Source: Eubacterium sp. (lineage in GTDB: Bacteria > Bacillota > Clostridia > Lachnospirales > Lachnospiraceae). Taken from it: 64,000 bases of DNA. Below are positions 1 through 64,000 of this stretch, piece by piece; the first letter of the stretch is position 1; each line of letters begins with the position of its first letter. Both the position numbers and the translations under genes were made by a program. The stretch lies in NCBI GenBank assembly GCA_017406925.1, contig JAFQXO010000015.1, positions 62,001 to 126,000 of the forward strand, written 5' to 3'. The notes under the pieces are model-generated. The model worked only from the letters and a program-made list of their open reading frames with translations. It was not told the DNA's origin and ran no database searches.

Positions 1-1
1 T

Positions 2-1678
2 AAGATTACTAAGCGAAATTCTAAGTCTATCTACTCTTATTTCGTTGACGAAGTCATCAACCAGGTAATGTCAGACCTTCAAACGCAGAAGGGTTATACA
101 TATACACAAGCCTATAACGCTGTATATAGCGGTGGCTTGAAGATTTACTCTACTCAGGATACGGGCATTCAGAAGATTTGCGACGACGAGATGTCAGACC
201 CAGATAACTATCCATACTACACTTCATACTCATTCAACTGGGCATGGACAGTTCAAAACCCTGATGGAACTATTGATAACTTTGATGAAAATGATATCAA
301 GAAATATCACAGAGTTATAAAGGGTGATGATGACTTTAATCTCATCTTCTCCACTAAGGCTGGATGTGATAAATGTATTAAGGCTTACAAGAAGCACTTG
401 AAGAAGAAATATTATAAGAAGGGCGTTAAGAAATCATTGGGCTACCAGCAGTATGAGACAGTCAACTACACTCCTCAGCCACAGGCTTCGTTCACTGTAA
501 TGGATCAGTACACGGGCTATGTGAAGGCTATCGTGGGTGGTCGTGGAAAAAAGACAGTTTCTCTTTCACTTGACAGAGCAACTGATTCGACTCGTCAGCC
601 TGGTTCATGTTTCAAGATTCTTTCGACATACGCACCAGCACTCGACACACACGGTGATACTCTCGCTACTGAGATAGAGGACTCACCTTTCAAATATAAG
701 AATGGCCGCAAGGTTAAGAACTGGTATAGTGGCTATCGTGGAACTGCAACTATTCGTACAGCCATCAAGGATTCGATGAACGTCTGTGCAGTTAAGAAAC
801 TTACTGAGATTGGCGTAAGCACAGGTTACGACTATGTATGTAACTTCGGTATCACTACTCTCGACGAGAAGCGAGATGTATATCAGCCTCTCGCACTCGG
901 TGGTATCACACGAGGCGTTACAAACCTTGAGATGACTGCAGCATATGCATCTATCGCAAACCTAGGAACATATTCTAGACCAGCCTTCTATTCAAAGGTT
1001 GTGGATTCATCTGGAAATGTAATTTTGGACAACACTACCCCTACTACACATACAGCCATCAAATCATCTACGGCTGCCTTGCTCACGCAGGCAATGACTA
1101 GTGTAGTCAAGGATGGTACTGGTACAGCTGCTGAACTCGACGATATGCGTTGCGCAGGTAAGACAGGTACCACATCTAGCGAATATGACCTTTGGTTCTG
1201 TGGATATACTCCATATCTCACAGCTTCTATCTGGACAGGATATGATGACAACAAAACTCTCGCAGGAGATCAGTCATACCACGAGAGACTTTGGGCTAAG
1301 ATAATGGATGCGATTGACAAGCTAAAGCATTACAAGAACAAGAAATTCTCACTTGGAAAAGATGTGCTCAAATATACAGATGGCGGAAACTCAGAATACT
1401 TTGCCAAAGGCACACAGCCATCATACTACTACCCTGTAGATAAATCTGACTACGATGACGATGATGACTACGACAATTATAAGAGTTCCGGAAATTATGA
1501 CTCTGACAGCGACAAGAAAACTACAAAGAGCAATTCATCTAACGACAAGAAGAAAAAGAGCAACAGTTCAGCAGAAACTGCGGCTAAGGTAGATAGAGAA
1601 ACCGAGAGACAAAAGAAAGAAAGAGCAACCGAAAAGAAAAAGAAAGACGACGGCTGGATTAGCGATGATGACGCATAA
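2..1678 (+). CDS. Class A penicillin-binding protein (PBP1A-type), 3' part
   Basis: This is the C-terminal part of a bifunctional murein synthase, a membrane-anchored enzyme that cross-links peptidoglycan outside the cell. The frame is open to the left edge, so the gene starts outside the window and the glycosyltransferase domain is missing. The transpeptidase domain shows the three expected motifs in order: SxxK as SCFK (nt 605-616), SxN as SMN (nt 773-781) and KTG (nt 1160-1168), followed by a Thr-Thr-Ser stretch. The last roughly 100 residues are low-complexity, rich in Asp/Tyr then Lys/Ser, and look like a disordered tail. The ATG at 68 is internal because conserved-looking sequence (YSYFVDEVINQV) precedes it. 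The gene ends just before a bidirectional hairpin. Family assignment is secure; the exact PBP class name is inferred from the motifs and layout. Confidence 0.93.
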   Translation, partial: KITKRNSKSIYSYFVDEVINQVMSDLQTQKGYTYTQAYNAVYSGGLKIYSTQDTGIQKICDDEMSDPDNYPYYTSYSFNWAWTVQNPDGTIDNFDENDIKKYHRVIKGDDDFNLIFSTKAGCDKCIKAYKKHLKKKYYKKGVKKSLGYQQYETVNYTPQPQASFTVMDQYTGYVKAIVGGRGKKTVSLSLDRATDSTRQPGSCFKILSTYAPALDTHGDTLATEIEDSPFKYKNGRKVKNWYSGYRGTATIRTAIKDSMNVCAVKKLTEIGVSTGYDYVCNFGITTLDEKRDVYQPLALGGITRGVTNLEMTAAYASIANLGTYSRPAFYSKVVDSSGNVILDNTTPTTHTAIKSSTAALLTQAMTSVVKDGTGTAAELDDMRCAGKTGTTSSEYDLWFCGYTPYLTASIWTGYDDNKTLAGDQSYHERLWAKIMDAIDKLKHYKNKKFSLGKDVLKYTDGGNSEYFAKGTQPSYYYPVDKSDYDDDDDYDNYKSSGNYDSDSDKKTTKSNSSNDKKKKSNSSAETAAKVDRETERQKKERATEKKKKDDGWISDDDA

Positions 1679-1691
1679 AGATTAGTTATAA

Positions 1692-1723
1692 AAAAGCGAT
1701 TGTGAAAATTCACAATCGCTTTT
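1692..1723. terminator. Bidirectional intrinsic terminator
   Basis: A perfect 15-bp stem with an AA loop (arms 1692-1706 and 1709-1723) is flanked by A-rich and T-rich tracts. It lies between the convergent PBP gene and the lipoprotein gene and can serve both. Confidence 0.9.
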
Positions 1724-1736
1724 ATTTTGCTTCTAA

Positions 1737-2234
1737 TTATTTTTTCTTAATATAAACTACTTTATTTCCAGCGCTGTCCTTTACAATTAACTTCTTGCCT
1801 TTAATGCTATAGTTTAGATCCATATTACCATTCTTTTTGAAAGTAAGTTTTAGTTTTCCACCACTTGTCTTCCATTTAAACTTCAAGCCTTCACCTGAGT
1901 AAGTATATGAACCAGTTCCATCATCCTTGAAAACATATAGGAATCCACCATCTTCGTACTCCCACTTTCCTACGATTGGATTCTTTGACTTTTTCTTAGA
2001 AGATTTCTTTTCTCCCTTTATTTCCTCTGGAGCGCTTGTCTCTTCTGTAAGGCTACTCTCCTTTGCAGCAATAGTTGTTGCATCTTCTGCAACATCAGTT
2101 TCCTGCTTTACAGTTGTCGCCTGACCTGCTTCCTGCTTTGTTGTGGCATCATCCTTTTTAGAACCGCATCCAGCGAAAACCATCACGCAGCCCAACACTA
2201 CAACTAACAATAAAATCAATTTAGTTCTCATCAT
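1737..2234 (-). CDS. Secreted lipoprotein with C-terminal small beta-domain
   Basis: A 165-residue protein of unknown function. It starts with a lipoprotein signal peptide ending in the lipobox VFAGC (Cys at about residue 23). A Thr/Glu/Lys-rich linker to about residue 85 follows. The C-terminal domain begins at NPIVGKWEYEDGG and has alternating hydrophobic and glycine-rich strands. It resembles the lipocalin-like or DUF5640-like 'GKW' domains found in clostridial lipoproteins; that match is from memory and only tentative. Two ATGs stand in tandem after a GGAGG site, so the first residue could be either. It has its own promoter (2271-2299) and shares the terminator at 1692-1723. Confidence 0.75.
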   Translation of the reverse strand: MMRTKLILLLVVVLGCVMVFAGCGSKKDDATTKQEAGQATTVKQETDVAEDATTIAAKESSLTEETSAPEEIKGEKKSSKKKSKNPIVGKWEYEDGGFLYVFKDDGTGSYTYSGEGLKFKWKTSGGKLKLTFKKNGNMDLNYSIKGKKLIVKDSAGNKVVYIKKK

Positions 2235-2270
2235 ATACCTCCGTATCTTTGGATTATCTCTAGTGTTTTA

Positions 2271-2299
2271 ATTATATAATAATATTAATTTCTATTCAA
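2271..2299 (-). promoter_or_regulatory. Promoter of the lipoprotein gene
   Basis: Read on the minus strand, a -35 box TTGAAT (2299-2294), a 17-nt spacer and a consensus -10 box TATAAT (2276-2271) lie about 40 nt upstream of the lipoprotein start. Confidence 0.7.
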
Positions 2300-2306
2300 A
2301 ACCAAT

Positions 2307-2831
2307 TTATGAATCGTAAAATTGCTGTCCCTCTTCTGTTACTAGTCGTTCCGTCTTTGGATATTCAAAAATATCACTATTATCTTCATTGGCTTCCAGA
2401 TAGTCTACGAATTCCTTCGCGTACCATTTCGCCATATCGAGATTGTGCATAAGGTAGTTTCCGCAGTTTACTGGCGTAGCGCCAGGCACTTCCTCATACT
2501 CGTTAACAGACTTAAAAGCATTCACCATCAGTTCATATATCTCCTTTGACTGGCGATTGCCTTTTAGAATCAGATAAAATCCTGTAAGACATCCCATTGG
2601 TCCCCAGTATATCACTTCGTCTTTCCATTCAGGGTCATTGCGCAGAAAAGTCGCAATAATATGTTCTAGCGAATGCATTGCTGCAACATCAATGACTGGC
2701 TCTCGATTTGGTTTTTTTAGTCTTACATCATAAGTAGTAACCGAATCGTCGCCTAAACTATCAACTCTACTAACAAAAATGCCCGGAACAATTTGTGTAT
2801 GATCTACTGAAAAACTTTGTATCAGTTTCAT
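2307..2831 (-). CDS. luxS: S-ribosylhomocysteine lyase LuxS
   Basis: LuxS cleaves S-ribosylhomocysteine to homocysteine and DPD, the precursor of autoinducer-2, in the activated methyl cycle. The metal-binding HxxEH motif appears as HSLEH (about residues 54-58). The catalytic cysteine lies in GPMGCLTGFYL and the third metal-ligand region is CGNYLMHNLDMAKWYAKEF. The product is 174 residues, slightly longer than the usual 155-160. The final residues (after about 155) are a short extension. It follows a membrane protein gene by 14 nt on the same strand and probably shares its transcript. No SAH/SRH-cycle partner gene is adjacent, so the context does not say whether signalling or only methyl recycling is the role. 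Confidence 0.93.
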   Translation of the reverse strand: MKLIQSFSVDHTQIVPGIFVSRVDSLGDDSVTTYDVRLKKPNREPVIDVAAMHSLEHIIATFLRNDPEWKDEVIYWGPMGCLTGFYLILKGNRQSKEIYELMVNAFKSVNEYEEVPGATPVNCGNYLMHNLDMAKWYAKEFVDYLEANEDNSDIFEYPKTERLVTEEGQQFYDS

Positions 2832-2845
2832 TTATGCTTCTCCTT

Positions 2846-3502
2846 TTACTCTGCTAACATCTTCTTTGTTTTGGATAACAATGAAAGATAAATAAAATAT
2901 TTTGCAAGGCTAATAATAACGATGATTATCGTAAGTGTGAGTGAAATATTTTGAGCAATCTGATTCTGTGTAAAAGTACTTATAAACCTTGTGATTATTT
3001 CAGCAATAAAAACTGCAACAAGACTCTTAATATATGATGTTCCTTTATTTGCTATTTCAGGATTATTAAGTGTATTGGCAAGGCCAACAATTCCCTTAAT
3101 CACATAGATCGTCACAAACAATTCGATAACTGATGAGATACTCGAACCTAGATCTTTAATTCCCATTGCGTTAGCAATAATTCCTATAACAATCGTGAGC
3201 ACTACATCAGCAATCATAAGATAAAGAGCAATTTTGAAACTTCTTTCATCTTTTCCTGCTTGGAAAATACCTACTATAGATAATATCGCCGAGGCAAGCA
3301 CAGTGATTCCAGCAATTATAGCAATTATTAGTCCAATAAGAACTCCTCCTGTTGGCGATTCCAAAGCTGTCTTATAATCTATATTTCCAGCAGATAAAAT
3401 AATTACAATGCTAGAAATACCTATTACTATAACGCCTATAATAGATAGAATCTCTGCTGTAAATATTTTGCTAATACCTTTTGCTGCATTTGGTAATTTC
3501 AT
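2846..3502 (-). CDS. Multi-pass membrane protein, unknown
   Basis: I do not recognise this 218-residue protein. It has about six hydrophobic segments: near residues 13-35, 52-80, 92-115, 122-142, 158-175 and 185-208. The loops are short and there is no catalytic-looking motif. The first residues (MKLPNAAKGISKIFTAE) look like a short cytosolic amphipathic start rather than a cleaved signal. It sits between an antiporter gene (40 nt upstream) and luxS (14 nt downstream), which suggests a three-gene transcript, but that does not reveal its job. Confidence 0.75.
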   Translation of the reverse strand: MKLPNAAKGISKIFTAEILSIIGVIVIGISSIVIILSAGNIDYKTALESPTGGVLIGLIIAIIAGITVLASAILSIVGIFQAGKDERSFKIALYLMIADVVLTIVIGIIANAMGIKDLGSSISSVIELFVTIYVIKGIVGLANTLNNPEIANKGTSYIKSLVAVFIAEIITRFISTFTQNQIAQNISLTLTIIIVIISLAKYFIYLSLLSKTKKMLAE

Positions 3503-3542
3503 ATTTATCTCCTTATCGATAAGCTATTTTTCTAGAAGTTTT

Positions 3543-4880
3543 TTAAGCCGCTTTATCCTGCTTCTTTAGAATCGAAGCAGATATGCGATTGTATACCGGT
3601 GTCATTGTTAAACCTTGAATAACTGTTGTAAAGAATACAACTGCGAATGTACATCCTAGAATTATGTTGTAATACTCTATTGATCCACCGCTAGCTTTAG
3701 TTAGTTTTAAAAGTACATCCTTAGTACTCATTGCCAAGGCAACCGACAAACCGCCTCTAAGTCCTCCCCATGTAAAGAGCTTTATGAAATTTACTTTGTC
3801 GTAGTTGTCTGGAAGTTTTCCCATAAAGAGCGACGATATCGAAAGACCCAATGCTCTTGATACCAAGTTTGCTACTATCGCAATAACTGAAAGCGCAAGT
3901 ACAATCCAAAGATTTACATGCATTCCCAATATCTTGGTAAATGAGAATCCTAACATTACATACAATAGTGAGTTTAATATTCCATCTAACGTCTCCCAGA
4001 AGGAGTCAAACACTTCTGCTTCTTTCTCGTCCTCGTCCTTTATGCGATTTGATCTTAGTGTTGCAAACATGATTCCGCAGATAACTACACATAGCGCACC
4101 TGAGAATTCGTTTTGTTCGCAGATGCCGTATGCAAGTGATACATTTAGCAAACTAATCACGATGCGAAGAATGTTGTTTTTGACGCGCTTAAACATAAAG
4201 AAGCAAATAGCCGTAACAATTATTGCAACTACTGCTGCACCTGCAATTTCCTGGAACATTACTGTCAAAAATCCACGTGCCGTCTCATGTCCTGGCGAAG
4301 CCTGAGCTTTAACCATTCCGAAGAAGCAGACAAATAATGCTACGCCCACGCCGTCATTAAACAACGCTTCTGTCTCTATCAAAAATGAAATCTTTTTAGG
4401 TAATCCGAATTTCTTCAATATACCTGTTGCGGCAATCGGATCTGATGGAGCAATAATACTACCAAGCATTAGGCAAATTGGAATTGAAAGGTTAATTCCT
4501 AACAATTTTGTTCCAGCATAGAAAAGTGCCGCATAGAATAACGCTCCGAGTAGTGTACACACAAACGCCAAAATGCTTATGTGTCTTATACTATTCTTTA
4601 TATCTTTCATCTTGTGATGACAAGATCCAGCGAAAAGCATAAAGCAAAGTACACCCTCAACCAAGAATGCTTGCATGTCGTAGCCCTCAATTTTGTCTAT
4701 CAAATCATGAATTCTTGGATAACCACTAATATTATACAATGCGATCACTAACAAAAGTCCAATGATAGACGAGTATAACATTAACGCTATCTCGTAAGGA
4801 AACTTAGTAACCTTCTCATTAAAAAATCCAATCAAACATATGATTACTGCCAGTCCGGCAAATTCCATTAATATGTCCAT
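3543..4880 (-). CDS. CPA1-family Na+/H+ (or K+/H+) antiporter
   Basis: A 445-residue integral membrane cation/proton antiporter, about 12 membrane segments, of the NhaP/CPA1 type. The ion-site region is visible as the ND in ETEALFNDGVGVALF. An earlier DP pair lies in GSIIAPSDPIAATGI, and a conserved WGGLRGGLSVALA follows near the C-terminus. All are typical of CPA1 exchangers. I chose the ATG at 4880 because it has an AGGGGGG site six bases upstream. An upstream in-frame ATG at 4907 has its GGAG almost touching the codon. No large cytosolic C-terminal domain follows. Ion specificity cannot be told from the sequence. Confidence 0.88.
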   Translation of the reverse strand: MDILMEFAGLAVIICLIGFFNEKVTKFPYEIALMLYSSIIGLLLVIALYNISGYPRIHDLIDKIEGYDMQAFLVEGVLCFMLFAGSCHHKMKDIKNSIRHISILAFVCTLLGALFYAALFYAGTKLLGINLSIPICLMLGSIIAPSDPIAATGILKKFGLPKKISFLIETEALFNDGVGVALFVCFFGMVKAQASPGHETARGFLTVMFQEIAGAAVVAIIVTAICFFMFKRVKNNILRIVISLLNVSLAYGICEQNEFSGALCVVICGIMFATLRSNRIKDEDEKEAEVFDSFWETLDGILNSLLYVMLGFSFTKILGMHVNLWIVLALSVIAIVANLVSRALGLSISSLFMGKLPDNYDKVNFIKLFTWGGLRGGLSVALAMSTKDVLLKLTKASGGSIEYYNIILGCTFAVVFFTTVIQGLTMTPVYNRISASILKKQDKAA

Positions 4881-4956
4881 AAATACCCCCCTGTCTTTTC
4901 CGCGCATTCTCCAATGTTTATAATATCATTTTTTTAGCCTTAAAACTACACGTAAA

Positions 4957-4987
4957 AAGCCGAAACCCATATATAGGATTTCGGCTT
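4957..4987 (-). terminator. Intrinsic terminator
   Basis: A 9-bp stem (AAGCCGAAA with TTTCGGCTT), extended by two G-C pairs after one mismatch, ends in a T-run on the minus strand. It stands 23 nt after the stop codon of the possible gdhA remnant and downstream of the secreted BIG2 gene. Confidence 0.75.
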
Positions 4988-5009
4988 AATAGTCTTTTAA
5001 GAATTAATC

Positions 5010-5042
5010 TTAAACAATACCCTGTGCAAGCATTGCCCTTGC
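5010..5042 (-). pseudogene. Possible decayed 3' end of a second gdhA
   Basis: On the minus strand the last ten codons before a TAA read ARAMLAQGIV. This is nearly the C-terminus of the intact glutamate dehydrogenase 1.5 kb away ([10 protein letters not shown]) and the common GDH ending ADAMLAQGIV. A TGA stands immediately upstream in this frame, so the rest of the gene is lost or scrambled. The fragment is followed by its own terminator (4957-4987), as expected for the true 3' end of a gene. The match is only ten codons, so chance or convergent similarity is possible. Confidence 0.35.
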
Positions 5043-5174
5043 TCAAGGTTGCTTTATTCATGGGGGTTACAAGCACTAAGTGTATGCCACTTGTAAGCCA
5101 CTTTCTCCACTGTACTCCATTTAATTCACATTTTTCACTTAACCATTTATTTAACATCCTATCACACTGGGCTT

Positions 5175-6470
5175 TTATTTTACTTTCACTAATATTTTTT
5201 TACTATTCTTACCATTGTGTGCTTTTGCCCAGATATAGCATTTACCCTTTTTTCTAAATTTAACCTTGCCTGTCTTACGATCTACCTTTGCTATTTTCGC
5301 ATTAGATGAATACCAGCGAATGTATGATGACAACTTAGGTACACCATCTGCTGTTATCTTTGCTTTAAGTTTCTTAGTTTTACCGGTCTTTCCCGTCAAT
5401 TTTGTCTTGCTTGTTGTTACCTTTGTTGCATTACATAATGTTGCTGGTTTGGCAACTGCCCATACTGGGTAGCTCTTTTTAACAATGATCTTTCCCTTAC
5501 CGTTTTTCTTTGTCTTTCCTACCACCTTATATCTGTACACTTCTCCAGATACAGCATTAGGTATATTGTAAAAGTTTGTAGTGTAACCGTTTCTTACAGT
5601 CACTTTCTTGTACTTTTTGGCATTATTATCGTATTTATGCACTACATAACTTTTTGCTTTTCTAACTCTGTCCCAGGACAAGAACATATTCTTTCCACTA
5701 TTAGTAGGACGCAAATATAAGTTTTGTATTTTGTTCTTCTTTTTATTGCTTATAGACACTGCAGGTGAAACATAAAGTTTATCACCCTTTACTTTTACAG
5801 TTACTTGGTTGTTATAGATATAGTAGGATTTTGAAAAAACAAGATTTTTATCCGCTTTATCGGATAGTTGAAAATTAACCTTTCCTTTTGCTCCTGTAAG
5901 ATTGAGTCCAGTTTTTCCATCTTTAAGATTAACTGTACCTGTCGTAATCCCACTAACCCACACTTCTCTTTTTAATTGTGGCATATACCCTCCAAAGGAA
6001 TAATTGCATGTTGTTTCATCACCCTGTGTACTAACCGTCAATTCATCATCTGAAAAGAAAACTTTTGATGCCAAATTCGTATTAACATACATTGTATGTT
6101 TACTATCAACAAATTTTTCTACAAAAAAGAGGTCCATTATTGTGCCATCCGTTCTGCTAAAAGTAAAACCTTTGCTTTTTGGTACAATTAACTCCGTTAG
6201 TCCTGTATCATCTTCTAAGCGTCCATCATCGTAATCATCCAGTTTATAAATCTTCATATCTCCAATACGATCCTTTTCCGTCCAATAGTGTTCCTTGAAG
6301 TCAATATATTTTCCTTCGGCATTCTCCAAATGTAGCCCACTCGGATCTAAAATTAAAAAACGTGATCTATCCGTGGTTGAGGCATCGGTTGTTGACGCAA
6401 ATAGTATATTCAAACCAAACACAATTATTAAAACATATGTTGTAATACTTTTTATTCTTTTACTCTTCAT
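5175..6470 (-). CDS. Secreted protein with Fn3-like and BIG2 domains
   Basis: A 431-residue exported protein of unknown role. It has a signal peptide (MKSKRIKSITTYV, then a hydrophobic stretch to about residue 27). A beta-rich N-terminal half follows that I do not recognise. A fibronectin-III-like region lies around residues 245-345 (NMFLSWDRV to YRYKVVGK). The C-terminal bacterial Ig-like domain 2 carries the usual WYSSNAKIAKVD and GKVKFRKKGKCYI pattern. I set the start at 6470 because a longer frame to 6527 would encode its first residues from the gdhA terminator hairpin. The Shine-Dalgarno site at 6470 is weak. No cell-wall sorting signal is seen. It likely acts at the cell surface, perhaps in adhesion. 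Confidence 0.8.
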   Translation of the reverse strand: MKSKRIKSITTYVLIIVFGLNILFASTTDASTTDRSRFLILDPSGLHLENAEGKYIDFKEHYWTEKDRIGDMKIYKLDDYDDGRLEDDTGLTELIVPKSKGFTFSRTDGTIMDLFFVEKFVDSKHTMYVNTNLASKVFFSDDELTVSTQGDETTCNYSFGGYMPQLKREVWVSGITTGTVNLKDGKTGLNLTGAKGKVNFQLSDKADKNLVFSKSYYIYNNQVTVKVKGDKLYVSPAVSISNKKKNKIQNLYLRPTNSGKNMFLSWDRVRKAKSYVVHKYDNNAKKYKKVTVRNGYTTNFYNIPNAVSGEVYRYKVVGKTKKNGKGKIIVKKSYPVWAVAKPATLCNATKVTTSKTKLTGKTGKTKKLKAKITADGVPKLSSYIRWYSSNAKIAKVDRKTGKVKFRKKGKCYIWAKAHNGKNSKKILVKVK

Positions 6471-6503
6471 ATCTCTAATTATAAACAAAACATTTTTTAT
6501 GGC

Positions 6504-6538
6504 AAAAAAAAAGATGGGATTGCTCACAATCCCATCTT
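6504..6538 (-). terminator. gdhA intrinsic terminator
   Basis: A 12-bp perfect stem (arms 6511-6522 and 6527-6538, loop CTCA) is followed on the minus strand by a long T-run (6510-6504). It lies 20 nt after the gdhA stop. Confidence 0.92.
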
Positions 6539-6558
6539 AAATGATTTATTAACTATTC

Positions 6559-8043
<1,485 letters not shown>

Positions 8044-8073
8044 TTAAATTATCTTAATATAGTTTTGCCACCA

Positions 8074-8102
8074 TTGTTTTAAGGCATTTTTTCCTATAAA
8101 AT
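8074..8102 (+). promoter_or_regulatory. putP promoter candidate
   Basis: TTGTTT (8074-8079), a 17-nt spacer and TAAAAT (8097-8102) precede putP by about 35 nt. The match is fair, not perfect. An alternative -10 reading TATAAA at 15-nt spacing overlaps it. Confidence 0.5.
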
Positions 8103-8136
8103 AGAAAAGAATGTTTAATACGGGAGGGAATAAAAC

Positions 8137-9684
8137 ATGACATCAGCACAAATAGGTATTATGATTGCAATTATAGTCTATATGATATCTACTATTGCAA
8201 TCGGTTTATACTTTTCAAGAAAAAGTAAGACTACTGGAGATTTCTATCTCGGCGGTAGAAAGTTAGGCCCATTTGTAACAGCGATGAGCGCTGAGGCATC
8301 GGATATGAGCGCTTATCTATTAATGGGACTTCCAGGACTTGCTTACTTCACTGGATCTGCTGAAGTATTCTGGACGATTACTGGTTTAGCAGTAGGTACT
8401 TATTTAAATTGGCTACTCGTAGCCAAAAGACTTAGAACTTACTCTGCTACTACTGGTTCTATCACTATCCCAGATTTCTTCGCGGATAGATTCAGAGACA
8501 AGAAAGTTTTAAGATGCGTCGCAGCATTGATTATCATTATTTTCTTCGTGCCATACACGGCATCAGGATTTGCTGCCTGCGGCAAACTATTCCATTCATT
8601 GTTCGGTGCTAACTACCACGTTGCAATGATTGCCAGCGCAATCGTCATCGTATTGTACACTACATTGGGTGGCTTCTTAGCAGCATCTACTACTGACTTT
8701 GTTCAAGGTATCATTATGACCATCGCATTGATTGCTATCGTAGTATTCGGAGTTATCACTGTTGGTGGCGTTGACAAGGTTATTGCAATCGCAAAAGATG
8801 TTCCAGGTTACTTGAGTTTGACAGCGCATCTTCCAAAAGGACCTTTCGGAAAGATTGTTCCTGAGAGTTTCAATGGAATAGCCATTGTCTCGACACTCGC
8901 ATGGGGATTAGGATACTTTGGTATGCCACATATCTTGCTTAGATTTATGGCTATTGAGAAACCTTCAAAGGTTAAACTCTCAAGAAGAGTTGCAAGTATT
9001 TGGGTGGTAATCTCAATGTTCATTGCTCTATTCATCGGTATCGTTGGATATGCAATGACTATGGAAGGAAAGATTCCTAAACTAACCGACGGTAGCGTTG
9101 CAGAGACAGTTATCAGTGAGATTTCAAAGCTCTTAAGTACATACGGCTTTGTATTTGCAATACTCGCCGGAGTTGTATTGGCTGGTATCTTGGCATCAAC
9201 AATGTCAACATCTGATTCACAGCTTCTCGCCGCTTCTTCTTCTGTATCAGAAAATATGGTAGAGGGTGTATTCGGCATCAAACTTTCTGCAAAATTAAAA
9301 ATGATTGTCGCTCGTGTAGCCGTAATCTGTATTTCAATTATCGCTATGATTATCGCTATGGATCCTGAAAGCAATGTATTCCAGATTGTGTCATTTGCTT
9401 GGGCAGGATTTGGCGCGACATTCGGACCAGTAATGCTTGTTTCACTATTCTGGAAGCGCGCCAATAAATATGGTGTAATTACTGGAATGATTGCAGGTGC
9501 AGTTACAATATTCGTTTGGAAATTCGTAGTAAGACCAATCGGTGGTGCTTTTGATATTTACGAATTGCTTCCAGCTTTCATTGTTGCTCTTGTAGTAATA
9601 ATTATTGTCAGTCTTATTACAAAGAAGCCAGATGATGAGATTGTGGAAGAATTTGAGAGTGTTAAATCTAAACTACATAGCTAA
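8137..9684 (+). CDS. putP: Sodium/proline symporter PutP
   Basis: A 515-residue sodium:solute symporter with about 13 membrane helices, importing proline with Na+. Typical PutP features are visible. They include the early FYLGGRKLGPFVTAMSAEASDMSAYLLMG-type helix region with its Ser/Asp residues, the aromatic-rich VPYTASGFAACGKLF, and the helix containing MSTSDSQLLAASSS. The family usually runs 490-520 residues. A GGGAGGG site lies 8 nt before the ATG. It is divergent from gdhA across a 243-base region that contains promoters for both. Proline is the best substrate guess from overall similarity; related SSS-family carriers differ in substrate. Confidence 0.9.
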   Translation: MTSAQIGIMIAIIVYMISTIAIGLYFSRKSKTTGDFYLGGRKLGPFVTAMSAEASDMSAYLLMGLPGLAYFTGSAEVFWTITGLAVGTYLNWLLVAKRLRTYSATTGSITIPDFFADRFRDKKVLRCVAALIIIIFFVPYTASGFAACGKLFHSLFGANYHVAMIASAIVIVLYTTLGGFLAASTTDFVQGIIMTIALIAIVVFGVITVGGVDKVIAIAKDVPGYLSLTAHLPKGPFGKIVPESFNGIAIVSTLAWGLGYFGMPHILLRFMAIEKPSKVKLSRRVASIWVVISMFIALFIGIVGYAMTMEGKIPKLTDGSVAETVISEISKLLSTYGFVFAILAGVVLAGILASTMSTSDSQLLAASSSVSENMVEGVFGIKLSAKLKMIVARVAVICISIIAMIIAMDPESNVFQIVSFAWAGFGATFGPVMLVSLFWKRANKYGVITGMIAGAVTIFVWKFVVRPIGGAFDIYELLPAFIVALVVIIIVSLITKKPDDEIVEEFESVKSKLHS

Positions 9685-9705
9685 AGATTTAAACTTAATA
9701 TAAAT

Positions 9706-9737
9706 AAACGGCTTCGAGAATTATCTCGAAGCCGTTT
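9706..9737. terminator. Bidirectional intrinsic terminator
   Basis: A 14-bp perfect stem (AAACGGCTTCGAGA with TCTCGAAGCCGTTT) with a short loop and flanking A/T tracts separates putP from the convergent ten-gene minus-strand operon. Confidence 0.92.
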
Positions 9738-9759
9738 TAAATAGCATTTCTTGTTTCTT

Positions 9760-11796
9760 CTATTTATTAATCTTAAACAATCTCTCCACTCTATTTTTTG
9801 TATCAAACATATTGTTATAGTGAGAATTCCTATAGTTTGCCAAGACATTATAATATGGAGACTTTTCATCTTCTACCTCATAGAAGTTTCCATCGTCGCC
9901 CACATAACCATACTTGGTCATAATAGGAACTTTCTTCTGTGTTTCAGAAACTATCTTCTCATAACCTGTCTTCTGTAACTTCGCTGTGTCTAACAACAAT
10001 GGTGCGAGATAGTTGGCACTTAAGTCGTAGCCTTCCTTCTCTTTTATGTCGTAGTTAGCCCAGAGTACATACTGTGTATTTCTGCGTTCCAACTTAGTCC
10101 ATGCTTCAGGCACATTTGTAGTCTTTTGAATCTCTGCATAGAAGTCATCTTCTAGTCTAGGTTCATGATCTCCAAAGAATAGGATTATTGTCTTTTCCTT
10201 CTTATTCTTAAAGTGATTAACCAATTCTTTAAATGCATTGTCAGAATGTCTCAAAAGATTCATGTATTCTTTCGTTTCAGGAATATCCAATCCAGGATAG
10301 TTGACTTTGATATTTCCAGAAACATTTCCACTCAAGAATGGACTGTGATTTTGAATAGTCACATCAAATAAGAAGAAAGGCGAAGTCTTATTTGTCTTTC
10401 TAAACTTCTCGTACTCTTCTATAATTCTTTCGAAGTTACCCTTGTCGGAAATATGTTTTCCCACAACATCTGTATCCTTCGCAAAGTATCCTTGTGATAT
10501 AAACTTATCAAATCCGAACAATGGATATACTTTATCTCTCTTATATCCGTCTCTATTGAACGGATGCATAGCAATGATTCCTCCATATCCCTGCGTCTTC
10601 AAATCATCAGCTAACGAATTCATAGGATCATTAATATATGTTGTATACGGTGTAATTCCACCTGGTATAAAGCCCATAGTATTGGCGGTGAGTGCTTCAA
10701 ACTCTGTCGCTACCGTTCCTCCGCCAAATATAGACGCAAACAGCTGACCACGTATAGTGTTCTCTTTCAAGTTATGGAAGAAAGGAACGACCTGCTCGTT
10801 CGTCTTCAACTCTGCAAAGGATGAAAAATCAGTAAATGCCTCGTCCATAATCATAATTATGTTTGGTTTATCCTTATCTGGCTTTGCAACATACTTCGTC
10901 TCGTACTTGTCAGCAAGTTTTTCGATACCTTCAACCGAATATCCTTCAGGTGGCTCAACTATCAAGTCCTTGCAACTTTTCATAAGCGTTGCATACATTC
11001 CTCTGTAAACCATTCGCTCCTGAGGCTTGTAGTACTTGATCTTCAAAAATGAATCGAACTCATCTGTACCAAAATATGTATAAGCACATCTAGCAGTAAC
11101 CAAAAGTGCGAGAATAATAGGCACTACTCTCCACCTCTTAGTTGTCAGCGTGTTCTTGCCCATGCCTACGGCAATGAAGCAAATCACGAATGATGTCAAA
11201 ATCAAAAATACCATATAGAAACTTAGTGAGTAATCGTAACCCACAGCCACTTTTGTCGCTGTGCCTACATCCACCAAGTCCACTGCGAGGAATGCTGGTC
11301 CTCTAAATGCAGTCACGTAGTAGTTAACCATCGCAAAGATTACATTGAATACTGTAATAAAAATGATTGCAACTTTAAAACTGTTAAATATGCAATAAAT
11401 TATCAAAAACATTGAAGCGATAATAAGCACATTCAAGTGAATCGCTCTGATCGACAAACCTCTCCACGCAAACTCCTGTGAAACTTGCGATAAGAAGAAT
11501 GTGGCGTATACTACGCCAATGCTGTAAACCAACATAAATACATTGTTGGCTGTCTCGCTAAGTCTAACTCTCACGACTAGAGTTAAAAGTCCAAATAACC
11601 AGAGAACTGTAGGTATAAGGATTCTAAATATATGAATATGTCCATCTACCTTATATAGCCCCTGAATAAAAATCAAAAGATAGACAGCGGTAAAAATAAC
11701 CGCTGCTACTATCTTTGTAATCAATACTGACTTTCTAATCTTGTCGTCTCTCTTAATATAAAAATGTGTCTCAATAAAACTTTTGAGTTTAGTCAT
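9760..11796 (-). CDS. LTA-synthase-family membrane sulfatase-fold protein
   Basis: A 678-residue membrane enzyme of the LtaS type. It has about five to six N-terminal helices (residues 25-235) followed by an extracytoplasmic alkaline-phosphatase-superfamily domain (from about 310). Candidate catalytic features are the metal-ligand Glu in IIMIMDEAFTDFS, the Thr nucleophile in GGGTVATEFEALT, and the Asp-His in FFGDHEPRLED. LtaS enzymes transfer glycerol-phosphate from phosphatidylglycerol to build lipoteichoic acid; related members modify other glycopolymers. It is the last gene of the operon. Its ATG directly follows the TAA of the zinc-ribbon/TPR gene, so translation is probably coupled. The actual product in this organism is inferred. 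Confidence 0.85.
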   Translation of the reverse strand: MTKLKSFIETHFYIKRDDKIRKSVLITKIVAAVIFTAVYLLIFIQGLYKVDGHIHIFRILIPTVLWLFGLLTLVVRVRLSETANNVFMLVYSIGVVYATFFLSQVSQEFAWRGLSIRAIHLNVLIIASMFLIIYCIFNSFKVAIIFITVFNVIFAMVNYYVTAFRGPAFLAVDLVDVGTATKVAVGYDYSLSFYMVFLILTSFVICFIAVGMGKNTLTTKRWRVVPIILALLVTARCAYTYFGTDEFDSFLKIKYYKPQERMVYRGMYATLMKSCKDLIVEPPEGYSVEGIEKLADKYETKYVAKPDKDKPNIIMIMDEAFTDFSSFAELKTNEQVVPFFHNLKENTIRGQLFASIFGGGTVATEFEALTANTMGFIPGGITPYTTYINDPMNSLADDLKTQGYGGIIAMHPFNRDGYKRDKVYPLFGFDKFISQGYFAKDTDVVGKHISDKGNFERIIEEYEKFRKTNKTSPFFLFDVTIQNHSPFLSGNVSGNIKVNYPGLDIPETKEYMNLLRHSDNAFKELVNHFKNKKEKTIILFFGDHEPRLEDDFYAEIQKTTNVPEAWTKLERRNTQYVLWANYDIKEKEGYDLSANYLAPLLLDTAKLQKTGYEKIVSETQKKVPIMTKYGYVGDDGNFYEVEDEKSPYYNVLANYRNSHYNNMFDTKNRVERLFKINK

Positions 11797-13242
11797 TTAC
11801 TGCTCCTCGTCTGAACTACTTCCATCAGTCATTGTTCCGCCACCAAGGTCCTCAACTTGGTTTCTTGCAATCTCAGCATACTGAGAATCAGAATAATCTG
11901 TAGCAAGTTTCTTGAACCATTTAATAGCGTTCTTATTGTCATTATTTCTCTTATATGCCCATCCTAGATAGTACATAGCTTCAACATTAGTCTTATCAGT
12001 CTTCAAGCAAGCCTCGAAGTTCTTGATAGCCTTCTTGTAGTCGGCATTGTCCATAGCTTCCATACCATCGTCAAATGTACTGTCGGAAACTTGACCTTTG
12101 AGCTTATCGCTCAATGTCTTATAACACTCATCAAATGCCTTTGAATTCATCTTGAGGTCGCTATCTATCTTGGCCAGCGATTTCGCTGCGCCATCATAAT
12201 CTTCTGCCACATACTTGTTCATTGCGTCAAGCATATAGTTGTAATTCTGAGATACAGTAACCTTCGACTTTCCGCTAGTAGCATTGAGTTTGGCTGCCTC
12301 GGATGTAAGACTCTTCACCTTACTCTTTAAGTCGGCAATGGTAGAATTCTTAACTGCCATCTGCTTGTTATACTCTACCTTGTTATCGTTTATCTGACTC
12401 TTGATGTTCGCCATGCGAGCTGGCGTCACAATGAAATATACTAAAGCTGCACCGAGAAGAACACCGATAACGATATGCAAAATACTTTGCGCACCAGTGA
12501 AAGCATCCTTCAAACTAGTCTGTGGAACGATAGCGTCGTGTCCTGAGAGATATGGTCTATCAACCATTGTCTCACGCTCACGGCGACGACGGTCCATTCT
12601 AGCGTCAGGATTGTTTTTCTTCTCATGATCTAGATAATCATCAATCTCTCTTAAATATCTGATACTTAGTGGGTTACACTTATCGACCTTAAGAGACTTT
12701 CTGATAGTTCTCTTAGCGCGCTCGTACTGACCATTCTTCATATAGAGCAAGCACAATAGATGTGAAGCCTTAACAAACTTAGGGTTCTGATTGAGAACCT
12801 TCTTAAGTTGGATGATAGCCATATCATCTGTACCTTCTCTAGCGTACTCAAGCGCTATGTTGAACTTCTTAATCGTATGATTGAGTTCATCCACTTTTGC
12901 TCTATCTCTCTCAATAGCAACGAGGTATTTCTCTGCAGGGTTGCTGTCAGGCTGAAGGTTTGTACTCATAACCCACTCTGAAAATGCCTGAACACTCTCG
13001 CCCATCTCAAAGTAAACTAGACCTAAGAGGTTTCTGGCGTCGATGTTATGCTTATTGAGCTTAACACTTCTTCTAAGCACATCAGCAGCGCCAGCCAAAT
13101 CTCTGTTTCTAGCCTTTGTAATACCAGCGTTGTAGTAAGTGTTAGATAGTTTTACTACTCTCTTGTAAATACTTACGTCCGCACCACAATGCGTACAGTA
13201 ATCACTGTTCGTGAGGACGTTTCCACAATTATAACAAATCAT
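11797..13242 (-). CDS. Zinc-ribbon, TPR and coiled-coil membrane protein
   Basis: A 481-residue protein with a clear modular layout. An N-terminal zinc ribbon has two CxxC pairs (CYNCGN and CTHCGAD, residues 3-20). A TPR-like array runs to about residue 195 and a charged linker follows. A single membrane helix lies near residues 250-270 (SILHIVIGVLLGAALVYFIV). A coiled coil (about 275-320) and a second TPR group follow (about 335-465). The C-terminal repeats would lie outside the cell and the zinc ribbon inside, if the helix inserts N-in. The gene abuts the LtaS-like gene without spacing. A role as a scaffold for envelope assembly fits, but is inference. Confidence 0.8.
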   Translation of the reverse strand: MICYNCGNVLTNSDYCTHCGADVSIYKRVVKLSNTYYNAGITKARNRDLAGAADVLRRSVKLNKHNIDARNLLGLVYFEMGESVQAFSEWVMSTNLQPDSNPAEKYLVAIERDRAKVDELNHTIKKFNIALEYAREGTDDMAIIQLKKVLNQNPKFVKASHLLCLLYMKNGQYERAKRTIRKSLKVDKCNPLSIRYLREIDDYLDHEKKNNPDARMDRRRRERETMVDRPYLSGHDAIVPQTSLKDAFTGAQSILHIVIGVLLGAALVYFIVTPARMANIKSQINDNKVEYNKQMAVKNSTIADLKSKVKSLTSEAAKLNATSGKSKVTVSQNYNYMLDAMNKYVAEDYDGAAKSLAKIDSDLKMNSKAFDECYKTLSDKLKGQVSDSTFDDGMEAMDNADYKKAIKNFEACLKTDKTNVEAMYYLGWAYKRNNDNKNAIKWFKKLATDYSDSQYAEIARNQVEDLGGGTMTDGSSSDEEQ

Positions 13243-13260
13243 TTCTTAATACTTCCTCAC

Positions 13261-13404
13261 TTAATCGTTGTCTTTCATACCTTCAACCATTTCCATCATG
13301 ACATCTGTCACGTCAGAAATATTGTTGTTGTAGATGGCATCCTCTGCCTCTTCAATTTCCAAACTTGGATGAAACTTTTTAATCTCTTCGTCAAAATTAA
13401 TCAT
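13261..13404 (-). CDS. 47-residue acidic protein, unknown
   Basis: A short gene between valS and the zinc-ribbon/TPR gene, with gaps of 12 and 18 nt. It has a strong AAGGAG site 7 nt before the ATG. The product starts MINFDEEIKKFHPSLEIEE and ends in MVEGMKDND. It is acidic, has no membrane segment and looks helical. The frame is in phase with a single stop, and the tight operon spacing supports a real gene rather than spacer. I do not recognise the family. An adaptor or small regulator of one of its operon neighbours is possible but unproven. Confidence 0.65.
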   Translation of the reverse strand: MINFDEEIKKFHPSLEIEEAEDAIYNNNISDVTDVMMEMVEGMKDND

Positions 13405-13416
13405 AACTTTCTCCTT

Positions 13417-16050
13417 TTATAATGCAGCTAATTGTTCTTTTACACGAGCCATCATCTGCTCGTATTTTTCTTTCTTTTCCTTTTCTTCGTTGATCTTAGC
13501 CTCTGGAGCTTTAGATACGAAGTTTTCATTGCCTAGCATACCATTTACGCGGGCCAACTCTTTTTCAAGTTTTTCAACTTCCTTTTCAAGTCTAGCTTTT
13601 TCTTCTTCGATGTCAACTAGTTCAGCGAACGGAATGTAGATAGTCGCCTTAGGTATTACGAGCGAAACTGCGTTGTCCTCGATACCTGACTGGTCTTCCT
13701 GAATTACTACCTCACTAGCATATCCGAGTGTTGCAAAGAATACTTCACCGTCTTCAAATATCTTTCTAACATTCGCATCATCTGATACAACGTAAACTTT
13801 TGCTTTCTTTGAAGGTGGCACATTCATCTCCGAACGTCTATTTCGGATAGCGCGAACAGCTTCCTTGATAGTTTCAACTGCCTCCTCCTCTTCGGCAAAT
13901 TTATAATCATCTGTATACTCTGGCCAACTTGAAATCATAATTGATTCCTCATCGTCCTGAAGATTACAGAAAATCTCCTCTGTGATAAATGGCATATATG
14001 GATGAAGTAACTTCAATGAATCGATGAGAACCTTCTTCAATGTCCAAAGTGCTGCCGTCTTCGTCTCGTCATCATCATTGTAAAGTCTAGGCTTAACCAT
14101 CTCGATGTACCAATCGCAGAACTCTTCCCAGATAAAGTTGTAAATCTTGTCTGCCGCGATACCAATCTCGTACTTCTCAAGGTTTTCCGTAACTTCCTTC
14201 GCCACTGTATTAGCCTTTGAGAGTATCCATTTGTCTGCGTCTGTGAATTCAGATGGCTTATCAGCCAATGAAATTCCTTCTTCAGGCATATTCATCTGGA
14301 TGAATCTCGAAGCGTTCCAAACCTTGTTAGCAAAGTTACGTGAAGCCTCCACTCTCTCCATATAGAATCTCATATCGTTGCCTGGGGCATTGCCAGTGAT
14401 GAGTGTAAATCTCAAAGCATCTGCACCATACTGGTCGATAATCTCAAGTGGATCAATTCCGTTTCCTAGAGACTTACTCATCTTTCGTCCCTGTGAATCT
14501 CTTACAAGCCCGTGGATGAGAACCTTCTCGAACGGAACATCACCTGCAAACTCGAGTCCTGAGTACATCATTCTCATAACCCAGAAAAGGATGATGTCAT
14601 ATCCTGTGACGAGAACGCTTGTAGGATAGAAATAATCTAACTCCTCTGTCTGCTCAGGCCAACCAAGTGTTGAGAAAGGCCAAAGCGCTGATGAGAACCA
14701 TGTATCCAATGTATCCGGATCCTGGCGCATTGGCTTGCCACACTTAGGACAAACCGGATTATCTTCTTTTGTTACGAGCATCTCACCACAGTCATCGCAG
14801 TAAAATGCCGGGATTCTATGACCCCACCAAAGCTGTCTAGAGATACACCAATCTTTGATATTCTCAAGCCAGTGGAAATATGTCTTTTCAAAATGTTTAG
14901 GAACAAACTGAGTTCTTTCATCCTTAACTGCCTCGATAGCTGGCTGCGCGAGTTCTTCCATTCTAACAAACCACTGCATCGAAACTCTAGGTTCGATAGT
15001 CGTATGACATCTGTAGCAAGTTCCAACATTGTGAACGTGATCCTCAGTCTTGATAAGCGCGCCCTCTGCTTCTAGGTCTTCTAAGATTACATCTCGAGCC
15101 TCGAAACGATCCATACCAGCGTATTTAGGATAATCGTCAGTAATCTTGGCGTCATCCGTCATAACATTTACAACTGGAAGGTCGTGTCTCAAACCAACCT
15201 CGAAATCGTTAGGGTCGTGAGCAGGTGTAATCTTAACAATACCTGTTCCAAAATCTATATCTACGTAATCGTCTGCAACTACTGGAATTTCCCTGTGTAC
15301 GAGAGGAAGTATAACCGTCTTTCCAACTAGGTCCTTGTATCTCTCATCGTTTGGATTCACTGCTACCGCAGTATCACCCAATAATGTCTCTGGACGAGTT
15401 GTGGCGAGTTCAACATACTGGTCAGTATCCTTTATCTGATATCTGAGATGCCAGAACTTACCAGGCTGTTCCTCGTACTCTACTTCCGCATCAGAGATAG
15501 ATGTAAGACAATGTGGGCACCAGTTAATCATTCTCTCACCGCGGTAAATCTTACCCTTGTCGAAGTAATTTACGAATACTTCCTTAACGGCTTTTGAGCA
15601 ACCTTCATCCAAAGTAAATCTCTCGCGATCCCAATCGCATGAAGATCCCATCTTCTTAAGCTGTGAAACAATAGTTCCACCGTACTCTTCTTTCCAAGCC
15701 CAGGCTCTTTCAAGGAATCCTTCTCTTCCGATGTCTTCCTTGTCGATGCCCTCTTCTCTCATCTGTGCCACAATCTTTGCCTCTGTGGCAATAGATGCGT
15801 GATCTGTTCCTGGGAGCCAAAGTGTCTCATATCCTTGCATTCTCTTAAAACGAATCAAGATATCCTGCAATGTATTATCGAGAGCGTGTCCCATATGTAA
15901 TTGTCCCGTGATATTTGGTGGAGGCATTACTATCGAAAATGGTTTCTTATCTCTGTTTACTTCTGCGTGGAAGTATTTATTATCTAACCACTTCTGATAA
16001 AGCCTCTCTTCTATGTCAGCGGGATTATAATTCTTCTCAAATTCTTTCAT
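13417..16050 (-). CDS. valS: Valyl-tRNA synthetase
   Basis: An 877-residue class I aminoacyl-tRNA synthetase that charges tRNA-Val. The ATP-site HIGH motif is seen as HMGH (PPPNITGQLHMGHALDN) and the KMSKS loop as KMSKSLGNGIDP. The editing domain lies between, and the LDTWFSSALWPFSTLGWP segment is typical of ValRS. The C-terminus carries the usual coiled-coil arm (LVDIEEEKARLEKEVEKLEKEL). Length matches the family. The gene sits in the middle of the ten-gene operon, one base after the stop of the TPR gene. No T-box leader is seen directly upstream, as expected for an internal operon position. Confidence 0.97.
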   Translation of the reverse strand: MKEFEKNYNPADIEERLYQKWLDNKYFHAEVNRDKKPFSIVMPPPNITGQLHMGHALDNTLQDILIRFKRMQGYETLWLPGTDHASIATEAKIVAQMREEGIDKEDIGREGFLERAWAWKEEYGGTIVSQLKKMGSSCDWDRERFTLDEGCSKAVKEVFVNYFDKGKIYRGERMINWCPHCLTSISDAEVEYEEQPGKFWHLRYQIKDTDQYVELATTRPETLLGDTAVAVNPNDERYKDLVGKTVILPLVHREIPVVADDYVDIDFGTGIVKITPAHDPNDFEVGLRHDLPVVNVMTDDAKITDDYPKYAGMDRFEARDVILEDLEAEGALIKTEDHVHNVGTCYRCHTTIEPRVSMQWFVRMEELAQPAIEAVKDERTQFVPKHFEKTYFHWLENIKDWCISRQLWWGHRIPAFYCDDCGEMLVTKEDNPVCPKCGKPMRQDPDTLDTWFSSALWPFSTLGWPEQTEELDYFYPTSVLVTGYDIILFWVMRMMYSGLEFAGDVPFEKVLIHGLVRDSQGRKMSKSLGNGIDPLEIIDQYGADALRFTLITGNAPGNDMRFYMERVEASRNFANKVWNASRFIQMNMPEEGISLADKPSEFTDADKWILSKANTVAKEVTENLEKYEIGIAADKIYNFIWEEFCDWYIEMVKPRLYNDDDETKTAALWTLKKVLIDSLKLLHPYMPFITEEIFCNLQDDEESIMISSWPEYTDDYKFAEEEEAVETIKEAVRAIRNRRSEMNVPPSKKAKVYVVSDDANVRKIFEDGEVFFATLGYASEVVIQEDQSGIEDNAVSLVIPKATIYIPFAELVDIEEEKARLEKEVEKLEKELARVNGMLGNENFVSKAPEAKINEEKEKKEKYEQMMARVKEQLAAL

Positions 16051-16051
16051 T

Positions 16052-16831
16052 TTAACTATTTACCTCTACTATATATTTCTTCTTGCACTTCTTAATGTAG
16101 TCTACTTCCTTGTCAGTGTCCCAATGAAGCTCGACATCTTTTCGCATATCTTCTAGTTCACCTCTAAGCCTTGTGACGACTGCGTCCGAGACATTGTATT
16201 TGTCCTTATCCATCTTGAGTTTTTCTTCATTACCCATGATGAGGTCACACATAATAATCTCTTCAAGCGTCTCAAATGCTTCGTTAAGTCTGTACGCCAT
16301 TCTAAAGGCCACGACGGCGTCGTCATATTCGAATAACCTTGCGTACGCAACGCCCAAGTTATTGTAGACGTTTCCGTAAAACTCTTCAGGTAATTCATTG
16401 TTGACGGCCTTAGACAAAATGCTGTTGTAATAGTTGATAGCCATGTTGAACTTTTCGTTCTCCATCAAAATGTCAGCCTTCGCCTTGACTCGCTCTGCCG
16501 TAGTCTTTGAACTGAGTGATGCCAAATGATTTTCTAATTTCTCAGACTCTCGCTCCGTATAGTAGCCACAGTTCTTTATGACGAATGAAATCTTTTCGCC
16601 CAACTCACCTCTGTTGGCTGCTATCTGCTTGAGACCCGATGCTATAGTAGTTTGGCCTAGCTCATTCTCTATGTAATTGATTAGTTTCTCACCGAAGAAT
16701 CCATCGTCTATCAGGTAGAGATAATTGTAAAGATAATAACCTAACTCCTCTATGGAATAAATGTTTTTATTTATCTCTCTGATGTAGAATGGCTGTTCAG
16801 TGTGAATAGTACACAATGAAATTTTATTCAT
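16052..16831 (-). CDS. TPR-type helical protein of the DUF5716/5717-like operon
   Basis: A 259-residue soluble protein that I cannot assign to a characterised family. The first 100 residues (MNKISLCTIHTEQPFYIREI to the NHLASLSS region) are mixed. Residues 110-200 form TPR-like helical pairs (for example YGNVYNNLGVAYARLFEYDDAVVAFRMAY). The C-terminus is basic and charged. It follows the Hsp70-like gene by 8 nt and precedes valS by 1 nt. Its position suggests it works with the Hsp70-like protein, in the way TPR co-chaperones accompany chaperones; that is inference only. Confidence 0.75.
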   Translation of the reverse strand: MNKISLCTIHTEQPFYIREINKNIYSIEELGYYLYNYLYLIDDGFFGEKLINYIENELGQTTIASGLKQIAANRGELGEKISFVIKNCGYYTERESEKLENHLASLSSKTTAERVKAKADILMENEKFNMAINYYNSILSKAVNNELPEEFYGNVYNNLGVAYARLFEYDDAVVAFRMAYRLNEAFETLEEIIMCDLIMGNEEKLKMDKDKYNVSDAVVTRLRGELEDMRKDVELHWDTDKEVDYIKKCKKKYIVEVNS

Positions 16832-16839
16832 GTACCCTC

Positions 16840-18105
16840 CTACTCAATAGTTACCTTCTTCTTAACTTTCTTGTTTGTAGCTTCGAAGAACTCTCCAAAG
16901 CCCAAATCCTTAATCTCAATCTCTATCTCATTTTCCTTCGTGTATCTGAAGTTCACTTCTAATCTAGTCGTCTTAGGTGGACGCTGTGGGAACTTTGTGA
17001 GATCCACTTGGAACTTCTGAGTTTTCTGATTGATAATGTCATGTATCGAAAAATCAGCTACACATGGTTCGTCCATAATACACTCTGCACGAGATCTGGC
17101 GTTGTACCAGTAGTCGCCGATATTCGAAAGCGTAATAGTATTGTCGCGCTCTCTATGCTTAACATTCATAGTTATTTTAACGCGCGTTCTTCCCTTGCAT
17201 GAAATCAAATAATGGTCTAGATGTGGAATGTGGAAGAATTCTCTAGCCGCATGTGTCGCTCCGCGAACAATGAGATTGTCACCCTGGAACACTCTTCTGT
17301 TATGCGCTATCGCCTCCACTGTCTTAGGCCACTCGTGATTCTTAAATCCCTGACCTGAAAGAAATATTCCTGAAACCACATGTCTCTTTACTTGATCTGC
17401 GAGATAATCAGCAAGTTCTCCGTCAAGCATCTCCGCCGCATCATTTGTCAGCATGCCCTCTGGGGCAAATGGCATCTTGGCCTGAACTTTTTTCTTTATC
17501 TCGTCAAGGTCTTCAATCTTTACATCAGCCACGAAAGGCTCTCTGCCCTTCATAACATTGAGTTTTCTGCAAGAAAAGTCATATCTATCAAAGTTTATAA
17601 AGTATACTTTGTTAATCCAGATATCTTTGTTCTGATTTAGGATGTAGTATACGAAACTTTCTGTGTGACTGATTATTCTAACTTGCTCAGGCTGGTAGCC
17701 TAGCATTTCAAATATCATTTTGAGATTTTCTGTAATCTTTGGATTTAAATCATCCACACTAATACAGATATCTCTAATCGATGTTGCATGCGCTGAGGCG
17801 CACGCAATGTCAAGGACATACTTCATGAAAGACATAATGACTTTCTGCTTGTCCTCGTTCATCTTCTTACTGCAGATGTTAGGAAGTTCCTTATACATAA
17901 CTGTGTGTGCAAGTCTACCTCTCTCGATAGCCTCCTCGCCAGAGTACCACTCCTTCACATCCTTGTTGTAGCAGACAACAGACGGAATCATAGAATGTCC
18001 CTCATCACCGAAAGTAATAGTCTGAGGCACTCCATCGCCATCTAAATATGCAATTTGAGTAAAATTAAGGGAAAAGTCAATTCCCAAAATTATTCCCTTG
18101 CCCAT
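16840..18105 (-). CDS. Hsp70-like (actin-fold) protein, DUF5716-like
   Basis: A 421-residue protein whose first half follows the Hsp70/actin ATPase plan. A phosphate-1-like start, GIILGIDFSLNFTQIAYLDG, is followed by MIPSVVCY (compare TPSVV in DnaK). A second, degenerate, phosphate-like segment INFDRYDFSCRKL comes next, then an adenosine-site-like FLSGQGF and IVRGATHAA near residues 250-290. The Thr-rich GTT of true DnaK is missing, so ATP hydrolysis may be weak or absent. The C-terminal 120 residues are beta-rich, like a small substrate-binding domain. From memory this resembles the Lachnospiraceae family named DUF5716; I could not check. It sits 8 nt after the giant partner gene, with an AGGAGG site. 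Confidence 0.72.
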   Translation of the reverse strand: MGKGIILGIDFSLNFTQIAYLDGDGVPQTITFGDEGHSMIPSVVCYNKDVKEWYSGEEAIERGRLAHTVMYKELPNICSKKMNEDKQKVIMSFMKYVLDIACASAHATSIRDICISVDDLNPKITENLKMIFEMLGYQPEQVRIISHTESFVYYILNQNKDIWINKVYFINFDRYDFSCRKLNVMKGREPFVADVKIEDLDEIKKKVQAKMPFAPEGMLTNDAAEMLDGELADYLADQVKRHVVSGIFLSGQGFKNHEWPKTVEAIAHNRRVFQGDNLIVRGATHAAREFFHIPHLDHYLISCKGRTRVKITMNVKHRERDNTITLSNIGDYWYNARSRAECIMDEPCVADFSIHDIINQKTQKFQVDLTKFPQRPPKTTRLEVNFRYTKENEIEIEIKDLGFGEFFEATNKKVKKKVTIE

Positions 18106-18113
18106 CTTTCCTC

Positions 18114-21100
18114 CTAGAGCAGTTTAAATGCTTTCTGTCCTGCTATTCTATCTAACTCATAGTTTTGCATCATCTCAGTACACTCTTTATCGCGTCCGAG
18201 ATCCTTGCAAATCATCATAGTGTTAATCATTCCAAATCTAGTCTCATCATTGTATGCATCCTTCTCGGAAATCTTTACTGAGTAATGATCGACTACCTTG
18301 CCTTCAGGCAACTCATCTGAGAACTCAGTAATGCTGTAATCAATCTCCTCGCCATAGAACAAAACAATCTCCTTCGTGAAGATGCCTTGATATACACTTC
18401 CCATCTCCTCTGAGACTTCGATAGTGTGTCCCTCTGGCGTGTGGATTGTATATGAAATTTCCACGCGATGTTTAGGGTTAGTTCTGAAATCGATGATAGT
18501 CTTGTCAGCCATTCTAAATGGAATCTTAACCCACTTGTGGAATTTCTTGTAAAACTCGAAAAAGATGTTGTCCTTCGCTAGGTCATTGATGAGTCGCTGT
18601 ACGATTTCAATCTGACGCTCAGACAATGAAGAACTCTTCTTCGACATAACTTCTATGAATGCAATCTTGCAAATCATAGGAGTGTTGAACTCGTTAGCGT
18701 ATTCTTCTTCCAAGATATCCCAGAATACATCCATACACTGAACCTTCTTAATGAAGTAGTTATAAGCAACATATGTATAGAATGCCTTTCTAACCTTAGA
18801 TGATGTAGTTCCTTTCAAGTAATCCTGATAAATATCATAAAGTTTATCAGATGTGTCATTCTCAAATATTAGTTGAACGAGAAGTCTCTCTGCGATAGTC
18901 TTATCCTCTATCTCAAGCGACTTGACTGCCAAGCAAATCTGGTGAAGTTCTAGCGAACCAGCCTCGTACTTCTCTCCGATATATCTGATTACGCCCTCAT
19001 CTCGACATCCATTTCTAAATGCAGTCGCTGCCATCTCGACAAGTATTTCATTGTTCGCATAATCAGGATCTTGAACTAACTCTATGCAAAGTTTTTCGAT
19101 AAGTTTAGGGTCGACACCCTGATAGCCAAACTTTGCAATGTACTGATATGTCATCTTGAGATGATTTCTCTTCAAGAGTATTTCAATAATTTGGTTGTGA
19201 GCACGAGTGCTCAATGTATCCATATCAAACTCAAGTGGGAAGATTTCAATCTCACCCATATCGTAGCCATCGTAATAGTATTGCACCGCAAACTCTTGAA
19301 GCTGGTGGTAATACTGTTCTGTAATACCACGAATCTCGAGTGTGTCCTTGATAATCTCAGCGTGACCCTTGTGTTTCTTAGGATGCTTGATAACATCCTC
19401 CATCTCGGATAGACGAATCATAGGATTCATTCCAGTCTTAGTCACTTCGATACCTGTAGACATATCCTGAACTACTGCATCTGCCTTTGAGAGCACACGG
19501 TCGCGATTGTCCACATACATAAACACAGGAGCTTTCGTATAGAGTTGAACATATGCCACTCCATCCTCAAGGTCGACGATCTGAACATTCTCAATCTCCT
19601 TGTGTGCCACAATGACCTGTTTGATATTCTCATTCTTCACTTTCACCATATGTGTGTGAAGCACATCTGGGATATGCTCTTCGAGATCACCTACGATAAA
19701 GTCATCGTTCAAGATTCTCTCGTAAACATATCTGAGGTGAACATTATTTTTATTCTCGAGAAGTTCCTCTGTTGCAAACTGTTCCATATCATCACGATAC
19801 TGCTTGTAGAGTTTATCCTTCTCTGAGAAGTTGTAAACAATATTTGCGAAGTAATAATCTCTATTGCGGAGCAATGTATTCGTTCCGTAAGAGAAATACT
19901 TGTAAACTGTTGGCAATAACTTGTCGTAGTTTGTAGTATCTATCGTGTAAATATAATACTCGTAAAGATTTGTAATCTTCACATCCTGCTCCACGCCCTT
20001 TTCTAACCAAGGGAAGAACTTCGTATCATACTTCTTGCCATTGATAATCATTGAGCAGATACTCGAAAGAACATACTTCGATTCAGTCTCTTCATAGAAC
20101 TGAACAAGTATCTTGTAATATACTTCGTTGAATTCTTTTTCCTTGTCCATCAACTCAGCTACTTGCTTTGCAAGTTCTTCTGTTGCCATATGATGTCTAG
20201 CGATAAACTGAAGCACCTGTACTTCGAATGCGCCAAATGATCTGAGCGCCGTTGGCTCGTCCACAAATACTTGCGCAATCTCGTAGTACATAACCGGACT
20301 AGTGCAACCGTGGTTGAAACCACGCTTTGCAAGCTGATACTTGAGCGATGGGTTAATCTCATATCGCTCATCTATATAGAACAATACCCAGAGAACTTGC
20401 CAACTATCGTGGCCATTCTCAAAGTATTCCTTAACTTCTTTTTTGATATCCTCAGTATACGCTGGGTCGTTCTTAAATAACGTCTTGAGGTAGAGATAGT
20501 AACTGTACTCTCTGACATCCTTATGACGTTGCTCCGCAAGAAGACCTGAAATATGATTCAATGTCTCAAGCGCTACTGTGTCATCTCGATCAAGGATGGC
20601 AACCTGAGCCTTCGCGAAGAGACCCATCATATCATCGTCGTCCCACTTCAATCTTTGGCTAGCGATATCTGACATATTCTTCTTCCAAGTATCGCCGTTA
20701 ATCTCGCCAGTTCTAAACTGTAAGTAGTTCTTTACAAACTCTATTGAACTTCTTCTCTGGTTCACATAGCCGTCATCGTGGTCGATGGAATTAACGATAA
20801 CCAAGTCATAAACCAAAGTCTCATTAGAAGTCTTGAAAGTGATTCGACCATGATTACTGCCGCCGTGGAGGCGTGCAGCATTAATGAAGTACTGATACTC
20901 CATAATGTTTCCTGAGAACTCATCTCCAGTGATTTTGTCCTTGACGTTGTAGAAAAAGTCTCCTTCTACTTCCACGTCAATATCTGTATAGCCCCAAACA
21001 CTCTTCTTAACTTTGATGCTGTGGCTGTAATTTTCTGAAATGTCAGTGTACTCGCGATAAGTATTGTTGATGCTAATCTCGATGCGATCCTTCAAGTCCA

Positions 21101-21653
21101 TTCCAACCAAGAACTCTTCCATCGCAATGTCGCGATTAGTATTTCTCATACACTGTGTATATAAAGTGCTCGCTCTACTGTCATCCTTCAAGAAGAAATC
21201 TCTAAACTCCTTCGAGAGGAATAAGATGAGAGCCTCGTCGTAACTCTCTCTGACAAGTTTTACGAATGATTTATAATCTGTGATATCACCCATGTTAGAG
21301 TGAATAGTTTTTTGCTTTATAGTAATTCCAAATGGGATGGCGTAATCGCCAGCGTCAGTAACGATACTAATCGTTCCCGATACCACTTGACCTTCCTCTA
21401 AGTTGTCAGATGTGATGGTATATTTCACGCTGTTCGAAGTTCCGTTAAATGTAGGCTTCTCAAACTGGACGTGACTGTCCGTAGCAAAGACAAATCCCTT
21501 GATAGGAAGTTCGCCCTTACTCTTGATTTCAATCGCGCCCTCTGTAGTCTCACCACACTCGAGTAAAGCAGATATTCTGTTTTCCGAGATTTCAGCATCA
21601 GGTGTCTCGTAAACCGAAACGCCAGTCGCCAAACGTTCAACTAAAGCTTTCAT
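18114..21653 (-). CDS. Giant helical-repeat protein, DUF5717-like
   Basis: A 1179-residue protein without signal peptide or membrane helix. The N-terminal part (to about 290) contains beta-sandwich-like segments such as GAIEIKSKGELPIKGFVF and GTISIVTDAGDYAIPFGI. The bulk (about 300-1030) is an alpha-helical, TPR-like solenoid. The C-terminus (about 1040-1150) is again beta-rich (IEVSEEMGSVYQGIF). It resembles, from memory, the family named DUF5717 that accompanies the Hsp70-like DUF5716. It directly precedes that gene with 8 nt between. No enzyme motif is visible. A scaffold working with the Hsp70-like and TPR neighbours is a fair inference, but the function is unknown. Confidence 0.75.
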   Translation of the reverse strand: MKALVERLATGVSVYETPDAEISENRISALLECGETTEGAIEIKSKGELPIKGFVFATDSHVQFEKPTFNGTSNSVKYTITSDNLEEGQVVSGTISIVTDAGDYAIPFGITIKQKTIHSNMGDITDYKSFVKLVRESYDEALILFLSKEFRDFFLKDDSRASTLYTQCMRNTNRDIAMEEFLVGMDLKDRIEISINNTYREYTDISENYSHSIKVKKSVWGYTDIDVEVEGDFFYNVKDKITGDEFSGNIMEYQYFINAARLHGGSNHGRITFKTSNETLVYDLVIVNSIDHDDGYVNQRRSSIEFVKNYLQFRTGEINGDTWKKNMSDIASQRLKWDDDDMMGLFAKAQVAILDRDDTVALETLNHISGLLAEQRHKDVREYSYYLYLKTLFKNDPAYTEDIKKEVKEYFENGHDSWQVLWVLFYIDERYEINPSLKYQLAKRGFNHGCTSPVMYYEIAQVFVDEPTALRSFGAFEVQVLQFIARHHMATEELAKQVAELMDKEKEFNEVYYKILVQFYEETESKYVLSSICSMIINGKKYDTKFFPWLEKGVEQDVKITNLYEYYIYTIDTTNYDKLLPTVYKYFSYGTNTLLRNRDYYFANIVYNFSEKDKLYKQYRDDMEQFATEELLENKNNVHLRYVYERILNDDFIVGDLEEHIPDVLHTHMVKVKNENIKQVIVAHKEIENVQIVDLEDGVAYVQLYTKAPVFMYVDNRDRVLSKADAVVQDMSTGIEVTKTGMNPMIRLSEMEDVIKHPKKHKGHAEIIKDTLEIRGITEQYYHQLQEFAVQYYYDGYDMGEIEIFPLEFDMDTLSTRAHNQIIEILLKRNHLKMTYQYIAKFGYQGVDPKLIEKLCIELVQDPDYANNEILVEMAATAFRNGCRDEGVIRYIGEKYEAGSLELHQICLAVKSLEIEDKTIAERLLVQLIFENDTSDKLYDIYQDYLKGTTSSKVRKAFYTYVAYNYFIKKVQCMDVFWDILEEEYANEFNTPMICKIAFIEVMSKKSSSLSERQIEIVQRLINDLAKDNIFFEFYKKFHKWVKIPFRMADKTIIDFRTNPKHRVEISYTIHTPEGHTIEVSEEMGSVYQGIFTKEIVLFYGEEIDYSITEFSDELPEGKVVDHYSVKISEKDAYNDETRFGMINTMMICKDLGRDKECTEMMQNYELDRIAGQKAFKLL

Positions 21654-21672
21654 CTAAAACTCCGTTACATTT

Positions 21673-22992
21673 TTAGTCTTTCTTAATCTTGCCTAAATAC
21701 TCTTTTACCTTCTTCTCATCCCCCAACTCTCCTGGTTCGTAGAACTTAGTTCCCACAAGATTGTCTGGAAGATACTGTTGGTCTACATAGTGGTTAGGAT
21801 ATGAGTGTGCGTATTTATAACCTACACCGTGTCCTAACTTTTCGTGACCTCCATAATGTGCATCCTGCAAATGACTTGGCACCGGATCCACATCTTTATT
21901 CTCAACTGTATCCATCGCGCTAAAGATAGCGTTCACTGCTGAATTGCTCTTTGGCGAGGTCGCCACACAGAGCACTGCCTCCGATAGAATAATCTGTGCT
22001 TCTGGCATTCCTATCTGTCTTACTGCATCTGCGGCTGCTGTCGCAACGACAAGTGCCTGTGGATTTGCAAGTCCGACATCCTCTGCCGCACAAATCATAA
22101 TTCTTCTGGCTATAAAATCTATACTCTCACCTGCGTAAAGCATTTTCGCTAGGTAGTAGATAGCTGCATCTGGGTCCGAACCTCTCATGCTCTTGATAAA
22201 AGCAGAGATGGTGTCGTAGTGATTATCCCCTGTCTTGTCATATCTGAGTGCGCGCTTTTGAATACATTGCTCCGCAACTTCCAAAGTGATATGAATCTTT
22301 CCATCTTCGTCGGGGTCAGTCGTCAGAACTCCGAGTTCCACTGCATTGAGTGGTGTTCTGGCATCGCCTCCTGCAATCTGTGCTAGGAAATCTACTGCGT
22401 CATCGTCTATGACCGGATTGTAAGATCCCATGCCCGACTCTTTGTCCTCGACAGCTCGATGAATCAAAGTCTTGATGTCTTCCTCTGTCAGAGGCTTCAA
22501 CTCGAAAATGATAGAGCGAGAAACCAACGCTCCGTTTACCTCGAAGTAAGGATTCTCTGTCGTGGCACCAATCAAGATAACTGTTCCATCTTCCACAAAC
22601 GGCAATAGGTAATCCTGCTGAGCCTTGTTGAAACGATGAATCTCGTCGATGAAAAGAATCGTCTTCTTCCCATTCATCGCAAGAAGTTCTTTTGCCTGCT
22701 CCACGACCTCCTGCATATCTTTCTTCCCAGCGATAGTCGCATTCAGTTGTTTAAACTCTGCACTCGTCGTGTTGGCAATAACTCTCGCCAGCGTCGTCTT
22801 TCCTGTTCCCGGAGGTCCATAGAAAATGATTGAACTAATCTTGTCTGCTTTGATGGCTCTATACAAAAGTTTATCCTTGCCGATGATATGCTCCTGTCCT
22901 ACCACTTCATCCAAAGTCTTCGGACGCAATCTGCTGGCAAGGGGTGATTCTTTATCTGAATTTACATTTCTTGCATATTCGAATAAATCCAT
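21673..22992 (-). CDS. rarA: Replication-associated recombination protein RarA (MgsA)
   Basis: A 439-residue AAA+ ATPase related to clamp loaders and RuvB. It acts at stalled replication forks. The Walker A motif is GPPGTGKTT and the Walker B region is LFIDEIHRFNKAQQD. Sensor regions and the C-terminal tetramerisation domain (SMRGSDPDAAIYYLAKML and PQALVVATAAADAVRQIGMPE) match the family, whose normal length is about 440. It starts with an AGAGGAAA site and lies 19 nt before the giant DUF5717-like gene, making it part of the same operon. There is no sign that its role is linked to its envelope-like neighbours. Confidence 0.95.
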   Translation of the reverse strand: MDLFEYARNVNSDKESPLASRLRPKTLDEVVGQEHIIGKDKLLYRAIKADKISSIIFYGPPGTGKTTLARVIANTTSAEFKQLNATIAGKKDMQEVVEQAKELLAMNGKKTILFIDEIHRFNKAQQDYLLPFVEDGTVILIGATTENPYFEVNGALVSRSIIFELKPLTEEDIKTLIHRAVEDKESGMGSYNPVIDDDAVDFLAQIAGGDARTPLNAVELGVLTTDPDEDGKIHITLEVAEQCIQKRALRYDKTGDNHYDTISAFIKSMRGSDPDAAIYYLAKMLYAGESIDFIARRIMICAAEDVGLANPQALVVATAAADAVRQIGMPEAQIILSEAVLCVATSPKSNSAVNAIFSAMDTVENKDVDPVPSHLQDAHYGGHEKLGHGVGYKYAHSYPNHYVDQQYLPDNLVGTKFYEPGELGDEKKVKEYLGKIKKD

Positions 22993-23000
22993 AGTTTCCT

Positions 23001-23405
23001 CTATCTATGCATACCCCAAATGAGATATCCAATAATAATTCCCACCACGATTCCTATAATCATATGGATGGCTCTGCCAATGTCCATACCCTTAGGCTCA
23101 GGTGCTGAATTTCTAGTTTGCTGCATTTTAGATTGCTTACGGTTGAAGCGAATTACGTCGACAATCATAACGATACCGAATCCGAACGCAATCACAAGTC
23201 CCACAAATGCGATAATAAATGAAACCTGCGTCACCTGTGCGCTTCTGCCTACGGCAAAAACTGCAATGAGCACAGCGATAACTGCGATAACTCCAGCAAG
23301 GGCAGCGATATACATAGCCACCTTTCCAAAACCTTGAGGAGTATATCTGTCATATCCTGTCTGCATATTGTTTTTGTTTTTGAATCCGTAATTATTCTTA
23401 CTCAT
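23001..23405 (-). CDS. Small membrane protein, unknown
   Basis: A 134-residue protein with a polar, Asn/Lys-rich N-terminus (about 25 residues). Two adjacent membrane helices follow (about 28-52 and 60-84), then a basic, Gln-rich loop and a third helix near residues 110-130 ending at WGMHR. I do not recognise a family. It is the second gene of the ten-gene operon, 11 nt after the export-type gene and 8 nt before rarA. Confidence 0.7.
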   Translation of the reverse strand: MSKNNYGFKNKNNMQTGYDRYTPQGFGKVAMYIAALAGVIAVIAVLIAVFAVGRSAQVTQVSFIIAFVGLVIAFGFGIVMIVDVIRFNRKQSKMQQTRNSAPEPKGMDIGRAIHMIIGIVVGIIIGYLIWGMHR

Positions 23406-23416
23406 AACAATCTCTC

Positions 23417-23911
23417 TTACATAAATATTGCTCGTATTCCTGAGAACAACCCAAAGCTACCCGCGAGCATAATAGTTCCTGCTATCGCCACTCCGGCTAT
23501 AACTGCGAGAACGCTCTTCTTAAAATCTAAGTCGAGGATACTCGCTGCAAGTGTTCCAGTCCACGCTCCAGTTCCAGGAAGTGGAATACCTACGAACAAC
23601 ATTAGTGCCACATAAACGCCACCTCTAGTTTTCTTGGTGAGTTTCTCTCCGCCTCTCTCACCTTTTCTAAGGCACCATGAGAAAAATGGACCAATAAATT
23701 TCTTATCCGCACCCCACTCTAAAACTTTTCTCGCGAAGAAGAAAATAAAAGGTACTGGTAGCATATTGCCTACGGCAATGATTAAAATATAAAGCCAAAT
23801 CGGTCTAAGTTGAAAGGCTTCAGCATATGGAATAGCTCCTCTCAATTCAACGAGTGGAACCATCGAAATCAAAAAGACAATAATCCAATGTATTGGTGAT
23901 CCTTTAATCAT
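23417..23911 (-). CDS. Small multidrug export-type membrane protein (COG2426-like)
   Basis: A 164-residue membrane protein with about four helices. The pattern VPLVELRGAIPYAEAF near the N-terminus, then VGNMLPVPFIFFFAR and FVGIPLPGTGAWTGTLAASIL, matches the family annotated as small multi-drug export protein (Sm_multidrug_ex). The transport role of that family is poorly proven, so the name should be read as a family label. It is the first gene after a good promoter at 23960-23988 and so leads the ten-gene operon. Confidence 0.82.
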   Translation of the reverse strand: MIKGSPIHWIIVFLISMVPLVELRGAIPYAEAFQLRPIWLYILIIAVGNMLPVPFIFFFARKVLEWGADKKFIGPFFSWCLRKGERGGEKLTKKTRGGVYVALMLFVGIPLPGTGAWTGTLAASILDLDFKKSVLAVIAGVAIAGTIMLAGSFGLFSGIRAIFM

Positions 23912-23959
23912 GAAACTCTCCTGAATGCATTATTAATAGGCGTTTTACACGCTATTCCT

Positions 23960-23988
23960 AGTATACCATTTCATAGAATAATCTACAA
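23960..23988 (-). promoter_or_regulatory. Promoter of the ten-gene operon
   Basis: On the minus strand, TTGTAG (23988-23983), a 17-nt spacer and TATACT (23965-23960) precede the first gene by about 50 nt. Gaps of 0-19 nt between the following ten genes and no internal terminator suggest a transcript reaching to 9706. Confidence 0.6.
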
Positions 23989-24017
23989 TAAAAAATCTGC
24001 CTTTAAATAAGAAAAAA

Positions 24018-24045
24018 GAGGGTATATTCTTTCAAATATACCCTC
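24018..24045 (-). terminator. clpB intrinsic terminator
   Basis: An 11-bp stem (GAGGGTATATT with AATATACCCTC) is followed on the minus strand by TTTTTT. It lies about 45 nt after the clpB stop. Confidence 0.88.
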
Positions 24046-24090
24046 ATATATTTAGTCTGCTAATCAGTCTAAAATGTTAAATTATATCAA

Positions 24091-26667
24091 TTATTTGATT
24101 GTTAATTGATCGTTCTTAACATCGAATGTTATAACGTCGCCGATATTGATATCCCCTTCGAGAATCTTCTTAGATGCAAGTGTCTCAACACTCTGCTGGA
24201 GATATCTCTTAAGAGGTCTAGCTCCATATACTGGATTATAACCTTGCTCTGCCACAAACTCTTTCGCCTTTTTCGTGAGTTTAATGCTTATCTCCTTCTC
24301 TTTAAGTCTGTTGTTCAAATCTGCCACGATGAGATCAATAATTTCAGATAAGTTCTCCTTAGTCAATGGCTTAAACATGATAATCTCATCTAACCTGTTC
24401 AAGAACTCTGGTCTAAATGACATTCTCAAGTCTCCCATTACTTTTTCTGAAACATCGTCAGGAATATTGCCCTCGGCATCAATGCCGTCAAGCAGATACT
24501 GTGAACCGATGTTAGAAGTCATGATGAGAATCGTGTTCTTGAAGTCTACCGTACGACCTTGCGAGTCAGTAATGCGACCGTCATCTAAAACTTGAAGCAA
24601 AACGTTAAACACGTCCGGATGTGCCTTCTCAACTTCATCGAAAAGAACAACCGAGTAAGGCTTGCGTCGAACTGCCTCTGTCAACTGACCGCCCTCATCA
24701 TATCCAACATATCCCGGAGGCGCTCCGATAAGTCTTGAAACGCTATGTTTCTCCATATATTCGGACATGTCGATTCGAACTATATTGCTCTCGTCGTCGA
24801 AAAGGTCTTGAGCCAGCGCTTTCGCAAGTTCCGTCTTTCCAACGCCCGTAGGTCCAAGGAACAAGAACGAACCGATAGGTTTTCCCGGATCCTTGATTCC
24901 TGCTTTCGAGCGCATAATAGATTCTGTAATCTTAGTAACTGCTTCGTCCTGACCAACAACTCTTTGGTGAAGAAGATCATCTAAGTGCAAGATTTTCTCC
25001 CTCTCACCTTCAGTAAGTTTCGCAACAGGGATGCCAGTCCAACGACTGATAATCTTTGCAATCTCTTCTTCTGTCACGCTCTCACGAACTAGCGACAAAT
25101 CTTTGCCCTTCACTTTAGACTCTTCTGCTTCCAATTGCTTTTGCAATTCTGGAAGTTTTCCATACTGGAGTTCAGCAGTCTTTTCTAGGTCATATTCGTT
25201 CTGAGCTTTTTCTATATCTTTCTTTACTTCATCAACTTGCTCGCGAAGTTCTTGAAGCTTATTGACGGAATCACGCTCGTTATTCCACTGAGCAACCTTA
25301 GCGTCATACTCACTCTTCAGCTCAGCGAGTTCCTTCTGAAGTTCAGCGAGACGCTCCTTCGATAGATTGTCAGACTCTTTCTTCAAAGCTGCCTCCTCTA
25401 TCTCTAGCTGCATAACCTTGCGGCGCAGTTCGTCAACCTCAGTAGGCATCGAATCCATCTCAGTTTTAATGAGCGCACACGCCTCATCCACGAGGTCAAT
25501 CGCCTTATCAGGAAGGAAACGGTCGGTGATATATCTATCCGACAACATAGCTGCTGAAACTAGTGCACCGTCCTGAATCTTTACACCATGGAAAACCTCG
25601 TAACGCTCTTTGATACCACGAAGAATCGAAATCGTATCTTCCACAGTAGGTTCGCCCACCATAACTGGCTGGAAACGACGCTCGAGTGCCTTATCCTTCT
25701 CGATGTACTCACGGTACTCGTCGAGTGTGGTGGCGCCTATACAGTGAAGCTCACCACGAGCCAACATAGGTTTCAACATATTTCCCGCATCCATCGCGCC
25801 CTCAGTCTTGCCGGTGCCAACGATGGTATGGAGCTCGTCGATGAAAAGAATGATTTCACCGTCACTGTCTTTTACATCATTTAGTACGGCTTTCAGTCTT
25901 TCCTCGAACTCACCTCTGTACTTGGCTCCTGCCACAAGTGCACCAAGATCCAACGCAAAAATCTTTTTATTTTTCAAACCGTCCGGAACATCGCCTCTTA
26001 CAATTCGTTGCGCAAGTCCTTCGACAGCCGCTGTCTTTCCAACACCAGGCTCGCCGATTAGAACTGGATTATTCTTCGTCTTACGAGACAGAATCCTAAC
26101 GATGTTTCGAATCTCGTTATCTCTTCCGATGATAGGATCAAGTTCACGTTCTCTGGCACGTTCCACTAAGTCCTGTCCATATTTAGAAAGCGCGTCGTAT
26201 GTGCCCTCCGGATTGTCAGAAGTAACTTTGACACTTCCTCGAACAGTCTCAAGCGCTGCCAAAAATGTCTTCTTGTTGATGCCAAACTCTTTGAAGATTT
26301 CCTTCACCGCTGGGTTAGGTTTCTTAAGCATCGCAAGAAAGAGATGCTCGACAGAAACATACTCGTCACCCATCGCTTTCGCCTCATCCTCGCCATGAGT
26401 CAGAACATTGTTCAAAGCTTGCGACATATATTTATCGCCACCGTTTACTTTAGGCAGCTTCGAAATCGCTTCTTCAACTCTGTTCTTGAAATAGTTGACA
26501 TCGATTTCCATCCTCTCTATTAATTTGGCAATAAGACTGTCGTCAATTTGCAAGAGCGCATAAAGCAGATGCTCTTGTTCCATCTGCTGGTTGCCATACT
26601 CCTCTGCATACTTCGTACAGTTCTGTATCGCCTCGATTGATTTCTGTGTGAATTTATTGATATTCAT
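24091..26667 (-). CDS. clpB: ATP-dependent disaggregase ClpB
   Basis: An 858-residue Hsp100 chaperone that extracts proteins from aggregates with the DnaK system. It has the N-terminal Clp repeat domain (residues 1-145). The first AAA+ module carries Walker A GEPGVGKT and Walker [11 protein letters not shown] coiled-coil middle domain (about 400-530, Glu/Lys/Leu-rich) follows, then a second AAA+ module with [12 protein letters not shown] and a C-terminal D2-small domain. The start at 26667 has a GGAGGTGA site and matches the family N-terminus ([10 protein letters not shown]). An upstream ATG at 26730 would translate the palindromic leader. No CIRCE element or clear CtsR site is seen, but a 25-bp palindrome lies in the leader. 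Confidence 0.96.
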
Positions 26668-26702
26668 AACATTCACCTCCATTTGTTTCCTACTGTAAAA
26701 TA

Positions 26703-26727
26703 AGTATTCTGGTTGGGCCAAAATACT
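26703..26727 (-). promoter_or_regulatory. 25-bp palindrome in the clpB leader
   Basis: Read on the minus strand, AGTATTTTGG, a 5-nt spacer and CCAGAATACT form a 10-bp inverted repeat with one G-T wobble, 35 nt upstream of the clpB start codon. It is not CIRCE (TTAGCACTC repeat). It could be an operator or an mRNA hairpin; no T-run follows, so it is not a terminator. Confidence 0.45.
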
Positions 26728-26820
26728 CATCTTTACTCTTATATTGTCCTATAAAAATATGTTATTTTTGCTTATTTTGTTTTAAATATTTGTTAAATAA
26801 ATATTAACGTAAAAGCACAA

Positions 26821-26846
26821 AAATACCGGCTTTTTAGCCGGTATTT
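26821..26846 (-). terminator. Intrinsic terminator
   Basis: An 11-bp perfect stem (AAATACCGGCT with AGCCGGTATTT, loop TTTT on the plus strand) follows the stop of the DUF6273-like gene at 26874. T-runs lie on both sides. Confidence 0.9.
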
Positions 26847-26873
26847 TTGCTTATTTTATTTAGATTTTAAGTA

Positions 26874-28076
26874 TTATTTGGTTTTCTTCGATGCGGTCTT
26901 TGACCATCCAGATAAGTAGATGGTACCGCCAACAATTTTGTACGATTTAAGTCTTATATAGTACTTCTTCTTTTTCTTTAGTTTTTTAATAGTCTTTGTA
27001 TTAGTAGAAGCTTTTTTAATCGCCACGGTCTTTGCCTTCTTAAAATTTTTCTTCAGTGAATACTGAAGTCTATAACCTGTTACACCAGATGAAACTTTCC
27101 AAGTAACCTTCAACGATTTTTTCTTTGCTGTAATCTTTTTGATTACTGGTTTAGACAACTTAACATTTGGTTTAGTTTTCGTTGTTTCTTGGGTTTTTGT
27201 GGTCGTTTCACTCTGCGAAACATCAGCACTTACTGTACCTGCACTAGACCATTTGTTAGATAAAAGATTTAGATGCAAAACAGGGCGAACACCATACCTA
27301 TCTTCATCTAAATAGTCTCCGTCAAGTGTGCTTCCCCAGCCATCTCCCGCAATAAAAGAGGCAATACTATTATACTCGCCAGGTGAACGTAACCACCATA
27401 GGCCATTACTAGCATATTCTTCTAAAGGCGCAATCCAACATCCTTGCGATACTGCATAATCCGTTGCTTTACTTTCTCTAGTTCTTGTTTCATTATAAAT
27501 AACAGAGTCAAATCCATATGCCACATTACTAGCTTCGGCTATAGAAAGTAGATATACTTTATCCTGCGTATCATTTCCACCATCTGTGCCTACTATTGGA
27601 TTGTCATCATTTATTACTGTCGTAGTATAGATAGCGGCTCTTTCATCTGAATTAAAAGCAGTATTTATAAAGTTACTTGATGTATAATCTGTGCCTTCCT
27701 TATTATCTTTTGCTGCATACCCATTAAGCCAACTTCTAAGCGTACATGTTTCCCATGTCCTACCATAAGGATATTTATTATTTGTATCATACTTTTTGCA
27801 ATCTAGGATATTCTCAGCCATGATAAAAGCATCATCACCATTCACTGACAATACTCTCCACTTAATACGCTCAGCATAAAAACCACCACTTCCATCCGAT
27901 GACTGTGGATAGTTTCCAAAGTAAATGCAGTCCCACGTAACTTCTTTATCAGTTATTCGTGGGTTGCTTACTCCGTCATTAGCTGTTACGACGTTCATCT
28001 CGCCATAACAAAAACCAATAGTTGCAACCAACACGATGCTTGTGATTAGACAAATAGTTTTTTTAATAGACTTCAT
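26874..28076 (-). CDS. Secreted DUF6273-like protein with Fn3-like C-terminus
   Basis: A 400-residue exported protein with a signal peptide (to about residue 33). The central domain (about 45-275) has the pattern WDCIYFGNYPQS, IKWRVLSVNG, TCTLRSWLNG, WWLRSPG and YGVRPVLHL. I associate this with the DUF6273 domain of clostridial surface proteins, possibly a C-type-lectin-like fold. A Thr-rich linker leads to a C-terminal Fn3-like domain (about 305-400, ITAKKKSLKVTWKVSSGVTGYRLQYS). It is a single-gene unit with its own terminator. Binding of a ligand at the surface is plausible; no catalytic residue is evident. Confidence 0.78.
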   Translation of the reverse strand: MKSIKKTICLITSIVLVATIGFCYGEMNVVTANDGVSNPRITDKEVTWDCIYFGNYPQSSDGSGGFYAERIKWRVLSVNGDDAFIMAENILDCKKYDTNNKYPYGRTWETCTLRSWLNGYAAKDNKEGTDYTSSNFINTAFNSDERAAIYTTTVINDDNPIVGTDGGNDTQDKVYLLSIAEASNVAYGFDSVIYNETRTRESKATDYAVSQGCWIAPLEEYASNGLWWLRSPGEYNSIASFIAGDGWGSTLDGDYLDEDRYGVRPVLHLNLLSNKWSSAGTVSADVSQSETTTKTQETTKTKPNVKLSKPVIKKITAKKKSLKVTWKVSSGVTGYRLQYSLKKNFKKAKTVAIKKASTNTKTIKKLKKKKKYYIRLKSYKIVGGTIYLSGWSKTASKKTK

Positions 28077-28230
28077 GTTATTCTCCTTTATCTAGCAACT
28101 TTTATAAGAATAGTTTCGCCATTCAATGATGTTTTCCTCAATTCTTTTTCATTATATCAGAATCCTTATTTGAATCCAATTCGAATGGGTCTCGTTTTCT
28201 TTTACAATAATTCTTTCCCATATCAACTAA

Positions 28231-28265
28231 AGAGAGATACCCAAAACCCTTTTGTGTATCTCTCT
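28231..28265 (-). terminator. Terminator-like hairpin of the secreted-protein operon
   Basis: A 10-bp outer stem (AGAGAGATAC with GTATCTCTCT) and a 5-bp inner stem close a short loop. The T-run on the minus strand is short (TTTAGTT), so termination may be weak. It follows the gene ending at 28301. Confidence 0.65.
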
Positions 28266-28300
28266 AAATAAATCAAATAGTATATTTTATTGAAACGTGG

Positions 28301-29071
28301 CTACTTACATTTACAAATAGCATAATACATCTCTTTTATATATGGCGATCCTTGTTTATTTTTTTTCTTTAATTCTTTAATCTTTTTCTTTAGGGTCATT
28401 TTGCCCGAAATATCAGTCTCTTCCAAAAGACCCATTGTAATCCTTTCTAGTTCTGTAAAACATGTTTTCATTGTTTTATAAACATTTTTAGTAAAATCTT
28501 TTGCTGATTGTATATTGTTATATAAATCCAATGGTGGCGCATATTGACCAACTATCGAAGACGCCTTGTTAGATGGTTTTATTGTCATTATATATTTATT
28601 TACGACTGCTTTCATTGCCCCTTTCGCTAGGTATTTATTCCAACGATCAACAAATTCAGCATATGATTTTGATTTTTTTGCAAGACCATATTTAACTAAT
28701 TGCAGACCAATATCCGCTTTTAATAATTTATATTTTTTCCCCACATTACCACATTGATTCAAAAACTCTTGGACATTTTTGCTTGTACCCTTTTTGAGTT
28801 TTACCTTTTGTATTTTTTTCCCTTTTTTAATCCTAAATTCAATCTTGTCAACTCCATTTTTTTTCCATATTTTCCACTTAGATTTTTTGTAATAGCGATA
28901 ATATCCTATAACTTGATATTTAACCTTCTTCTTCTTAACTGTCTCTATATAGGAATTATTCATAAATTTCTTCCACTTAACCTTTGCATTAACAGTACTT
29001 TCCGCGGCAAAATTGAACACCGATATTATCATTACAATAACAATACAAATACTTATTATTCTCTTGTTCAT
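28301..29071 (-). CDS. Secreted protein, unknown
   Basis: A 256-residue exported protein with a signal peptide (MNKRIISICIVIVMIISVF, cleavage near AAESTVNA). The mature part is strongly basic. A region rich in Lys/Tyr (about 35-90) precedes a helical segment ending in CKCK. I do not recognise a family. The ATG at 29071 is chosen because a GGAGAG site precedes it. An upstream in-frame ATG at 29113 lacks one. It is the last of four genes that appear to be transcribed together from about 31.2 kb. Confidence 0.65.
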   Translation of the reverse strand: MNKRIISICIVIVMIISVFNFAAESTVNAKVKWKKFMNNSYIETVKKKKVKYQVIGYYRYYKKSKWKIWKKNGVDKIEFRIKKGKKIQKVKLKKGTSKNVQEFLNQCGNVGKKYKLLKADIGLQLVKYGLAKKSKSYAEFVDRWNKYLAKGAMKAVVNKYIMTIKPSNKASSIVGQYAPPLDLYNNIQSAKDFTKNVYKTMKTCFTELERITMGLLEETDISGKMTLKKKIKELKKKNKQGSPYIKEMYYAICKCK

Positions 29072-29113
29072 TGATACTCTCCTTATCCTATTTAACATCC
29101 TTGTTAACTTCAT

Positions 29114-29548
29114 TTACTTATAAACCTTTCTACTATAACGATAGAGTGAATAGCGATAGTTATATTCCCATTTTCCATTTTCTCTCCAACAAAGGTTTAA
29201 GCCTCTACCATATCCCTTATAATAATAGTATCCGCCATACCTTTTCATTTTAATTAACCAATTTTTCCCTTTTTTCTTTGTTGATATTATTTTTGCTTTT
29301 CCCAAATACTTTCCCTTACGCTTTGGGCTCTTCACCTTTGTTTGACTCTTATTCCATAAATCATATTCTTTAGCATACTTTCTCGTAAATATTATTTTCT
29401 TCGAACTAGAATCACCTTCAATAATCCAAGTCCCCTTAAGAAATTTCATTGCTTTTTTTGTAGCCTTTGCTTCCACATTTACTTGTAGAGTAGAAAAGAT
29501 AACTAGAACCAAAACCAAACTTATTATTGTCATAAATACTTTTCCCAT
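29114..29548 (-). CDS. Small secreted beta-rich protein, unknown
   Basis: A 144-residue exported protein. The signal peptide (MGKVFMTIISLVLVLVIFS) ends near residue 27 (VEAKA). The mature part begins AMKFLKGTWIIEGDSSSKKIIFT, a pattern like small lipocalin-like domains, then becomes very Tyr/Arg/Lys-rich with repeated YRY-type residues. It has a good GGAGAA site. It lies 42 nt from both neighbours. Function unknown. Confidence 0.62.
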   Translation of the reverse strand: MGKVFMTIISLVLVLVIFSTLQVNVEAKATKKAMKFLKGTWIIEGDSSSKKIIFTRKYAKEYDLWNKSQTKVKSPKRKGKYLGKAKIISTKKKGKNWLIKMKRYGGYYYYKGYGRGLNLCWRENGKWEYNYRYSLYRYSRKVYK

Positions 29549-29590
29549 AATTTTTCTCCTTCCATAATTTGATGATGCTTTTTATATAAT

Positions 29591-30373
29591 CTATTTAATT
29601 ACAACTGCTTGCCTAAACAATTCCTCATAACGCTCTTCAAATAACTCCCTATCATACTTTTTTACTTCACCATATGCTGGGTCTGCCATATAAACAAATC
29701 CCTCATCTTTCCCAAGCAAAACCATACAATGTTCTGGCGTGTACCACGTGAGTTTTTTCCCATCAACATTCCATGTAACACTGAAGTGTCCTTCCTGTAA
29801 TTTATAAGTACACCAAGTCATTACTGGGGTTCCTTCATCTGTATACTCGAATAATTCCTCTAGTTCTTTTCCTGTAATATCATATGCTTTTTTATCAGAT
29901 CCTACTTCGTTAAGGTACTTATTAGCTGTGTCCACAATTACAGGTGCATAGCATCCATATGAATTATCATCTCTAGGGTCTCCTTCAAATTGTTTCCTAA
30001 AATCAACCTTTCCAACTTCTCCCTTATTCAAATAACCATCTGACAATTCACCTTTGCTCACATTGTAACCAAGATGGTTTAGTACCATTGTCAGTGAAGT
30101 AATTTCGCATCCAGTTGGCAATTCTGGGTATTGCGATATTGCTTTAAATTCACCTTCCAATTTATTGGTTTCAACCACCACATGAGTTGTTTGCTTTTCT
30201 GTCTCTGGTTGAGTTGTGATGTTTATTGTAGTGGTTATTGTGTCTGTCGACATTATGTTCGTTGTGGAATTAAAATCATCCTTTTCTTCATACCTATCGG
30301 TTGAATATTTATATACAAAAATAAGACTTACAATGATTACCACTACAGCTAAACATATCACTATTTTTTTCAT
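29591..30373 (-). CDS. Membrane-anchored C39-like cysteine peptidase
   Basis: A 260-residue protein with an N-terminal signal anchor (about residues 4-22) and a Thr-rich linker to about residue 70. The following domain matches the C39-like peptidase fold (Peptidase_C39_2). The likely nucleophile Cys is in LPTGCEITSLTMVL, the His in EHCMVLLGKD and the Asp in MADPAYGEV, in that order. Such proteins are exported papain-like hydrolases of mostly unknown substrate. It starts two bases after the stop of the BIG2/SH3-like lipoprotein gene, so the two are probably translated together and may act together at the surface. Confidence 0.8.
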   Translation of the reverse strand: MKKIVICLAVVVIIVSLIFVYKYSTDRYEEKDDFNSTTNIMSTDTITTTINITTQPETEKQTTHVVVETNKLEGEFKAISQYPELPTGCEITSLTMVLNHLGYNVSKGELSDGYLNKGEVGKVDFRKQFEGDPRDDNSYGCYAPVIVDTANKYLNEVGSDKKAYDITGKELEELFEYTDEGTPVMTWCTYKLQEGHFSVTWNVDGKKLTWYTPEHCMVLLGKDEGFVYMADPAYGEVKKYDRELFEERYEELFRQAVVIK

Positions 30374-30375
30374 GA

Positions 30376-31215
30376 CTATCTATCCCCATAATTAAGTGGA
30401 GCATCTGGATCAGTCGTGAAATAATCTTTCAACACATATCCTTTTTTCCCTTGATAGATAACATGATAGAATTCAGTTGTAGATGACAAATAAACTACTG
30501 ATTCGCCACTCAAAACAATATCTATTTCTTCAGCACTTCTCGATGCTGATGCTCGTAATGTAGCATAATCAGACGCCCTGCAATAAAGTGGCGTATCTTT
30601 CAATAATTTGTTGTCATATTCTTTATAACTACTATTTGACGAACTGCTTTTCTTATGTTTTTTATTTCCCCTTACGACTACTGTACACGAATCAGATTTT
30701 CCATTTGATGAAGTGCAAACCACAATTGCTTTTCCTTTTTTTATACCTGAAACCGTTCCTCTGCTATCTACTTTGACAACTTTTTCATTGCTAGATTCCC
30801 ATACCAAATCTCCGGAAGCATCTTCAGGTGTTACCCTTGCACTAATCTCCTCTGACTCATTCTTTTTTAATTCTATATTGTGCTTATTCAATTTTACAGA
30901 TTCAACAGCAGCTCCGATAACAGTAACTTGACATACTGCCTTTTTGCCTTCATCGTTCATTGCAGTAATAAGTGCATTCCCTTTTGAAACACCAATCACT
31001 TTCCCTTCTGAAACTGAAGCCACTTTTTCATCTGATGACGACCATGTGACATTCTCATTTTTAACATTTAAAGACAGTTGATAATTGTCACCAACAGATA
31101 TTTTCACTTCGTCACTATTTAAGGCTATTGATTCGCTTTTTGATTCATTACATCCAATCAAAAATAAACTTAAAAATAAAACTAATACTAATAATAAAGA
31201 ATTTATCCTTTTCAT
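30376..31215 (-). CDS. Lipoprotein with two BIG2 domains and an SH3-like end
   Basis: A 279-residue exported lipoprotein with the lipobox LIGC near residue 22. Two bacterial Ig-like 2 domains follow (about 32-105 and 107-185), each with the WSSSDEKVASV or WESSNEKVVKV signature and a GVSKGNALI or GIKKGKAIV strand. After a Ser/Lys linker, the last 70 residues (LKDTPLYCRASDYATLRASASRSAEEI to GKKGYVLKDYF) look like a bacterial SH3 domain that could bind cell wall. The ATG at 31215 has an AAAGGTGG site; a GTG four codons upstream is less likely. It leads an apparent four-gene operon preceded by two unusual palindromes. Confidence 0.82.
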   Translation of the reverse strand: MKRINSLLLVLVLFLSLFLIGCNESKSESIALNSDEVKISVGDNYQLSLNVKNENVTWSSSDEKVASVSEGKVIGVSKGNALITAMNDEGKKAVCQVTVIGAAVESVKLNKHNIELKKNESEEISARVTPEDASGDLVWESSNEKVVKVDSRGTVSGIKKGKAIVVCTSSNGKSDSCTVVVRGNKKHKKSSSSNSSYKEYDNKLLKDTPLYCRASDYATLRASASRSAEEIDIVLSGESVVYLSSTTEFYHVIYQGKKGYVLKDYFTTDPDAPLNYGDR

Positions 31216-31262
31216 CCGCGCAACCACCTTTCTTTATCAACAAAGATAGACAAGTTCTTTTT

Positions 31263-31314
31263 AGTAGTACTTCTGTCAAGAAGTACTACTCCCTTATATA
31301 CGTAGTATATAAGG
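31263..31314 (-). promoter_or_regulatory. Two adjacent perfect palindromes upstream of the lipoprotein operon
   Basis: AGTAGTACTTCT, a 4-nt loop and its exact complement (31263-31290) are followed after one base by CCTTATATAC, GTA and its exact complement (31292-31314). They fill the region between the alcohol dehydrogenase terminator and the lipoprotein gene. On the minus strand the loop of the first includes TTGACA, but no good -10 box is found 17 nt on. Operator or leader hairpins are both possible. Confidence 0.5.
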
Positions 31315-31332
31315 CGCTTTTGGGGCTAAAAA

Positions 31333-31362
31333 AAGAACAATCAGTTCAAACTGATTGTTCTT
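31333..31362 (-). terminator. Intrinsic terminator
   Basis: A 12-bp perfect stem (AAGAACAATCAG with CTGATTGTTCTT) and a 6-nt loop are followed by a T-run on the minus strand. It lies 50 nt after the alcohol dehydrogenase stop and probably ends the tfoX-like to adh transcript. Confidence 0.9.
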
Positions 31363-31415
31363 GAGAAAATATCACTTTTTACTATTCACATTTTAATTCT
31401 AATTTCATTATCTCC

Positions 31416-32582
31416 TTACATACTTTTCTTGATTATATCAACTACTTCATCTCTTGTAAGAACTTTGTATCCGCCTTCTAAAATAATAGTTCCATCGGCT
31501 ATACCTTCTATCATATCCTCTGTCGCACCTAGATCTGTTAGGGTTACTTTTACACCGATTTTTTCCATCCACTCTTCCATAGCCTTAAGTCCTTCGAGTG
31601 CTACTTCTTCATCTGACTTGCCTTCAGGATCTACATTCCATACTTCTGTAGCAAATCGCTTAAACTTGGCGACTCCATATGGAAGAATATGTCTATAGTA
31701 TGGCAGAGAAACCGCTGCCAATGTCAAACCATGAGTAGCATCTGTATATGCTCCAGCACTTTGTCCTAACATATGCACCATCCAGTCTGTACTCTTTCCT
31801 CTTGAGATAAGCGTATTAAGTGCCCAAGTAGCGGACCACATAATATTAGATCTAGCCTCATAATCCTCCGGATTATCTACTGCTATTAATGATGACTTGA
31901 TCACTGATCTCATTAGTCCTTCAGCCAAATAATCGCTAGTGTTATCATCCTCTCCCGAGAAATACTGCTCGCAAATATGATTGAAAATATCATAAATTCC
32001 AGCTGTCATCTGACGTTTAGGAAGCGACATAGTGTACTTAGGATTCAAAATAGAAAACTTAGGCATTACCTCATCACCAAATACATGTCCGATTTTCAAC
32101 TTTTGTTCATGATTCGTGATAACCGCACCTGCATTCATCTCCGAACCTGTGCCAGCCATTGTCAAGACACACCCAACAGGAACTATTTCACATGTAGGCT
32201 CTTCAAATCTTATATAATATTTTTCCCATGGATCTTCATCGCAATTAATTGAAACTGAAACAGCTTTAGCATAATCGCAACAAGATCCACCGCCTACTGC
32301 CAGCAATAAATCAACATTATTTTCTCTTGCTTTTGAAACGCCATCTCTTAATTTCTCTACAGTAGGATTTGGCATCACTCCACTATCTTCTATGATGTTC
32401 TTTCCGTTCTCCTTTAGAATAGCTACCACTTCATCATATATTCCATTTTTCTTGATAGAACCACCACCGTAAATCAACATTACATTATCGCCGTACTTTG
32501 GTAATTCATCATTCAAATACTTTAGAGAATCATCTCCAAAATATAACTTAGTAGCATTCACATAACTAAAATTTCCTAACAT
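31416..32582 (-). CDS. Iron-containing alcohol dehydrogenase (BdhA/YqhD-like)
   Basis: A 388-residue group III alcohol dehydrogenase that reduces aldehydes or butyraldehyde with NAD(P)H. The nucleotide-binding GGGS motifs are seen as IYGGGSIK and AVGGGSCCDYAK. The four metal ligands fit the Asp and His of YDIFNHICEQYF and the two His of VHMLGQSAGAYTDATHG. The length equals that of butanol dehydrogenases. NADPH preference is usual for this subfamily but not visible here. It is the last gene of a tightly spaced minus-strand series. A fermentative or detoxifying role is inferred. Confidence 0.93.
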   Translation of the reverse strand: MLGNFSYVNATKLYFGDDSLKYLNDELPKYGDNVMLIYGGGSIKKNGIYDEVVAILKENGKNIIEDSGVMPNPTVEKLRDGVSKARENNVDLLLAVGGGSCCDYAKAVSVSINCDEDPWEKYYIRFEEPTCEIVPVGCVLTMAGTGSEMNAGAVITNHEQKLKIGHVFGDEVMPKFSILNPKYTMSLPKRQMTAGIYDIFNHICEQYFSGEDDNTSDYLAEGLMRSVIKSSLIAVDNPEDYEARSNIMWSATWALNTLISRGKSTDWMVHMLGQSAGAYTDATHGLTLAAVSLPYYRHILPYGVAKFKRFATEVWNVDPEGKSDEEVALEGLKAMEEWMEKIGVKVTLTDLGATEDMIEGIADGTIILEGGYKVLTRDEVVDIIKKSM

Positions 32583-32603
32583 CGTTTCTTCTCCCTTTAT
32601 CTC

Positions 32604-33653
32604 TTAATATTTCTTATGCTTACAGTGGTGATTCTTGCACTTCCACTTCATTGTTGGGTCTGTCGGATCCCACGTATGCCATTTTTTGAGTTTCTGTAAT
32701 TTCGGTTTTCCAAGTGGTCCTGGGTTCTTACTCTTTGTAATTACAACTCGCGTTCCCACTGGACATTTATCATAAATGAATTTCGCAGCTACACACTGCA
32801 ACCTAATACATCCATGCGAGGATGGTTTTCCAAGTTTATTATACGCCTTCACATCTAGTGAATTCGGATCCTGGCTTCTCTTATAAAGCTCAGTGTGGAA
32901 CAAGATATCTTCGTATATTCTAGCACTCCACTGGCTGTGGGTATTATAGTACAAACCTCTAAATCTATACTTTGGTCCAAGTCTGTATGTGCCCGCTGTA
33001 TCATATACATTTCCTGCAATCAAATACACGTGAACCGGGATTCTATACCCTCTTTTTCCGTCTTTCGCAAAGACAGTCATAGTACTTTTAACAACATTCA
33101 CTCTCAAAGCATACTTTGGTTTTTTAAGAAACGGTCTCGGATCTTTAATCTTTTTCCCGTTCATATCGCAAATCCAAGTATATTTCTTCTTGCGTACTTT
33201 CTTTGTTTTGAAGTTCTTAAAAAAGCCTTTGTAATTGCTATAGTACTTCTTCCCTTTGTACTTCATATATGCGCGAACGCAATAAACATATTTATTTCCG
33301 TATTTCGCCTTTTTATCAATTACAACTAACTTTTTACACCTAGGGATCACTTTTATCTTTTTGAGTTTTCCATTGTTCTTTTTTCTAAAAAGAACATAAC
33401 CCCTTGCACCAGAAGTAGCCTTCCACCTAATCTCCAACTTTTTCTTGTTGATTAGTTTGATAGTTTTAATCTTCGTTTTCTTCTTCTGGAACTTCCTTAC
33501 TGCCTTCGGCAGTTTTCTCTTTTTTGCTTTAGCAGTTGTTGTTGGCACTGTAGTGGTAGGTGCTTGTTTAGTTTCTGCCGCATGCACATTAAACATAGAA
33601 AACATAATGGCCACTAATACTATGGGCAACATACAAACTAATGTTTTTTTCAT
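32604..33653 (-). CDS. Secreted L,D-transpeptidase (YkuD type)
   Basis: A 349-residue exported enzyme with a signal peptide (about 1-25). A Thr/Pro/Lys linker and an Fn3-like region (about 55-150, LEIRWKATSGARGYVLFRK) follow. The YkuD catalytic domain begins near residue 180. The catalytic motif is SSHGCIRLQ, with the upstream His in LFHTELYK. Such enzymes make 3-3 cross-links in peptidoglycan or attach proteins to it. The C-terminus is Lys/His/Trp-rich. Upstream ribosome-site complementarity is weak (GGTG). It lies 23 nt after the CotH-kinase gene, suggesting linked expression at the cell surface. Confidence 0.9.
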   Translation of the reverse strand: MKKTLVCMLPIVLVAIMFSMFNVHAAETKQAPTTTVPTTTAKAKKRKLPKAVRKFQKKKTKIKTIKLINKKKLEIRWKATSGARGYVLFRKKNNGKLKKIKVIPRCKKLVVIDKKAKYGNKYVYCVRAYMKYKGKKYYSNYKGFFKNFKTKKVRKKKYTWICDMNGKKIKDPRPFLKKPKYALRVNVVKSTMTVFAKDGKRGYRIPVHVYLIAGNVYDTAGTYRLGPKYRFRGLYYNTHSQWSARIYEDILFHTELYKRSQDPNSLDVKAYNKLGKPSSHGCIRLQCVAAKFIYDKCPVGTRVVITKSKNPGPLGKPKLQKLKKWHTWDPTDPTMKWKCKNHHCKHKKY

Positions 33654-33676
33654 ATTAATACACCATATTTTGAAAA

Positions 33677-36600
33677 CTATTTGGCGGTAAATACAATACT
33701 ATTTGCACCTTTTGCCTTCAAATACTTCTTGCCTTTCCTCTTCGAAATCTTCTTTTTCTTAATAAACTTAGTACGGTTTAATTTATAACTGTAATATTTC
33801 TTCTTTTTCTTAACATACTTATTTCCAACAAAGTATGTCGCTTTAACTTTATAGTATCCAATACTGTTCTTGCCAAACTTAGTTACAATATTATTAGACT
33901 TAATTTTCAAGTAACCCTTCTTAGATTTCAAGTTGCCAACTTTAATCACTTTATTATTACGAATCGTATAAACAGTTACGCTCTTGCCATATTTACCCTT
34001 ATATACTTTATTAGTAACAATAAGTAATGGGTTAGCCTTTGATTGCATCAATACTGAATAATACTTAATTTTGTTTGCCTTTAAGAACTCACCATAAAGT
34101 GTAAGCGCATCTTTCTTTACTACAGGAGTTGGTTTTGGTTTCTCACCTTCCACTTCCACCTCGATCAACTTGTTTGTTTCTCCATACCTTGCAAGAATAA
34201 ATGTCTTTCCAGGAGACTTTGCAGTAATTATTCCGAAGTGTTCCATTTCTACAATATCTTCATTTCCAACAATAAACTCAATGTCATTCGTCCAAGGAGC
34301 ATTTTCTGGGTCAAGCGTGAAGTTTACAAGTCTGGACTCATTCATCTTTAATTTGATAGGTCCATCCTCAATTTCAACATCGCTAAGATCTACATCATAA
34401 TCCTCTGGCACAACATGAATAACAAACTGTTTTGAAATACCATTGTGCGATGTCAAAGTGATTGTACTTTCTCCCACACTCTTCAACGCCAAGAAAACAT
34501 CCGAGTCTTCGTCATCTACTTTTGCCACGTCAGGATTTGACGAAGTAATTGTACAATCTTCAAAAGTAGCATTTGCAGGATTTACCTTGTAGCTAATACT
34601 ATATGTATCAGAACCCAATTCCACAAACACATCGTCCGTTCTAGTAACAATATCTGCTACTGGAACTATATCCTTGTTCGCTACAAACTTTGCAAAGATA
34701 GTTGTGTCTTTGTCATAGTCCCTGTCGGGATCTAATTTGCTTTCTTCACCTTCACAGTCTATATAATACCATCCCAAAAAGGCGTATCCCTCTTTTACCG
34801 GGTCGTCTGGTATGACAGCTTTTTCACCTTCAAGGAGTTTCTGCTCACTGACAACCTCACCATCTACTGTAAAGGTAACAGTAACGGGTTCTGGTCTCCA
34901 ATTAGTCATGTTTTCATCAGTGTAAGCAAGTTTTCCTCTAATCCAATCCTTTAATCTATCACGCTCTTTTTTAAATGAATAAACGTAAGGTTCTTCATTA
35001 TTTCCAGCATGGTCATAGAAACCATTCTTCTCTATATCGTAATGCATAGATACCGACAAAGAATCATAAAGTTGGTCTAAGTATCCATTATCAGAAATAA
35101 TATCTAGCAACTGTGTTTTCATATCACTATATATTTCTTGTAGTCTTAGCCAACAATCATCATTCAGAAGCATTCTACCATTCCAAACTCTTGTAGAACT
35201 TTGGAAATTGTATTCTGGTTCTTCGTCGTAATCGCTACCTGCCCAAGCCACATAGTCAAAATCCCATAGTGGTCCCCAGCAAAGTTTTCCGTTTCTATCT
35301 TTATATAGGTAATTACTTCCTCCAGCATACGCATCTCCATTCTGTGAGATTTCCTGGAACAAGTAATAAGTAATCATTCTATCTACGTCAATCAAATTCG
35401 AATAAGATGTTCCGTCCGGAGCGCAGTAATCGGAATTATACAATGCATCCTCACATTTTTGCACATAGCCTTGTATATATTCCTTGACTTCGTCAAAGGA
35501 AGTATCAGCATTTTGCCAATCCTCTAATTGTGGTGATTCCATAAAGAAATCATTATTTCTAGTTGTTGTGAAAAACTCTGGTTCGTCCCCTTCGCCACCT
35601 AGACTTAGTAGATAACCACCAGTGATTTCCTCTTCAGTTAATTTAGCCGTCGTGTCAGTAAGGTCTGGAATATCTACTCTATTCTCTCCAAGCCTTATCT
35701 GCTCACTCAAAAAATAAGTACCATAGTATTCACCGTTCATAACGACATCTACAGGAACGCTCTTTGGTGTGTAAGGCACATTCATTCTATTGCCTAACTC
35801 GTAAGTCATTTTGTTTCTCATTTTCGAATTATCATAACTATTTGCCAGCAAAACCCAATGCTTGTTCGCAGGCATTCCTAGCAAGCCATTTTTCTTAGCC
35901 AATTTAACCTTGTAAGGTTTTTTGTCACAGGCCCATGTCGAATTACCACGACCTCTAATGTACTCTATTGGATAACTTGCAGTTTGAAGGTTGTTTACAT
36001 ATTCATTTGCATATCTGGCAGGCACGTTGATAGTCATATCCCCGTGGCACTCTGCCGAGTGGTCTTCGGATGTATTCATCTCATCCACTGTACCTTCGTT
36101 TTCGTCTATATCAAAATTAATAACTGGCAATGAACTTTGCACAAACTCAAAACTCTTAAATGTCACTTCAGTTTCTTCACAAGCAGTTTCAAAAGAAAAT
36201 GAAAGTGAATGGGATCCTGAAATCGCTTCATCTATCACAACTTTCGACTGTTCCCATTTTTCCTCTTTTGTGACAGGATCGATTCTTCCTTCTCTTCCAA
36301 TAGTCATAGAACAGAAAGGATTAATATCCGCATCTATGTAAAATTTTATAGTTATTGGTTTTGTAACTGCACGAGTCGCCTCAATAGAAAATCTACCAAC
36401 ATAGTTTTCACCGAAGTGAAACTGTTTTGCAATATCAACTCTTCCAGCTTGTAGATTTGACCTCTTTCCAGAGAATTTTACCCCGTCCTCTGTTTTGGTC
36501 ACTTTTACTTTGCTCATATTGCTAGGCATCACAATCTTACTAAACAGATCCGTCATCTGATTTCTCTGGAATGCTTCCGGCACCTCTGCTCCATCATATG

Positions 36601-36718
36601 TGTAGTGCTCAGATTTTTCACTCGATTCCGAAGATTGCGCTTTAATCTTTGGTACTCCAAAGCCAAACGCCATCACAATAACTAATACAAAACTAATAAT
36701 TATTTTTACCTGTTTCAT
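33677..36718 (-). CDS. Secreted CotH-kinase protein with InlB-like and BIG2 domains
   Basis: A 1013-residue exported protein. The signal peptide (MKQVKIIISFVLVIVMAFG) ends near residue 27. A beta-rich carbohydrate-binding-like region extends to about 200. The CotH kinase-like domain (about 215-600) shows IRGRGNSTWACDKKPYKVKL, the LLANSYDNSKMRNKMTYEL helix and WDFDYVAW. A repeat with YAFLGWYY lies near 650-700 (InlB B-repeat type). Two Ig-like domains precede a basic, Lys/Tyr-rich C-terminus. CotH domains phosphorylate proteins in spore coats; bacterial surface versions are often linked to cellulosome-like proteins. The ATG at 36718 has an AAGGAG site, unlike the upstream ATG at 36739. Confidence 0.85.
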   Translation of the reverse strand: MKQVKIIISFVLVIVMAFGFGVPKIKAQSSESSEKSEHYTYDGAEVPEAFQRNQMTDLFSKIVMPSNMSKVKVTKTEDGVKFSGKRSNLQAGRVDIAKQFHFGENYVGRFSIEATRAVTKPITIKFYIDADINPFCSMTIGREGRIDPVTKEEKWEQSKVVIDEAISGSHSLSFSFETACEETEVTFKSFEFVQSSLPVINFDIDENEGTVDEMNTSEDHSAECHGDMTINVPARYANEYVNNLQTASYPIEYIRGRGNSTWACDKKPYKVKLAKKNGLLGMPANKHWVLLANSYDNSKMRNKMTYELGNRMNVPYTPKSVPVDVVMNGEYYGTYFLSEQIRLGENRVDIPDLTDTTAKLTEEEITGGYLLSLGGEGDEPEFFTTTRNNDFFMESPQLEDWQNADTSFDEVKEYIQGYVQKCEDALYNSDYCAPDGTSYSNLIDVDRMITYYLFQEISQNGDAYAGGSNYLYKDRNGKLCWGPLWDFDYVAWAGSDYDEEPEYNFQSSTRVWNGRMLLNDDCWLRLQEIYSDMKTQLLDIISDNGYLDQLYDSLSVSMHYDIEKNGFYDHAGNNEEPYVYSFKKERDRLKDWIRGKLAYTDENMTNWRPEPVTVTFTVDGEVVSEQKLLEGEKAVIPDDPVKEGYAFLGWYYIDCEGEESKLDPDRDYDKDTTIFAKFVANKDIVPVADIVTRTDDVFVELGSDTYSISYKVNPANATFEDCTITSSNPDVAKVDDEDSDVFLALKSVGESTITLTSHNGISKQFVIHVVPEDYDVDLSDVEIEDGPIKLKMNESRLVNFTLDPENAPWTNDIEFIVGNEDIVEMEHFGIITAKSPGKTFILARYGETNKLIEVEVEGEKPKPTPVVKKDALTLYGEFLKANKIKYYSVLMQSKANPLLIVTNKVYKGKYGKSVTVYTIRNNKVIKVGNLKSKKGYLKIKSNNIVTKFGKNSIGYYKVKATYFVGNKYVKKKKKYYSYKLNRTKFIKKKKISKRKGKKYLKAKGANSIVFTAK

Positions 36719-36740
36719 AGTTTTCTCCTTTACTTTCATA

Positions 36741-37301
36741 TCAAGCTTCCCTTTTCTTGATAACTTTACATGGGTTTCCAACTGCTACTGAATTGTCTGG
36801 AATATCATCTATCACCACACTGCCTGCACCGATTACAACATCGCTTCCGATAGTAACTCCCGGACACACTTGAACGCCTGCACCAAACCATACATTGTCA
36901 CCAACTTTTATTGGCTTTGCATATTCAAGTGGAATATTCCGAGTTTCTGAATCTATCGGGTGGCCTGAAGTATGGAAACCACACTGTGGTGCAATAAATA
37001 CATTATCTCCAAAAGTAATTCCACCTGCATCCAGCATTACAACATTGTGGTTCGCATAAAAGTTTTCCCCTATTTCAATGCGATATCCATAGTCGCACCA
37101 AAAATCAGACTCAATATGGAAGTTATCTCCAGTCTTCCCAAAAAGATCCTTTATTATTTCTTTTCTTCTATCTAAATCTGAGGGCTTAGTATTATTCAAC
37201 TCAAAACAAGAATCTTTTGTTCGAGTTCTCTCACTAATTAACTCCGGGTCATAATCCGCATTATACAATTCGCCTCTTATCATTTTTTCTTTTTCTGTCA
37301 T
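36741..37301 (-). CDS. Sugar O-acetyltransferase (maltose acetyltransferase type)
   Basis: A 186-residue left-handed beta-helix acetyltransferase using acetyl-CoA on a sugar hydroxyl. The N-terminal Mac domain (MIRGELYNADYDPEL) and the hexapeptide-repeat C-terminus (GDNVWFGAGVQVCPGVTIGSD) are clear. The catalytic His is in CGFHTSGHPID. Length is normal. The ATG at 37301 follows a GGAG site by six bases; a TTG at 37313 is an unlikely start. It lies 14 nt after the TfoX_N gene and 22 nt before the CotH gene. Confidence 0.92.
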   Translation of the reverse strand: MTEKEKMIRGELYNADYDPELISERTRTKDSCFELNNTKPSDLDRRKEIIKDLFGKTGDNFHIESDFWCDYGYRIEIGENFYANHNVVMLDAGGITFGDNVFIAPQCGFHTSGHPIDSETRNIPLEYAKPIKVGDNVWFGAGVQVCPGVTIGSDVVIGAGSVVIDDIPDNSVAVGNPCKVIKKREA

Positions 37302-37315
37302 CTCGTTCTCCAAAA

Positions 37316-37627
37316 CTATTTCTTTTTAGGTTCTGGCAATTCTTCAAATATTACGTTAAACAAACCGGTCAAAAAATCTCGATTATCAACTTCTTCTACA
37401 AGCAGCATCTTCTTTGCGCCATCATAAGGTAATTCATATTTAACGTCCGGCAGAAAATCGACTGCTGATTGAACTGGCTTAACAAGCAATCTATCATCAT
37501 AAATACCACCGACTATTTTGCCGCGGTAGTAAATGATATACTCTCCCATCATTGCGCGATAAGAAATCTCGTCCAAACCTAAGAGTTGATCTAATATGTA
37601 TTCTAAATAATCTTTGCTTGATGCCAT
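37316..37627 (-). CDS. TfoX/Sxy N-terminal-domain protein
   Basis: A 103-residue single-domain protein resembling the TfoX_N domain. The pattern ISYRAMMGEYIIYYRGKIVGGIYDDRLLVKP is typical, as is the PYDGAKKMLLVEEVDN middle. TfoX (Sxy) regulates competence in Gammaproteobacteria, but stand-alone TfoX_N proteins in Firmicutes have no proven role. It is the first gene after a promoter block that is repeated upstream of a GNAT gene at 55.5 kb. Confidence 0.85.
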   Translation of the reverse strand: MASSKDYLEYILDQLLGLDEISYRAMMGEYIIYYRGKIVGGIYDDRLLVKPVQSAVDFLPDVKYELPYDGAKKMLLVEEVDNRDFLTGLFNVIFEELPEPKKK

Positions 37628-37663
37628 AGTATTTCCTATATAATTCCGTACTTATCTTACTGT

Positions 37664-37705
37664 TTTAATTATAAACTATACGTGTTATAAGGCAACAAAA
37701 AAGAG
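37664..37705 (-). promoter_or_regulatory. Promoter block, copy 1 of a 42-bp repeat
   Basis: On the minus strand it holds TTGCCT (37695-37690), a 16-nt spacer and TATAAT (37673-37668), 40 nt before the TfoX_N start. The 42 bases are nearly identical to 55466-55507. The spacer has TTATAAC and GTTTATAA half-sites facing each other. Confidence 0.6.
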
Positions 37706-37809
37706 TCTCGCTGACCCATTTCAAAATGATTTCTCAACTTATCATCTAAAATCAAAATGTATACTAAAGCATTATTGAAAATTCCAATAAATTATGTTAA
37801 TTTATAAAT

Positions 37810-37884
37810 ACAAAGGAACTGCCGATATACGGCTAGCCTTTGTCTATTGAAAGAAATAGCCGCCAGCTAGGCGGCTATTTTTTT
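37810..37884 (+). ncRNA. Candidate antitoxin antisense RNA
   Basis: A compact structured stretch that would give an RNA of about 75 nt. The first hairpin has an outer stem ACAAAGG/CCTTTGT and an inner stem GCCG/CGGC. The second is an intrinsic terminator, 11-bp stem AAATAGCCGCC with GGCGGCTATTT, then T7 (37878-37884). Upstream are TTGAAA (37775-37780) and a weak extended -10 (TG-T-TAATTT, 37795-37803). The RNA would be antisense to the 3' end of the toxin mRNA, because the toxin stop codon lies inside the terminator stem. The arrangement matches TxpA/RatA and BsrG/SR4 type I systems. RNA ends are inferred. Confidence 0.6.
37814..37838 (+). repeat. Inverted repeat copy in the antitoxin RNA leader
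   Basis: AGGAACTG, a short AT-rich middle and GGCTAGCC. The same two blocks recur in inverted orientation at 38002-38032 in the toxin mRNA leader, so both RNAs begin with related sequence. GGCTAGCC is its own complement, so the two RNAs could pair there. Confidence 0.6.
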
Positions 37885-37955
37885 GAATCTAAAAAGATCA
37901 GGACGTTAATAGTGAGAAATTGCATGAAAATCGAAAGACTTTCATAAAAACTCAT
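37875..37955 (-). CDS. Type I toxin peptide, TxpA/BsrG (holin-like) family
   Basis: A 26-residue hydrophobic peptide, MSFYESLSIFMQFL then TINVLIFLDSKK. The N-terminal (S/T)-x-Y-E-(S/A)-L signature, the single membrane helix and the Lys-rich end are those of TxpA, BsrG and 'putative holin-like toxin' peptides that damage the membrane. TxpA and BsrG are longer (38-59 residues), so this one is short. It has an exceptionally strong Shine-Dalgarno site (GGGAGGTGAT) 4 nt before the ATG. The promoter has a perfect TATAAT. The 80-nt leader is structured (AAGAC-GAAA-GTCTT tetraloop hairpin, plus TTCTAG/CTAGAA pairing). The antisense RNA gene is convergent at its 3' end. Confidence 0.72.
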   Translation of the reverse strand: MSFYESLSIFMQFLTINVLIFLDSKK

Positions 37956-38001
37956 AATTATCACCTCCCTTCTCATCAAAGACTTTCGTCTTCTAGATCA
38001 G

Positions 38002-38032
38002 GGCTAGCCGCATACCATATATGACAGTTCCT
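38002..38032 (-). repeat. Inverted repeat copy in the toxin mRNA leader
   Basis: On the minus strand AGGAACTG (38032-38025) and GGCTAGCC (38009-38002) flank an AT-rich middle six bases longer than in the antitoxin copy at 37814-37838. It lies directly after the predicted toxin transcription start. Confidence 0.6.
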
Positions 38033-38041
38033 AGAATTCTA

Positions 38042-38069
38042 ATTATACTACTTGTTTTGCAAATTGCAA
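38042..38069 (-). promoter_or_regulatory. Toxin promoter
   Basis: On the minus strand TTGCAA (38069-38064), a 16-nt spacer and a consensus TATAAT (38047-38042). The start site should be near 38035, giving an mRNA leader of about 80 nt. Confidence 0.7.
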
Positions 38070-38100
38070 CATTTTGTTTGTATGTCGTTCTGACGCAAAA

Positions 38101-38128
38101 AGAGCTACCGAATAAAAACGGTAGCTCT
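38101..38128 (-). terminator. Intrinsic terminator
   Basis: A 10-bp perfect stem (AGAGCTACCG with CGGTAGCTCT) is followed on the minus strand by a T-run. It ends the BIG2 protein gene and separates it from the toxin locus. Confidence 0.9.
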
Positions 38129-38153
38129 ATAATAAATTGTTGACATACTATTT

Positions 38154-38933
38154 CTACAAGTGAAATCCTAAATTCTCATGATTCAAGTTTAGTCCATTTG
38201 TTTTTAATACTTTACTAAATTGAATCAATGCAAGTTTAGATGTTAATGTAGTGAACATTTCTAGAATTTGCTTGGACTCTTTATCCTTAATATTGGTTAC
38301 GCCAAAATAAACTGCATTATCCCCTTTCAGTTTATTCTTGTATAAATGACCAGATCCATAAATAATACTCGTGGTATCAATAAAAATCACATCACAATAT
38401 TTGGCCCTTTCGTCTTCAATGAATAAATACAGCAAGTCGTCACCATAACCAGAAAAACATATTTTAATCATATCTACGTCTGGATAGTATGCTAATGTCG
38501 TATGAAAATTGTAAGAGATGCTAGCCTGATAGTATTCATTTCGTTCTAAATAATAATACTCTCTATTTTCCTCATCTACTTTTCTTTTACCTCTATTTAA
38601 TATCATATTCGCTATATCGCTTTTCCTTGTTTTTACAGTCACTTTACATTTATAAGTTTTCTTGCCAACTTTTGCCACAATGATACACTGCCCAACTTTT
38701 TTACCTTTGACTTTTCCTTTTTGGGAAACAGTAGCCACTGACTTTTTGGTTGACTTCCATTTTATCTTTTTGGCATTCTTAACTTTTAGTGTGATTGTAT
38801 TACCAATGTAAATAGATACCTTATTTTTCACTTTTTTCGAGGATGCTTCAACACTACATACACTCAATATTGATATTGTCAAAATAACAAAAACAACTAT
38901 TCCTGCTTTCTTTAAACACAAATTTTTTTTCAT
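38154..38933 (-). CDS. Secreted BIG2-domain protein, unknown C-terminus
   Basis: A 259-residue exported protein with a signal peptide (to about residue 30, VEASS). The N-terminal Ig-like 2 domain (about 33-103) shows WKSTKKSVATVS and KGKKVGQCIIVAKV. The C-terminal 150 residues include a Tyr-rich region (REYYYLERNEYYQASISY) and hydrophobic strands (YCDVIFIDTTSIIYG). I do not recognise this part. It has a GGAGGTG site and a single-gene layout with its own terminator. Confidence 0.72.
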   Translation of the reverse strand: MKKNLCLKKAGIVVFVILTISILSVCSVEASSKKVKNKVSIYIGNTITLKVKNAKKIKWKSTKKSVATVSQKGKVKGKKVGQCIIVAKVGKKTYKCKVTVKTRKSDIANMILNRGKRKVDEENREYYYLERNEYYQASISYNFHTTLAYYPDVDMIKICFSGYGDDLLYLFIEDERAKYCDVIFIDTTSIIYGSGHLYKNKLKGDNAVYFGVTNIKDKESKQILEMFTTLTSKLALIQFSKVLKTNGLNLNHENLGFHL

Positions 38934-39033
38934 TTTTCCGCACCTCCTAATTTCATATCATTATTCTAACAAATGCCGGAATGATTATTATTAACCACTA
39001 GCGCATATTTTGAAATACTATCCCTAACACAAA

Positions 39034-39053
39034 AAGCCGCCTTAAAGGCGACT
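39034..39053 (-). terminator. Intrinsic terminator
   Basis: A short GC-rich stem (AAGCCGCCTT with AAGGCGACTT, one mismatch) with T-runs follows the stop at 39079 on the minus strand. Confidence 0.8.
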
Positions 39054-39078
39054 TTTTTTAAATGAACTCTTCAATCAT

Positions 39079-40092
39079 CTATTTTGATGAGGATAGTTTA
39101 TGTTCAATATACAAAGTAGTTACTTTATTATTCTTAAATCCTACGACAACATTTATATGATATGTAGAATCATAAACCATATATCCATCTTCATATTCTT
39201 CTACTATCTTCATCTTACGGTCTTTAACTATTCTTTTGAAGTCCGACTTTGTTGTTTTCGCATCTATTCCTCGATACAAGTAGTTATAATCACTTTTCAT
39301 CTTGTTATAATCTACTTCTATCCCCGTAACATTAACGCGATCTGGTAGATGAGCTATTAACCCACCGTTCGCATAATAGTAAACTAGTTCTGGTTTGTAA
39401 TCCTTTTTCTTTTCTCTATTTAAAAAATTGTAACGGACAGAATTAAAATCTCCTATCATTTCTTCTAGATGAAATACTTCACCTTTTTTCAACGATTCTT
39501 GGTGAGAAAAACCTGTATCCATTGTTATGTCAAAATTATCGACATCAGTCTTCTTGCTCACATAAATAGTTAGATAAACTTTTTTATTTTTTAATGTTAT
39601 TTCTCCACTACCTGATTCCAAAGTGGCTTCATCCTCATACTTAAACTGACCATATCCATCCATTAGTGTCACTTTTTGATACTCTAAGGCACAAACTATG
39701 TAGTCTTTCTTTTTACGTATTCTCTTCGTAACATTAAAAACTATTTCATTCCCTTTGGCAGAAACGATTTCTAAATGTTCTATATTATCAAAATGTCCTG
39801 TATAGAAAGAATCGTTAGCCCATGTTCCCAAATACTTTTCATATCTTTCCTGGGCTTCTTTCATCTTCTTCTCATTTTTTATTTCTTTAAATCTATTAAA
39901 GAATAAAAATGCACATACGAATAATACAATAGCGAAAACAATTATTCCCACCATGACTAGAATTCTTCTATTTCGTTTTCTTTTGGTACTTTTGAATTCC
40001 TCTTCTTCGGTAAGCTTTGTCATACATTTAGGACAAAAGTTTGCTTCCATAGGAACTTCATTCCCACAATTAAAACATTTCTTCAGTTCCAT
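39079..40092 (-). CDS. Zinc-ribbon single-pass membrane protein
   Basis: A 337-residue protein with an N-terminal zinc ribbon (CFNCGNEV and CPKCMTKL, residues 6-25). A basic linker and one membrane helix follow (about 45-66, VMVGIIVFAIVLFVCAFLFF), then a short coiled coil. The extracellular part from about residue 85 begins YLGTWANDSF and is beta-rich, like the small 'GTW' domains of other proteins in this window. It starts 20 nt after the kinase-like gene on the same strand and so is probably co-transcribed with it. A sensor or effector paired with the kinase-like protein is inferred from position only. Confidence 0.75.
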   Translation of the reverse strand: MELKKCFNCGNEVPMEANFCPKCMTKLTEEEEFKSTKRKRNRRILVMVGIIVFAIVLFVCAFLFFNRFKEIKNEKKMKEAQERYEKYLGTWANDSFYTGHFDNIEHLEIVSAKGNEIVFNVTKRIRKKKDYIVCALEYQKVTLMDGYGQFKYEDEATLESGSGEITLKNKKVYLTIYVSKKTDVDNFDITMDTGFSHQESLKKGEVFHLEEMIGDFNSVRYNFLNREKKKDYKPELVYYYANGGLIAHLPDRVNVTGIEVDYNKMKSDYNYLYRGIDAKTTKSDFKRIVKDRKMKIVEEYEDGYMVYDSTYHINVVVGFKNNKVTTLYIEHKLSSSK

Positions 40093-40112
40093 TATTATTG
40101 CCTCTGCATATA

Positions 40113-40829
40113 TTATAATACCATTTTCAAATCTTCTACATTTTGAAATCTATCATCAGGGTTTGTATTGATACATTTTTTTATTACTTTTTTGAGTTTG
40201 CCTTTATACATATTTTTAGATGGATGATCTCCGGTTAGCATTACATTCATCAAAACGCCCAAAGAATAAATATCCGTTCTCGCATCTGACTCGCTGATTC
40301 CATATTGCTCTGGAGCAGCAAATCCACTAGTCCCCAATATTCTAGTGTCTTTTGCAACATCACCTTTATTAATTCTAGATGCGTTAAAATCAATCAAGTA
40401 TACTTTCCCCGAATCATCAATGATAATGTTTTCAGGTTTTATATCTCTATGAACTATTCCATTATTGTGCAACACTTCTAATGCATCGCACAAGGCTTTA
40501 ACTATAACCTTAACTCCCTTTTCATTATAGTGTTCACTTTCTAAAACGTTTCCAACAGTAATACCCGAAATGAACTCTTCAACTACAATAGCTTCCGAAT
40601 CCTTCGTGTTCGGCTCTTTTCTAACAACTTCATAAATAGTTGGCAAATGCTGCGATTTAATATGAAGAAGCTTTTCATATACTTCTACTCCATCTTTTAT
40701 GTCTCTGACAATAATTCTTTGCCCTGTCGTTTTATGTTTATATATATTGACTTCGCCTAATTCTCCACGCTTAATATTGCCAGAAAAGACAAAGCCGTCA
40801 GTTATATTTTTTATGAGCCAAGAGTACAT
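40113..40829 (-). CDS. Ser/Thr protein kinase-like protein with altered catalytic residues
   Basis: A 238-residue single kinase domain without membrane helix or PASTA repeats. The catalytic loop HRDIKPENIIID and the APE-like AAPEQYG are intact. Two key positions differ. The beta3 lysine is replaced (RIIVRDI where VAIK is expected), and the DFG motif reads DFN (LIDFNASR). The glycine loop (GNIKRGELGEV) is partly kept. Related clostridial kinases often have DFD or DFN, so activity is possible, but the Arg for Lys change suggests altered or lost catalysis. It is divergent from an HTH-like gene and followed closely by the zinc-ribbon membrane protein. Confidence 0.8.
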   Translation of the reverse strand: MYSWLIKNITDGFVFSGNIKRGELGEVNIYKHKTTGQRIIVRDIKDGVEVYEKLLHIKSQHLPTIYEVVRKEPNTKDSEAIVVEEFISGITVGNVLESEHYNEKGVKVIVKALCDALEVLHNNGIVHRDIKPENIIIDDSGKVYLIDFNASRINKGDVAKDTRILGTSGFAAPEQYGISESDARTDIYSLGVLMNVMLTGDHPSKNMYKGKLKKVIKKCINTNPDDRFQNVEDLKMVL

Positions 40830-40888
40830 ATTTTTTAATCCTTTTTAGTGTATAATTCTTCTTGGAAGTGACATTTTTCGTACATCAG

Positions 40889-40916
40889 TTACAATACAAT
40901 CTTAAAGTAGTATAAT
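40889..40916 (+). promoter_or_regulatory. Promoter of the HTH-like gene
   Basis: A perfect TATAAT (40911-40916) lies 28 nt before the ATG. TTACAA (40889-40894) is a weak -35 at 16-nt spacing. Confidence 0.55.
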
Positions 40917-40943
40917 AAAAAACACAATAGGAAGGAATACCTT

Positions 40944-41372
40944 ATGGAATTAAGTACAAATGAATTAATGAAACAATTAAACTCTTGTAACAATATCGAA
41001 GACTACTTAAAAGAAAACGAAGAGTATTTTATCAAAACTACCGTGGCTGAATATCTTTATAATATGTTTGATGAGAAATGCCTAAAGAAGTCTAGAATAT
41101 TTGAAAAAGCAGAGATCAACGAAACATATGGATATCAGATATTAAGCGGAAAGAAAAATCCTAGTCGTAATGCTATCCTTTCTATATGTATCGGGGCAAG
41201 TTTCACTTTAAATGAAACACAGGCAGCGCTTCAAACTGGTAATCATCCTGGTTTATCCCCAAAAAGTAAGCGTGATAGTATTATTATATACTGTATTAAC
41301 AATCATAAATCAGTGATAGATACAAATTTAATGTTATATGAAAAAGGCGAAAATACACTAACCGTTTCATAA
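40944..41372 (+). CDS. HTH-like cytosolic protein, kinase neighbour
   Basis: A 142-residue soluble protein. Residues 50-110 read as an XRE-like helix-turn-helix: KSRIFEKAEINETYGYQILSG, then KKNPSRNAILSICIGASFTLNE. The recognition helix would be at GYQILSGKKNPS. The C-terminal part (SKRDSIIIYCINNHKSV) is helical. I recall similar proteins beside Ser/Thr-kinase-like genes in Lachnospiraceae, but could not check. It is transcribed away from the kinase-like gene, from a shared 114-base intergenic region, so it may regulate that gene or be its substrate. It ends at a bidirectional terminator. Confidence 0.65.
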   Translation: MELSTNELMKQLNSCNNIEDYLKENEEYFIKTTVAEYLYNMFDEKCLKKSRIFEKAEINETYGYQILSGKKNPSRNAILSICIGASFTLNETQAALQTGNHPGLSPKSKRDSIIIYCINNHKSVIDTNLMLYEKGENTLTVS

Positions 41373-41379
41373 AAATATT

Positions 41380-41407
41380 AAAACAACCTCCCAAAGGAGG
41401 TTGTTTT
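41380..41407. terminator. Bidirectional intrinsic terminator
   Basis: A 12-bp perfect stem (AAAACAACCTCC with GGAGGTTGTTTT, loop CAAA) lies between the convergent HTH-like gene and the small membrane-anchored protein gene. Confidence 0.92.
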
Positions 41408-41410
41408 AAA

Positions 41411-41827
41411 TTAGTTACCACTATTTAATATATACATTTTATCAATCTTTTCTCCATTTACTTTAACCTGAAAACCATCACAGTATCTCAAATGCTTAAT
41501 ACATGCAATCGCTTTCTTTTTTGAAATTCTTTCCACTTTAGACCAATTTAATGAATAATATTTAGTATCTGAAGTAATTATGAATAATCGCTTTTTCTTC
41601 TTTAGGAGTTTTAAACTTGTATCCGTTCCTGAGTCAAGTTTGTGAGTTAGAAACGCTTTACCTTTAACAATCATCTTTTTGCCTTCAACTTTTATATGGT
41701 CAATGTTTTTTCCATAAAACTCATATCTCTTGTAAGATTTAATAAGACTGTTTTGAACGATTAAACAGCACACTATTAAAGAAAGAACCATGAAGCACGC
41801 TACTAAAAATGGCATTGTTCTTTTCAT
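41411..41827 (-). CDS. Small membrane-anchored or secreted protein, unknown
   Basis: A 138-residue protein with an N-terminal signal anchor (MKRTMPFLVACFMVLSLIVCCLIV). The mature part is Lys-rich with alternating strands (KKMIVKGKAFLTHKLDSG and LFIITSDTKYYSLNWSKVERISKKKAIACI). No family is recognised. The AAGGAG site is 11 nt from the ATG, a little far. It is probably a single-gene unit ending at the bidirectional terminator. Confidence 0.6.
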   Translation of the reverse strand: MKRTMPFLVACFMVLSLIVCCLIVQNSLIKSYKRYEFYGKNIDHIKVEGKKMIVKGKAFLTHKLDSGTDTSLKLLKKKKRLFIITSDTKYYSLNWSKVERISKKKAIACIKHLRYCDGFQVKVNGEKIDKMYILNSGN

Positions 41828-41971
41828 GCGATAGTATCTCCTTTTTGTATGATTTTTACTTGTTTATCAACTTTTTTTGCTGTTACACTATTCCATCAAA
41901 TAAAGAATTATTATCTGTCGCTACAATTATTTTTATTACGATTTTCAACAAATCATTGTATTCATACATAT

Positions 41972-42721
41972 TTAGTAATTAGTAAACTCACATTCAGAAA
42001 CGCTTCCATCCGGATCAAACACAACCATATAATGGCCATATACCTTTCCTTCTAACAAAACTGTATAAGCACCACGAAATTCAGATCCACTAACGCTTTT
42101 CACTTCTCCACCATTGTCGTCATTGCCATATTCAGACTTAACATATTCTTTTGCAATGCTTTCTGCTTCTGCTAAACTACTAGCTTTTTGACTTTGACTA
42201 CACCTTATAAACAAAAAAATGATAACAATACTTAAAAAAATTGCGCCTACCACTAGCTTTACTGGATATTTAATCGGTTGCTGCGAGTAGGAGTCTTTTT
42301 TATTTAAGCCATCTCCTTTACTCACACTTGATACCGTGGTATCTTTGTTAACTTTTCCAGTTATACCCTCTTTATTTTTAACATCTTCCTTTGAATCAGT
42401 AATTACTGTTTCATCTTCTTTTAAGGTATTATTAATAACAGAATTAAGATTGTTCTCAAAATGTATCCCGCCTTTTTTCATTGTTCTGAAACTCTTTGTT
42501 TTTTCATTGCTTTTAATAAGTATATCAACATATACTCCCATAATTGGATTTGTAAAATGTGAACCAATATTGTTTATCGCTACACTCCATAACTCTTTAC
42601 CAATATTTGAAAGAAAAACCACTCTTCTGTTTGTAAGAAATAGTTTTCCACCGTTTACTCCATAATTAGCATTCACTTGATCTACTATATATTCTCCATC
42701 AAACAATTTTATATCAGCCAT
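41972..42721 (-). CDS. GRAM-like domain membrane protein
   Basis: A 249-residue protein. The first 75 residues have the GRAM/PH-like pattern GGKLFLTNRRVVFLSNIGKELWSVAINNI, typical of lipid-binding beta domains. A polar linker (about 95-155) leads to a single membrane helix (about 158-178, VGAIFLSIVIIFLFIRC). The extracellular end has AESIAKEYVKSEYG and a short beta segment. The ATG at 42721 has a GGAGGTAAAC site. It probably places a cytosolic lipid-binding domain at the membrane. No function is known. Confidence 0.7.
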   Translation of the reverse strand: MADIKLFDGEYIVDQVNANYGVNGGKLFLTNRRVVFLSNIGKELWSVAINNIGSHFTNPIMGVYVDILIKSNEKTKSFRTMKKGGIHFENNLNSVINNTLKEDETVITDSKEDVKNKEGITGKVNKDTTVSSVSKGDGLNKKDSYSQQPIKYPVKLVVGAIFLSIVIIFLFIRCSQSQKASSLAEAESIAKEYVKSEYGNDDNGGEVKSVSGSEFRGAYTVLLEGKVYGHYMVVFDPDGSVSECEFTNY

Positions 42722-42796
42722 GTTTACCTCCATCTTTAATCATTTTTTTAATTATATCATTCATTTTTTCAGTTTTTTATTAGCCCTGAGCATAGA

Positions 42797-42825
42797 AAAA
42801 ACTGTGGCACCAAGCCACAGTTTTT
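42797..42825 (-). terminator. Terminator of the glnN-amtB operon
   Basis: A 12-bp stem (AAAAACTGTGGC with GCCACAGTTTTT) with a T-run on the minus strand lies 25 nt after the amtB stop. Confidence 0.92.
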
Positions 42826-42850
42826 CTTCCAAAATTTTAAACGATATTAT

Positions 42851-44605
42851 CTAATTCTCATCCTGCAATGCCAAATATCCCGTGTCGCCGGTTCTGATCC
42901 TCATAATATCCTGAATCTGTGATACGAATATCTTTCCGTCGCCCACTTTACCTGTATAAAGAGCTTTTCTAGCTGCTGCAACTACGATATTCGGATCTAT
43001 CTTAGATACCACGATTTCGACCTTAACTTTTGGCTTGAGGTTCATACTCATATTAACACCACGGTATCTACCGGTCTTACCTTGCTCGACACCACAACCC
43101 ATAGCCTGAATAACCGTCATACCAGTTACACCCAGTTCAGCCATCGTGTCACGAAGCACTGTAAATCTGTCTTCGCTACATACGATAACAATCTTCGTTA
43201 GTGTGCCATCACTAGGCGGGCTACTCAAATGCAAGTGAGCCGGTTCTAATCCACTTAAGTCTACAGGTCCTGAACTTTCTCCCTTATATGCCGGGGCAAT
43301 AGGCAGGAAGTCCGCATACGCTGACGCCAAACCATGCTCGGAAATATCCATACCGGCCAACTCGTCCTCCTCGTCTGCACGAAGTCCTATAGTTTTCTTT
43401 ATTAGCATAAACACGCCGAACATCATAATCGCCGCGTATATATCAATTGCCAAAATACCTAGCGCCTGTATTCCGAGCAACTTAAATCCTCCACCATAGA
43501 ATAGTCCAGCATATTTCGAGCCATCGGCAAATGCCAGCACATGATCACCTCGTCCAGTCGCAAATAGTCCGACTGCCAATGTTCCCCAAATACCATTGCA
43601 CATGTGCACCGCTACGGCACCTACTGGGTCATCGATGTGGAATTTATTGTCTATGACATCTACTGCAATGTTTACTATGATACCTGCTACGGCACCTATG
43701 ATAAACGATCCTAAAGCATCGACCGAAGCACATCCCGCGGTCACTGCTACCAGTCCAGCCAGCGCCGCGTTGAGCGACATACCGACGTCTGGTTTCTTAT
43801 TTCTAATCCATGTGTAAATCATACACACTACTGTCGCTGATGCTGGGGCAATGGTTGTATTCATAAAAATAGCTGCTAATGAATCATTGTTGGTAGCTGC
43901 TGCACCGTTGAATCCATACCATCCAAACCAAAGGATGAATACACCTAACGCACCAAGTGTAAGTGAATGTCCCGGGATAGCGTTAACTTTCACTTCACCA
44001 GTCTTTCTTCTTGTGTACTTACCAATACGAGGTCCTACTATAATGGCACCTATCAAGGCTGCCACACCACCTACTGAGTGGATAACAGCTGATCCAGCAA
44101 AGTCTACGAAATGTAACTGCTGCAACCATCCTTTTCCTGCCAAGTTCCAAACCCATCCAGCGCTTATTGGGTATACCACCAAACTAATCAAAGCTGAATA
44201 GATACAGTAAGCACTAAACTTGGTACGCTCTGCCATCGCACCTGATACAATGGTAGCTGCTGTCGCACAGAATACTAACTGGAACACAAACTGTGAATAA
44301 TTGAAATGGTCAAAATTTGTGAAGATATCAAGGTTAGGTAGTCCTATCAATCCCATAATGTAGTCTTCTGACATCATTAAACCGTATCCCAAAAATACAA
44401 ACATGAATGTACCGATACAAAAGTCCATCAAGTTTTTCATTATGATGTTTCCGGCACTCTTCGCTCTGGTAAATCCACTCTCTACCATCGCAAATCCACA
44501 TTGCATAAAGAATACTAATGCTGCACCTATCAAAAACCAAATAGCAAAACTATTCGATGTTGCTTTTTCTAATATTTGGGTTGCCCCAACCGCGACTAAA
44601 TGCAT
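42851..44605 (-). CDS. amtB: Ammonium transporter AmtB fused to a PII domain
   Basis: A 584-residue fusion. The first 400 residues are an Amt/MEP/Rh ammonium channel with about 11 helices. The conserved ammonium-site region is seen in MQCGFAMVESGFTRAKSAGN, and the pore His segments in AVIHSVGG and VAVHMCNGIWG. After a linker, the last 115 residues are a complete PII (GlnB/GlnK) domain: T-loop GVEQGKTGRYRGVN, PKVKVEIVV, GKVGDGKIFV and RIRTG. The T-loop keeps the Tyr equivalent to Tyr46 but has Met at the Tyr51 uridylylation site. PII normally plugs AmtB, so the fusion puts channel and regulator in one chain. The ATG at 44605 has the best-spaced GGAG site. It lies 47 nt after glnN. Confidence 0.93.
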   Translation of the reverse strand: MHLVAVGATQILEKATSNSFAIWFLIGAALVFFMQCGFAMVESGFTRAKSAGNIIMKNLMDFCIGTFMFVFLGYGLMMSEDYIMGLIGLPNLDIFTNFDHFNYSQFVFQLVFCATAATIVSGAMAERTKFSAYCIYSALISLVVYPISAGWVWNLAGKGWLQQLHFVDFAGSAVIHSVGGVAALIGAIIVGPRIGKYTRRKTGEVKVNAIPGHSLTLGALGVFILWFGWYGFNGAAATNNDSLAAIFMNTTIAPASATVVCMIYTWIRNKKPDVGMSLNAALAGLVAVTAGCASVDALGSFIIGAVAGIIVNIAVDVIDNKFHIDDPVGAVAVHMCNGIWGTLAVGLFATGRGDHVLAFADGSKYAGLFYGGGFKLLGIQALGILAIDIYAAIMMFGVFMLIKKTIGLRADEEDELAGMDISEHGLASAYADFLPIAPAYKGESSGPVDLSGLEPAHLHLSSPPSDGTLTKIVIVCSEDRFTVLRDTMAELGVTGMTVIQAMGCGVEQGKTGRYRGVNMSMNLKPKVKVEIVVSKIDPNIVVAAARKALYTGKVGDGKIFVSQIQDIMRIRTGDTGYLALQDEN

Positions 44606-44652
44606 AATCATCACTCCAATCTATAATCAGTTCTCAAAAACTTTTCTCTATA

Positions 44653-46749
44653 TTATTTAACTCCAAATAACATTTCACCATATGATGGATATGGCCAATA
44701 TTCCTTAGCCACTATCATCTCTGCCTGATCGCAAGCCTCTCTTAGATTTTCCATTGTAGGAAGTACTTTATCTCTGATGGCATATCCTTGTTCAACAATA
44801 TCTTCGATAGCCACTTCCTCTTCTAGTACTTTCTCTAACGTATCTACTCCAGCAAATATTATGTCGTTGAGGCTAGATAATTTCTCCATAATATTCTTTT
44901 CATATGATATGGACATCTTAGAATCAACGTCTTGTTTCAACTTGGCGGTCTCAGCCACTTTGCTTAGATACATTTCTATAGAAGGTAGAATATCTTTCCT
45001 TACCATGTCTACCAAAGTGTTTCCTTCGATCGTTATAGTCTTACAATAGTTATCTAACATAATCTCCATACGGGAATTTAATTCTGCTGGAGTAAATACC
45101 TTTTGCTCTGTAAGCATCTTGACGTTCTTCTCGTCCAAAAGATGTGGCATACAATCTGCTGTCGTCTTATAGTTGAGCAAGCCTCTCTCCTCTGTAGCCT
45201 CTTTTATCCAAGACTCGTCATATCCGTTACCATTAAAGATGATTCTCTTGTGGTCTTTAATAGTCTTCTTAATCATATTGTGAAGTTCTTCATTGAAATC
45301 TTTCGCGCCCTCTAGTCTGTCAGCGTAAATCTTCAAACTCTCAGCTACCGCTGCGTTTAGCATAATGTTTACGCATGAAATACTATTCGAAGAACCTAGT
45401 GCTCTAAACTCAAACTTGTTTCCTGTGAAAGCGAATGGCGATGTTCTGTTTCTGTCAGTGTTGTCTCTCTTAAATCTAGGAAGAACATCTACACCTAACT
45501 TCATCTTCTTTGATTCGCCTGCCTCGTATGGCTCATCATTCATAATCGCCTTCATGATTTCTGTTAGCTCATCGCCAAGGAACATTGATACGACTGCAGG
45601 TGGTGCCTCATTTGCACCAAGTCTGTGATCGTTACCTGCTGTAGCCACTGAAATACGAAGCAGATCCTGATAATCATCGACAGCCTTGATAACCGCACAT
45701 AGGAATAGTAAGAACTGTGCATTCTCATGTGGTGTATCACCAGGGTTAAGTAAGTTTTCACCTGTATCTGTTCCCACTGACCAGTTATTGTGCTTACCAC
45801 TACCATTTACTCCTGCGAATGGCTTCTCATGAAGCAAACACACCAAGCCGTGCTTCGAAGCTACCTTTTGCATAATCTCCATCATCAACTGGTTGTGGTC
45901 AGCCGCAATGTTCGTAGTGTCATATATTGGCGCAAGCTCATGCTGAGCTGGAGCCACCTCGTTATGCTCTGTCTTCGCATAAATACCTAACTTCCAAAGT
46001 TCATCGTTTAGGTCTTCCATATACGCTGCCACTCTAGGCTTAATTACGCCAAAGTAGTGATCATCCAAATCCTGTCCTCTAGGTGGTCTAGAACCGACCA
46101 AAGTTCTACCTGTGTATTTAAGGTCAGGTCTCTTGTCATATTCTTTTCTATCAATAAGGAAGTACTCCTGCTCTGGTCCTACAGATGTACTTACATATTT
46201 GACATCTTCATTTCCAAAAAGTTTCAAGATTCTAAGTGCCTGCTTATTCAGCGCTTCCATTGATCTTAAAAGTGGAGTCTTCTTGTCTAGTGCCTCACCA
46301 CCATATGAGCAAAACGCTGTTGGTATGCATAACGTTGTTCCTTTTATGAACGCATATGATGTTGGATCCCATGCTGTGTAACCTCTAGCCTCAAATGTCG
46401 CTCTCAAACCTCCCGATGGGAATGATGATGCATCAGGCTCACCTTGAATCAATTCCTTTCCTGAAAATTCCATTAGCACTCCGCCATCTGGTGCTGGCGC
46501 AATAAAGCTATCATGCTTTTCTGCTGTTACACCTGTCAATGGTTGGAACCAATGTGTATAATGAGTAGCTCCGTTTTCTACAGCCCAATCTTTCATTGCT
46601 ATTGCAACTGCATCTGCTACTGTACTGTCTAATTTTGCTCCCTCGCTGATTGTCTTTTTCAAAGAATTGTAAACTTTACCAGACAATCTTGCCTTCATCT
46701 CTCTGTCGTCAAAAACCAACTTGCCAAAGTTTTCTTTTACCTGTTTCAT
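44653..46749 (-). CDS. glnN: Type III glutamine synthetase (GSIII)
   Basis: A 698-residue dodecameric-type GSIII that makes glutamine from glutamate, ammonia and ATP. The length is typical (about 700) and much larger than GSI. The family N-terminus is seen ([15 protein letters not shown]), with THWFQPLTG and [11 protein letters not shown] for the catalytic Glu. [26 protein letters not shown] and [22 protein letters not shown] follow. The ATG at 46749 has an AAGGAG site. An upstream ATG at 46872 would read through the attenuator hairpin. It is followed by the amtB-PII fusion and preceded by a promoter plus attenuator, pointing to nitrogen control by termination in the leader. Confidence 0.95.
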
Positions 46750-46822
46750 AATAACTCTCCTTTTCTGCGAAACCCTTATATTTACAGGGATAAGAGCTTC
46801 TGCCTCAACATTATCGACAAAG

Positions 46823-46870
46823 AAAAAAGGCGTCTCCAAGCTTTCGCTTGAAGACACCTTTGCCCTCATC
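46823..46870 (-). promoter_or_regulatory. Leader attenuator of glnN-amtB
   Basis: About 10 nt after the -10 box, the leader starts with GATGAGGGCAAAGG (46870-46857). This runs straight into a 15-bp terminator stem closed by a 4-base loop (46860-46827) and a T-run (46828-46823). The start codon of glnN is about 75 nt further on. CACCT (46878-46874) can pair with AGGTG in the terminator arm, giving a possible alternative fold. The motif recurs before the glutamate synthase operon and pyrG. Confidence 0.7.
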
Positions 46871-46880
46871 AATTAGGTGC

Positions 46881-46909
46881 ATTATAAACCCGTGTCAAAA
46901 TAATGTCAA
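46881..46909 (-). promoter_or_regulatory. glnN promoter
   Basis: On the minus strand a consensus TTGACA (46909-46904), a 17-nt spacer and consensus TATAAT (46886-46881). The match to sigma-A consensus is exact. Confidence 0.85.
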
Positions 46910-46971
46910 GCATTTTTCTTAATTTTTTTAAGTTAGATTTTAGTGCGCTTGATTTTCTTAATGAAAGTTGC

Positions 46972-47000
46972 TTGACATTTAATTATATTAAGTGTATAGT
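46972..47000 (+). promoter_or_regulatory. Promoter of the glutamate synthase operon
   Basis: TTGACA (46972-46977), a 17-nt spacer and TATAGT (46995-47000). It is divergent from the glnN promoter, with 62 nt between the two -35 boxes. Confidence 0.82.
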
Positions 47001-47007
47001 ATTCTTT

Positions 47008-47083
47008 GATGAGCAAAGGCGTTCATTATATACACGAGTATTCGTGTGTGTAATGAGCGTCTTTTCTTTTTACTTAATTTCTA
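47008..47083 (+). promoter_or_regulatory. Leader attenuator of the glutamate synthase operon
   Basis: Seven nt after the -10 box stands GATGAGCAAAGG (47008-47019). A long hairpin follows: an outer 12-bp stem AGGCGTTCATTA/TAATGAGCGTCT with two G-T pairs, and an inner ACACGA/TCGTGT. It ends in TTTTCTTTTT (about 47070-47083), 25 nt before the ATG. CTTTG and CAAAG around ATGAG can form a small rival stem. Confidence 0.7.
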
Positions 47084-47107
47084 TTTCATAACGAAGGGAG
47101 TTTAATA

Positions 47108-48202
47108 ATGAGGTTAGAGGGAGATATCCGAATTCCATCGGGTTGTGCTATTGCAGCCGTCATTTCTAAAGAAGGAAATGGAATACGCGGAGATGTGATT
47201 ACTAATGCAATGAAGCCAATGCACGATCGTTCCAACGGTCTAGGTGGTGGTTTTGCTGCATACGGAATATATCCAGAGTATAAAGACTTTTATGCTCTAC
47301 ATTTCTTTTTTAATAATCGAGATACGAGAAAGGCTACTGAGTCTTTCTTAAAAGAGCGCTTTGAAATAGTTCATCAGGAACAGATTCCTACAAGACAGGT
47401 TAAAAGTATCACAGATGTTCCTATGATATGGAGATACTTTGTTTCTCCTCTTAAGTCGATGATGGATCATTTACAACTTGATGAAAAAACATATGTAGCA
47501 AGAACTGTTATGGAAATCAATAACAACATTGATAATGCATATGTTTTTTCAAGCGGTAAAAACATGGGAGCTTTCAAAGCCGTTGGTTTCCCAGAAGACG
47601 TTGGTAAGTTCTATCGCCTAGAAGAATACGAAGGATATTCTTGGACAGCGCATGGCAGATATCCAACAAACACACCTGGTTGGTGGGGAGGTGCTCATCC
47701 ATTTACACTCCTCGACTACTCTATCGTACATAACGGTGAGATTTCCTCTTATGATTCAAATAGAAGATTTATCGAGATGTTTGGTTACAACTGTAATCTT
47801 CAAACAGATACAGAAGTTATAACTTACATCTTTGATTACTTAATTAGACGCCAGGGTTTAAGTTTAGAGGAAGCGGCGAATGTTGTGGCCGCACCATTCT
47901 GGAACACAATTGATTCTAAGCCAAAAAAAGAGCGAGAAAAACTCACTTATCTAAGAACTGCTTTTTCAAACCTACTAGTTACTGGTCCATTTTCAATTGT
48001 GCTTGGCTTTGACCGAGGCCTGATGGCATTGAACGATAGATTGAAGCTTCGTTCTATGGTTGTCGGCGAAAAGGATGATAAAGTCTTTATCGGCAGCGAG
48101 GAAGTTGCTATCAGAATGATGGAGCCTGACGCAGAAAACATTTACGCTCCAGCCGGTGGCGAACCAGTAATTGTGAAATTAAACGATGACGTAGTTATAT
48201 AG
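47108..48202 (+). CDS. Glutamate synthase amidotransferase subunit (archaeal-type GltB1)
   Basis: A 364-residue class II glutamine amidotransferase (glutamate synthase domain 1). It releases ammonia from glutamine for the synthase subunit encoded next. The expected catalytic Cys is residue 13 (IPSGCAIAAVI), so a 12-residue leader would have to be removed to free it. The family signatures AHGRYPTNTPGWWGGAHPF and LLDYSIVHNGEISSY, and the NLQTDTEVI pattern, are present. Stand-alone amidotransferase subunits are typical of archaeal-type, split glutamate synthases. A GGGAG site precedes the ATG. Transcription comes from the promoter and attenuator just upstream. Confidence 0.88.
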   Translation: MRLEGDIRIPSGCAIAAVISKEGNGIRGDVITNAMKPMHDRSNGLGGGFAAYGIYPEYKDFYALHFFFNNRDTRKATESFLKERFEIVHQEQIPTRQVKSITDVPMIWRYFVSPLKSMMDHLQLDEKTYVARTVMEINNNIDNAYVFSSGKNMGAFKAVGFPEDVGKFYRLEEYEGYSWTAHGRYPTNTPGWWGGAHPFTLLDYSIVHNGEISSYDSNRRFIEMFGYNCNLQTDTEVITYIFDYLIRRQGLSLEEAANVVAAPFWNTIDSKPKKEREKLTYLRTAFSNLLVTGPFSIVLGFDRGLMALNDRLKLRSMVVGEKDDKVFIGSEEVAIRMMEPDAENIYAPAGGEPVIVKLNDDVVI

Positions 48203-48245
48203 ATAGAATTAATTACAAAAGATCTACTGACGGAAAGGAACTGTT

Positions 48246-49751
48246 ATGAGTATTAATTATATATATCCTGAATTTGAAGTTGTAAGGGATGAAAGTAAAT
48301 GTATACATTGTAAAGTGTGTGTGCGCCAATGCGCCAACAAAGTTCACTCATATGATGAAAACTTAGATGTAGTAAAAGCTGACGAGTCAAAATGTGTGAA
48401 CTGCCAGCGTTGCGTTTCTCTTTGCCCTGTAAGGGCATTAAAGATCGTAAAGAGCGATTGTCGTTTAAGAGAAAATGCCAATTGGCAGGATAACACTATA
48501 AAAGAAATCTATAAGCAGGCAGACACAGGCGGAGTTCTACTCTCCTCTATGGGTAACCCAAAGCCAATGCCTGTTTACTGGCATAAGATTTTGATTAACG
48601 CATCTCAAGTAACTAACCCACCTATCGATCCTTTAAGAGAACCAATGGAGACAAAAGTTTTCTTAGGAAAGAAACCATCATTGGTGGAGAAGGATAAAAA
48701 TGGAAAACTGAAGTGTGACTTACCACCACAGTTAGAGTTGTCGATGCCAGTAATGTTCTCAGCGATGAGCTACGGCTCAATAAGCTACAATGCTCACGCA
48801 TCACTAGCTAGGGCATCAAAAGAACTTGGTATCTTCTACAACACAGGTGAAGGTGGACTTCACGAAGACTTCTATGAATATGGTGATAACACAATCGTTC
48901 AGGTTGCATCAGGTAGATTCGGTGTACATGAGGAATACCTAGAGACCGGTAAAGCTATCGAGATTAAGATGGGTCAGGGTGCTAAGCCAGGTATCGGTGG
49001 ACATCTTCCTGGAAAGAAAATCGTGGATGATGTATCAAGGACTCGAATGATTCCTGAAGGTTCAGACGCTATCAGTCCTGCCCCACATCACGACATCTAC
49101 TCGATTGAGGATTTGAGACAATTAGTTTTCTCTTTGAAAGAAGCTACTAACTATAAAAAACCTATTATCGTAAAGGTGGCGGCTGTTCATAACATCGCAG
49201 CCATCGCAAGTGGTATTGCTAGATCTGGCGCTGACATCATTGCGATTGATGGTTTTAGAGGTGGTACTGGTGCTGCTCCTACTCGCATCAGAGATAATGT
49301 GGGTATCCCAATAGAGTTGGCACTCGCTTCTGTCGATTCCAGACTTCGCGAGGAAGGAATAAGAAATAATGTTTCACTCGTGGTCGGAGGAAGTATCAGA
49401 AGCGCTGCTGATGTAGTCAAGGCCATTGCCCTCGGGGCAGACGCTTGCTATGTGGCTACTTCTGCACTACTCGCGATGGGATGTCACTTATGTCGAACTT
49501 GTCAGAGCGGCAAATGTAACTGGGGTATCGCAACACAAGACCCTGAGTTAGTGAAGAGACTAAATCCAGATATTGGAAGTCAACGACTAGTTAATCTGAT
49601 GAGTGCATGGAAACACGAGATTAAAGAGATAATCGGTGCGATGGGTATCAATTCCATTGAGGCCCTCAAAGGAAATAGATTGATGCTACGTGGCGTCGGC
49701 CTCAATGAAAAAGAATTAGAGATATTAGGAATTAAACACGCGGGAGAATAA
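48246..49751 (+). CDS. Glutamate synthase FMN/Fe-S subunit with ferredoxin domain (GltB2)
   Basis: A 501-residue synthase subunit that uses ammonia, 2-oxoglutarate and electrons to form glutamate. The N-terminal 70 residues hold two 4Fe-4S motifs (CIHCKVCVRQC and CVNCQRCVSLCP). The central TIM barrel (about 120-460) shows MSYGSISYNAHASLARASKEL, IDGFRGGTGAAPT and LVVGGSIRSAADVVKAIALGADAC, the FMN site. The 3Fe-4S motif is CHLCRTCQSGKCNWG. It starts 43 nt after the amidotransferase gene. Ferredoxin or the neighbouring flavoprotein may supply electrons; NADPH use would need the latter. Confidence 0.92.
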   Translation: MSINYIYPEFEVVRDESKCIHCKVCVRQCANKVHSYDENLDVVKADESKCVNCQRCVSLCPVRALKIVKSDCRLRENANWQDNTIKEIYKQADTGGVLLSSMGNPKPMPVYWHKILINASQVTNPPIDPLREPMETKVFLGKKPSLVEKDKNGKLKCDLPPQLELSMPVMFSAMSYGSISYNAHASLARASKELGIFYNTGEGGLHEDFYEYGDNTIVQVASGRFGVHEEYLETGKAIEIKMGQGAKPGIGGHLPGKKIVDDVSRTRMIPEGSDAISPAPHHDIYSIEDLRQLVFSLKEATNYKKPIIVKVAAVHNIAAIASGIARSGADIIAIDGFRGGTGAAPTRIRDNVGIPIELALASVDSRLREEGIRNNVSLVVGGSIRSAADVVKAIALGADACYVATSALLAMGCHLCRTCQSGKCNWGIATQDPELVKRLNPDIGSQRLVNLMSAWKHEIKEIIGAMGINSIEALKGNRLMLRGVGLNEKELEILGIKHAGE

Positions 49752-49753
49752 AG

Positions 49754-50182
49754 ATGAAGAAAGTATATGTTAATGAAGATTGGTGTTTGGGATGTCATCT
49801 ATGTGAATATAACTGCGCGTTCGCGAACTCTGGATGCGAAGATATGGTAAAAGCGCTAAAGGATAAGCCTATCTATCCTCGTATCAAAGTAGATGATAAA
49901 GATCAGATTCATTTTGCTGTATCTTGTCGTCACTGCGAAGATCCAATCTGTGTAAAGAGTTGTATCGCAGGTGCTATTTCTAAGAAAGATGGCGTGGTTA
50001 TGATAGATCGCGACAAGTGCGTAGGTTGTCATACTTGCGTTTTGGTTTGTCCTTACGGTTCTCTGACCGTGGGCGAAGATGGAACGATGACTAAGTGCGA
50101 ACTTTGCGTAAAGAATTCATGTGGCGAACCAGCCTGCGTTAAAGGCTGTCCAAACCGAGCAATAGTTTTTGAGGAGAGATAG
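49754..50182 (+). CDS. 4Fe-4S polyferredoxin electron-transfer subunit
   Basis: A 142-residue iron-sulfur protein with four cysteine clusters: CLGCHLCEYNC, CRHCEDPICVKSC, CVGCHTCVLVCP and CELCVKNSCGEPACVKGCP. The pattern is that of HycB/DmsB-type subunits holding up to four 4Fe-4S centres. It starts two bases after the stop of the synthase subunit and ends three bases before the next gene. It likely carries electrons between the flavoprotein and the synthase; that role is inferred from position. Confidence 0.88.
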   Translation: MKKVYVNEDWCLGCHLCEYNCAFANSGCEDMVKALKDKPIYPRIKVDDKDQIHFAVSCRHCEDPICVKSCIAGAISKKDGVVMIDRDKCVGCHTCVLVCPYGSLTVGEDGTMTKCELCVKNSCGEPACVKGCPNRAIVFEER

Positions 50183-50185
50183 ATT

Positions 50186-51442
50186 ATGAGTAAATATGTA
50201 ATTATCGGAAATGGTATTTCTTCTATAGGATGTATTGAGGGAATCAGAAGTGTGGACAAGGAAGGTTCCATTACTGTTATTGCGAAAGAAAAACATATGA
50301 CTTACGCAAGGCCTCTCATCTCCTACTACTTAGAAGGAAAAACTACTCTAAATAAAATGAAATATAGAACAAAGTCATTCTACACAAAGAACAATGTGGA
50401 AGTTTTATACGATACTGAAGTCACTAAAATAGATAAGAAGTCTAAGAAAGTTAGCTTTAAGTCTAAAGGTAAACGTGGTTCAAGAAGTTTTGAGAAACTT
50501 TGTATTTGTACTGGTTCTACTCCATTCGTTCCACCTTTTAAAGGTTTGGACACTGTGGAAAACAAGCATTGCTTTATGACCTTGGATGATACATTGGGAC
50601 TTGAAAAAGCAATCGATAAGAATTCTAGAGTTTTGATTATCGGTGCAGGTTTAATTGGCCTTAAGTGTGCTGAGGGAATTGCCGAGAGAGTTAAATCTAT
50701 TACAGTTTGTGATTTAGCTGACAGAGTTCTTTCAAGTATCTTGGATGCGGTTCCTGCAAAGATTATGCAAAACGTTTTAGAAGACGCTGGCGTTAAGTTT
50801 ATGCTTTCAAATTCAGTTGCTGAGTTTAATGGAAACACTGCTACTATGAACGATGGCTCGACCGTGGAGTTTGATGTTTTAGTTTTAGCAGTTGGCGTTA
50901 AAGCGAACACTTCTCTTGCATCAGATATTGGTTGCAAGGTTAATCGAGGAATCTTAGTGGATGAACACTGTATGACTAGTGTTAAAAATATTTACTCAGC
51001 TGGTGATTGCGCTGAAGGTTATGATTTAAGTTTAGGAGATCACAGAGTATTGGCTATTCTACCTAACGCTTACTTCCAAGGCGAATGTGCAGGTAAGAAT
51101 ATGGCTGGCGAATTATTTGAATTTACTAAAGGCATACCAATGAACTCAATCGGATTCTTTGGTCTTCACTCGATATCCGCTGGATCTTATTTCACAGAGA
51201 AAGACGGATGCACAGTTTATGAAGAAAAGACTGATTCTTCTATCAAGCGATTCTTCACAATGGACAACAAGCTAGTTGGATATATGCTAGTTGGAGATAC
51301 AGATAGGGCTGGAATCTTTACATCACTAATAAGAGAGGAAACTCCACTAGACAGTATAGATTTTGAAACATTAATGACTACTACTTCTCTCGGCTGCTTT
51401 GAAGCAGGCACTAGAGCTGAAAAACTAGGAAGTAGAGTTTAG
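50186..51442 (+). CDS. FAD/NAD(P)-dependent oxidoreductase of the glutamate synthase operon
   Basis: A 418-residue pyridine-nucleotide-disulfide-type oxidoreductase. FAD binding is seen at the N-terminus (YVIIGNGISSIGCIEGI). NAD(P) binding lies at about residues 148-180 (VLIIGAGLIGLKCAEGIAE), and the second FAD motif is IYSAGDCAEG. The family resembles NADH-dependent nitrite or rubredoxin reductases (COG1251/COG0446). In this operon it most likely takes electrons from NAD(P)H for the glutamate synthase. The last 120 residues form the usual C-terminal interface domain. Confidence 0.88.
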   Translation: MSKYVIIGNGISSIGCIEGIRSVDKEGSITVIAKEKHMTYARPLISYYLEGKTTLNKMKYRTKSFYTKNNVEVLYDTEVTKIDKKSKKVSFKSKGKRGSRSFEKLCICTGSTPFVPPFKGLDTVENKHCFMTLDDTLGLEKAIDKNSRVLIIGAGLIGLKCAEGIAERVKSITVCDLADRVLSSILDAVPAKIMQNVLEDAGVKFMLSNSVAEFNGNTATMNDGSTVEFDVLVLAVGVKANTSLASDIGCKVNRGILVDEHCMTSVKNIYSAGDCAEGYDLSLGDHRVLAILPNAYFQGECAGKNMAGELFEFTKGIPMNSIGFFGLHSISAGSYFTEKDGCTVYEEKTDSSIKRFFTMDNKLVGYMLVGDTDRAGIFTSLIREETPLDSIDFETLMTTTSLGCFEAGTRAEKLGSRV

Positions 51443-51450
51443 GAGGCATT

Positions 51451-52170
51451 ATGAATATTGTTGCAAACGATATAGATTACAAATTACTAAATGATAAGAT
51501 TAGAGAAAAAGGTAAGACAATCACTGTCAAAAATTGTTTGGGTCAGAGATTTATTGCCACAGGCATGAACGGCAAAGATATTACTATAGAAGGTATTCCA
51601 GGAAACGCTTTGGGCGCTTATCTTAACGGTGCAAACATTACTGTTGAAGGTAATGCGCAGGATGCTACTGGCGATACAATGAACGAGGGTAAGATTGTTA
51701 TTCACGGTAATATTGGCGATGCCGCAGGTTATGCTATGCGTGGCGGAAGCATCTTCGTCAAAGGTGATGCTGGTTATCGTGCTGGTATTCATATGAAGGC
51801 TTACAAAGAAAAAGTACCTTCTCTTATCATTGGCGGTAAGGCTGGAAGCTTCTTGGGCGAATATCAGGCTGGTGGCACAATTATCGTGCTCGGTCTTGAT
51901 AGCGAGGATGAGCGTATAGTTGGTAACTATGCTTGTACTGGAATGCACGGCGGAAAGATGTTTATCCGCAGTAAATGTAAAGGTGTGCACTTCCCACACC
52001 AAGTTACAGCTAGAAAAGCCACTTTAAAAGATAAAGCAGAAATCGAAGAATATATAGATGAATTCTGCAAACTTTTTGGTTATAATAAGAAAGACGTTAT
52101 GGATTCAGACTTCACAGTCGTAATTCCTGACAGCAAAAATCCGTATCAACAAATGTATGTAGCCAATTAA
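51451..52170 (+). CDS. Glutamate synthase GXGXG subunit (GltB3)
   Basis: A 239-residue right-handed beta-helix protein corresponding to the C-terminal alpha domain of GltB. The GXGXG-type repeats are clear: GNALGAYLNGANITVEGNAQ, then GDTMNEGKIVIHGNIGDAAG and MRGGSIFVKGDAGYRAG. In GltB this domain links amidotransferase and synthase parts. The gene completes the split glutamate synthase set. It has a strong AGGAGG site 4 nt before the ATG, 8 nt after the flavoprotein stop. A terminator follows. Confidence 0.9.
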   Translation: MNIVANDIDYKLLNDKIREKGKTITVKNCLGQRFIATGMNGKDITIEGIPGNALGAYLNGANITVEGNAQDATGDTMNEGKIVIHGNIGDAAGYAMRGGSIFVKGDAGYRAGIHMKAYKEKVPSLIIGGKAGSFLGEYQAGGTIIVLGLDSEDERIVGNYACTGMHGGKMFIRSKCKGVHFPHQVTARKATLKDKAEIEEYIDEFCKLFGYNKKDVMDSDFTVVIPDSKNPYQQMYVAN

Positions 52171-52190
52171 ACATTTAAAAAAGATACTAA

Positions 52191-52226
52191 AATAACTACC
52201 TGCATTATGTTGGTAGTTATTTTTTA
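52191..52226 (+). terminator. Intrinsic terminator between glutamate synthase and glnA
   Basis: A 10-bp stem (AATAACTACC with GGTAGTTATT), a 10-nt loop and a T-run. It ends the glutamate synthase transcript or acts as a leader attenuator of glnA, 32 nt before its ATG. The GATGAG..CAAAGG motif is absent. Confidence 0.82.
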
Positions 52227-52257
52227 TTTATACGTGAATTAATATTTGGAGGTTATT

Positions 52258-53463
52258 ATGATTTACACCAAAGAAGAAGTTATGGAATATGTGAACGAGG
52301 AGGATGTGGCGTTTATCCGCCTTGCGTTCTGCGATATTTGTGGCAAACAAAAAAATATTTCTATTATGGCAGGAGAATTGGAGCGAGCATTCACAAATGG
52401 AATTGCTTTCGACCCTTCTTCTATTGAAGGTTTTGGAAATATCACTAATTCAGACTTAGTACTTCATCCAGACCCTTCTACTCTTATGTTGCTTCCTTGG
52501 AGGCCTGAACGTGGAAAGGTTGTTAGAATGTACTGCTCCATCACTTATGCTGATGGAAGTCCTTTTGAGTGCGATTCAAGAACGCTACTTGCCGATGCTG
52601 TGAAAGAAGCCGTCGACAAAGGCCTTGAGCTTTCTTTCGGTTCTGAGCAAGAGTTCTACTTATTTAAGTTGGACGAAGATGGAAATCCTACAAAAGATCC
52701 ATATGATTTTGCCGGAGATATGGATATTGCGCCAGAGGATAAAGGAGAAAACATCCGTCGTGAGATTTGTTTGACTTTGGATCAGATGGGTATTAAGCCT
52801 GAGAGTTCTCACCACGAAGAAGGTCCTGGTCAAAATGAGATTGACTTCAAATATGCGGATGCACTATCAACCGCAGATAACGTAATGACTTTCCAGACTA
52901 TCGTTAAGTCAGTTTCTGGAAGAAATGGTTTGCACGCAGACTTCTCTGCTAAGCCACTTGCTAACCATCCAGGAAATGGCTTCCATATAAATGTTTCAAT
53001 AGATAAAAACTATACCGACGAGGCCTTCGAAGGCATGTGCGCAGGTATCTTAGAAAAGACTAAGGAAATAACAGCGTTCCTAAATCCAACCGAAAACTCT
53101 TACGAGAGATTTGGCGACGACAAGGCGCCATCATACATCACTTGGTCTAAGGAAAACCGTTCTCAACTAGTCCGCGTTACTGCTACTGCCAGAGACAATG
53201 CTAGAGTTGAGCTTCGCTCACCAGACTCTATGGCAAATCCATATGTAGCATTTGCTCTAATCATAAAGGCAGCTTTGTATGGTATCGAAAATGAGTTAAA
53301 ACTTCCTGATCCAGTTGATGTTTCAGATTTGGAACACGATTCTACTCTTTCGAAGAGCACGGACCAACTTCCTAAATCACTCAAGGAAGCTAAATCCATC
53401 ACTCTTGGCAGTGACTTTGTTAAAAGCAGTTTGAATAATGGAATACTTGAATATTTAAAATAA
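52258..53463 (+). CDS. glnA: Short type I glutamine synthetase
   Basis: A 401-residue GSI-type glutamine synthetase, shorter than the usual 440-470. Catalytic-site segments are present: FGSEQEFYLFK, HHEEGPGQNEIDFKYADA, NGFHINVS and RVTATARDNARVELRSPDS. The PNPYVAFAL-type motif appears as ANPYVAFAL. The long C-terminal extension and the adenylylation region of enterobacterial GSI are missing. The ATG at 52258 follows GGAGGTTATT; a TTG four codons upstream is not preferred. It lies between the glutamate synthase operon and an ANTAR regulator gene. With glnN it gives the cell two unrelated-type glutamine synthetases. Confidence 0.92.
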   Translation: MIYTKEEVMEYVNEEDVAFIRLAFCDICGKQKNISIMAGELERAFTNGIAFDPSSIEGFGNITNSDLVLHPDPSTLMLLPWRPERGKVVRMYCSITYADGSPFECDSRTLLADAVKEAVDKGLELSFGSEQEFYLFKLDEDGNPTKDPYDFAGDMDIAPEDKGENIRREICLTLDQMGIKPESSHHEEGPGQNEIDFKYADALSTADNVMTFQTIVKSVSGRNGLHADFSAKPLANHPGNGFHINVSIDKNYTDEAFEGMCAGILEKTKEITAFLNPTENSYERFGDDKAPSYITWSKENRSQLVRVTATARDNARVELRSPDSMANPYVAFALIIKAALYGIENELKLPDPVDVSDLEHDSTLSKSTDQLPKSLKEAKSITLGSDFVKSSLNNGILEYLK

Positions 53464-53479
53464 TTGTCGTTGAGGTTTT

Positions 53480-54058
53480 ATGAGTTTAAAGGAAAAGACT
53501 TACAGCGTTCTCGTTGTTAGCGTTTCAAAAAACTTCATAACTGACATGCACACTCTACTCTCTAGTTCGAAATATGAGGCTGTGAAATATACAGGCTCTG
53601 TTTCTAGTGCAAAACGCGCAAATCTAGAGAAGGCGTACGACATTGTGATTATTGATACACCTCTGCCAGACGATACTGGCGATGAACTAGCTGTTGATTT
53701 GTCGACGAATGAAAACTCTATAGTTATGATGCTAGTACACTACGATTTGTACGAAGAAGTGCACGAAAACTACTCAAAATACGGCATATTTGTGGCTTCT
53801 AAGCCAACTTCAGTGGAAATCCTATCTCAATCATTAAATTGGCTAAAAAGCGCTAGAGAGCGCACGAGAAGCTACGAGAAAAGGACATTATCTATAGAAG
53901 ATAAGATGCAAGAAATTAGGCTTGTTAACCTGGCCAAACTTAAACTTATCACTGATAAGGGAATGAGTGAGGACGAAGCTCATAAGTATATATCTAAACA
54001 GGCGATGGATAAATGTGTTAATAAAGGTGCTATTGCACAAGAAATATTAAACAAATAG
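53480..54058 (+). CDS. ANTAR-domain antitermination regulator with pseudo-receiver
   Basis: A 192-residue regulator. The N-terminal 115 residues are receiver-like, with Asp in VIIIDTPLPDDTG and Lys in VASKPTS. The acidic pair normally after beta1 is missing (LVVSVSKNF), so phosphorylation may be lost. A short coiled coil leads to the C-terminal ANTAR domain (about 140-190): KLKLITDKGMSEDEAHKYI, then SKQAMDK. ANTAR proteins bind paired hexaloop RNA hairpins and prevent terminator formation. The gene starts 16 nt after glnA and ends at a strong terminator. The glutamine-related leaders with terminators in this window are its natural candidate targets, but the classic paired-hexaloop structure was not found in them. 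Confidence 0.88.
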   Translation: MSLKEKTYSVLVVSVSKNFITDMHTLLSSSKYEAVKYTGSVSSAKRANLEKAYDIVIIDTPLPDDTGDELAVDLSTNENSIVMMLVHYDLYEEVHENYSKYGIFVASKPTSVEILSQSLNWLKSARERTRSYEKRTLSIEDKMQEIRLVNLAKLKLITDKGMSEDEAHKYISKQAMDKCVNKGAIAQEILNK

Positions 54059-54060
54059 TA

Positions 54061-54089
54061 AAAAGTTCTACCATGATGGTAGAACTTTT
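54061..54089 (+). terminator. Terminator of the glnA-ANTAR unit
   Basis: A perfect 13-bp stem (AAAAGTTCTACCA with TGGTAGAACTTTT, loop TGA) lies directly after the regulator stop. Confidence 0.93.
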
Positions 54090-54092
54090 ATG

Positions 54093-54141
54093 GTGCCCGC
54101 AAGGGGCTATGCGAAAATACGATGCCCGCTAAGGGGCTACG
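54093..54141. repeat. Two tandem GCCC-hairpin units
   Basis: GTGCCCGCAAGGGGCTATG (54093-54111) and ATGCCCGCTAAGGGGCTACG (54122-54141) are near-copies 29 nt apart. Each can fold as GCCC/GGGC with a 5- or 6-nt loop. The second is extended by UACG/CGUA pairs. They stand between a terminator and a convergent gene, with no coding frame. Confidence 0.5.
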
Positions 54142-54207
54142 TACTTTAATTTTAACGAAATATTTATATATGTCAATTCTTTTTTCAATCAATAATTAAT
54201 CAACTCT

Positions 54208-54678
54208 TTAATCAAATACCAGTTCCATATTATTCTTCTTAACTTTCATTCCCATCTTCTCATAAAACTCTTTTGCCACATCATTTCCTTCCCAAACATT
54301 CAATGTGATCTCAAAGCATCCTATCTGCCTGGCATATTCTTTAGCAAATTCAAACAACTTTTGTCCAATACGCTTTCCTCTCTCACTTTGATCTACACAC
54401 AAATCATCTATATAAAGATACTTGAAACTTTTCATAAATCTAGATTCGGGTTGATATTTTACTTCACAGAAAACATAACCCAATACCTTGTCATCTTCTG
54501 CTGCCACAAAGATAGGTCTGTTATCATCATAAATAATATCCATCAATTCTTCCTCAGAATACTTTGTGCTTCCAGAAACAAACAAGTCTGGTCTAACATT
54601 TGCATGTAATTCTAAAACTTCGCTTAACAAATCTAAAATTTGATCTGTATCTTTTTTATCTGCTCTCCTAATAATCAT
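54208..54678 (-). CDS. GNAT-family N-acetyltransferase
   Basis: A 156-residue acetyltransferase using acetyl-CoA. The CoA-binding motif is DLCVDQSERGKRIGQKLFEFAKEYA, followed by FEITLNVWEGNDVAKEFYEKMG. This order is typical of GNAT proteins acting on amines of small molecules or proteins. The substrate is unknown. It has an AAGGAA site and lies 25 nt after the small HMA-type gene, the third gene of a short minus-strand group. Confidence 0.88.
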   Translation of the reverse strand: MIIRRADKKDTDQILDLLSEVLELHANVRPDLFVSGSTKYSEEELMDIIYDDNRPIFVAAEDDKVLGYVFCEVKYQPESRFMKSFKYLYIDDLCVDQSERGKRIGQKLFEFAKEYARQIGCFEITLNVWEGNDVAKEFYEKMGMKVKKNNMELVFD

Positions 54679-54703
54679 ATTTATTCCTTTTCATAAAATA
54701 GAT

Positions 54704-54925
54704 TTATTCATAATTAACAGATAGGATCTTATACCCAATTTCATCTACTGCTTTTTTAAGTTTATCAATATCTGGTTTTTCCTCTGTGACAAATCTGCTC
54801 ATATTTTTCTTATGAGAGCTCTTAACCTTTTTAGCATCAGGAATGGTTTTTCTAATCACATCATTCATATGTGCTTCGCACATACCGCACATCATTCCAT
54901 CTATCTCTAAAACTGTTTTTACCAT
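54704..54925 (-). CDS. Small heavy-metal-associated (HMA-like) protein
   Basis: A 73-residue protein of ferredoxin-like fold. It starts MVKTVLEIDGMMCGMCEAHMND, where the CGMC pair matches the GMxCxxC metal site of HMA proteins. The rest (KPDIDKLKKAVDEIGYKILSVNYE) fits the family's second half. It is slightly longer in the middle (KKVKSSHKKNMSRF), with a basic insertion. The ATG at 54925 follows GGAGGAG; a longer frame from 54973 overlaps the upstream GNAT gene. A copper chaperone-like role is possible but not shown by neighbours. Confidence 0.8.
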   Translation of the reverse strand: MVKTVLEIDGMMCGMCEAHMNDVIRKTIPDAKKVKSSHKKNMSRFVTEEKPDIDKLKKAVDEIGYKILSVNYE

Positions 54926-54948
54926 TTTATGCTCCTCCATTAAGTTCT

Positions 54949-55428
54949 TTATAGTTCTATATAATAAGGACATATATTTTCATATGTACCATCTTTCATT
55001 CTAAATCCCTTTGTAATAGTGCCAAGTTGCATGAAGCCCAATTTTTCATACAAATGCCTAGCCCCCTTATTGGTTTCAACGACTGCATTTAATTGTAAGA
55101 CTTTAAATCCCAATTCTTTTGCTCTATCCATACAATCTTTTACTAGATATTCCCCGATATGATTTCCTCTATGGGATTCACATACAGCATAACTAGCATT
55201 ACAAATATGACCACATCTTCCCACGTTATTAGGATGAAGAATATATAATCCAACTATTTTGTCATTGTCTTCTGCTACTCCCACATAGCTTTGCCCACTA
55301 AAAAACTCTTTTGCTGTTTCCTCGTTCAGTTTTTCCTCCTGTGGAAATGCAACGCCTTCTTCTACTATATTATTCCATAAGGCAAGCATTTGTGTTATAT
55401 CATTTTCGTCATATTTTCTAATTATCAT
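54949..55428 (-). CDS. GNAT-family N-acetyltransferase
   Basis: A 159-residue acetyltransferase. The CoA-binding region reads ASYAVCESHRGNHIGEYLVKDCMDRAKELGF, followed by LQLNAVVETNKGARHLYEKLGF. The N-terminus (IIRKYDENDITQMLALWNNIVEEG) is typical. The substrate is unknown. It is the first gene after the promoter block shared with the TfoX_N operon and precedes the HMA-like gene by 23 nt. Confidence 0.88.
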   Translation of the reverse strand: MIIRKYDENDITQMLALWNNIVEEGVAFPQEEKLNEETAKEFFSGQSYVGVAEDNDKIVGLYILHPNNVGRCGHICNASYAVCESHRGNHIGEYLVKDCMDRAKELGFKVLQLNAVVETNKGARHLYEKLGFMQLGTITKGFRMKDGTYENICPYYIEL

Positions 55429-55465
55429 TTACTATACCTTTACAAATTCAAATTTTTCTTACAAC

Positions 55466-55507
55466 TTTAATTATAAACCATACAAGTTATAAGGCAACAA
55501 AAAAGAG
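55466..55507 (-). promoter_or_regulatory. Promoter block, copy 2 of a 42-bp repeat
   Basis: On the minus strand TTGCCT (55497-55492), a 16-nt spacer and TATAAT (55475-55470) precede the GNAT start by 41 nt. The block nearly matches 37664-37705. Its outer end overlaps the T-run of the pyrG terminator, and the other copy keeps that T-run. Confidence 0.62.
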
Positions 55508-55524
55508 CCCTTGAGGGCTCTTTT
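55501..55524 (-). terminator. pyrG intrinsic terminator
   Basis: A 10-bp stem (AAAAGAGCCC with GGGCTCTTTT, loop TTGA on the plus strand) with a T-run on the minus strand, 5 nt after the pyrG stop. Confidence 0.92.
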
Positions 55525-55529
55525 CATTA

Positions 55530-57146
55530 TTAATTATTTGCAACAATTGCTTCTACAAACTTTCTGAATATTGGCTGTGGTCTGTTAGGTCTCGATTTGA
55601 ATTCTGGATGGAACTGAACTCCAATAAAGAATGGATGATCTTTCACCTCTACTGTCTCGACCAAAAGCCCATCTGGTGACATTCCAGATAACACTAATCC
55701 GTTTTCTGTTAGCACATCTCTATAGTCATTATTAAACTCATATCTATGTCTGTGTCTCTCACTTATACTTAAGTCACCATAGCACTTTTCCATCAATGTG
55801 CCTTCGGCAATCTCACATGGATATGCTCCTAGTCTTAACGTGCCGCCTTTATCTACTTCATCTGATTGACCAGGCATAAAGTCTATAACCTTATGGTCTG
55901 TTGTTTTCTCAAACTCTCCTGAGCAAGCATCCTTTATACCAGCCACATTTCTAGCATACTCAATAACTGCCACTTGCATTCCAAGACAAATTCCAAAGTA
56001 TGGAATCTTGTTTTCTCTAGCATACTGTGCCGCTAAAATCATTCCTTCCACTCCACGGTTTCCAAATCCTCCTGGGATAATGATTCCTTGAACATCTTTT
56101 AAGCGTTCTTCATAGTTACTTTCATCCAAAGTTTCAGAATCAATCCAATCAATATTAATATGCGCGTGGTTAAAGAATCCTGAATGATTTAGTGCTTCTA
56201 CTATTGATAGGTACGCATCATGAAGTTGCACATATTTACCCACTAGTCCAACAGTCACTTCTTTAGATCTATTTTCAATATTGCTTACAACATTCTTCCA
56301 TTCAGTTAAATCAGGTTTCGGAGCATCAATCTTCAACTCTCTACAAACCACATCTGAAAGATTTGCATCCTCCAGCATCAACGGTACTTCATAAAGGTTA
56401 TCTAGATTTTTATTTTCTATTACACAGTCTTCCTTTACATTACAGAACATTGCAATCTTCTTAAAGATTGACTCTTCCATTGGCTCATCACATCTTAAAA
56501 CAACGATGTCTGGTCTAACTCCCAAGCCCTGCAACTCTTTTACTGAGTGCTGTGTAGGTTTTGTCTTGTGCTCTTTTGATGCATGTAAATATGGAACAAG
56601 TGTCACGTGAATAAACAAGCTATTCTCGGTTCCAACCTCCAATGAAACCTGTCTTACCGCCTCGATAAATGGCTGTGATTCAATATCACCTATGGTTCCA
56701 CCAATCTCTGTTATAACAACATCAGCGTCCGACTCATGTCCCACTCTATAAATAAACTCTTTTATTTCATTTGTAATGTGCGGAATTACTTGAACTGTTG
56801 AACCAAGGTACTCTCCCTTTCTCTCCTTATTCAATACATTCCAGTATACTTTTCCAGACGTCAGATTTGAAAACTTATTCAAGTCCTCGTCAATAAATCT
56901 CTCATAGTGACCCAAGTCCAAATCTGTCTCTGCGCCGTCTTCTGTCACATATACTTCCCCGTGCTGGTAAGGACTCATTGTTCCTGGATCCACATTGATA
57001 TATGGGTCTAACTTTTGCGCAGCAACTTTCAAACCTCTAGCCTTTAGAAGCCTTCCCAATGATGCCGCTGTTATACCTTTTCCCAATCCAGATACAACTC
57101 CGCCTGTAACAAAAATATACTTTTTCATTTTCTTTCCCTTACTCAT
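55530..57146 (-). CDS. pyrG: CTP synthase
   Basis: A 538-residue CTP synthase that aminates UTP with glutamine-derived ammonia. The N-terminal synthase domain has [18 protein letters not shown] (P-loop type) and [21 protein letters not shown]. The C-terminal class I amidotransferase domain has the nucleophile Cys in [15 protein letters not shown] and the His-Pro-Glu in [12 protein letters not shown]. Length is normal. The start at 57146 has GAGGTT upstream; an ATG six codons later is also possible. It is a single-gene unit with a promoter, a leader attenuator that shares its motif with the glutamine genes, and a terminator. Confidence 0.97.
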
Positions 57147-57175
57147 AATCTAACCTCTATTTTTCAAAAATTCCT

Positions 57176-57226
57176 ATAAAAAAAGAGAGTCCTAGAACCA
57201 TAGTTCTAAGACTCCTTTGCCTCATC
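57176..57226 (-). promoter_or_regulatory. Leader attenuator of pyrG
   Basis: Eight nt after the -10 box the leader begins GATGAGGCAAAGG (57226-57214). A 12-bp terminator stem follows (arms 57214-57203 and 57198-57187, two G-T or mismatch positions) and a T-run (57184-57176). The pyrG start is 30 nt further on. Bacillus pyrG also uses a leader terminator, there with a GGGC start and G-slippage; that start is not seen here. Confidence 0.7.
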
Positions 57227-57234
57227 ACCATTAT

Positions 57235-57263
57235 ATTTTACTCCTCATTATGTAAAAAGTCAA
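57235..57263 (-). promoter_or_regulatory. pyrG promoter
   Basis: On the minus strand TTGACT (57263-57258), a 17-nt spacer and TAAAAT (57240-57235). A TATAAT follows at 57235-57230, but it has no -35 box at normal spacing. Confidence 0.65.
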
Positions 57264-57285
57264 TTTACAAAGATTAGCAAAATAC

Positions 57286-58338
57286 CTAGTTTCCAACTAT
57301 CTCCTCCAACGCCAACATTAATGAATTCATCTGCTCATTATTGCCTATTGTTATTCTCAAATACTCATCTATTCTTGGCAAATCAAAGTATCTAACATAG
57401 ATATCTTTCTCTCTTAGCTTTTCAAAAATATCTTTCGCTGGAACATCTCCATGTTTCACAAATAAGAAATTAGTACTCGACTTCAAGCACTCAAATCCCA
57501 TCTGTTCAAGTTTTCGTCTCGTATCCTCGCGAGTATCTTTTATCTGCGAAACAATTGTATCAAAATATTCATCGTCACCTAACGCAGCCACTCCTGCTCT
57601 GATGGCCGCAAGATTTAGCGTGTATGAATTTGTTGAGAATTTTACATCCTTTAAGGCTTTAATAAGTTTGGCGGAGCCAATGGCGTAGCCAACCCTCATA
57701 CCTGCTAGAGCTCTCGACTTAGAGAACGTCCTAACAACTAAAAGATTCTCATATTTATCAACTAACGATAGTGCACTAGCATTTCCGAAATCGATATACG
57801 CCTCATCCACTATAACTACAGAATCTGGATTCGCCTTTATAATCTCTTCAACTTCATTTAACGGTAACTCAACACCTGTAGGGGCGTTTGGATTTGCAAA
57901 AATCACTCCACCGTTTTCCTTCTGATAATCCAAAGTGTCAATAGTGAAGTCATCCTTCAAAGGAATCTCTTCGTATGGGATGTCATAAAGTGCTGCCCAA
58001 ACTTTGTAGAATGAATATGTAGTGTCTGGGAACAAAATAGGCTTGTCTGAATTAAAGAACGTCTGGAAAGCCATAGCCAGCACATCATCTGATCCCACTC
58101 CCACGAAGACCTGTTCTTCATCAACCTTATAATAGTCAGCGATTGCTTGCACCAAAACAGTTGCATCCGGATCTGGATACAATCTAAGTGAATCGTAATC
58201 GATACTTGCGATAGCCATTGCCACATGCATTGAAGGTGGGAATGGACTTTCGTTTGTATTTAGTTTTATCACATCACCTGCAGGCTGCTCGCCTGGAACA
58301 TATGGTGTAACTTTTTTTATATTGTCTTCGTATGACAT
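57286..58338 (-). CDS. hisC: Histidinol-phosphate aminotransferase
   Basis: A 350-residue PLP-dependent class II aminotransferase, the seventh step of histidine synthesis, also able to act on aromatic amino acids in some species. The N-terminal KLNTNESPFPPS signature, NPNAPTGVELPL and the lysine region RTFSKSRALAGMRVGYAIG (PLP Lys in SKS) are clear. Length matches the family. It lies 14 nt after glmM on the same strand and no other his gene is near. So it may serve other transamination, but the sequence fits HisC. Confidence 0.9.
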   Translation of the reverse strand: MSYEDNIKKVTPYVPGEQPAGDVIKLNTNESPFPPSMHVAMAIASIDYDSLRLYPDPDATVLVQAIADYYKVDEEQVFVGVGSDDVLAMAFQTFFNSDKPILFPDTTYSFYKVWAALYDIPYEEIPLKDDFTIDTLDYQKENGGVIFANPNAPTGVELPLNEVEEIIKANPDSVVIVDEAYIDFGNASALSLVDKYENLLVVRTFSKSRALAGMRVGYAIGSAKLIKALKDVKFSTNSYTLNLAAIRAGVAALGDDEYFDTIVSQIKDTREDTRRKLEQMGFECLKSSTNFLFVKHGDVPAKDIFEKLREKDIYVRYFDLPRIDEYLRITIGNNEQMNSLMLALEEIVGN

Positions 58339-58352
58339 ATAAACTCCTTAAA

Positions 58353-59693
58353 TTACTTTTCGTTTTGTCTGATGATTTCTACCACCTTCTCGCAGCACTC
58401 TTCAGCGTGCTCGTCTGTAGATGCCTCTACCATCACACGAACTACTGGCTCTGTTCCACTCTCGCGGAGAAGTATTCTTCCGTCATCGCCAAGTTCTTTT
58501 TCCACCTCTTCTTTTGCTGCCTGTACTGCAGGATTTGCCAAAGCCTTAGCCTTGTCTGCGACACGCACATTCACAAGATGCTGTGGATAGAACTTGAGTG
58601 GTGCCAAGAGTTCAGACATCTTCTTTTTTTGGAAAATCATCGTATCCATAAGTCTAATGGATGTGAGAATTCCGTCACCAGTTGTGGCATACTTACTGAA
58701 TATAATATGTCCAGAGTCCTCGCCACCTAATCTATAATCATTTTTCTTCATACATTCATAAACATACTTGTCTCCGACATCAGTCTTCTCATAGTTAATG
58801 CCTTCTGCATCGAGCGCCTTATAGAGACCAATGTTAGACATAATAGTCGTAACTACCGTGTTGTTGTGAAGCGAGCCCTTATTCTTCATGCTCACACCAC
58901 ACATATAAAGAATCGCATCTCCGTTCACGATTTCACCCTTGTCGTCGACAGCCAGACATCTATCCGCGTCACCATCGTAAGCAAAACCAACATCAAGATT
59001 ATTTTCAACCACAAACTTCTGGAGATTCTCGATATGCGTCGAACCGCAATCCATATTTATATTTGTGCCGTTTGGCTGATCGCCAACGACAAATGTCTCC
59101 GCACCGAGCGCATCAAACACACTCTTCGCAATCGCAGATGCACTTCCGTTTGCACAGTCCAAACCAACCTTGAAATTTCTAAACGAATGCTTCGCCAATG
59201 TCATAAGATAACCAATGTATCTATTTCTACCAGCAAAGTAGTCAACAGTACGACCAATAGCATCGCCCTGAGCATATGGAATAGAGTCAAAGTCAGCATC
59301 GAGGTACTCCTCAACCTTGTCAATAACTTCCTGCTCCATCTTCTCGCCTTCACCGTTAATCAATTTGATGCCGTTGTCAAAGAATGGGTTATGGCTTGCA
59401 GAAATCATTATTCCACAGTCAAAGTCCTCCTCTGTACGAACAACGTATGACACACTAGGTGTAGTCGTAACGTGAAGAAGATATACATCTGCTCCAGTCG
59501 AAGTAAGACCCGCTGAGAGCGCATCCTCAAACATGTAACTGCTGCGACGCGTATCCTTTCCGATAGCCACAGAAGCCTTATGATCTTTTCCATAGTAATG
59601 ACCGAGGAAGCGTCCTACCTTGAACGCGTGCATCGCTGTCAGATTGACATTTGCCTCTCCTCTAAATCCGTCTGTTCCGAAATACTTACCCAT
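58353..59693 (-). CDS. glmM: Phosphoglucosamine mutase
   Basis: A 446-residue alpha-D-phosphohexomutase converting glucosamine-6-phosphate to glucosamine-1-phosphate for peptidoglycan precursors. The phosphoserine loop is MISASHNPFFDNGIK. The metal loop is AYDGDADRCLAVD, the sugar loop GGEDSGHIIF, and the C-terminal phosphate loop RESGTEPVVRVMVE. The N-terminus (MGKYFGTDGFRG) and length are canonical. A strong AGGAGG site lies within the end of the ABC transporter gene, with an 8-nt overlap, so translation is probably coupled. Confidence 0.95.
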   Translation of the reverse strand: MGKYFGTDGFRGEANVNLTAMHAFKVGRFLGHYYGKDHKASVAIGKDTRRSSYMFEDALSAGLTSTGADVYLLHVTTTPSVSYVVRTEEDFDCGIMISASHNPFFDNGIKLINGEGEKMEQEVIDKVEEYLDADFDSIPYAQGDAIGRTVDYFAGRNRYIGYLMTLAKHSFRNFKVGLDCANGSASAIAKSVFDALGAETFVVGDQPNGTNINMDCGSTHIENLQKFVVENNLDVGFAYDGDADRCLAVDDKGEIVNGDAILYMCGVSMKNKGSLHNNTVVTTIMSNIGLYKALDAEGINYEKTDVGDKYVYECMKKNDYRLGGEDSGHIIFSKYATTGDGILTSIRLMDTMIFQKKKMSELLAPLKFYPQHLVNVRVADKAKALANPAVQAAKEEVEKELGDDGRILLRESGTEPVVRVMVEASTDEHAEECCEKVVEIIRQNEK

Positions 59694-61401
59694 TGGTTCC
59701 TCCTATGCATGATAATTTTTTATCTTCAATCACAAACTCCTTGTTGCAGACATCCAATGCTGCATTTTTATGTGTGATTATTATACACGTTTTCTCACCG
59801 AGTGACTTGATATTATCTAGCACTCGCTTCTCAGTCTGCGCATCGAGTGCCGATGTCGCCTCGTCTAATAGAATGATTGGCGCTTCGCTGATAAGTGCTC
59901 TTGCGATAGCAAGTCTCTGCGCCTGTCCTTCTGATATGCCTTGTCCTTTCTCGCCGATTACTGTATCTAAGCCGTCCGGCAATGAATGAACAAAATCATA
60001 TATATCACTAATCCTCAACGCCTCATCTATCTGCTCATCTGTCGCGTTAGGATTGATTAGCAAAATGTTTTCTCTCAAAGTTCCGCTGAATAGATAATTG
60101 CCCTGAGGCACATATGAGAACAAACTTCTCGTATCTGGACTAGCATCGACATATGAACCATCAGTCTCATAAAGCTTTATAGCTCCACTCTGAGGTTTAA
60201 ACACGCCGAGAAGCATCTTCATCAATGTACTCTTTCCAATACCTGAGATACCTCGAATTGCCACGAAGTCACCCTTAGCAAACTCCGCATCACCCTGCTC
60301 GAGCACGCTCTCTCTTCCATAGTTGAACTTTATATTTTCAAATGAAGCCTTATCGAACTTGTCGTAGAACTTATGACCGTCTATAGCTTCTTCTGTCTCT
60401 TCCACGTCAATCTGCTCAATTTCCATTATTCGCTCTGCCGAGGCAATGATGGAATAATACTGAGGTACTACTTTTGTAATGTTCACAAATGGTGTCTGAA
60501 TCTGTCCGACCAACTGGAGAACAGCTGTGAGTGTACCAAATGTCATTGCCGATGAGGCAACCTTGATAGCACACCATACGAGCGCGAACAGATAACCGAA
60601 GTTAAACACAAAACTGAATCCCGCATTTGCTAGAATCGTAAGACGTCTCTTCTTCATCTTCGCGTCAAAGTTGACCTCCTGAAGTTCGTCACCCTTCTTT
60701 GCGAACTTATCCTCTGCTCTAAATGTCTTCACAACCAAAAGGCTCTCGATAGCCTCCTGGAAGAATGATCTAACCACTCCATCCGTTGACTGAACTTCCT
60801 TGTGAAGATGCTTGAATTTTCCTCTGAACAAAAGAGTGACAAGCGACACTATAATTCCCACGAGTAGGAACAACAGCGTAAATCTCCAATCGAATACGAT
60901 AAGTACCACGAACGCTCCGATAAACTGCGTAATGTAGTAAAGCATATCTGGCACTATCGATGTCACGCCGTCCGAGATAATAGTGATATCACTCGTCATT
61001 CGATTCATGAGTTCTCCACTGTGATACTCATTTATCTTTGAGTAGTCCTTGGCCATTATCTGCGTGAACAGTTTTGCTCTCATCTTCATATTGATGCGAG
61101 CCTGAACTCTGATGCTAACACTCTGCGCGAGAAGTCTTAAAAGCAATCTTCCCACGATGATAGCCAATATAATTCCACAGTAAAATAAGATTTCTTTAAA
61201 ATCTGAAATGTTTCCTGTCAGCTTATGAGTCTTAGCCAACTTTGCGATGTCAGCTGCTGCATCAATCGCTTTCTTGGTCATAACAGCAAGAGACGTTGTC
61301 ACCAACGCCAAAATCATATATGAAATACTAAGGAAAACTATCTTAGGTATCTCTTTTTTGTTATTTCTTATTATCCACAGTAATCCACTTTTGTTTTTCA
61401 T
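59686..61401 (-). CDS. ABC exporter (fused membrane and ATPase domains)
   Basis: A 571-residue half-transporter that works as a dimer. Six membrane helices lie in residues 15-320. The ATPase domain (about 345-565) has Walker A GISGIGKST, the signature ISEGQAQRLAIARAL (Ser-Glu-Gly-Gln in place of SGGQ), Walker B IILLDEATSALD and the switch His in IITHKNA. There is no N-terminal C39 peptidase domain. It follows the S24/S26-type peptidase by 3 nt and overlaps glmM by 8 nt. The company of PqqD-like and HPr-kinase-like genes suggests a peptide exporter. Confidence 0.9.
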   Translation of the reverse strand: MKNKSGLLWIIRNNKKEIPKIVFLSISYMILALVTTSLAVMTKKAIDAAADIAKLAKTHKLTGNISDFKEILFYCGIILAIIVGRLLLRLLAQSVSIRVQARINMKMRAKLFTQIMAKDYSKINEYHSGELMNRMTSDITIISDGVTSIVPDMLYYITQFIGAFVVLIVFDWRFTLLFLLVGIIVSLVTLLFRGKFKHLHKEVQSTDGVVRSFFQEAIESLLVVKTFRAEDKFAKKGDELQEVNFDAKMKKRRLTILANAGFSFVFNFGYLFALVWCAIKVASSAMTFGTLTAVLQLVGQIQTPFVNITKVVPQYYSIIASAERIMEIEQIDVEETEEAIDGHKFYDKFDKASFENIKFNYGRESVLEQGDAEFAKGDFVAIRGISGIGKSTLMKMLLGVFKPQSGAIKLYETDGSYVDASPDTRSLFSYVPQGNYLFSGTLRENILLINPNATDEQIDEALRISDIYDFVHSLPDGLDTVIGEKGQGISEGQAQRLAIARALISEAPIILLDEATSALDAQTEKRVLDNIKSLGEKTCIIITHKNAALDVCNKEFVIEDKKLSCIGGTNG

Positions 61402-61404
61402 CTA

Positions 61405-61875
61405 CTAACCTTGCTTTAAGACTTTTCGTTTTATCTTTCCCAAATATCTGCGCGTCTTCAAATATTTCATATGTGGTCTTGCACCGTACACGCGCATTCT
61501 CTCGTAAACTTTGTAATTAAAATTGTCAGGTGTGTAAGTCTTTCCTTGATGCGTAAACTTCGTCACCACACCTATTATCTGGTCTTCTCTGATGCCTGGC
61601 TCCGCCAATGCTTGATTGTCACCTCGCATTGTATAGGTCCCATCCTTTACCTTGATAACTCTGTGAAGCACATACTCGCCGGTATCTCTCTGATACAGTG
61701 CTATGTCATACTTCTTAAGTGGGAAGGTGGCTTTGCCAAGTGTCACTACATCCACGCCACTTCGAAGCAACGGCATCATACTTATGCCTTTCGGTGTGAA
61801 TCTAACCTCTCCGTCTGTTTTAAGTTGTTCCTTGATGATAGGGACGATTTCGTCCATCGAAACTACTCTATTCAA
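61405..61875 (-). CDS. S24/S26-type peptidase (signal-peptidase-like)
   Basis: A 156-residue protein with the SxMxP-type motif TPKGISMMPLLRSG, where the Ser would be the nucleophile. DIALYQRDTGEYVLHRVIK and YTMRGDNQALAEPGI follow, as in signal peptidase I and LexA-like S24/S26 folds. The usual catalytic Lys position (LKKYDIALY) is plausible. No membrane anchor is obvious. The frame starts at TTG (61875) with a GAGG site, overlapping the previous gene by 8 nt. An ATG at 61857 is the alternative. In this cassette it may process a peptide or be a tailoring partner. Confidence 0.78.
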   Translation of the reverse strand: MNRVVSMDEIVPIIKEQLKTDGEVRFTPKGISMMPLLRSGVDVVTLGKATFPLKKYDIALYQRDTGEYVLHRVIKVKDGTYTMRGDNQALAEPGIREDQIIGVVTKFTHQGKTYTPDNFNYKVYERMRVYGARPHMKYLKTRRYLGKIKRKVLKQG

Positions 61876-62131
61876 AAAGATCCTCGTTTTCTACTTTTTC
61901 TATGAAGGCTGTGACATCCTTTTCGGCCCTCTCTTGGTCCACATCATACTCTTCCATCAGCGCTTCAACCAACTCATCCTTCTCGATTCCTTCTATCAAC
62001 TTTCCAAAAAGAAACGCGCCCGTCTCATTAAGACTCATCATACCGTTAAAGTCCACTGTGGCTTCGCCAATAGGAACTACGACATAATTGTCAGCGACAT
62101 TCCTCAATATAAATCCCTCTTTAATCTTCAT
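61868..62131 (-). CDS. PqqD-family peptide-binding protein (RRE-like)
   Basis: An 87-residue small protein matching the PqqD fold. Examples are FILRNVADNYVVVPIGEATVDFNGMMSLNETGAFLFGKL and the C-terminal helix region (YDVDQERAEKDVTAFIEKVENEDLF). PqqD proteins bind leader peptides of ribosomally made peptides and present them to modifying enzymes. It overlaps the upstream HPr-kinase-like gene by one base (TAATG) and the downstream peptidase gene by 8 nt. No precursor peptide gene was recognised inside the window. Confidence 0.85.
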   Translation of the reverse strand: MKIKEGFILRNVADNYVVVPIGEATVDFNGMMSLNETGAFLFGKLIEGIEKDELVEALMEEYDVDQERAEKDVTAFIEKVENEDLFE

Positions 62132-62877
62132 TACTTTCTCCTGATTCTCTCGTATGCTGTAACGACTGCTTCGTCAGAGATGTTGCAACCCATCTTAAAT
62201 ATAGGTGTATCTCTCAAAACTTCTTCCATATTGCTTAATACTAAGTCCATATTTTTTTCGAAGTTTAGTTTTCTGACTGTCTGTCTGAAAAACTTAGGAA
62301 TAGCATCTTTGAAATCTTCTCGCTCAATCCAGTTAGTTTCACTTCTCTCAAGGAATACTATCGCTCCCAGTTCAAACTTATCATTTACACTCTGGTCTGT
62401 CTTTCCACTCCAAGGTGTTCCAAAGGCATACCATGTGCCATCTATTTTTCTAAGCGCTGGTTTATCATCGTTGATAATCTGCGCTCTATTCCCGAAATGC
62501 TCAACCCACAATCTCGTGTGCGTAGACTTTCCTGTTCCACTGTCCGCAGAGAAAAGATATGCAAATCCGTCTACCGCTACAGCTGACGAGTGAAGCATAC
62601 ATCCATTGTGCACCAACAACATTCGATTAAACAATGCACCTGTCAGCATATACTCAGCATTTTCGTATGTACCACTTATCTCCTCTGCCTGAATGTCATA
62701 CTGTTCTCTCGTAAGATTGATAACTTCGTCTGCCTCGTCTTCAGTCCAGTCTCCCTTGGCCAAGTATTTCTCAGCATACTGTTTCGTATGTTCATAGTAA
62801 GTGGTCATCACGATTTTCAAGTCAGCGATTTCATATCTTGCTTTATATGGTTCTCTTCCTTCGAAAATACTTCCCAT
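62131..62877 (-). CDS. HPr-kinase-like P-loop protein
   Basis: A 248-residue protein with an HPr kinase/PEP-carboxykinase-type P-loop: AYLFSADSGTGKSTHTRLW (about residues 105-123). The downstream Asp-rich INDDKPALRK, preceded by a conserved HSSAVAVDG strand, fits the same fold. Such stand-alone HprK-like kinases occur in lasso-peptide and other RiPP clusters, where some phosphorylate the peptide (for example PadeK of paeninodin). The start at 62877 shares its A with the TGA of the nucleotidyltransferase gene (TGATG). No HPr protein gene is nearby. Confidence 0.82.
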   Translation of the reverse strand: MGSIFEGREPYKARYEIADLKIVMTTYYEHTKQYAEKYLAKGDWTEDEADEVINLTREQYDIQAEEISGTYENAEYMLTGALFNRMLLVHNGCMLHSSAVAVDGFAYLFSADSGTGKSTHTRLWVEHFGNRAQIINDDKPALRKIDGTWYAFGTPWSGKTDQSVNDKFELGAIVFLERSETNWIEREDFKDAIPKFFRQTVRKLNFEKNMDLVLSNMEEVLRDTPIFKMGCNISDEAVVTAYERIRRK

Positions 62878-64000
62878 CAACTAAGCCCCAACTTTTCTAT
62901 CATTTCCTCGTGGTTCTTCAGTTTTGTCTGGTTTCTAGCCATCTTCTGGCCCCACTCAACTGCGCCACCACGCTTTCTCGCATTTCTCATAAATCGTTCC
63001 ACGTATGCCACCGGCAATAATATAGCTGGCTTATTCTTAAACCATGGACTCGACTCTCTCATATATTTGTAAGGCGGAAATGCCCACCTGATAGTTGACC
63101 CTTTTTTCGATTTCGTATACTGGTCATTCTTCTTCATCTGAGATACATCTTTGTCAAAATTTTCTCTTCCAAATAATCCAGAATACAAAACATACTTTCC
63201 AAACTCTTCTGCCAATTCATCATCAATCGAATAGTCTGTGTTTGCCTTTATTCCAAACCACTTATCACAAAGCGTAAACACTGCTTTCGAAAAATCAGAA
63301 AGTCCTAACTTCTCAAGTTCCCCTGCGATATATTCCCAGTCGAACTCATCACTGTGCTTATCAATTATCACGGCCACATCTGTCACCATTCGCACGCCAC
63401 ATCCCGCATAATAAAAATGCTGTGCCATATGATAAAGCACATATATAAACTGATATTGCGCCTCTAGATAATGTCTATCATCCACATCTATCATATGCTC
63501 AAAAGCATCATTGAAGTATTCATCATAATCAACTTTTCCAGACATATTTTGGTCATGGGCCAATGATGTGTGAATTTCTATGCTGTTATCATTCAACTTA
63601 TAGAAAAGAACTTTGCTATCCGTCTGTGACTCGTCTAGCTCCGCTCCCATTTCTTCCATTAACTGCTTCGCCTTGGAATAATCTTCCTGGTTGATAAGAA
63701 AATCTATATCGCCCATCGTACGAAGCTCTGCTGCAGGATAATCCTGCGCGATAGATGGTCCCTTAAATATCAAGTGTTTGATACTATTATCGTCCATCTT
63801 TTGACTTACCAAACTTGCGAAATTATTCTTTTTGGAATAACGCATAACGAAAGTCATAAAGCCTTGCTTCATCACATCCATAAAAGAATCTGGAATACCA
63901 TTCGCATCTTTCATTGCGGAGTAGATGACAGTGACATTGCTATGTGCCTTGCACAGAGCAACGAAAAGTGCCTCATCCAAGTTTTCAAAATCAATTTCTC
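62877..64000 (-). CDS. Nucleotidyltransferase-family protein, 5' end outside window
   Basis: A partial protein; at least 374 residues are visible and the frame is open through the right edge (upstream residues read EIDFENL before the TTG at 63980). The core LIFKGPSIAQDYPAAELRTMGDIDFLIN has the GDIDFLI carboxylate pair of the NTP_transf_5 type nucleotidyltransferases. The C-terminal half is helical and ends in basic residues (MRNARKRGGAVEWGQKMARNQ). Proteins of this kind sit beside HprK-like and PqqD-like genes in RiPP clusters. It is translationally coupled to the HPr-kinase-like gene by a TGATG overlap. Confidence 0.85.
   Translation of the reverse strand, partial: EIDFENLDEALFVALCKAHSNVTVIYSAMKDANGIPDSFMDVMKQGFMTFVMRYSKKNNFASLVSQKMDDNSIKHLIFKGPSIAQDYPAAELRTMGDIDFLINQEDYSKAKQLMEEMGAELDESQTDSKVLFYKLNDNSIEIHTSLAHDQNMSGKVDYDEYFNDAFEHMIDVDDRHYLEAQYQFIYVLYHMAQHFYYAGCGVRMVTDVAVIIDKHSDEFDWEYIAGELEKLGLSDFSKAVFTLCDKWFGIKANTDYSIDDELAEEFGKYVLYSGLFGRENFDKDVSQMKKNDQYTKSKKGSTIRWAFPPYKYMRESSPWFKNKPAILLPVAYVERFMRNARKRGGAVEWGQKMARNQTKLKNHEEMIEKLGLS

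Follow-up and report, generated by a model that had tools for sequence, protein, structure and literature searches.

The window, a stretch of 64,000 nt from Eubacterium sp. (Lachnospiraceae; assembly GCA_017406925.1, contig JAFQXO010000015.1, positions 62,001 to 126,000 of the forward strand), comes from a genome of 1.28 Mb that is 84% complete. It carries three units for the synthesis or use of glutamine, with the following genes:

42851..44614, minus strand: amtB fused to a P-II domain (Pfam)
44653..46749, minus strand: glnN, glutamine synthetase III (Pfam)
47108..52170, plus strand: glutamate synthase genes, followed in the same orientation by glnA and the ANTAR gene (Pfam on the first and last gene); parts 47108-48202 (GATase_2), 48246-49751, 49754-50182, 50186-51442 and 51451-52170 (GXGXG)
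52246..53463, plus strand: glnA, glutamine synthetase I, directly 5' of the ANTAR gene; it may serve as sensor partner
53480..54058, plus strand: ANTAR protein gene, encoding the candidate antiterminator protein (Pfam, alignment)
55530..57146, minus strand: pyrG, CTP synthase (named by eye)

Leaders of the three units

A preliminary description of this DNA had reported, before each unit, a promoter, a gap of 7 to 10 nt, the motif GATGAG(G)(G)CAAAGG, and then a terminator. The window sequence bears this out: the motif is common to the glnN, glt (glutamate synthase), and pyrG leaders, all three promoters have a −35/−10 spacer of 17 nt, and the motif lies 10 (glnN), 7 (glt), and 8 nt (pyrG) from the −10 box. 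The elements of the leaders are as follows:

46881..46909, minus strand: glnN promoter, −35 TTGACA 46909-46904, −10 TATAAT 46886-46881 (sequence)
46870-46857, minus strand: glnN leader motif GATGAGGGCAAAGG (sequence)
46849..46868, minus strand: putative glnN antiterminator hairpin UGAGGGC[AAAGGU]GUCUUCA, a hexaloop with A1 and G4 (sequence, covariation)
46823..46861, minus strand: predicted glnN intrinsic terminator, which has the hexaloop and 3' arm in common with the antiterminator (sequence, folding)
46972..47000, plus strand: glt promoter, TTGACA 46972-46977, TATAGT 46995-47000 (sequence)
47008-47019, plus strand: glt leader motif GATGAGCAAAGG (sequence)
47007..47028, plus strand: putative glt antiterminator hairpin UGAUGAGC[AAAGGC]GUUCAUUA (sequence, folding)
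47015..47072, plus strand: predicted glt intrinsic terminator and U-tract (sequence, folding)
57235..57263, minus strand: pyrG promoter, TTGACT 57263-57258, TAAAAT 57240-57235 (sequence)
57226-57214, minus strand: pyrG leader motif GATGAGGCAAAGG (sequence)
57207..57224, minus strand: putative pyrG antiterminator hairpin UGAGGC[AAAGGA]GUCUUA (sequence)
57178..57218, minus strand: predicted pyrG intrinsic terminator (sequence, folding)

The terminator hairpin and U-tract that directly follow the motif fold at −31.1 (glnN), −34.8 (glt), and −22.1 kcal/mol (pyrG), and for each leader none of 200 shuffles folded as well. The isolated antiterminator hairpins are weak, at −6.2 to −8.3 kcal/mol versus −22 to −35 kcal/mol for the terminators, and the fold of the window's glnN hairpin has an extra A1-U6 pair within the loop, leaving a tetraloop. 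For glnN, the promoter sequence predicts an RNA start about 7 nt past the −10 box. The pyrG leader of the window is similar to that of purF in close relatives.

The pattern GATGAGN{0,3}CAAAGG occurs five times in the window's genome, namely, in the three leaders and twice inside coding sequence (by eye, thrS and ftsK), and its reversed control pattern occurs there zero times. The combination of hexaloop and terminator is found three times in the 64-kb window, precisely at the three leaders, in keeping with the earlier proposal of one attenuation device common to these units. This device would act on approximately the first 20 nt of the RNA.

Conservation and covariation of the hexaloop hairpin

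Judged by its letters, the motif makes up the 5' half of a hexaloop hairpin of the ANTAR type, C[AANGGN]G. The hexaloop and the 3' arm of this hairpin double as the 5' arm of the intrinsic terminator, and because these parts are common to both structures, antiterminator and terminator are mutually exclusive. Conservation was assessed in 43 aligned leaders, whose rows were picked as hexaloop leaders: 23 of 30 distinct rows (alignment A1), to which 20 of 42 family rows were added (alignment A2). Omitted from the former were four false-looking rows (L045, L108, L133:4850, and L153:987) and the near-duplicates L023, L074, and L133:3648. Omitted from the latter were opposite-strand rows, duplicates, the dual element L221, the long-looped rows L217 (carA) and L226, the nifH rows L223 and L228, one asnB row in L218, and three rejected matches, of which L229 and L230 (G000:C9:212741) lack a hexaloop and L227, which does have one, lies before a chemotaxis-type gene.

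Only columns C12, A13, A14, G16, and G19 are invariant, corresponding to the closing C-G pair and to A1, A2, and G4 of the loop. The hairpin columns are gap-free, and all 43 leaders have a six-nucleotide loop with a closing C-G and a G at position 4. Stem cells are paired in 92.6% of cases, which falls to 35 to 52% when the stem is slid by 1 to 3 columns, and there are 67 double-change stem cells, compared with 20.8 ± 5.0 in shuffles. Since the 5' arm lies outside the terminator, terminator constraint alone cannot account for this covariation. Loop positions 5 and 6 vary in step with their terminator partners, and position 3, which is within the terminator too, features all four letters. A1 and A2 stand opposite the U-tract, and G4-G5 stand opposite C's of the terminator stem; thus, the terminator could explain part of the A1/A2 conservation. 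Among 63 further model matches, with the hexamer taken at a fixed offset from the match, A1 is present in 62 and G4 in all 63, which is partly by construction since the model picked these matches.

GATGAG itself is present in only 5 of the 43 leaders and was rejected as the recognized sequence, and an ATG within the first 14 nt is kept in 10 of the 43, on which ground a leader peptide starting from the ATG in GATGAG was rejected. A known Rfam RNA can likewise be dismissed as the identity of the leaders, since no family matched at gathering score in the window or on the leaders of seven other loci (at E ≤ 1, three matches lie around the leaders, none of them relevant). The Rfam comparison suggested in the preliminary description was therefore negative, and its suggestion of a new motif or ligand gives way to one half of an ANTAR hexaloop of known type, in which GATGAG may vary if the stem pairs.

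Distribution of the element and the ANTAR protein

In a survey of 200 Lachnospiraceae genomes with model R2 (E ≤ 0.001), the motif was found in 56. Of the 79 family matches, 67 lie directly before glnN, glnA, amtB, gltB, gdhA, purF, pyrG, carA, or asnB, so that the proposed genome scan did lead to glutamine-linked genes. Scanning the window and eight loci gave 16 matches, all before glnN, glt, pyrG, or purF, and none in the reversed sequences. Independently of the model, the element was seen upstream of 20 of 22 glnN and 7 of 7 glt orthologues in the genus; it is absent directly upstream of two second glnN copies (L138 and L139) and of 18 of 19 pyrG orthologues. At the same cutoff, R2 found no motif in 144 of the 200 family genomes, including 120 that encode an ANTAR protein; the window's own glt leader escaped it too. 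Related Clostridia in large number carry the single hairpin before genes for making, importing, or spending glutamine, and matches to the model include the cultured strains Suipraeoptans intestinalis 68-1-5 (L384), Enterocloster hominis BX10 (L366), and Neglectibacter timonensis SN17 (L401). ANTAR genes are present in 175 of the 200 genomes, and the motif occurs in 55 of these versus 1 of the 25 without an ANTAR match (Fisher P = 0.003; five genomes were assigned by their absence from the match list).

The exact motif followed by a terminator tail gave 38 matches in 34 of the 200 genomes but was dropped as a family probe, most of the remaining stretches not being terminator-like by eye. Those examined closely were the three window leaders and two others. 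G233 (L056) holds a leader-like unit truncated on its 5' side by the contig end. G118 (L058) was rejected: a terminator is present, but the six-base loop is unclosed (C against C), a promoter cannot be made out by eye, and the genome has no ANTAR match. A looser tail probe in the genus returned the window leaders together with close relatives' glt leader and otherwise, by eye, mostly chance matches; it was rejected as well.

The product of 53480-54058 matches PF03861 with 45 bits (curated cutoff, 27.3), whereas its receiver-like domain is weak (27.5 bits, below the cutoff of 30.2). We compared 79 ANTAR proteins, the window's and those of 78 of 80 loci (L362 and L377, whose match is cut at the locus edge, were omitted). 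The first acidic-pair position is Ser in all 79, and the acceptor position is Asn in 74, Asp in 4, and Cys in 1; the window's protein belongs to the four with Asp but has no acidic pair, and thus does not combine the two features of a phosphorylated response regulator. Conservation extends to the residues aligned with EutV Met172 and Glu160, and His replaces Tyr164. A glnA-neighbor test of ANTAR loci covered 74 of 78 loci, those with at least 600 nt upstream. The preliminary description had named the ANTAR protein as the obvious candidate regulator, and, encoded beside glnA, it is indeed the natural one: this pseudo-receiver protein likely reads the hairpin. As its input, we favor contact with the neighboring glutamine synthetase rather than phosphorylation.

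One hexaloop or two, and other readings

Studies of the eut system conclude that antitermination requires both hexaloops (PMC3369931, PMC8934654), so that under the eut model a single hexaloop should not suffice. The leaders have the A1/G4 hexaloop, the compensatory stem, and the overlap of P2 with the terminator 5' arm of dual-hexaloop ANTAR targets; what they lack is the P1 hairpin that eut targets have a few nucleotides upstream, across a 5- to 12-nt linker. The hairpin starts a median of 10 nt past the −10 box, which leaves no room for P1, and, among the 82 leaders whose promoter is good, lies within 12 nt of it in 66. The three window leaders yielded no second hexaloop, and of 91 leaders searched from the chosen −10 box up to the hairpin, only 1 yielded one, with a U-rich, chance-like stem (93 rows were screened, two of them without any hexaloop to start from). 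Hence, the earlier statement that the two-hexaloop target is absent stands, although it overlooked the one hexaloop in each leader. Wider upstream searches gave candidates in 5 of 32 rows (stems of 3 or more; 32 of the 42 family rows used), 3 of 54 (55 of 57 rows used, one of them without a hexaloop), and 2 of 24 (where the script misassigned the loop of L408 and assigned none to L423 and L431). L221 aside, these overlap promoter elements or lie 13 to 54 nt off, in no common place.

It is nevertheless conceivable that the leaders are classical dual targets, with P1 further upstream and transcription starting earlier than the predicted promoter. The dual kind is the one described (PMC3369931), one family leader, that of gltB in G029 (L216), has a possible second loop 29 nt upstream, TGTC[AATGGA]GACA, and a similar detector found a dual element before a xanthine-dehydrogenase-type gene in G055, AAATAC[AAAGAC]GTATTT, 8 nt, AAGGC[AAGGGA]GCCTT. 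Given the promoter distances and the few, scattered candidates, we regard this as quite improbable. Recognition of the hairpin by some RNA-binding protein other than the ANTAR protein encoded at 53480 is unlikely as well. While 120 of 175 ANTAR-bearing genomes are without a match at E ≤ 0.001, the A1/G4 loop rule is the described ANTAR rule, the window's genome and most genomes listed have one ANTAR match, and the only leader of the 63 without A1 (L292) comes from G245, a 70% complete genome in which no ANTAR was found.

A terminator alone, with a conserved A-tract and a GC-rich base and no antiterminator, its letters reflecting terminator grammar and shared ancestry, would explain why A1-A2 and G4-G5 match the U-tract and stem C's, and one family supplies most of the leaders tested. 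However, the covarying upstream arm, the constant loop length and closing pair around a free position 3, and the concentration at glutamine genes make this reading highly improbable. Least credible is a small-molecule (glutamine) riboswitch, T-box, or leader peptide, which the glutamine-linked genes and the AUG within GATGAG in the three window leaders might suggest; the Rfam result and the poor retention of GATGAG and of any ATG speak against it, and at about 20 nt the element would be too small for known aptamers.

Mutually exclusive structures, covariation, concentration at glutamine genes, a near-fixed promoter distance, and the lack of a second hexaloop in the leaders are all observed. 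It is thus highly probable that the three leaders are protein-controlled switches of the ANTAR antitermination kind, cut down to one hexaloop. RNA polymerase would start a few nucleotides before the hairpin, and by default the loop and 3' arm would be absorbed into the intrinsic terminator, stopping transcription about 40 to 65 nt in. When active, the ANTAR protein would bind the hexaloop at A1, A2, G4, and the closing C-G, and the small hairpin so held would deprive the terminator of its 5' arm, permitting read-through into glnN-amtB, the glutamate synthase-glnA-ANTAR operon, and pyrG. NitR of Clostridium saccharobutylicum is an ANTAR protein said to antiterminate GS/GOGAT genes on nitrogen limitation (PMC6316151, citing Stutz 2007), and on this analogy read-through may occur at nitrogen or glutamine shortage.

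Each of the closest known systems is matched in part. EutV of Enterococcus faecalis (PMC3369931, PMC8934654) shares the short A1/G4 hexaloop hairpin overlapping the terminator 5' arm and an ANTAR gene in the genome, but it has two hexaloops and serves ethanolamine genes, whereas the leaders here have one, at the predicted RNA 5' end, serve nitrogen assimilation genes, and go with a pseudo-receiver regulator (acceptor Asn in 74 of 79) with His at the Tyr164 position. NitR is likewise tied to GS/GOGAT genes, while the set here extends to purF, pyrG, carA, asnB, gdhA, amtB, and others (PMC6316151). AmiR of Pseudomonas aeruginosa (1qo0) has the same His and a pseudo-receiver said to be without phosphorylation residues, and is regulated by AmiC (PMC8934654), the neighbor here being a glutamine synthetase gene. 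The idea of glutamine synthetase as sensor for a gene regulator has its counterpart in TnrA of Bacillus subtilis, but TnrA binds DNA (PMC6316151), and contact of GlnA with the ANTAR protein is our guess.

The element thus appears to be a widespread single-hexaloop variant of ANTAR antitermination over a glutamine regulon. More tentatively, a phosphorylation-free ANTAR protein with an adjacent glutamine synthetase sensor might, across Clostridia, set the makers and spenders of glutamine (GS, GOGAT, PurF, PyrG, CarAB, and AsnB) through one 5'-terminal hexaloop. If true, the two-hexaloop requirement for catching polymerase in time would not be general. Single hexaloops directly on terminators recur in many genera, and such natural one-loop switches make the question of why two loops are needed testable. 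Searches that rely on the dual motif would presumably miss these leaders. An abundant gut family would gain a candidate global glutamine regulon of purine, pyrimidine, asparagine, and ammonium genes, with the glutamine synthetase-ANTAR pair as its candidate sensor.

The hexaloop hairpin and its overlap with the terminators

The preliminary description had reported that the leaders of glnN-amtB, the glutamate synthase operon (glt) and pyrG share the motif GATGAG[0-2 G]CAAAGG. Reading of the sequence confirmed this: the motif lies 7 to 10 nt past the -10 box and leads directly into an intrinsic terminator, the folding of which beats each of 200 shuffles in all three leaders.

Positions of the motif, from the sequence
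46870-46857, reverse strand, glnN leader
47008-47019, forward strand, glt leader
57226-57214, reverse strand, pyrG leader

A pattern search for GATGAGN{0,3}CAAAGG in the window's own genome returned five occurrences, namely the three leaders and two inside coding sequences (thrS and ftsK, named by eye), and none in the reversed control. When the 5' flanks of glnN, glt and pyrG orthologues within the genus were compared, GATGAG was rejected as the conserved element, as it is not kept there; complementarity is kept instead. In each leader, the bases 5' of the loop pair with those past the next six nucleotides, giving a short hairpin whose loop has six nucleotides, with A in position 1 and G in position 4, and is closed by a C-G pair.

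Leader hairpins, from the sequence (loop in brackets)
glnN leader: UGAGGGC[AAAGGU]GUCUUCA
glt leader: UGAUGAGC[AAAGGC]GUUCAUUA
pyrG leader: UGAGGC[AAAGGA]GUCUUA

The suggestion of a new motif was therefore not borne out, since the hairpin fits the A1/G4 loop rule that PMC3369931 describes for ANTAR target RNAs. The hexaloop and the 3' arm of the hairpin double as the 5' arm of the terminator in all three leaders, so that hairpin and terminator are mutually exclusive.

A strict scan (hexaloop with A1 and G4, stem of at least 5, overlapping a terminator) matched the 64-kb window three times, exactly at the three leaders. Over the window plus eight loci (L176-L183) it gave 16 matches, all before glnN, glt, pyrG or purF, and none on the reversed sequences. 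A looser scan (stem of at least 4, larger sequence set) yielded 30 distinct rows on the forward sequences, of which four look false, and 5 matches over 752,737 bases of reversed control. In an alignment of 23 distinct leaders, 97.1% of stem cells were paired, with 31 double-change cells versus 7.8 +- 4.6 in shuffles; in a larger alignment of 43 leaders the values were 92.6% and 67 versus 20.8 +- 5.0, all leader counts being taken over related sequences and hence not independent events. Sliding the stem of the larger alignment by 1 to 3 columns lowered pairing to 35-52%. Only five of its columns never vary, those of the closing pair (C, G) and of loop positions A1, A2 and G4 (G in 43/43), while positions 5 and 6 covary with their terminator partners. 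Because the 5' arm of the hairpin lies outside the terminator, terminator grammar cannot account for the covariation of the stem.

Distribution and downstream genes

Within the genus, the hairpin was found, without any RNA model, in 20 of 22 glnN upstream regions, the two without it belonging to second glnN copies (L138 in G007, L139 in G016), and the glt form in 7/7 glt upstream regions. The 23 genus genomes gave 19 pyrG orthologues, and the leader stands immediately before just one of them, the window's. Five close relatives carry purF followed by pyrG; the purF leader in G018, G003 and G015 has the same hexaloop and is clearly similar to the window's pyrG leader, and an RNA model (R1) matches the corresponding place in G001 and G010. 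In G007 and G016, pyrG comes after gltD (named by eye). Judging from these comparisons, the window's pyrG leader looks like a former purF leader that now precedes pyrG. In a run over 60 relatives, the three leaders were the top R1 matches of the window's genome, at E 6.9e-8, 3.6e-6 and 2.8e-5 (next, 0.005). In part of the genus (L128-L135), glnN leaders bear an additional hairpin 5' of the hexaloop; its loop is often GNRA-like and is not an A1/G4 hexaloop.

At E <= 0.001, a wider model (R2) gave 79 matches, spread over 56 of 200 family genomes chosen as one per genus. They include the window's glnN and pyrG leaders; the window's glt leader misses this threshold. The surroundings of all 79 were inspected, 16 already seen, all contained in the R2 training alignment, and 63 newly fetched, none of them in it; carA and gdhA leaders were wholly absent from training. 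In 51 of the 63, the first recognised gene belongs to the glutamine set and starts no more than 330 nt from the first base of the leader (tblastn, intervening frames checked): glnN 24, amtB 7, gltB 6, asnB 5, carA 3, purF 3, pyrG 2 and glnA 1. One more leader (L318) precedes gdhA, then glnN. Fifteen of the 16 already seen stand directly before the glutamine set, and one lies before purF behind an IS200-type transposase gene (L218 in G025, 2116-3075). The scan of family genomes proposed in the preliminary description thus placed matches mostly upstream of glutamine-linked genes (67/79 directly before them). The other 11 of the 63 are outside the glutamine set, distant from a gene or without one.

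The other 11 new family matches
L272: before an LL-diaminopimelate aminotransferase gene
L277, L311: before amino-acid-type ABC transporters
L302 (G174; Pfam), L305 (G083; by eye): before a circularly permuted ATP-grasp gene
L304 (Pfam), L325 (by eye): before a PPDK_N-type protein
L320: before aspS-gatC, about 430 nt away
L309: before FAD oxidoreductases
L293: before an MntP-type gene, about 440 nt away
L303 (G215), 3047-3001, reverse strand: no clear gene downstream

L303 is a full promoter-hexaloop-terminator unit divergent from glnA (by eye); it might serve as a small RNA titrating the ANTAR protein, or simply be an orphan leader. A circularly permuted ATP-grasp gene follows such a leader in four genera (L302, L305, L056 in G233, by eye, and L412 in G320, tblastn). 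Alpha-E and transglutaminase-type genes lie downstream of it in L302, and this cluster may belong to nitrogen metabolism. Hexaloop-terminator units also precede nifH (nitrogenase) in L223 (G055; Pfam) and L228 (G058; by eye), two in a row in the latter. In L215 (G024), glnN and the amtB hexaloop leader flank a Clostridiales-1 RNA (RF01699, 108.8 bits; 13818-13982).

A class-wide draw of 291 genomes had matches in 26, with 19 matches outside the family. Twelve of these stand directly before glnN (9), glnA, amtB or glt; one each precedes a GatD-type glutamine amidotransferase with purC, a CP-ATPgrasp gene and an ABC transporter, and four lack a clear target (L408, L413, L423, L431). The single-hexaloop leader of L413 (G410; near 1512, reverse strand) is followed about 600 nt later by eutA, and no Rfam RNA was found in between.

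One hexaloop per leader

According to PMC3369931 and PMC8934654, the Enterococcus faecalis eut system requires both of its hairpins and a linker whose length is limited, whereas the leaders described here have one hexaloop. The earlier statement that the two-hexaloop target was not found holds in that the second hexaloop is missing from the three leaders, but one is present in each. The hairpin starts a median of 10 nt past the -10 box (<=12 nt in 66 of 82 good-promoter leaders), and the RNA should therefore have only a few bases 5' of the hairpin. In the interval from -10 box to hairpin, where short gaps cannot fit one, a second hexaloop was seen in 1 of 91 leaders, with a chance-like U-rich stem.

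Wider upstream searches gave second-hexaloop candidates in 5/32, 3/54 and 2/24 rows. A good dual element precedes a xanthine-dehydrogenase-type gene in L221 (G055), the sole positive control for dual detection. In L216 (G029), upstream of 8668, TGTC[AATGGA]GACA stands 29 nt before the gltB hexaloop, with the right loop and closing pair; provided that the RNA begins further upstream there, it may be a genuine second loop, making this the sole possibly dual family leader. The remaining candidates overlap with promoter elements or are found 13-54 nt away, with no common place. Five loci (L342, L334, L405, L401, L333) have two successive hexaloop-terminator units before glnN, which suggests a steeper or two-step switch, and in four (L370, L335, L387, L332) the units seem to be placed between gdhA and glnN without a visible promoter (genes by eye); here again there is one hexaloop per unit.

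The ANTAR protein and a proposed mechanism

An ANTAR domain is recognised in the product of 53480-54058 at 45 bits (cut-off, 27.3), together with a receiver-like domain that scores under its own cut-off. Compared with EutV (6wsh; residue numbering and roles from PMC8934654), the Met172 and Glu160 positions are retained, whereas Tyr164 is replaced by His, as in AmiR. Among 79 homologues (the window's protein and 78 from the best 80 loci matching it), His168, Lys173, Gln174, Ala175 and Met176 do not vary. The acidic pair begins with Ser in 79/79, and the phospho-acceptor position holds Asn in 74, Asp in 4, among them the window's protein, and Cys in 1. In all 74 of these best 80 loci whose upstream sequence is long enough, glnA is the gene immediately before the ANTAR gene. 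Of 200 family genomes, 175 have an ANTAR gene, against 0 of 14 control genomes; the RNA motif (E <= 0.001) is present in 55 of the 175 versus 1 of the 25 without an ANTAR match (p 0.003). That lone genome (G245) has a completeness of 70%, and among 63 leaders only its own has lost loop A1.

Termination would be the default state of the leaders. Active ANTAR protein would grip the hexaloop hairpin as the RNA leaves polymerase, and the terminator could then not form. Given that the phosphorylation site is non-working in nearly all homologues and the glnA neighbourhood constant, contact with glutamine synthetase is the favoured candidate input. A second candidate is the AmtB with a C-terminal P-II domain, one protein, encoded at 42851-44614 (reverse strand).

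ANTAR control of nitrogen genes (glutamate and glutamine synthases, ammonium transporters) has been reported from a dual-hairpin model (PMC3369931), and a review states that NitR controls GS/GOGAT genes in Clostridium saccharobutylicum (PMC6316151). Neither single-hexaloop terminator leaders nor this Lachnospiraceae gene set were reported in the titles and abstracts searched, which is weak evidence of absence. The leaders are a single-hexaloop variant of already described ANTAR target RNAs, the one-loop form being apparently new. Since genes for making and for spending glutamine have this device in common, both should respond with the same sign, which, by analogy with what that review says of NitR, would be induction under nitrogen shortage.
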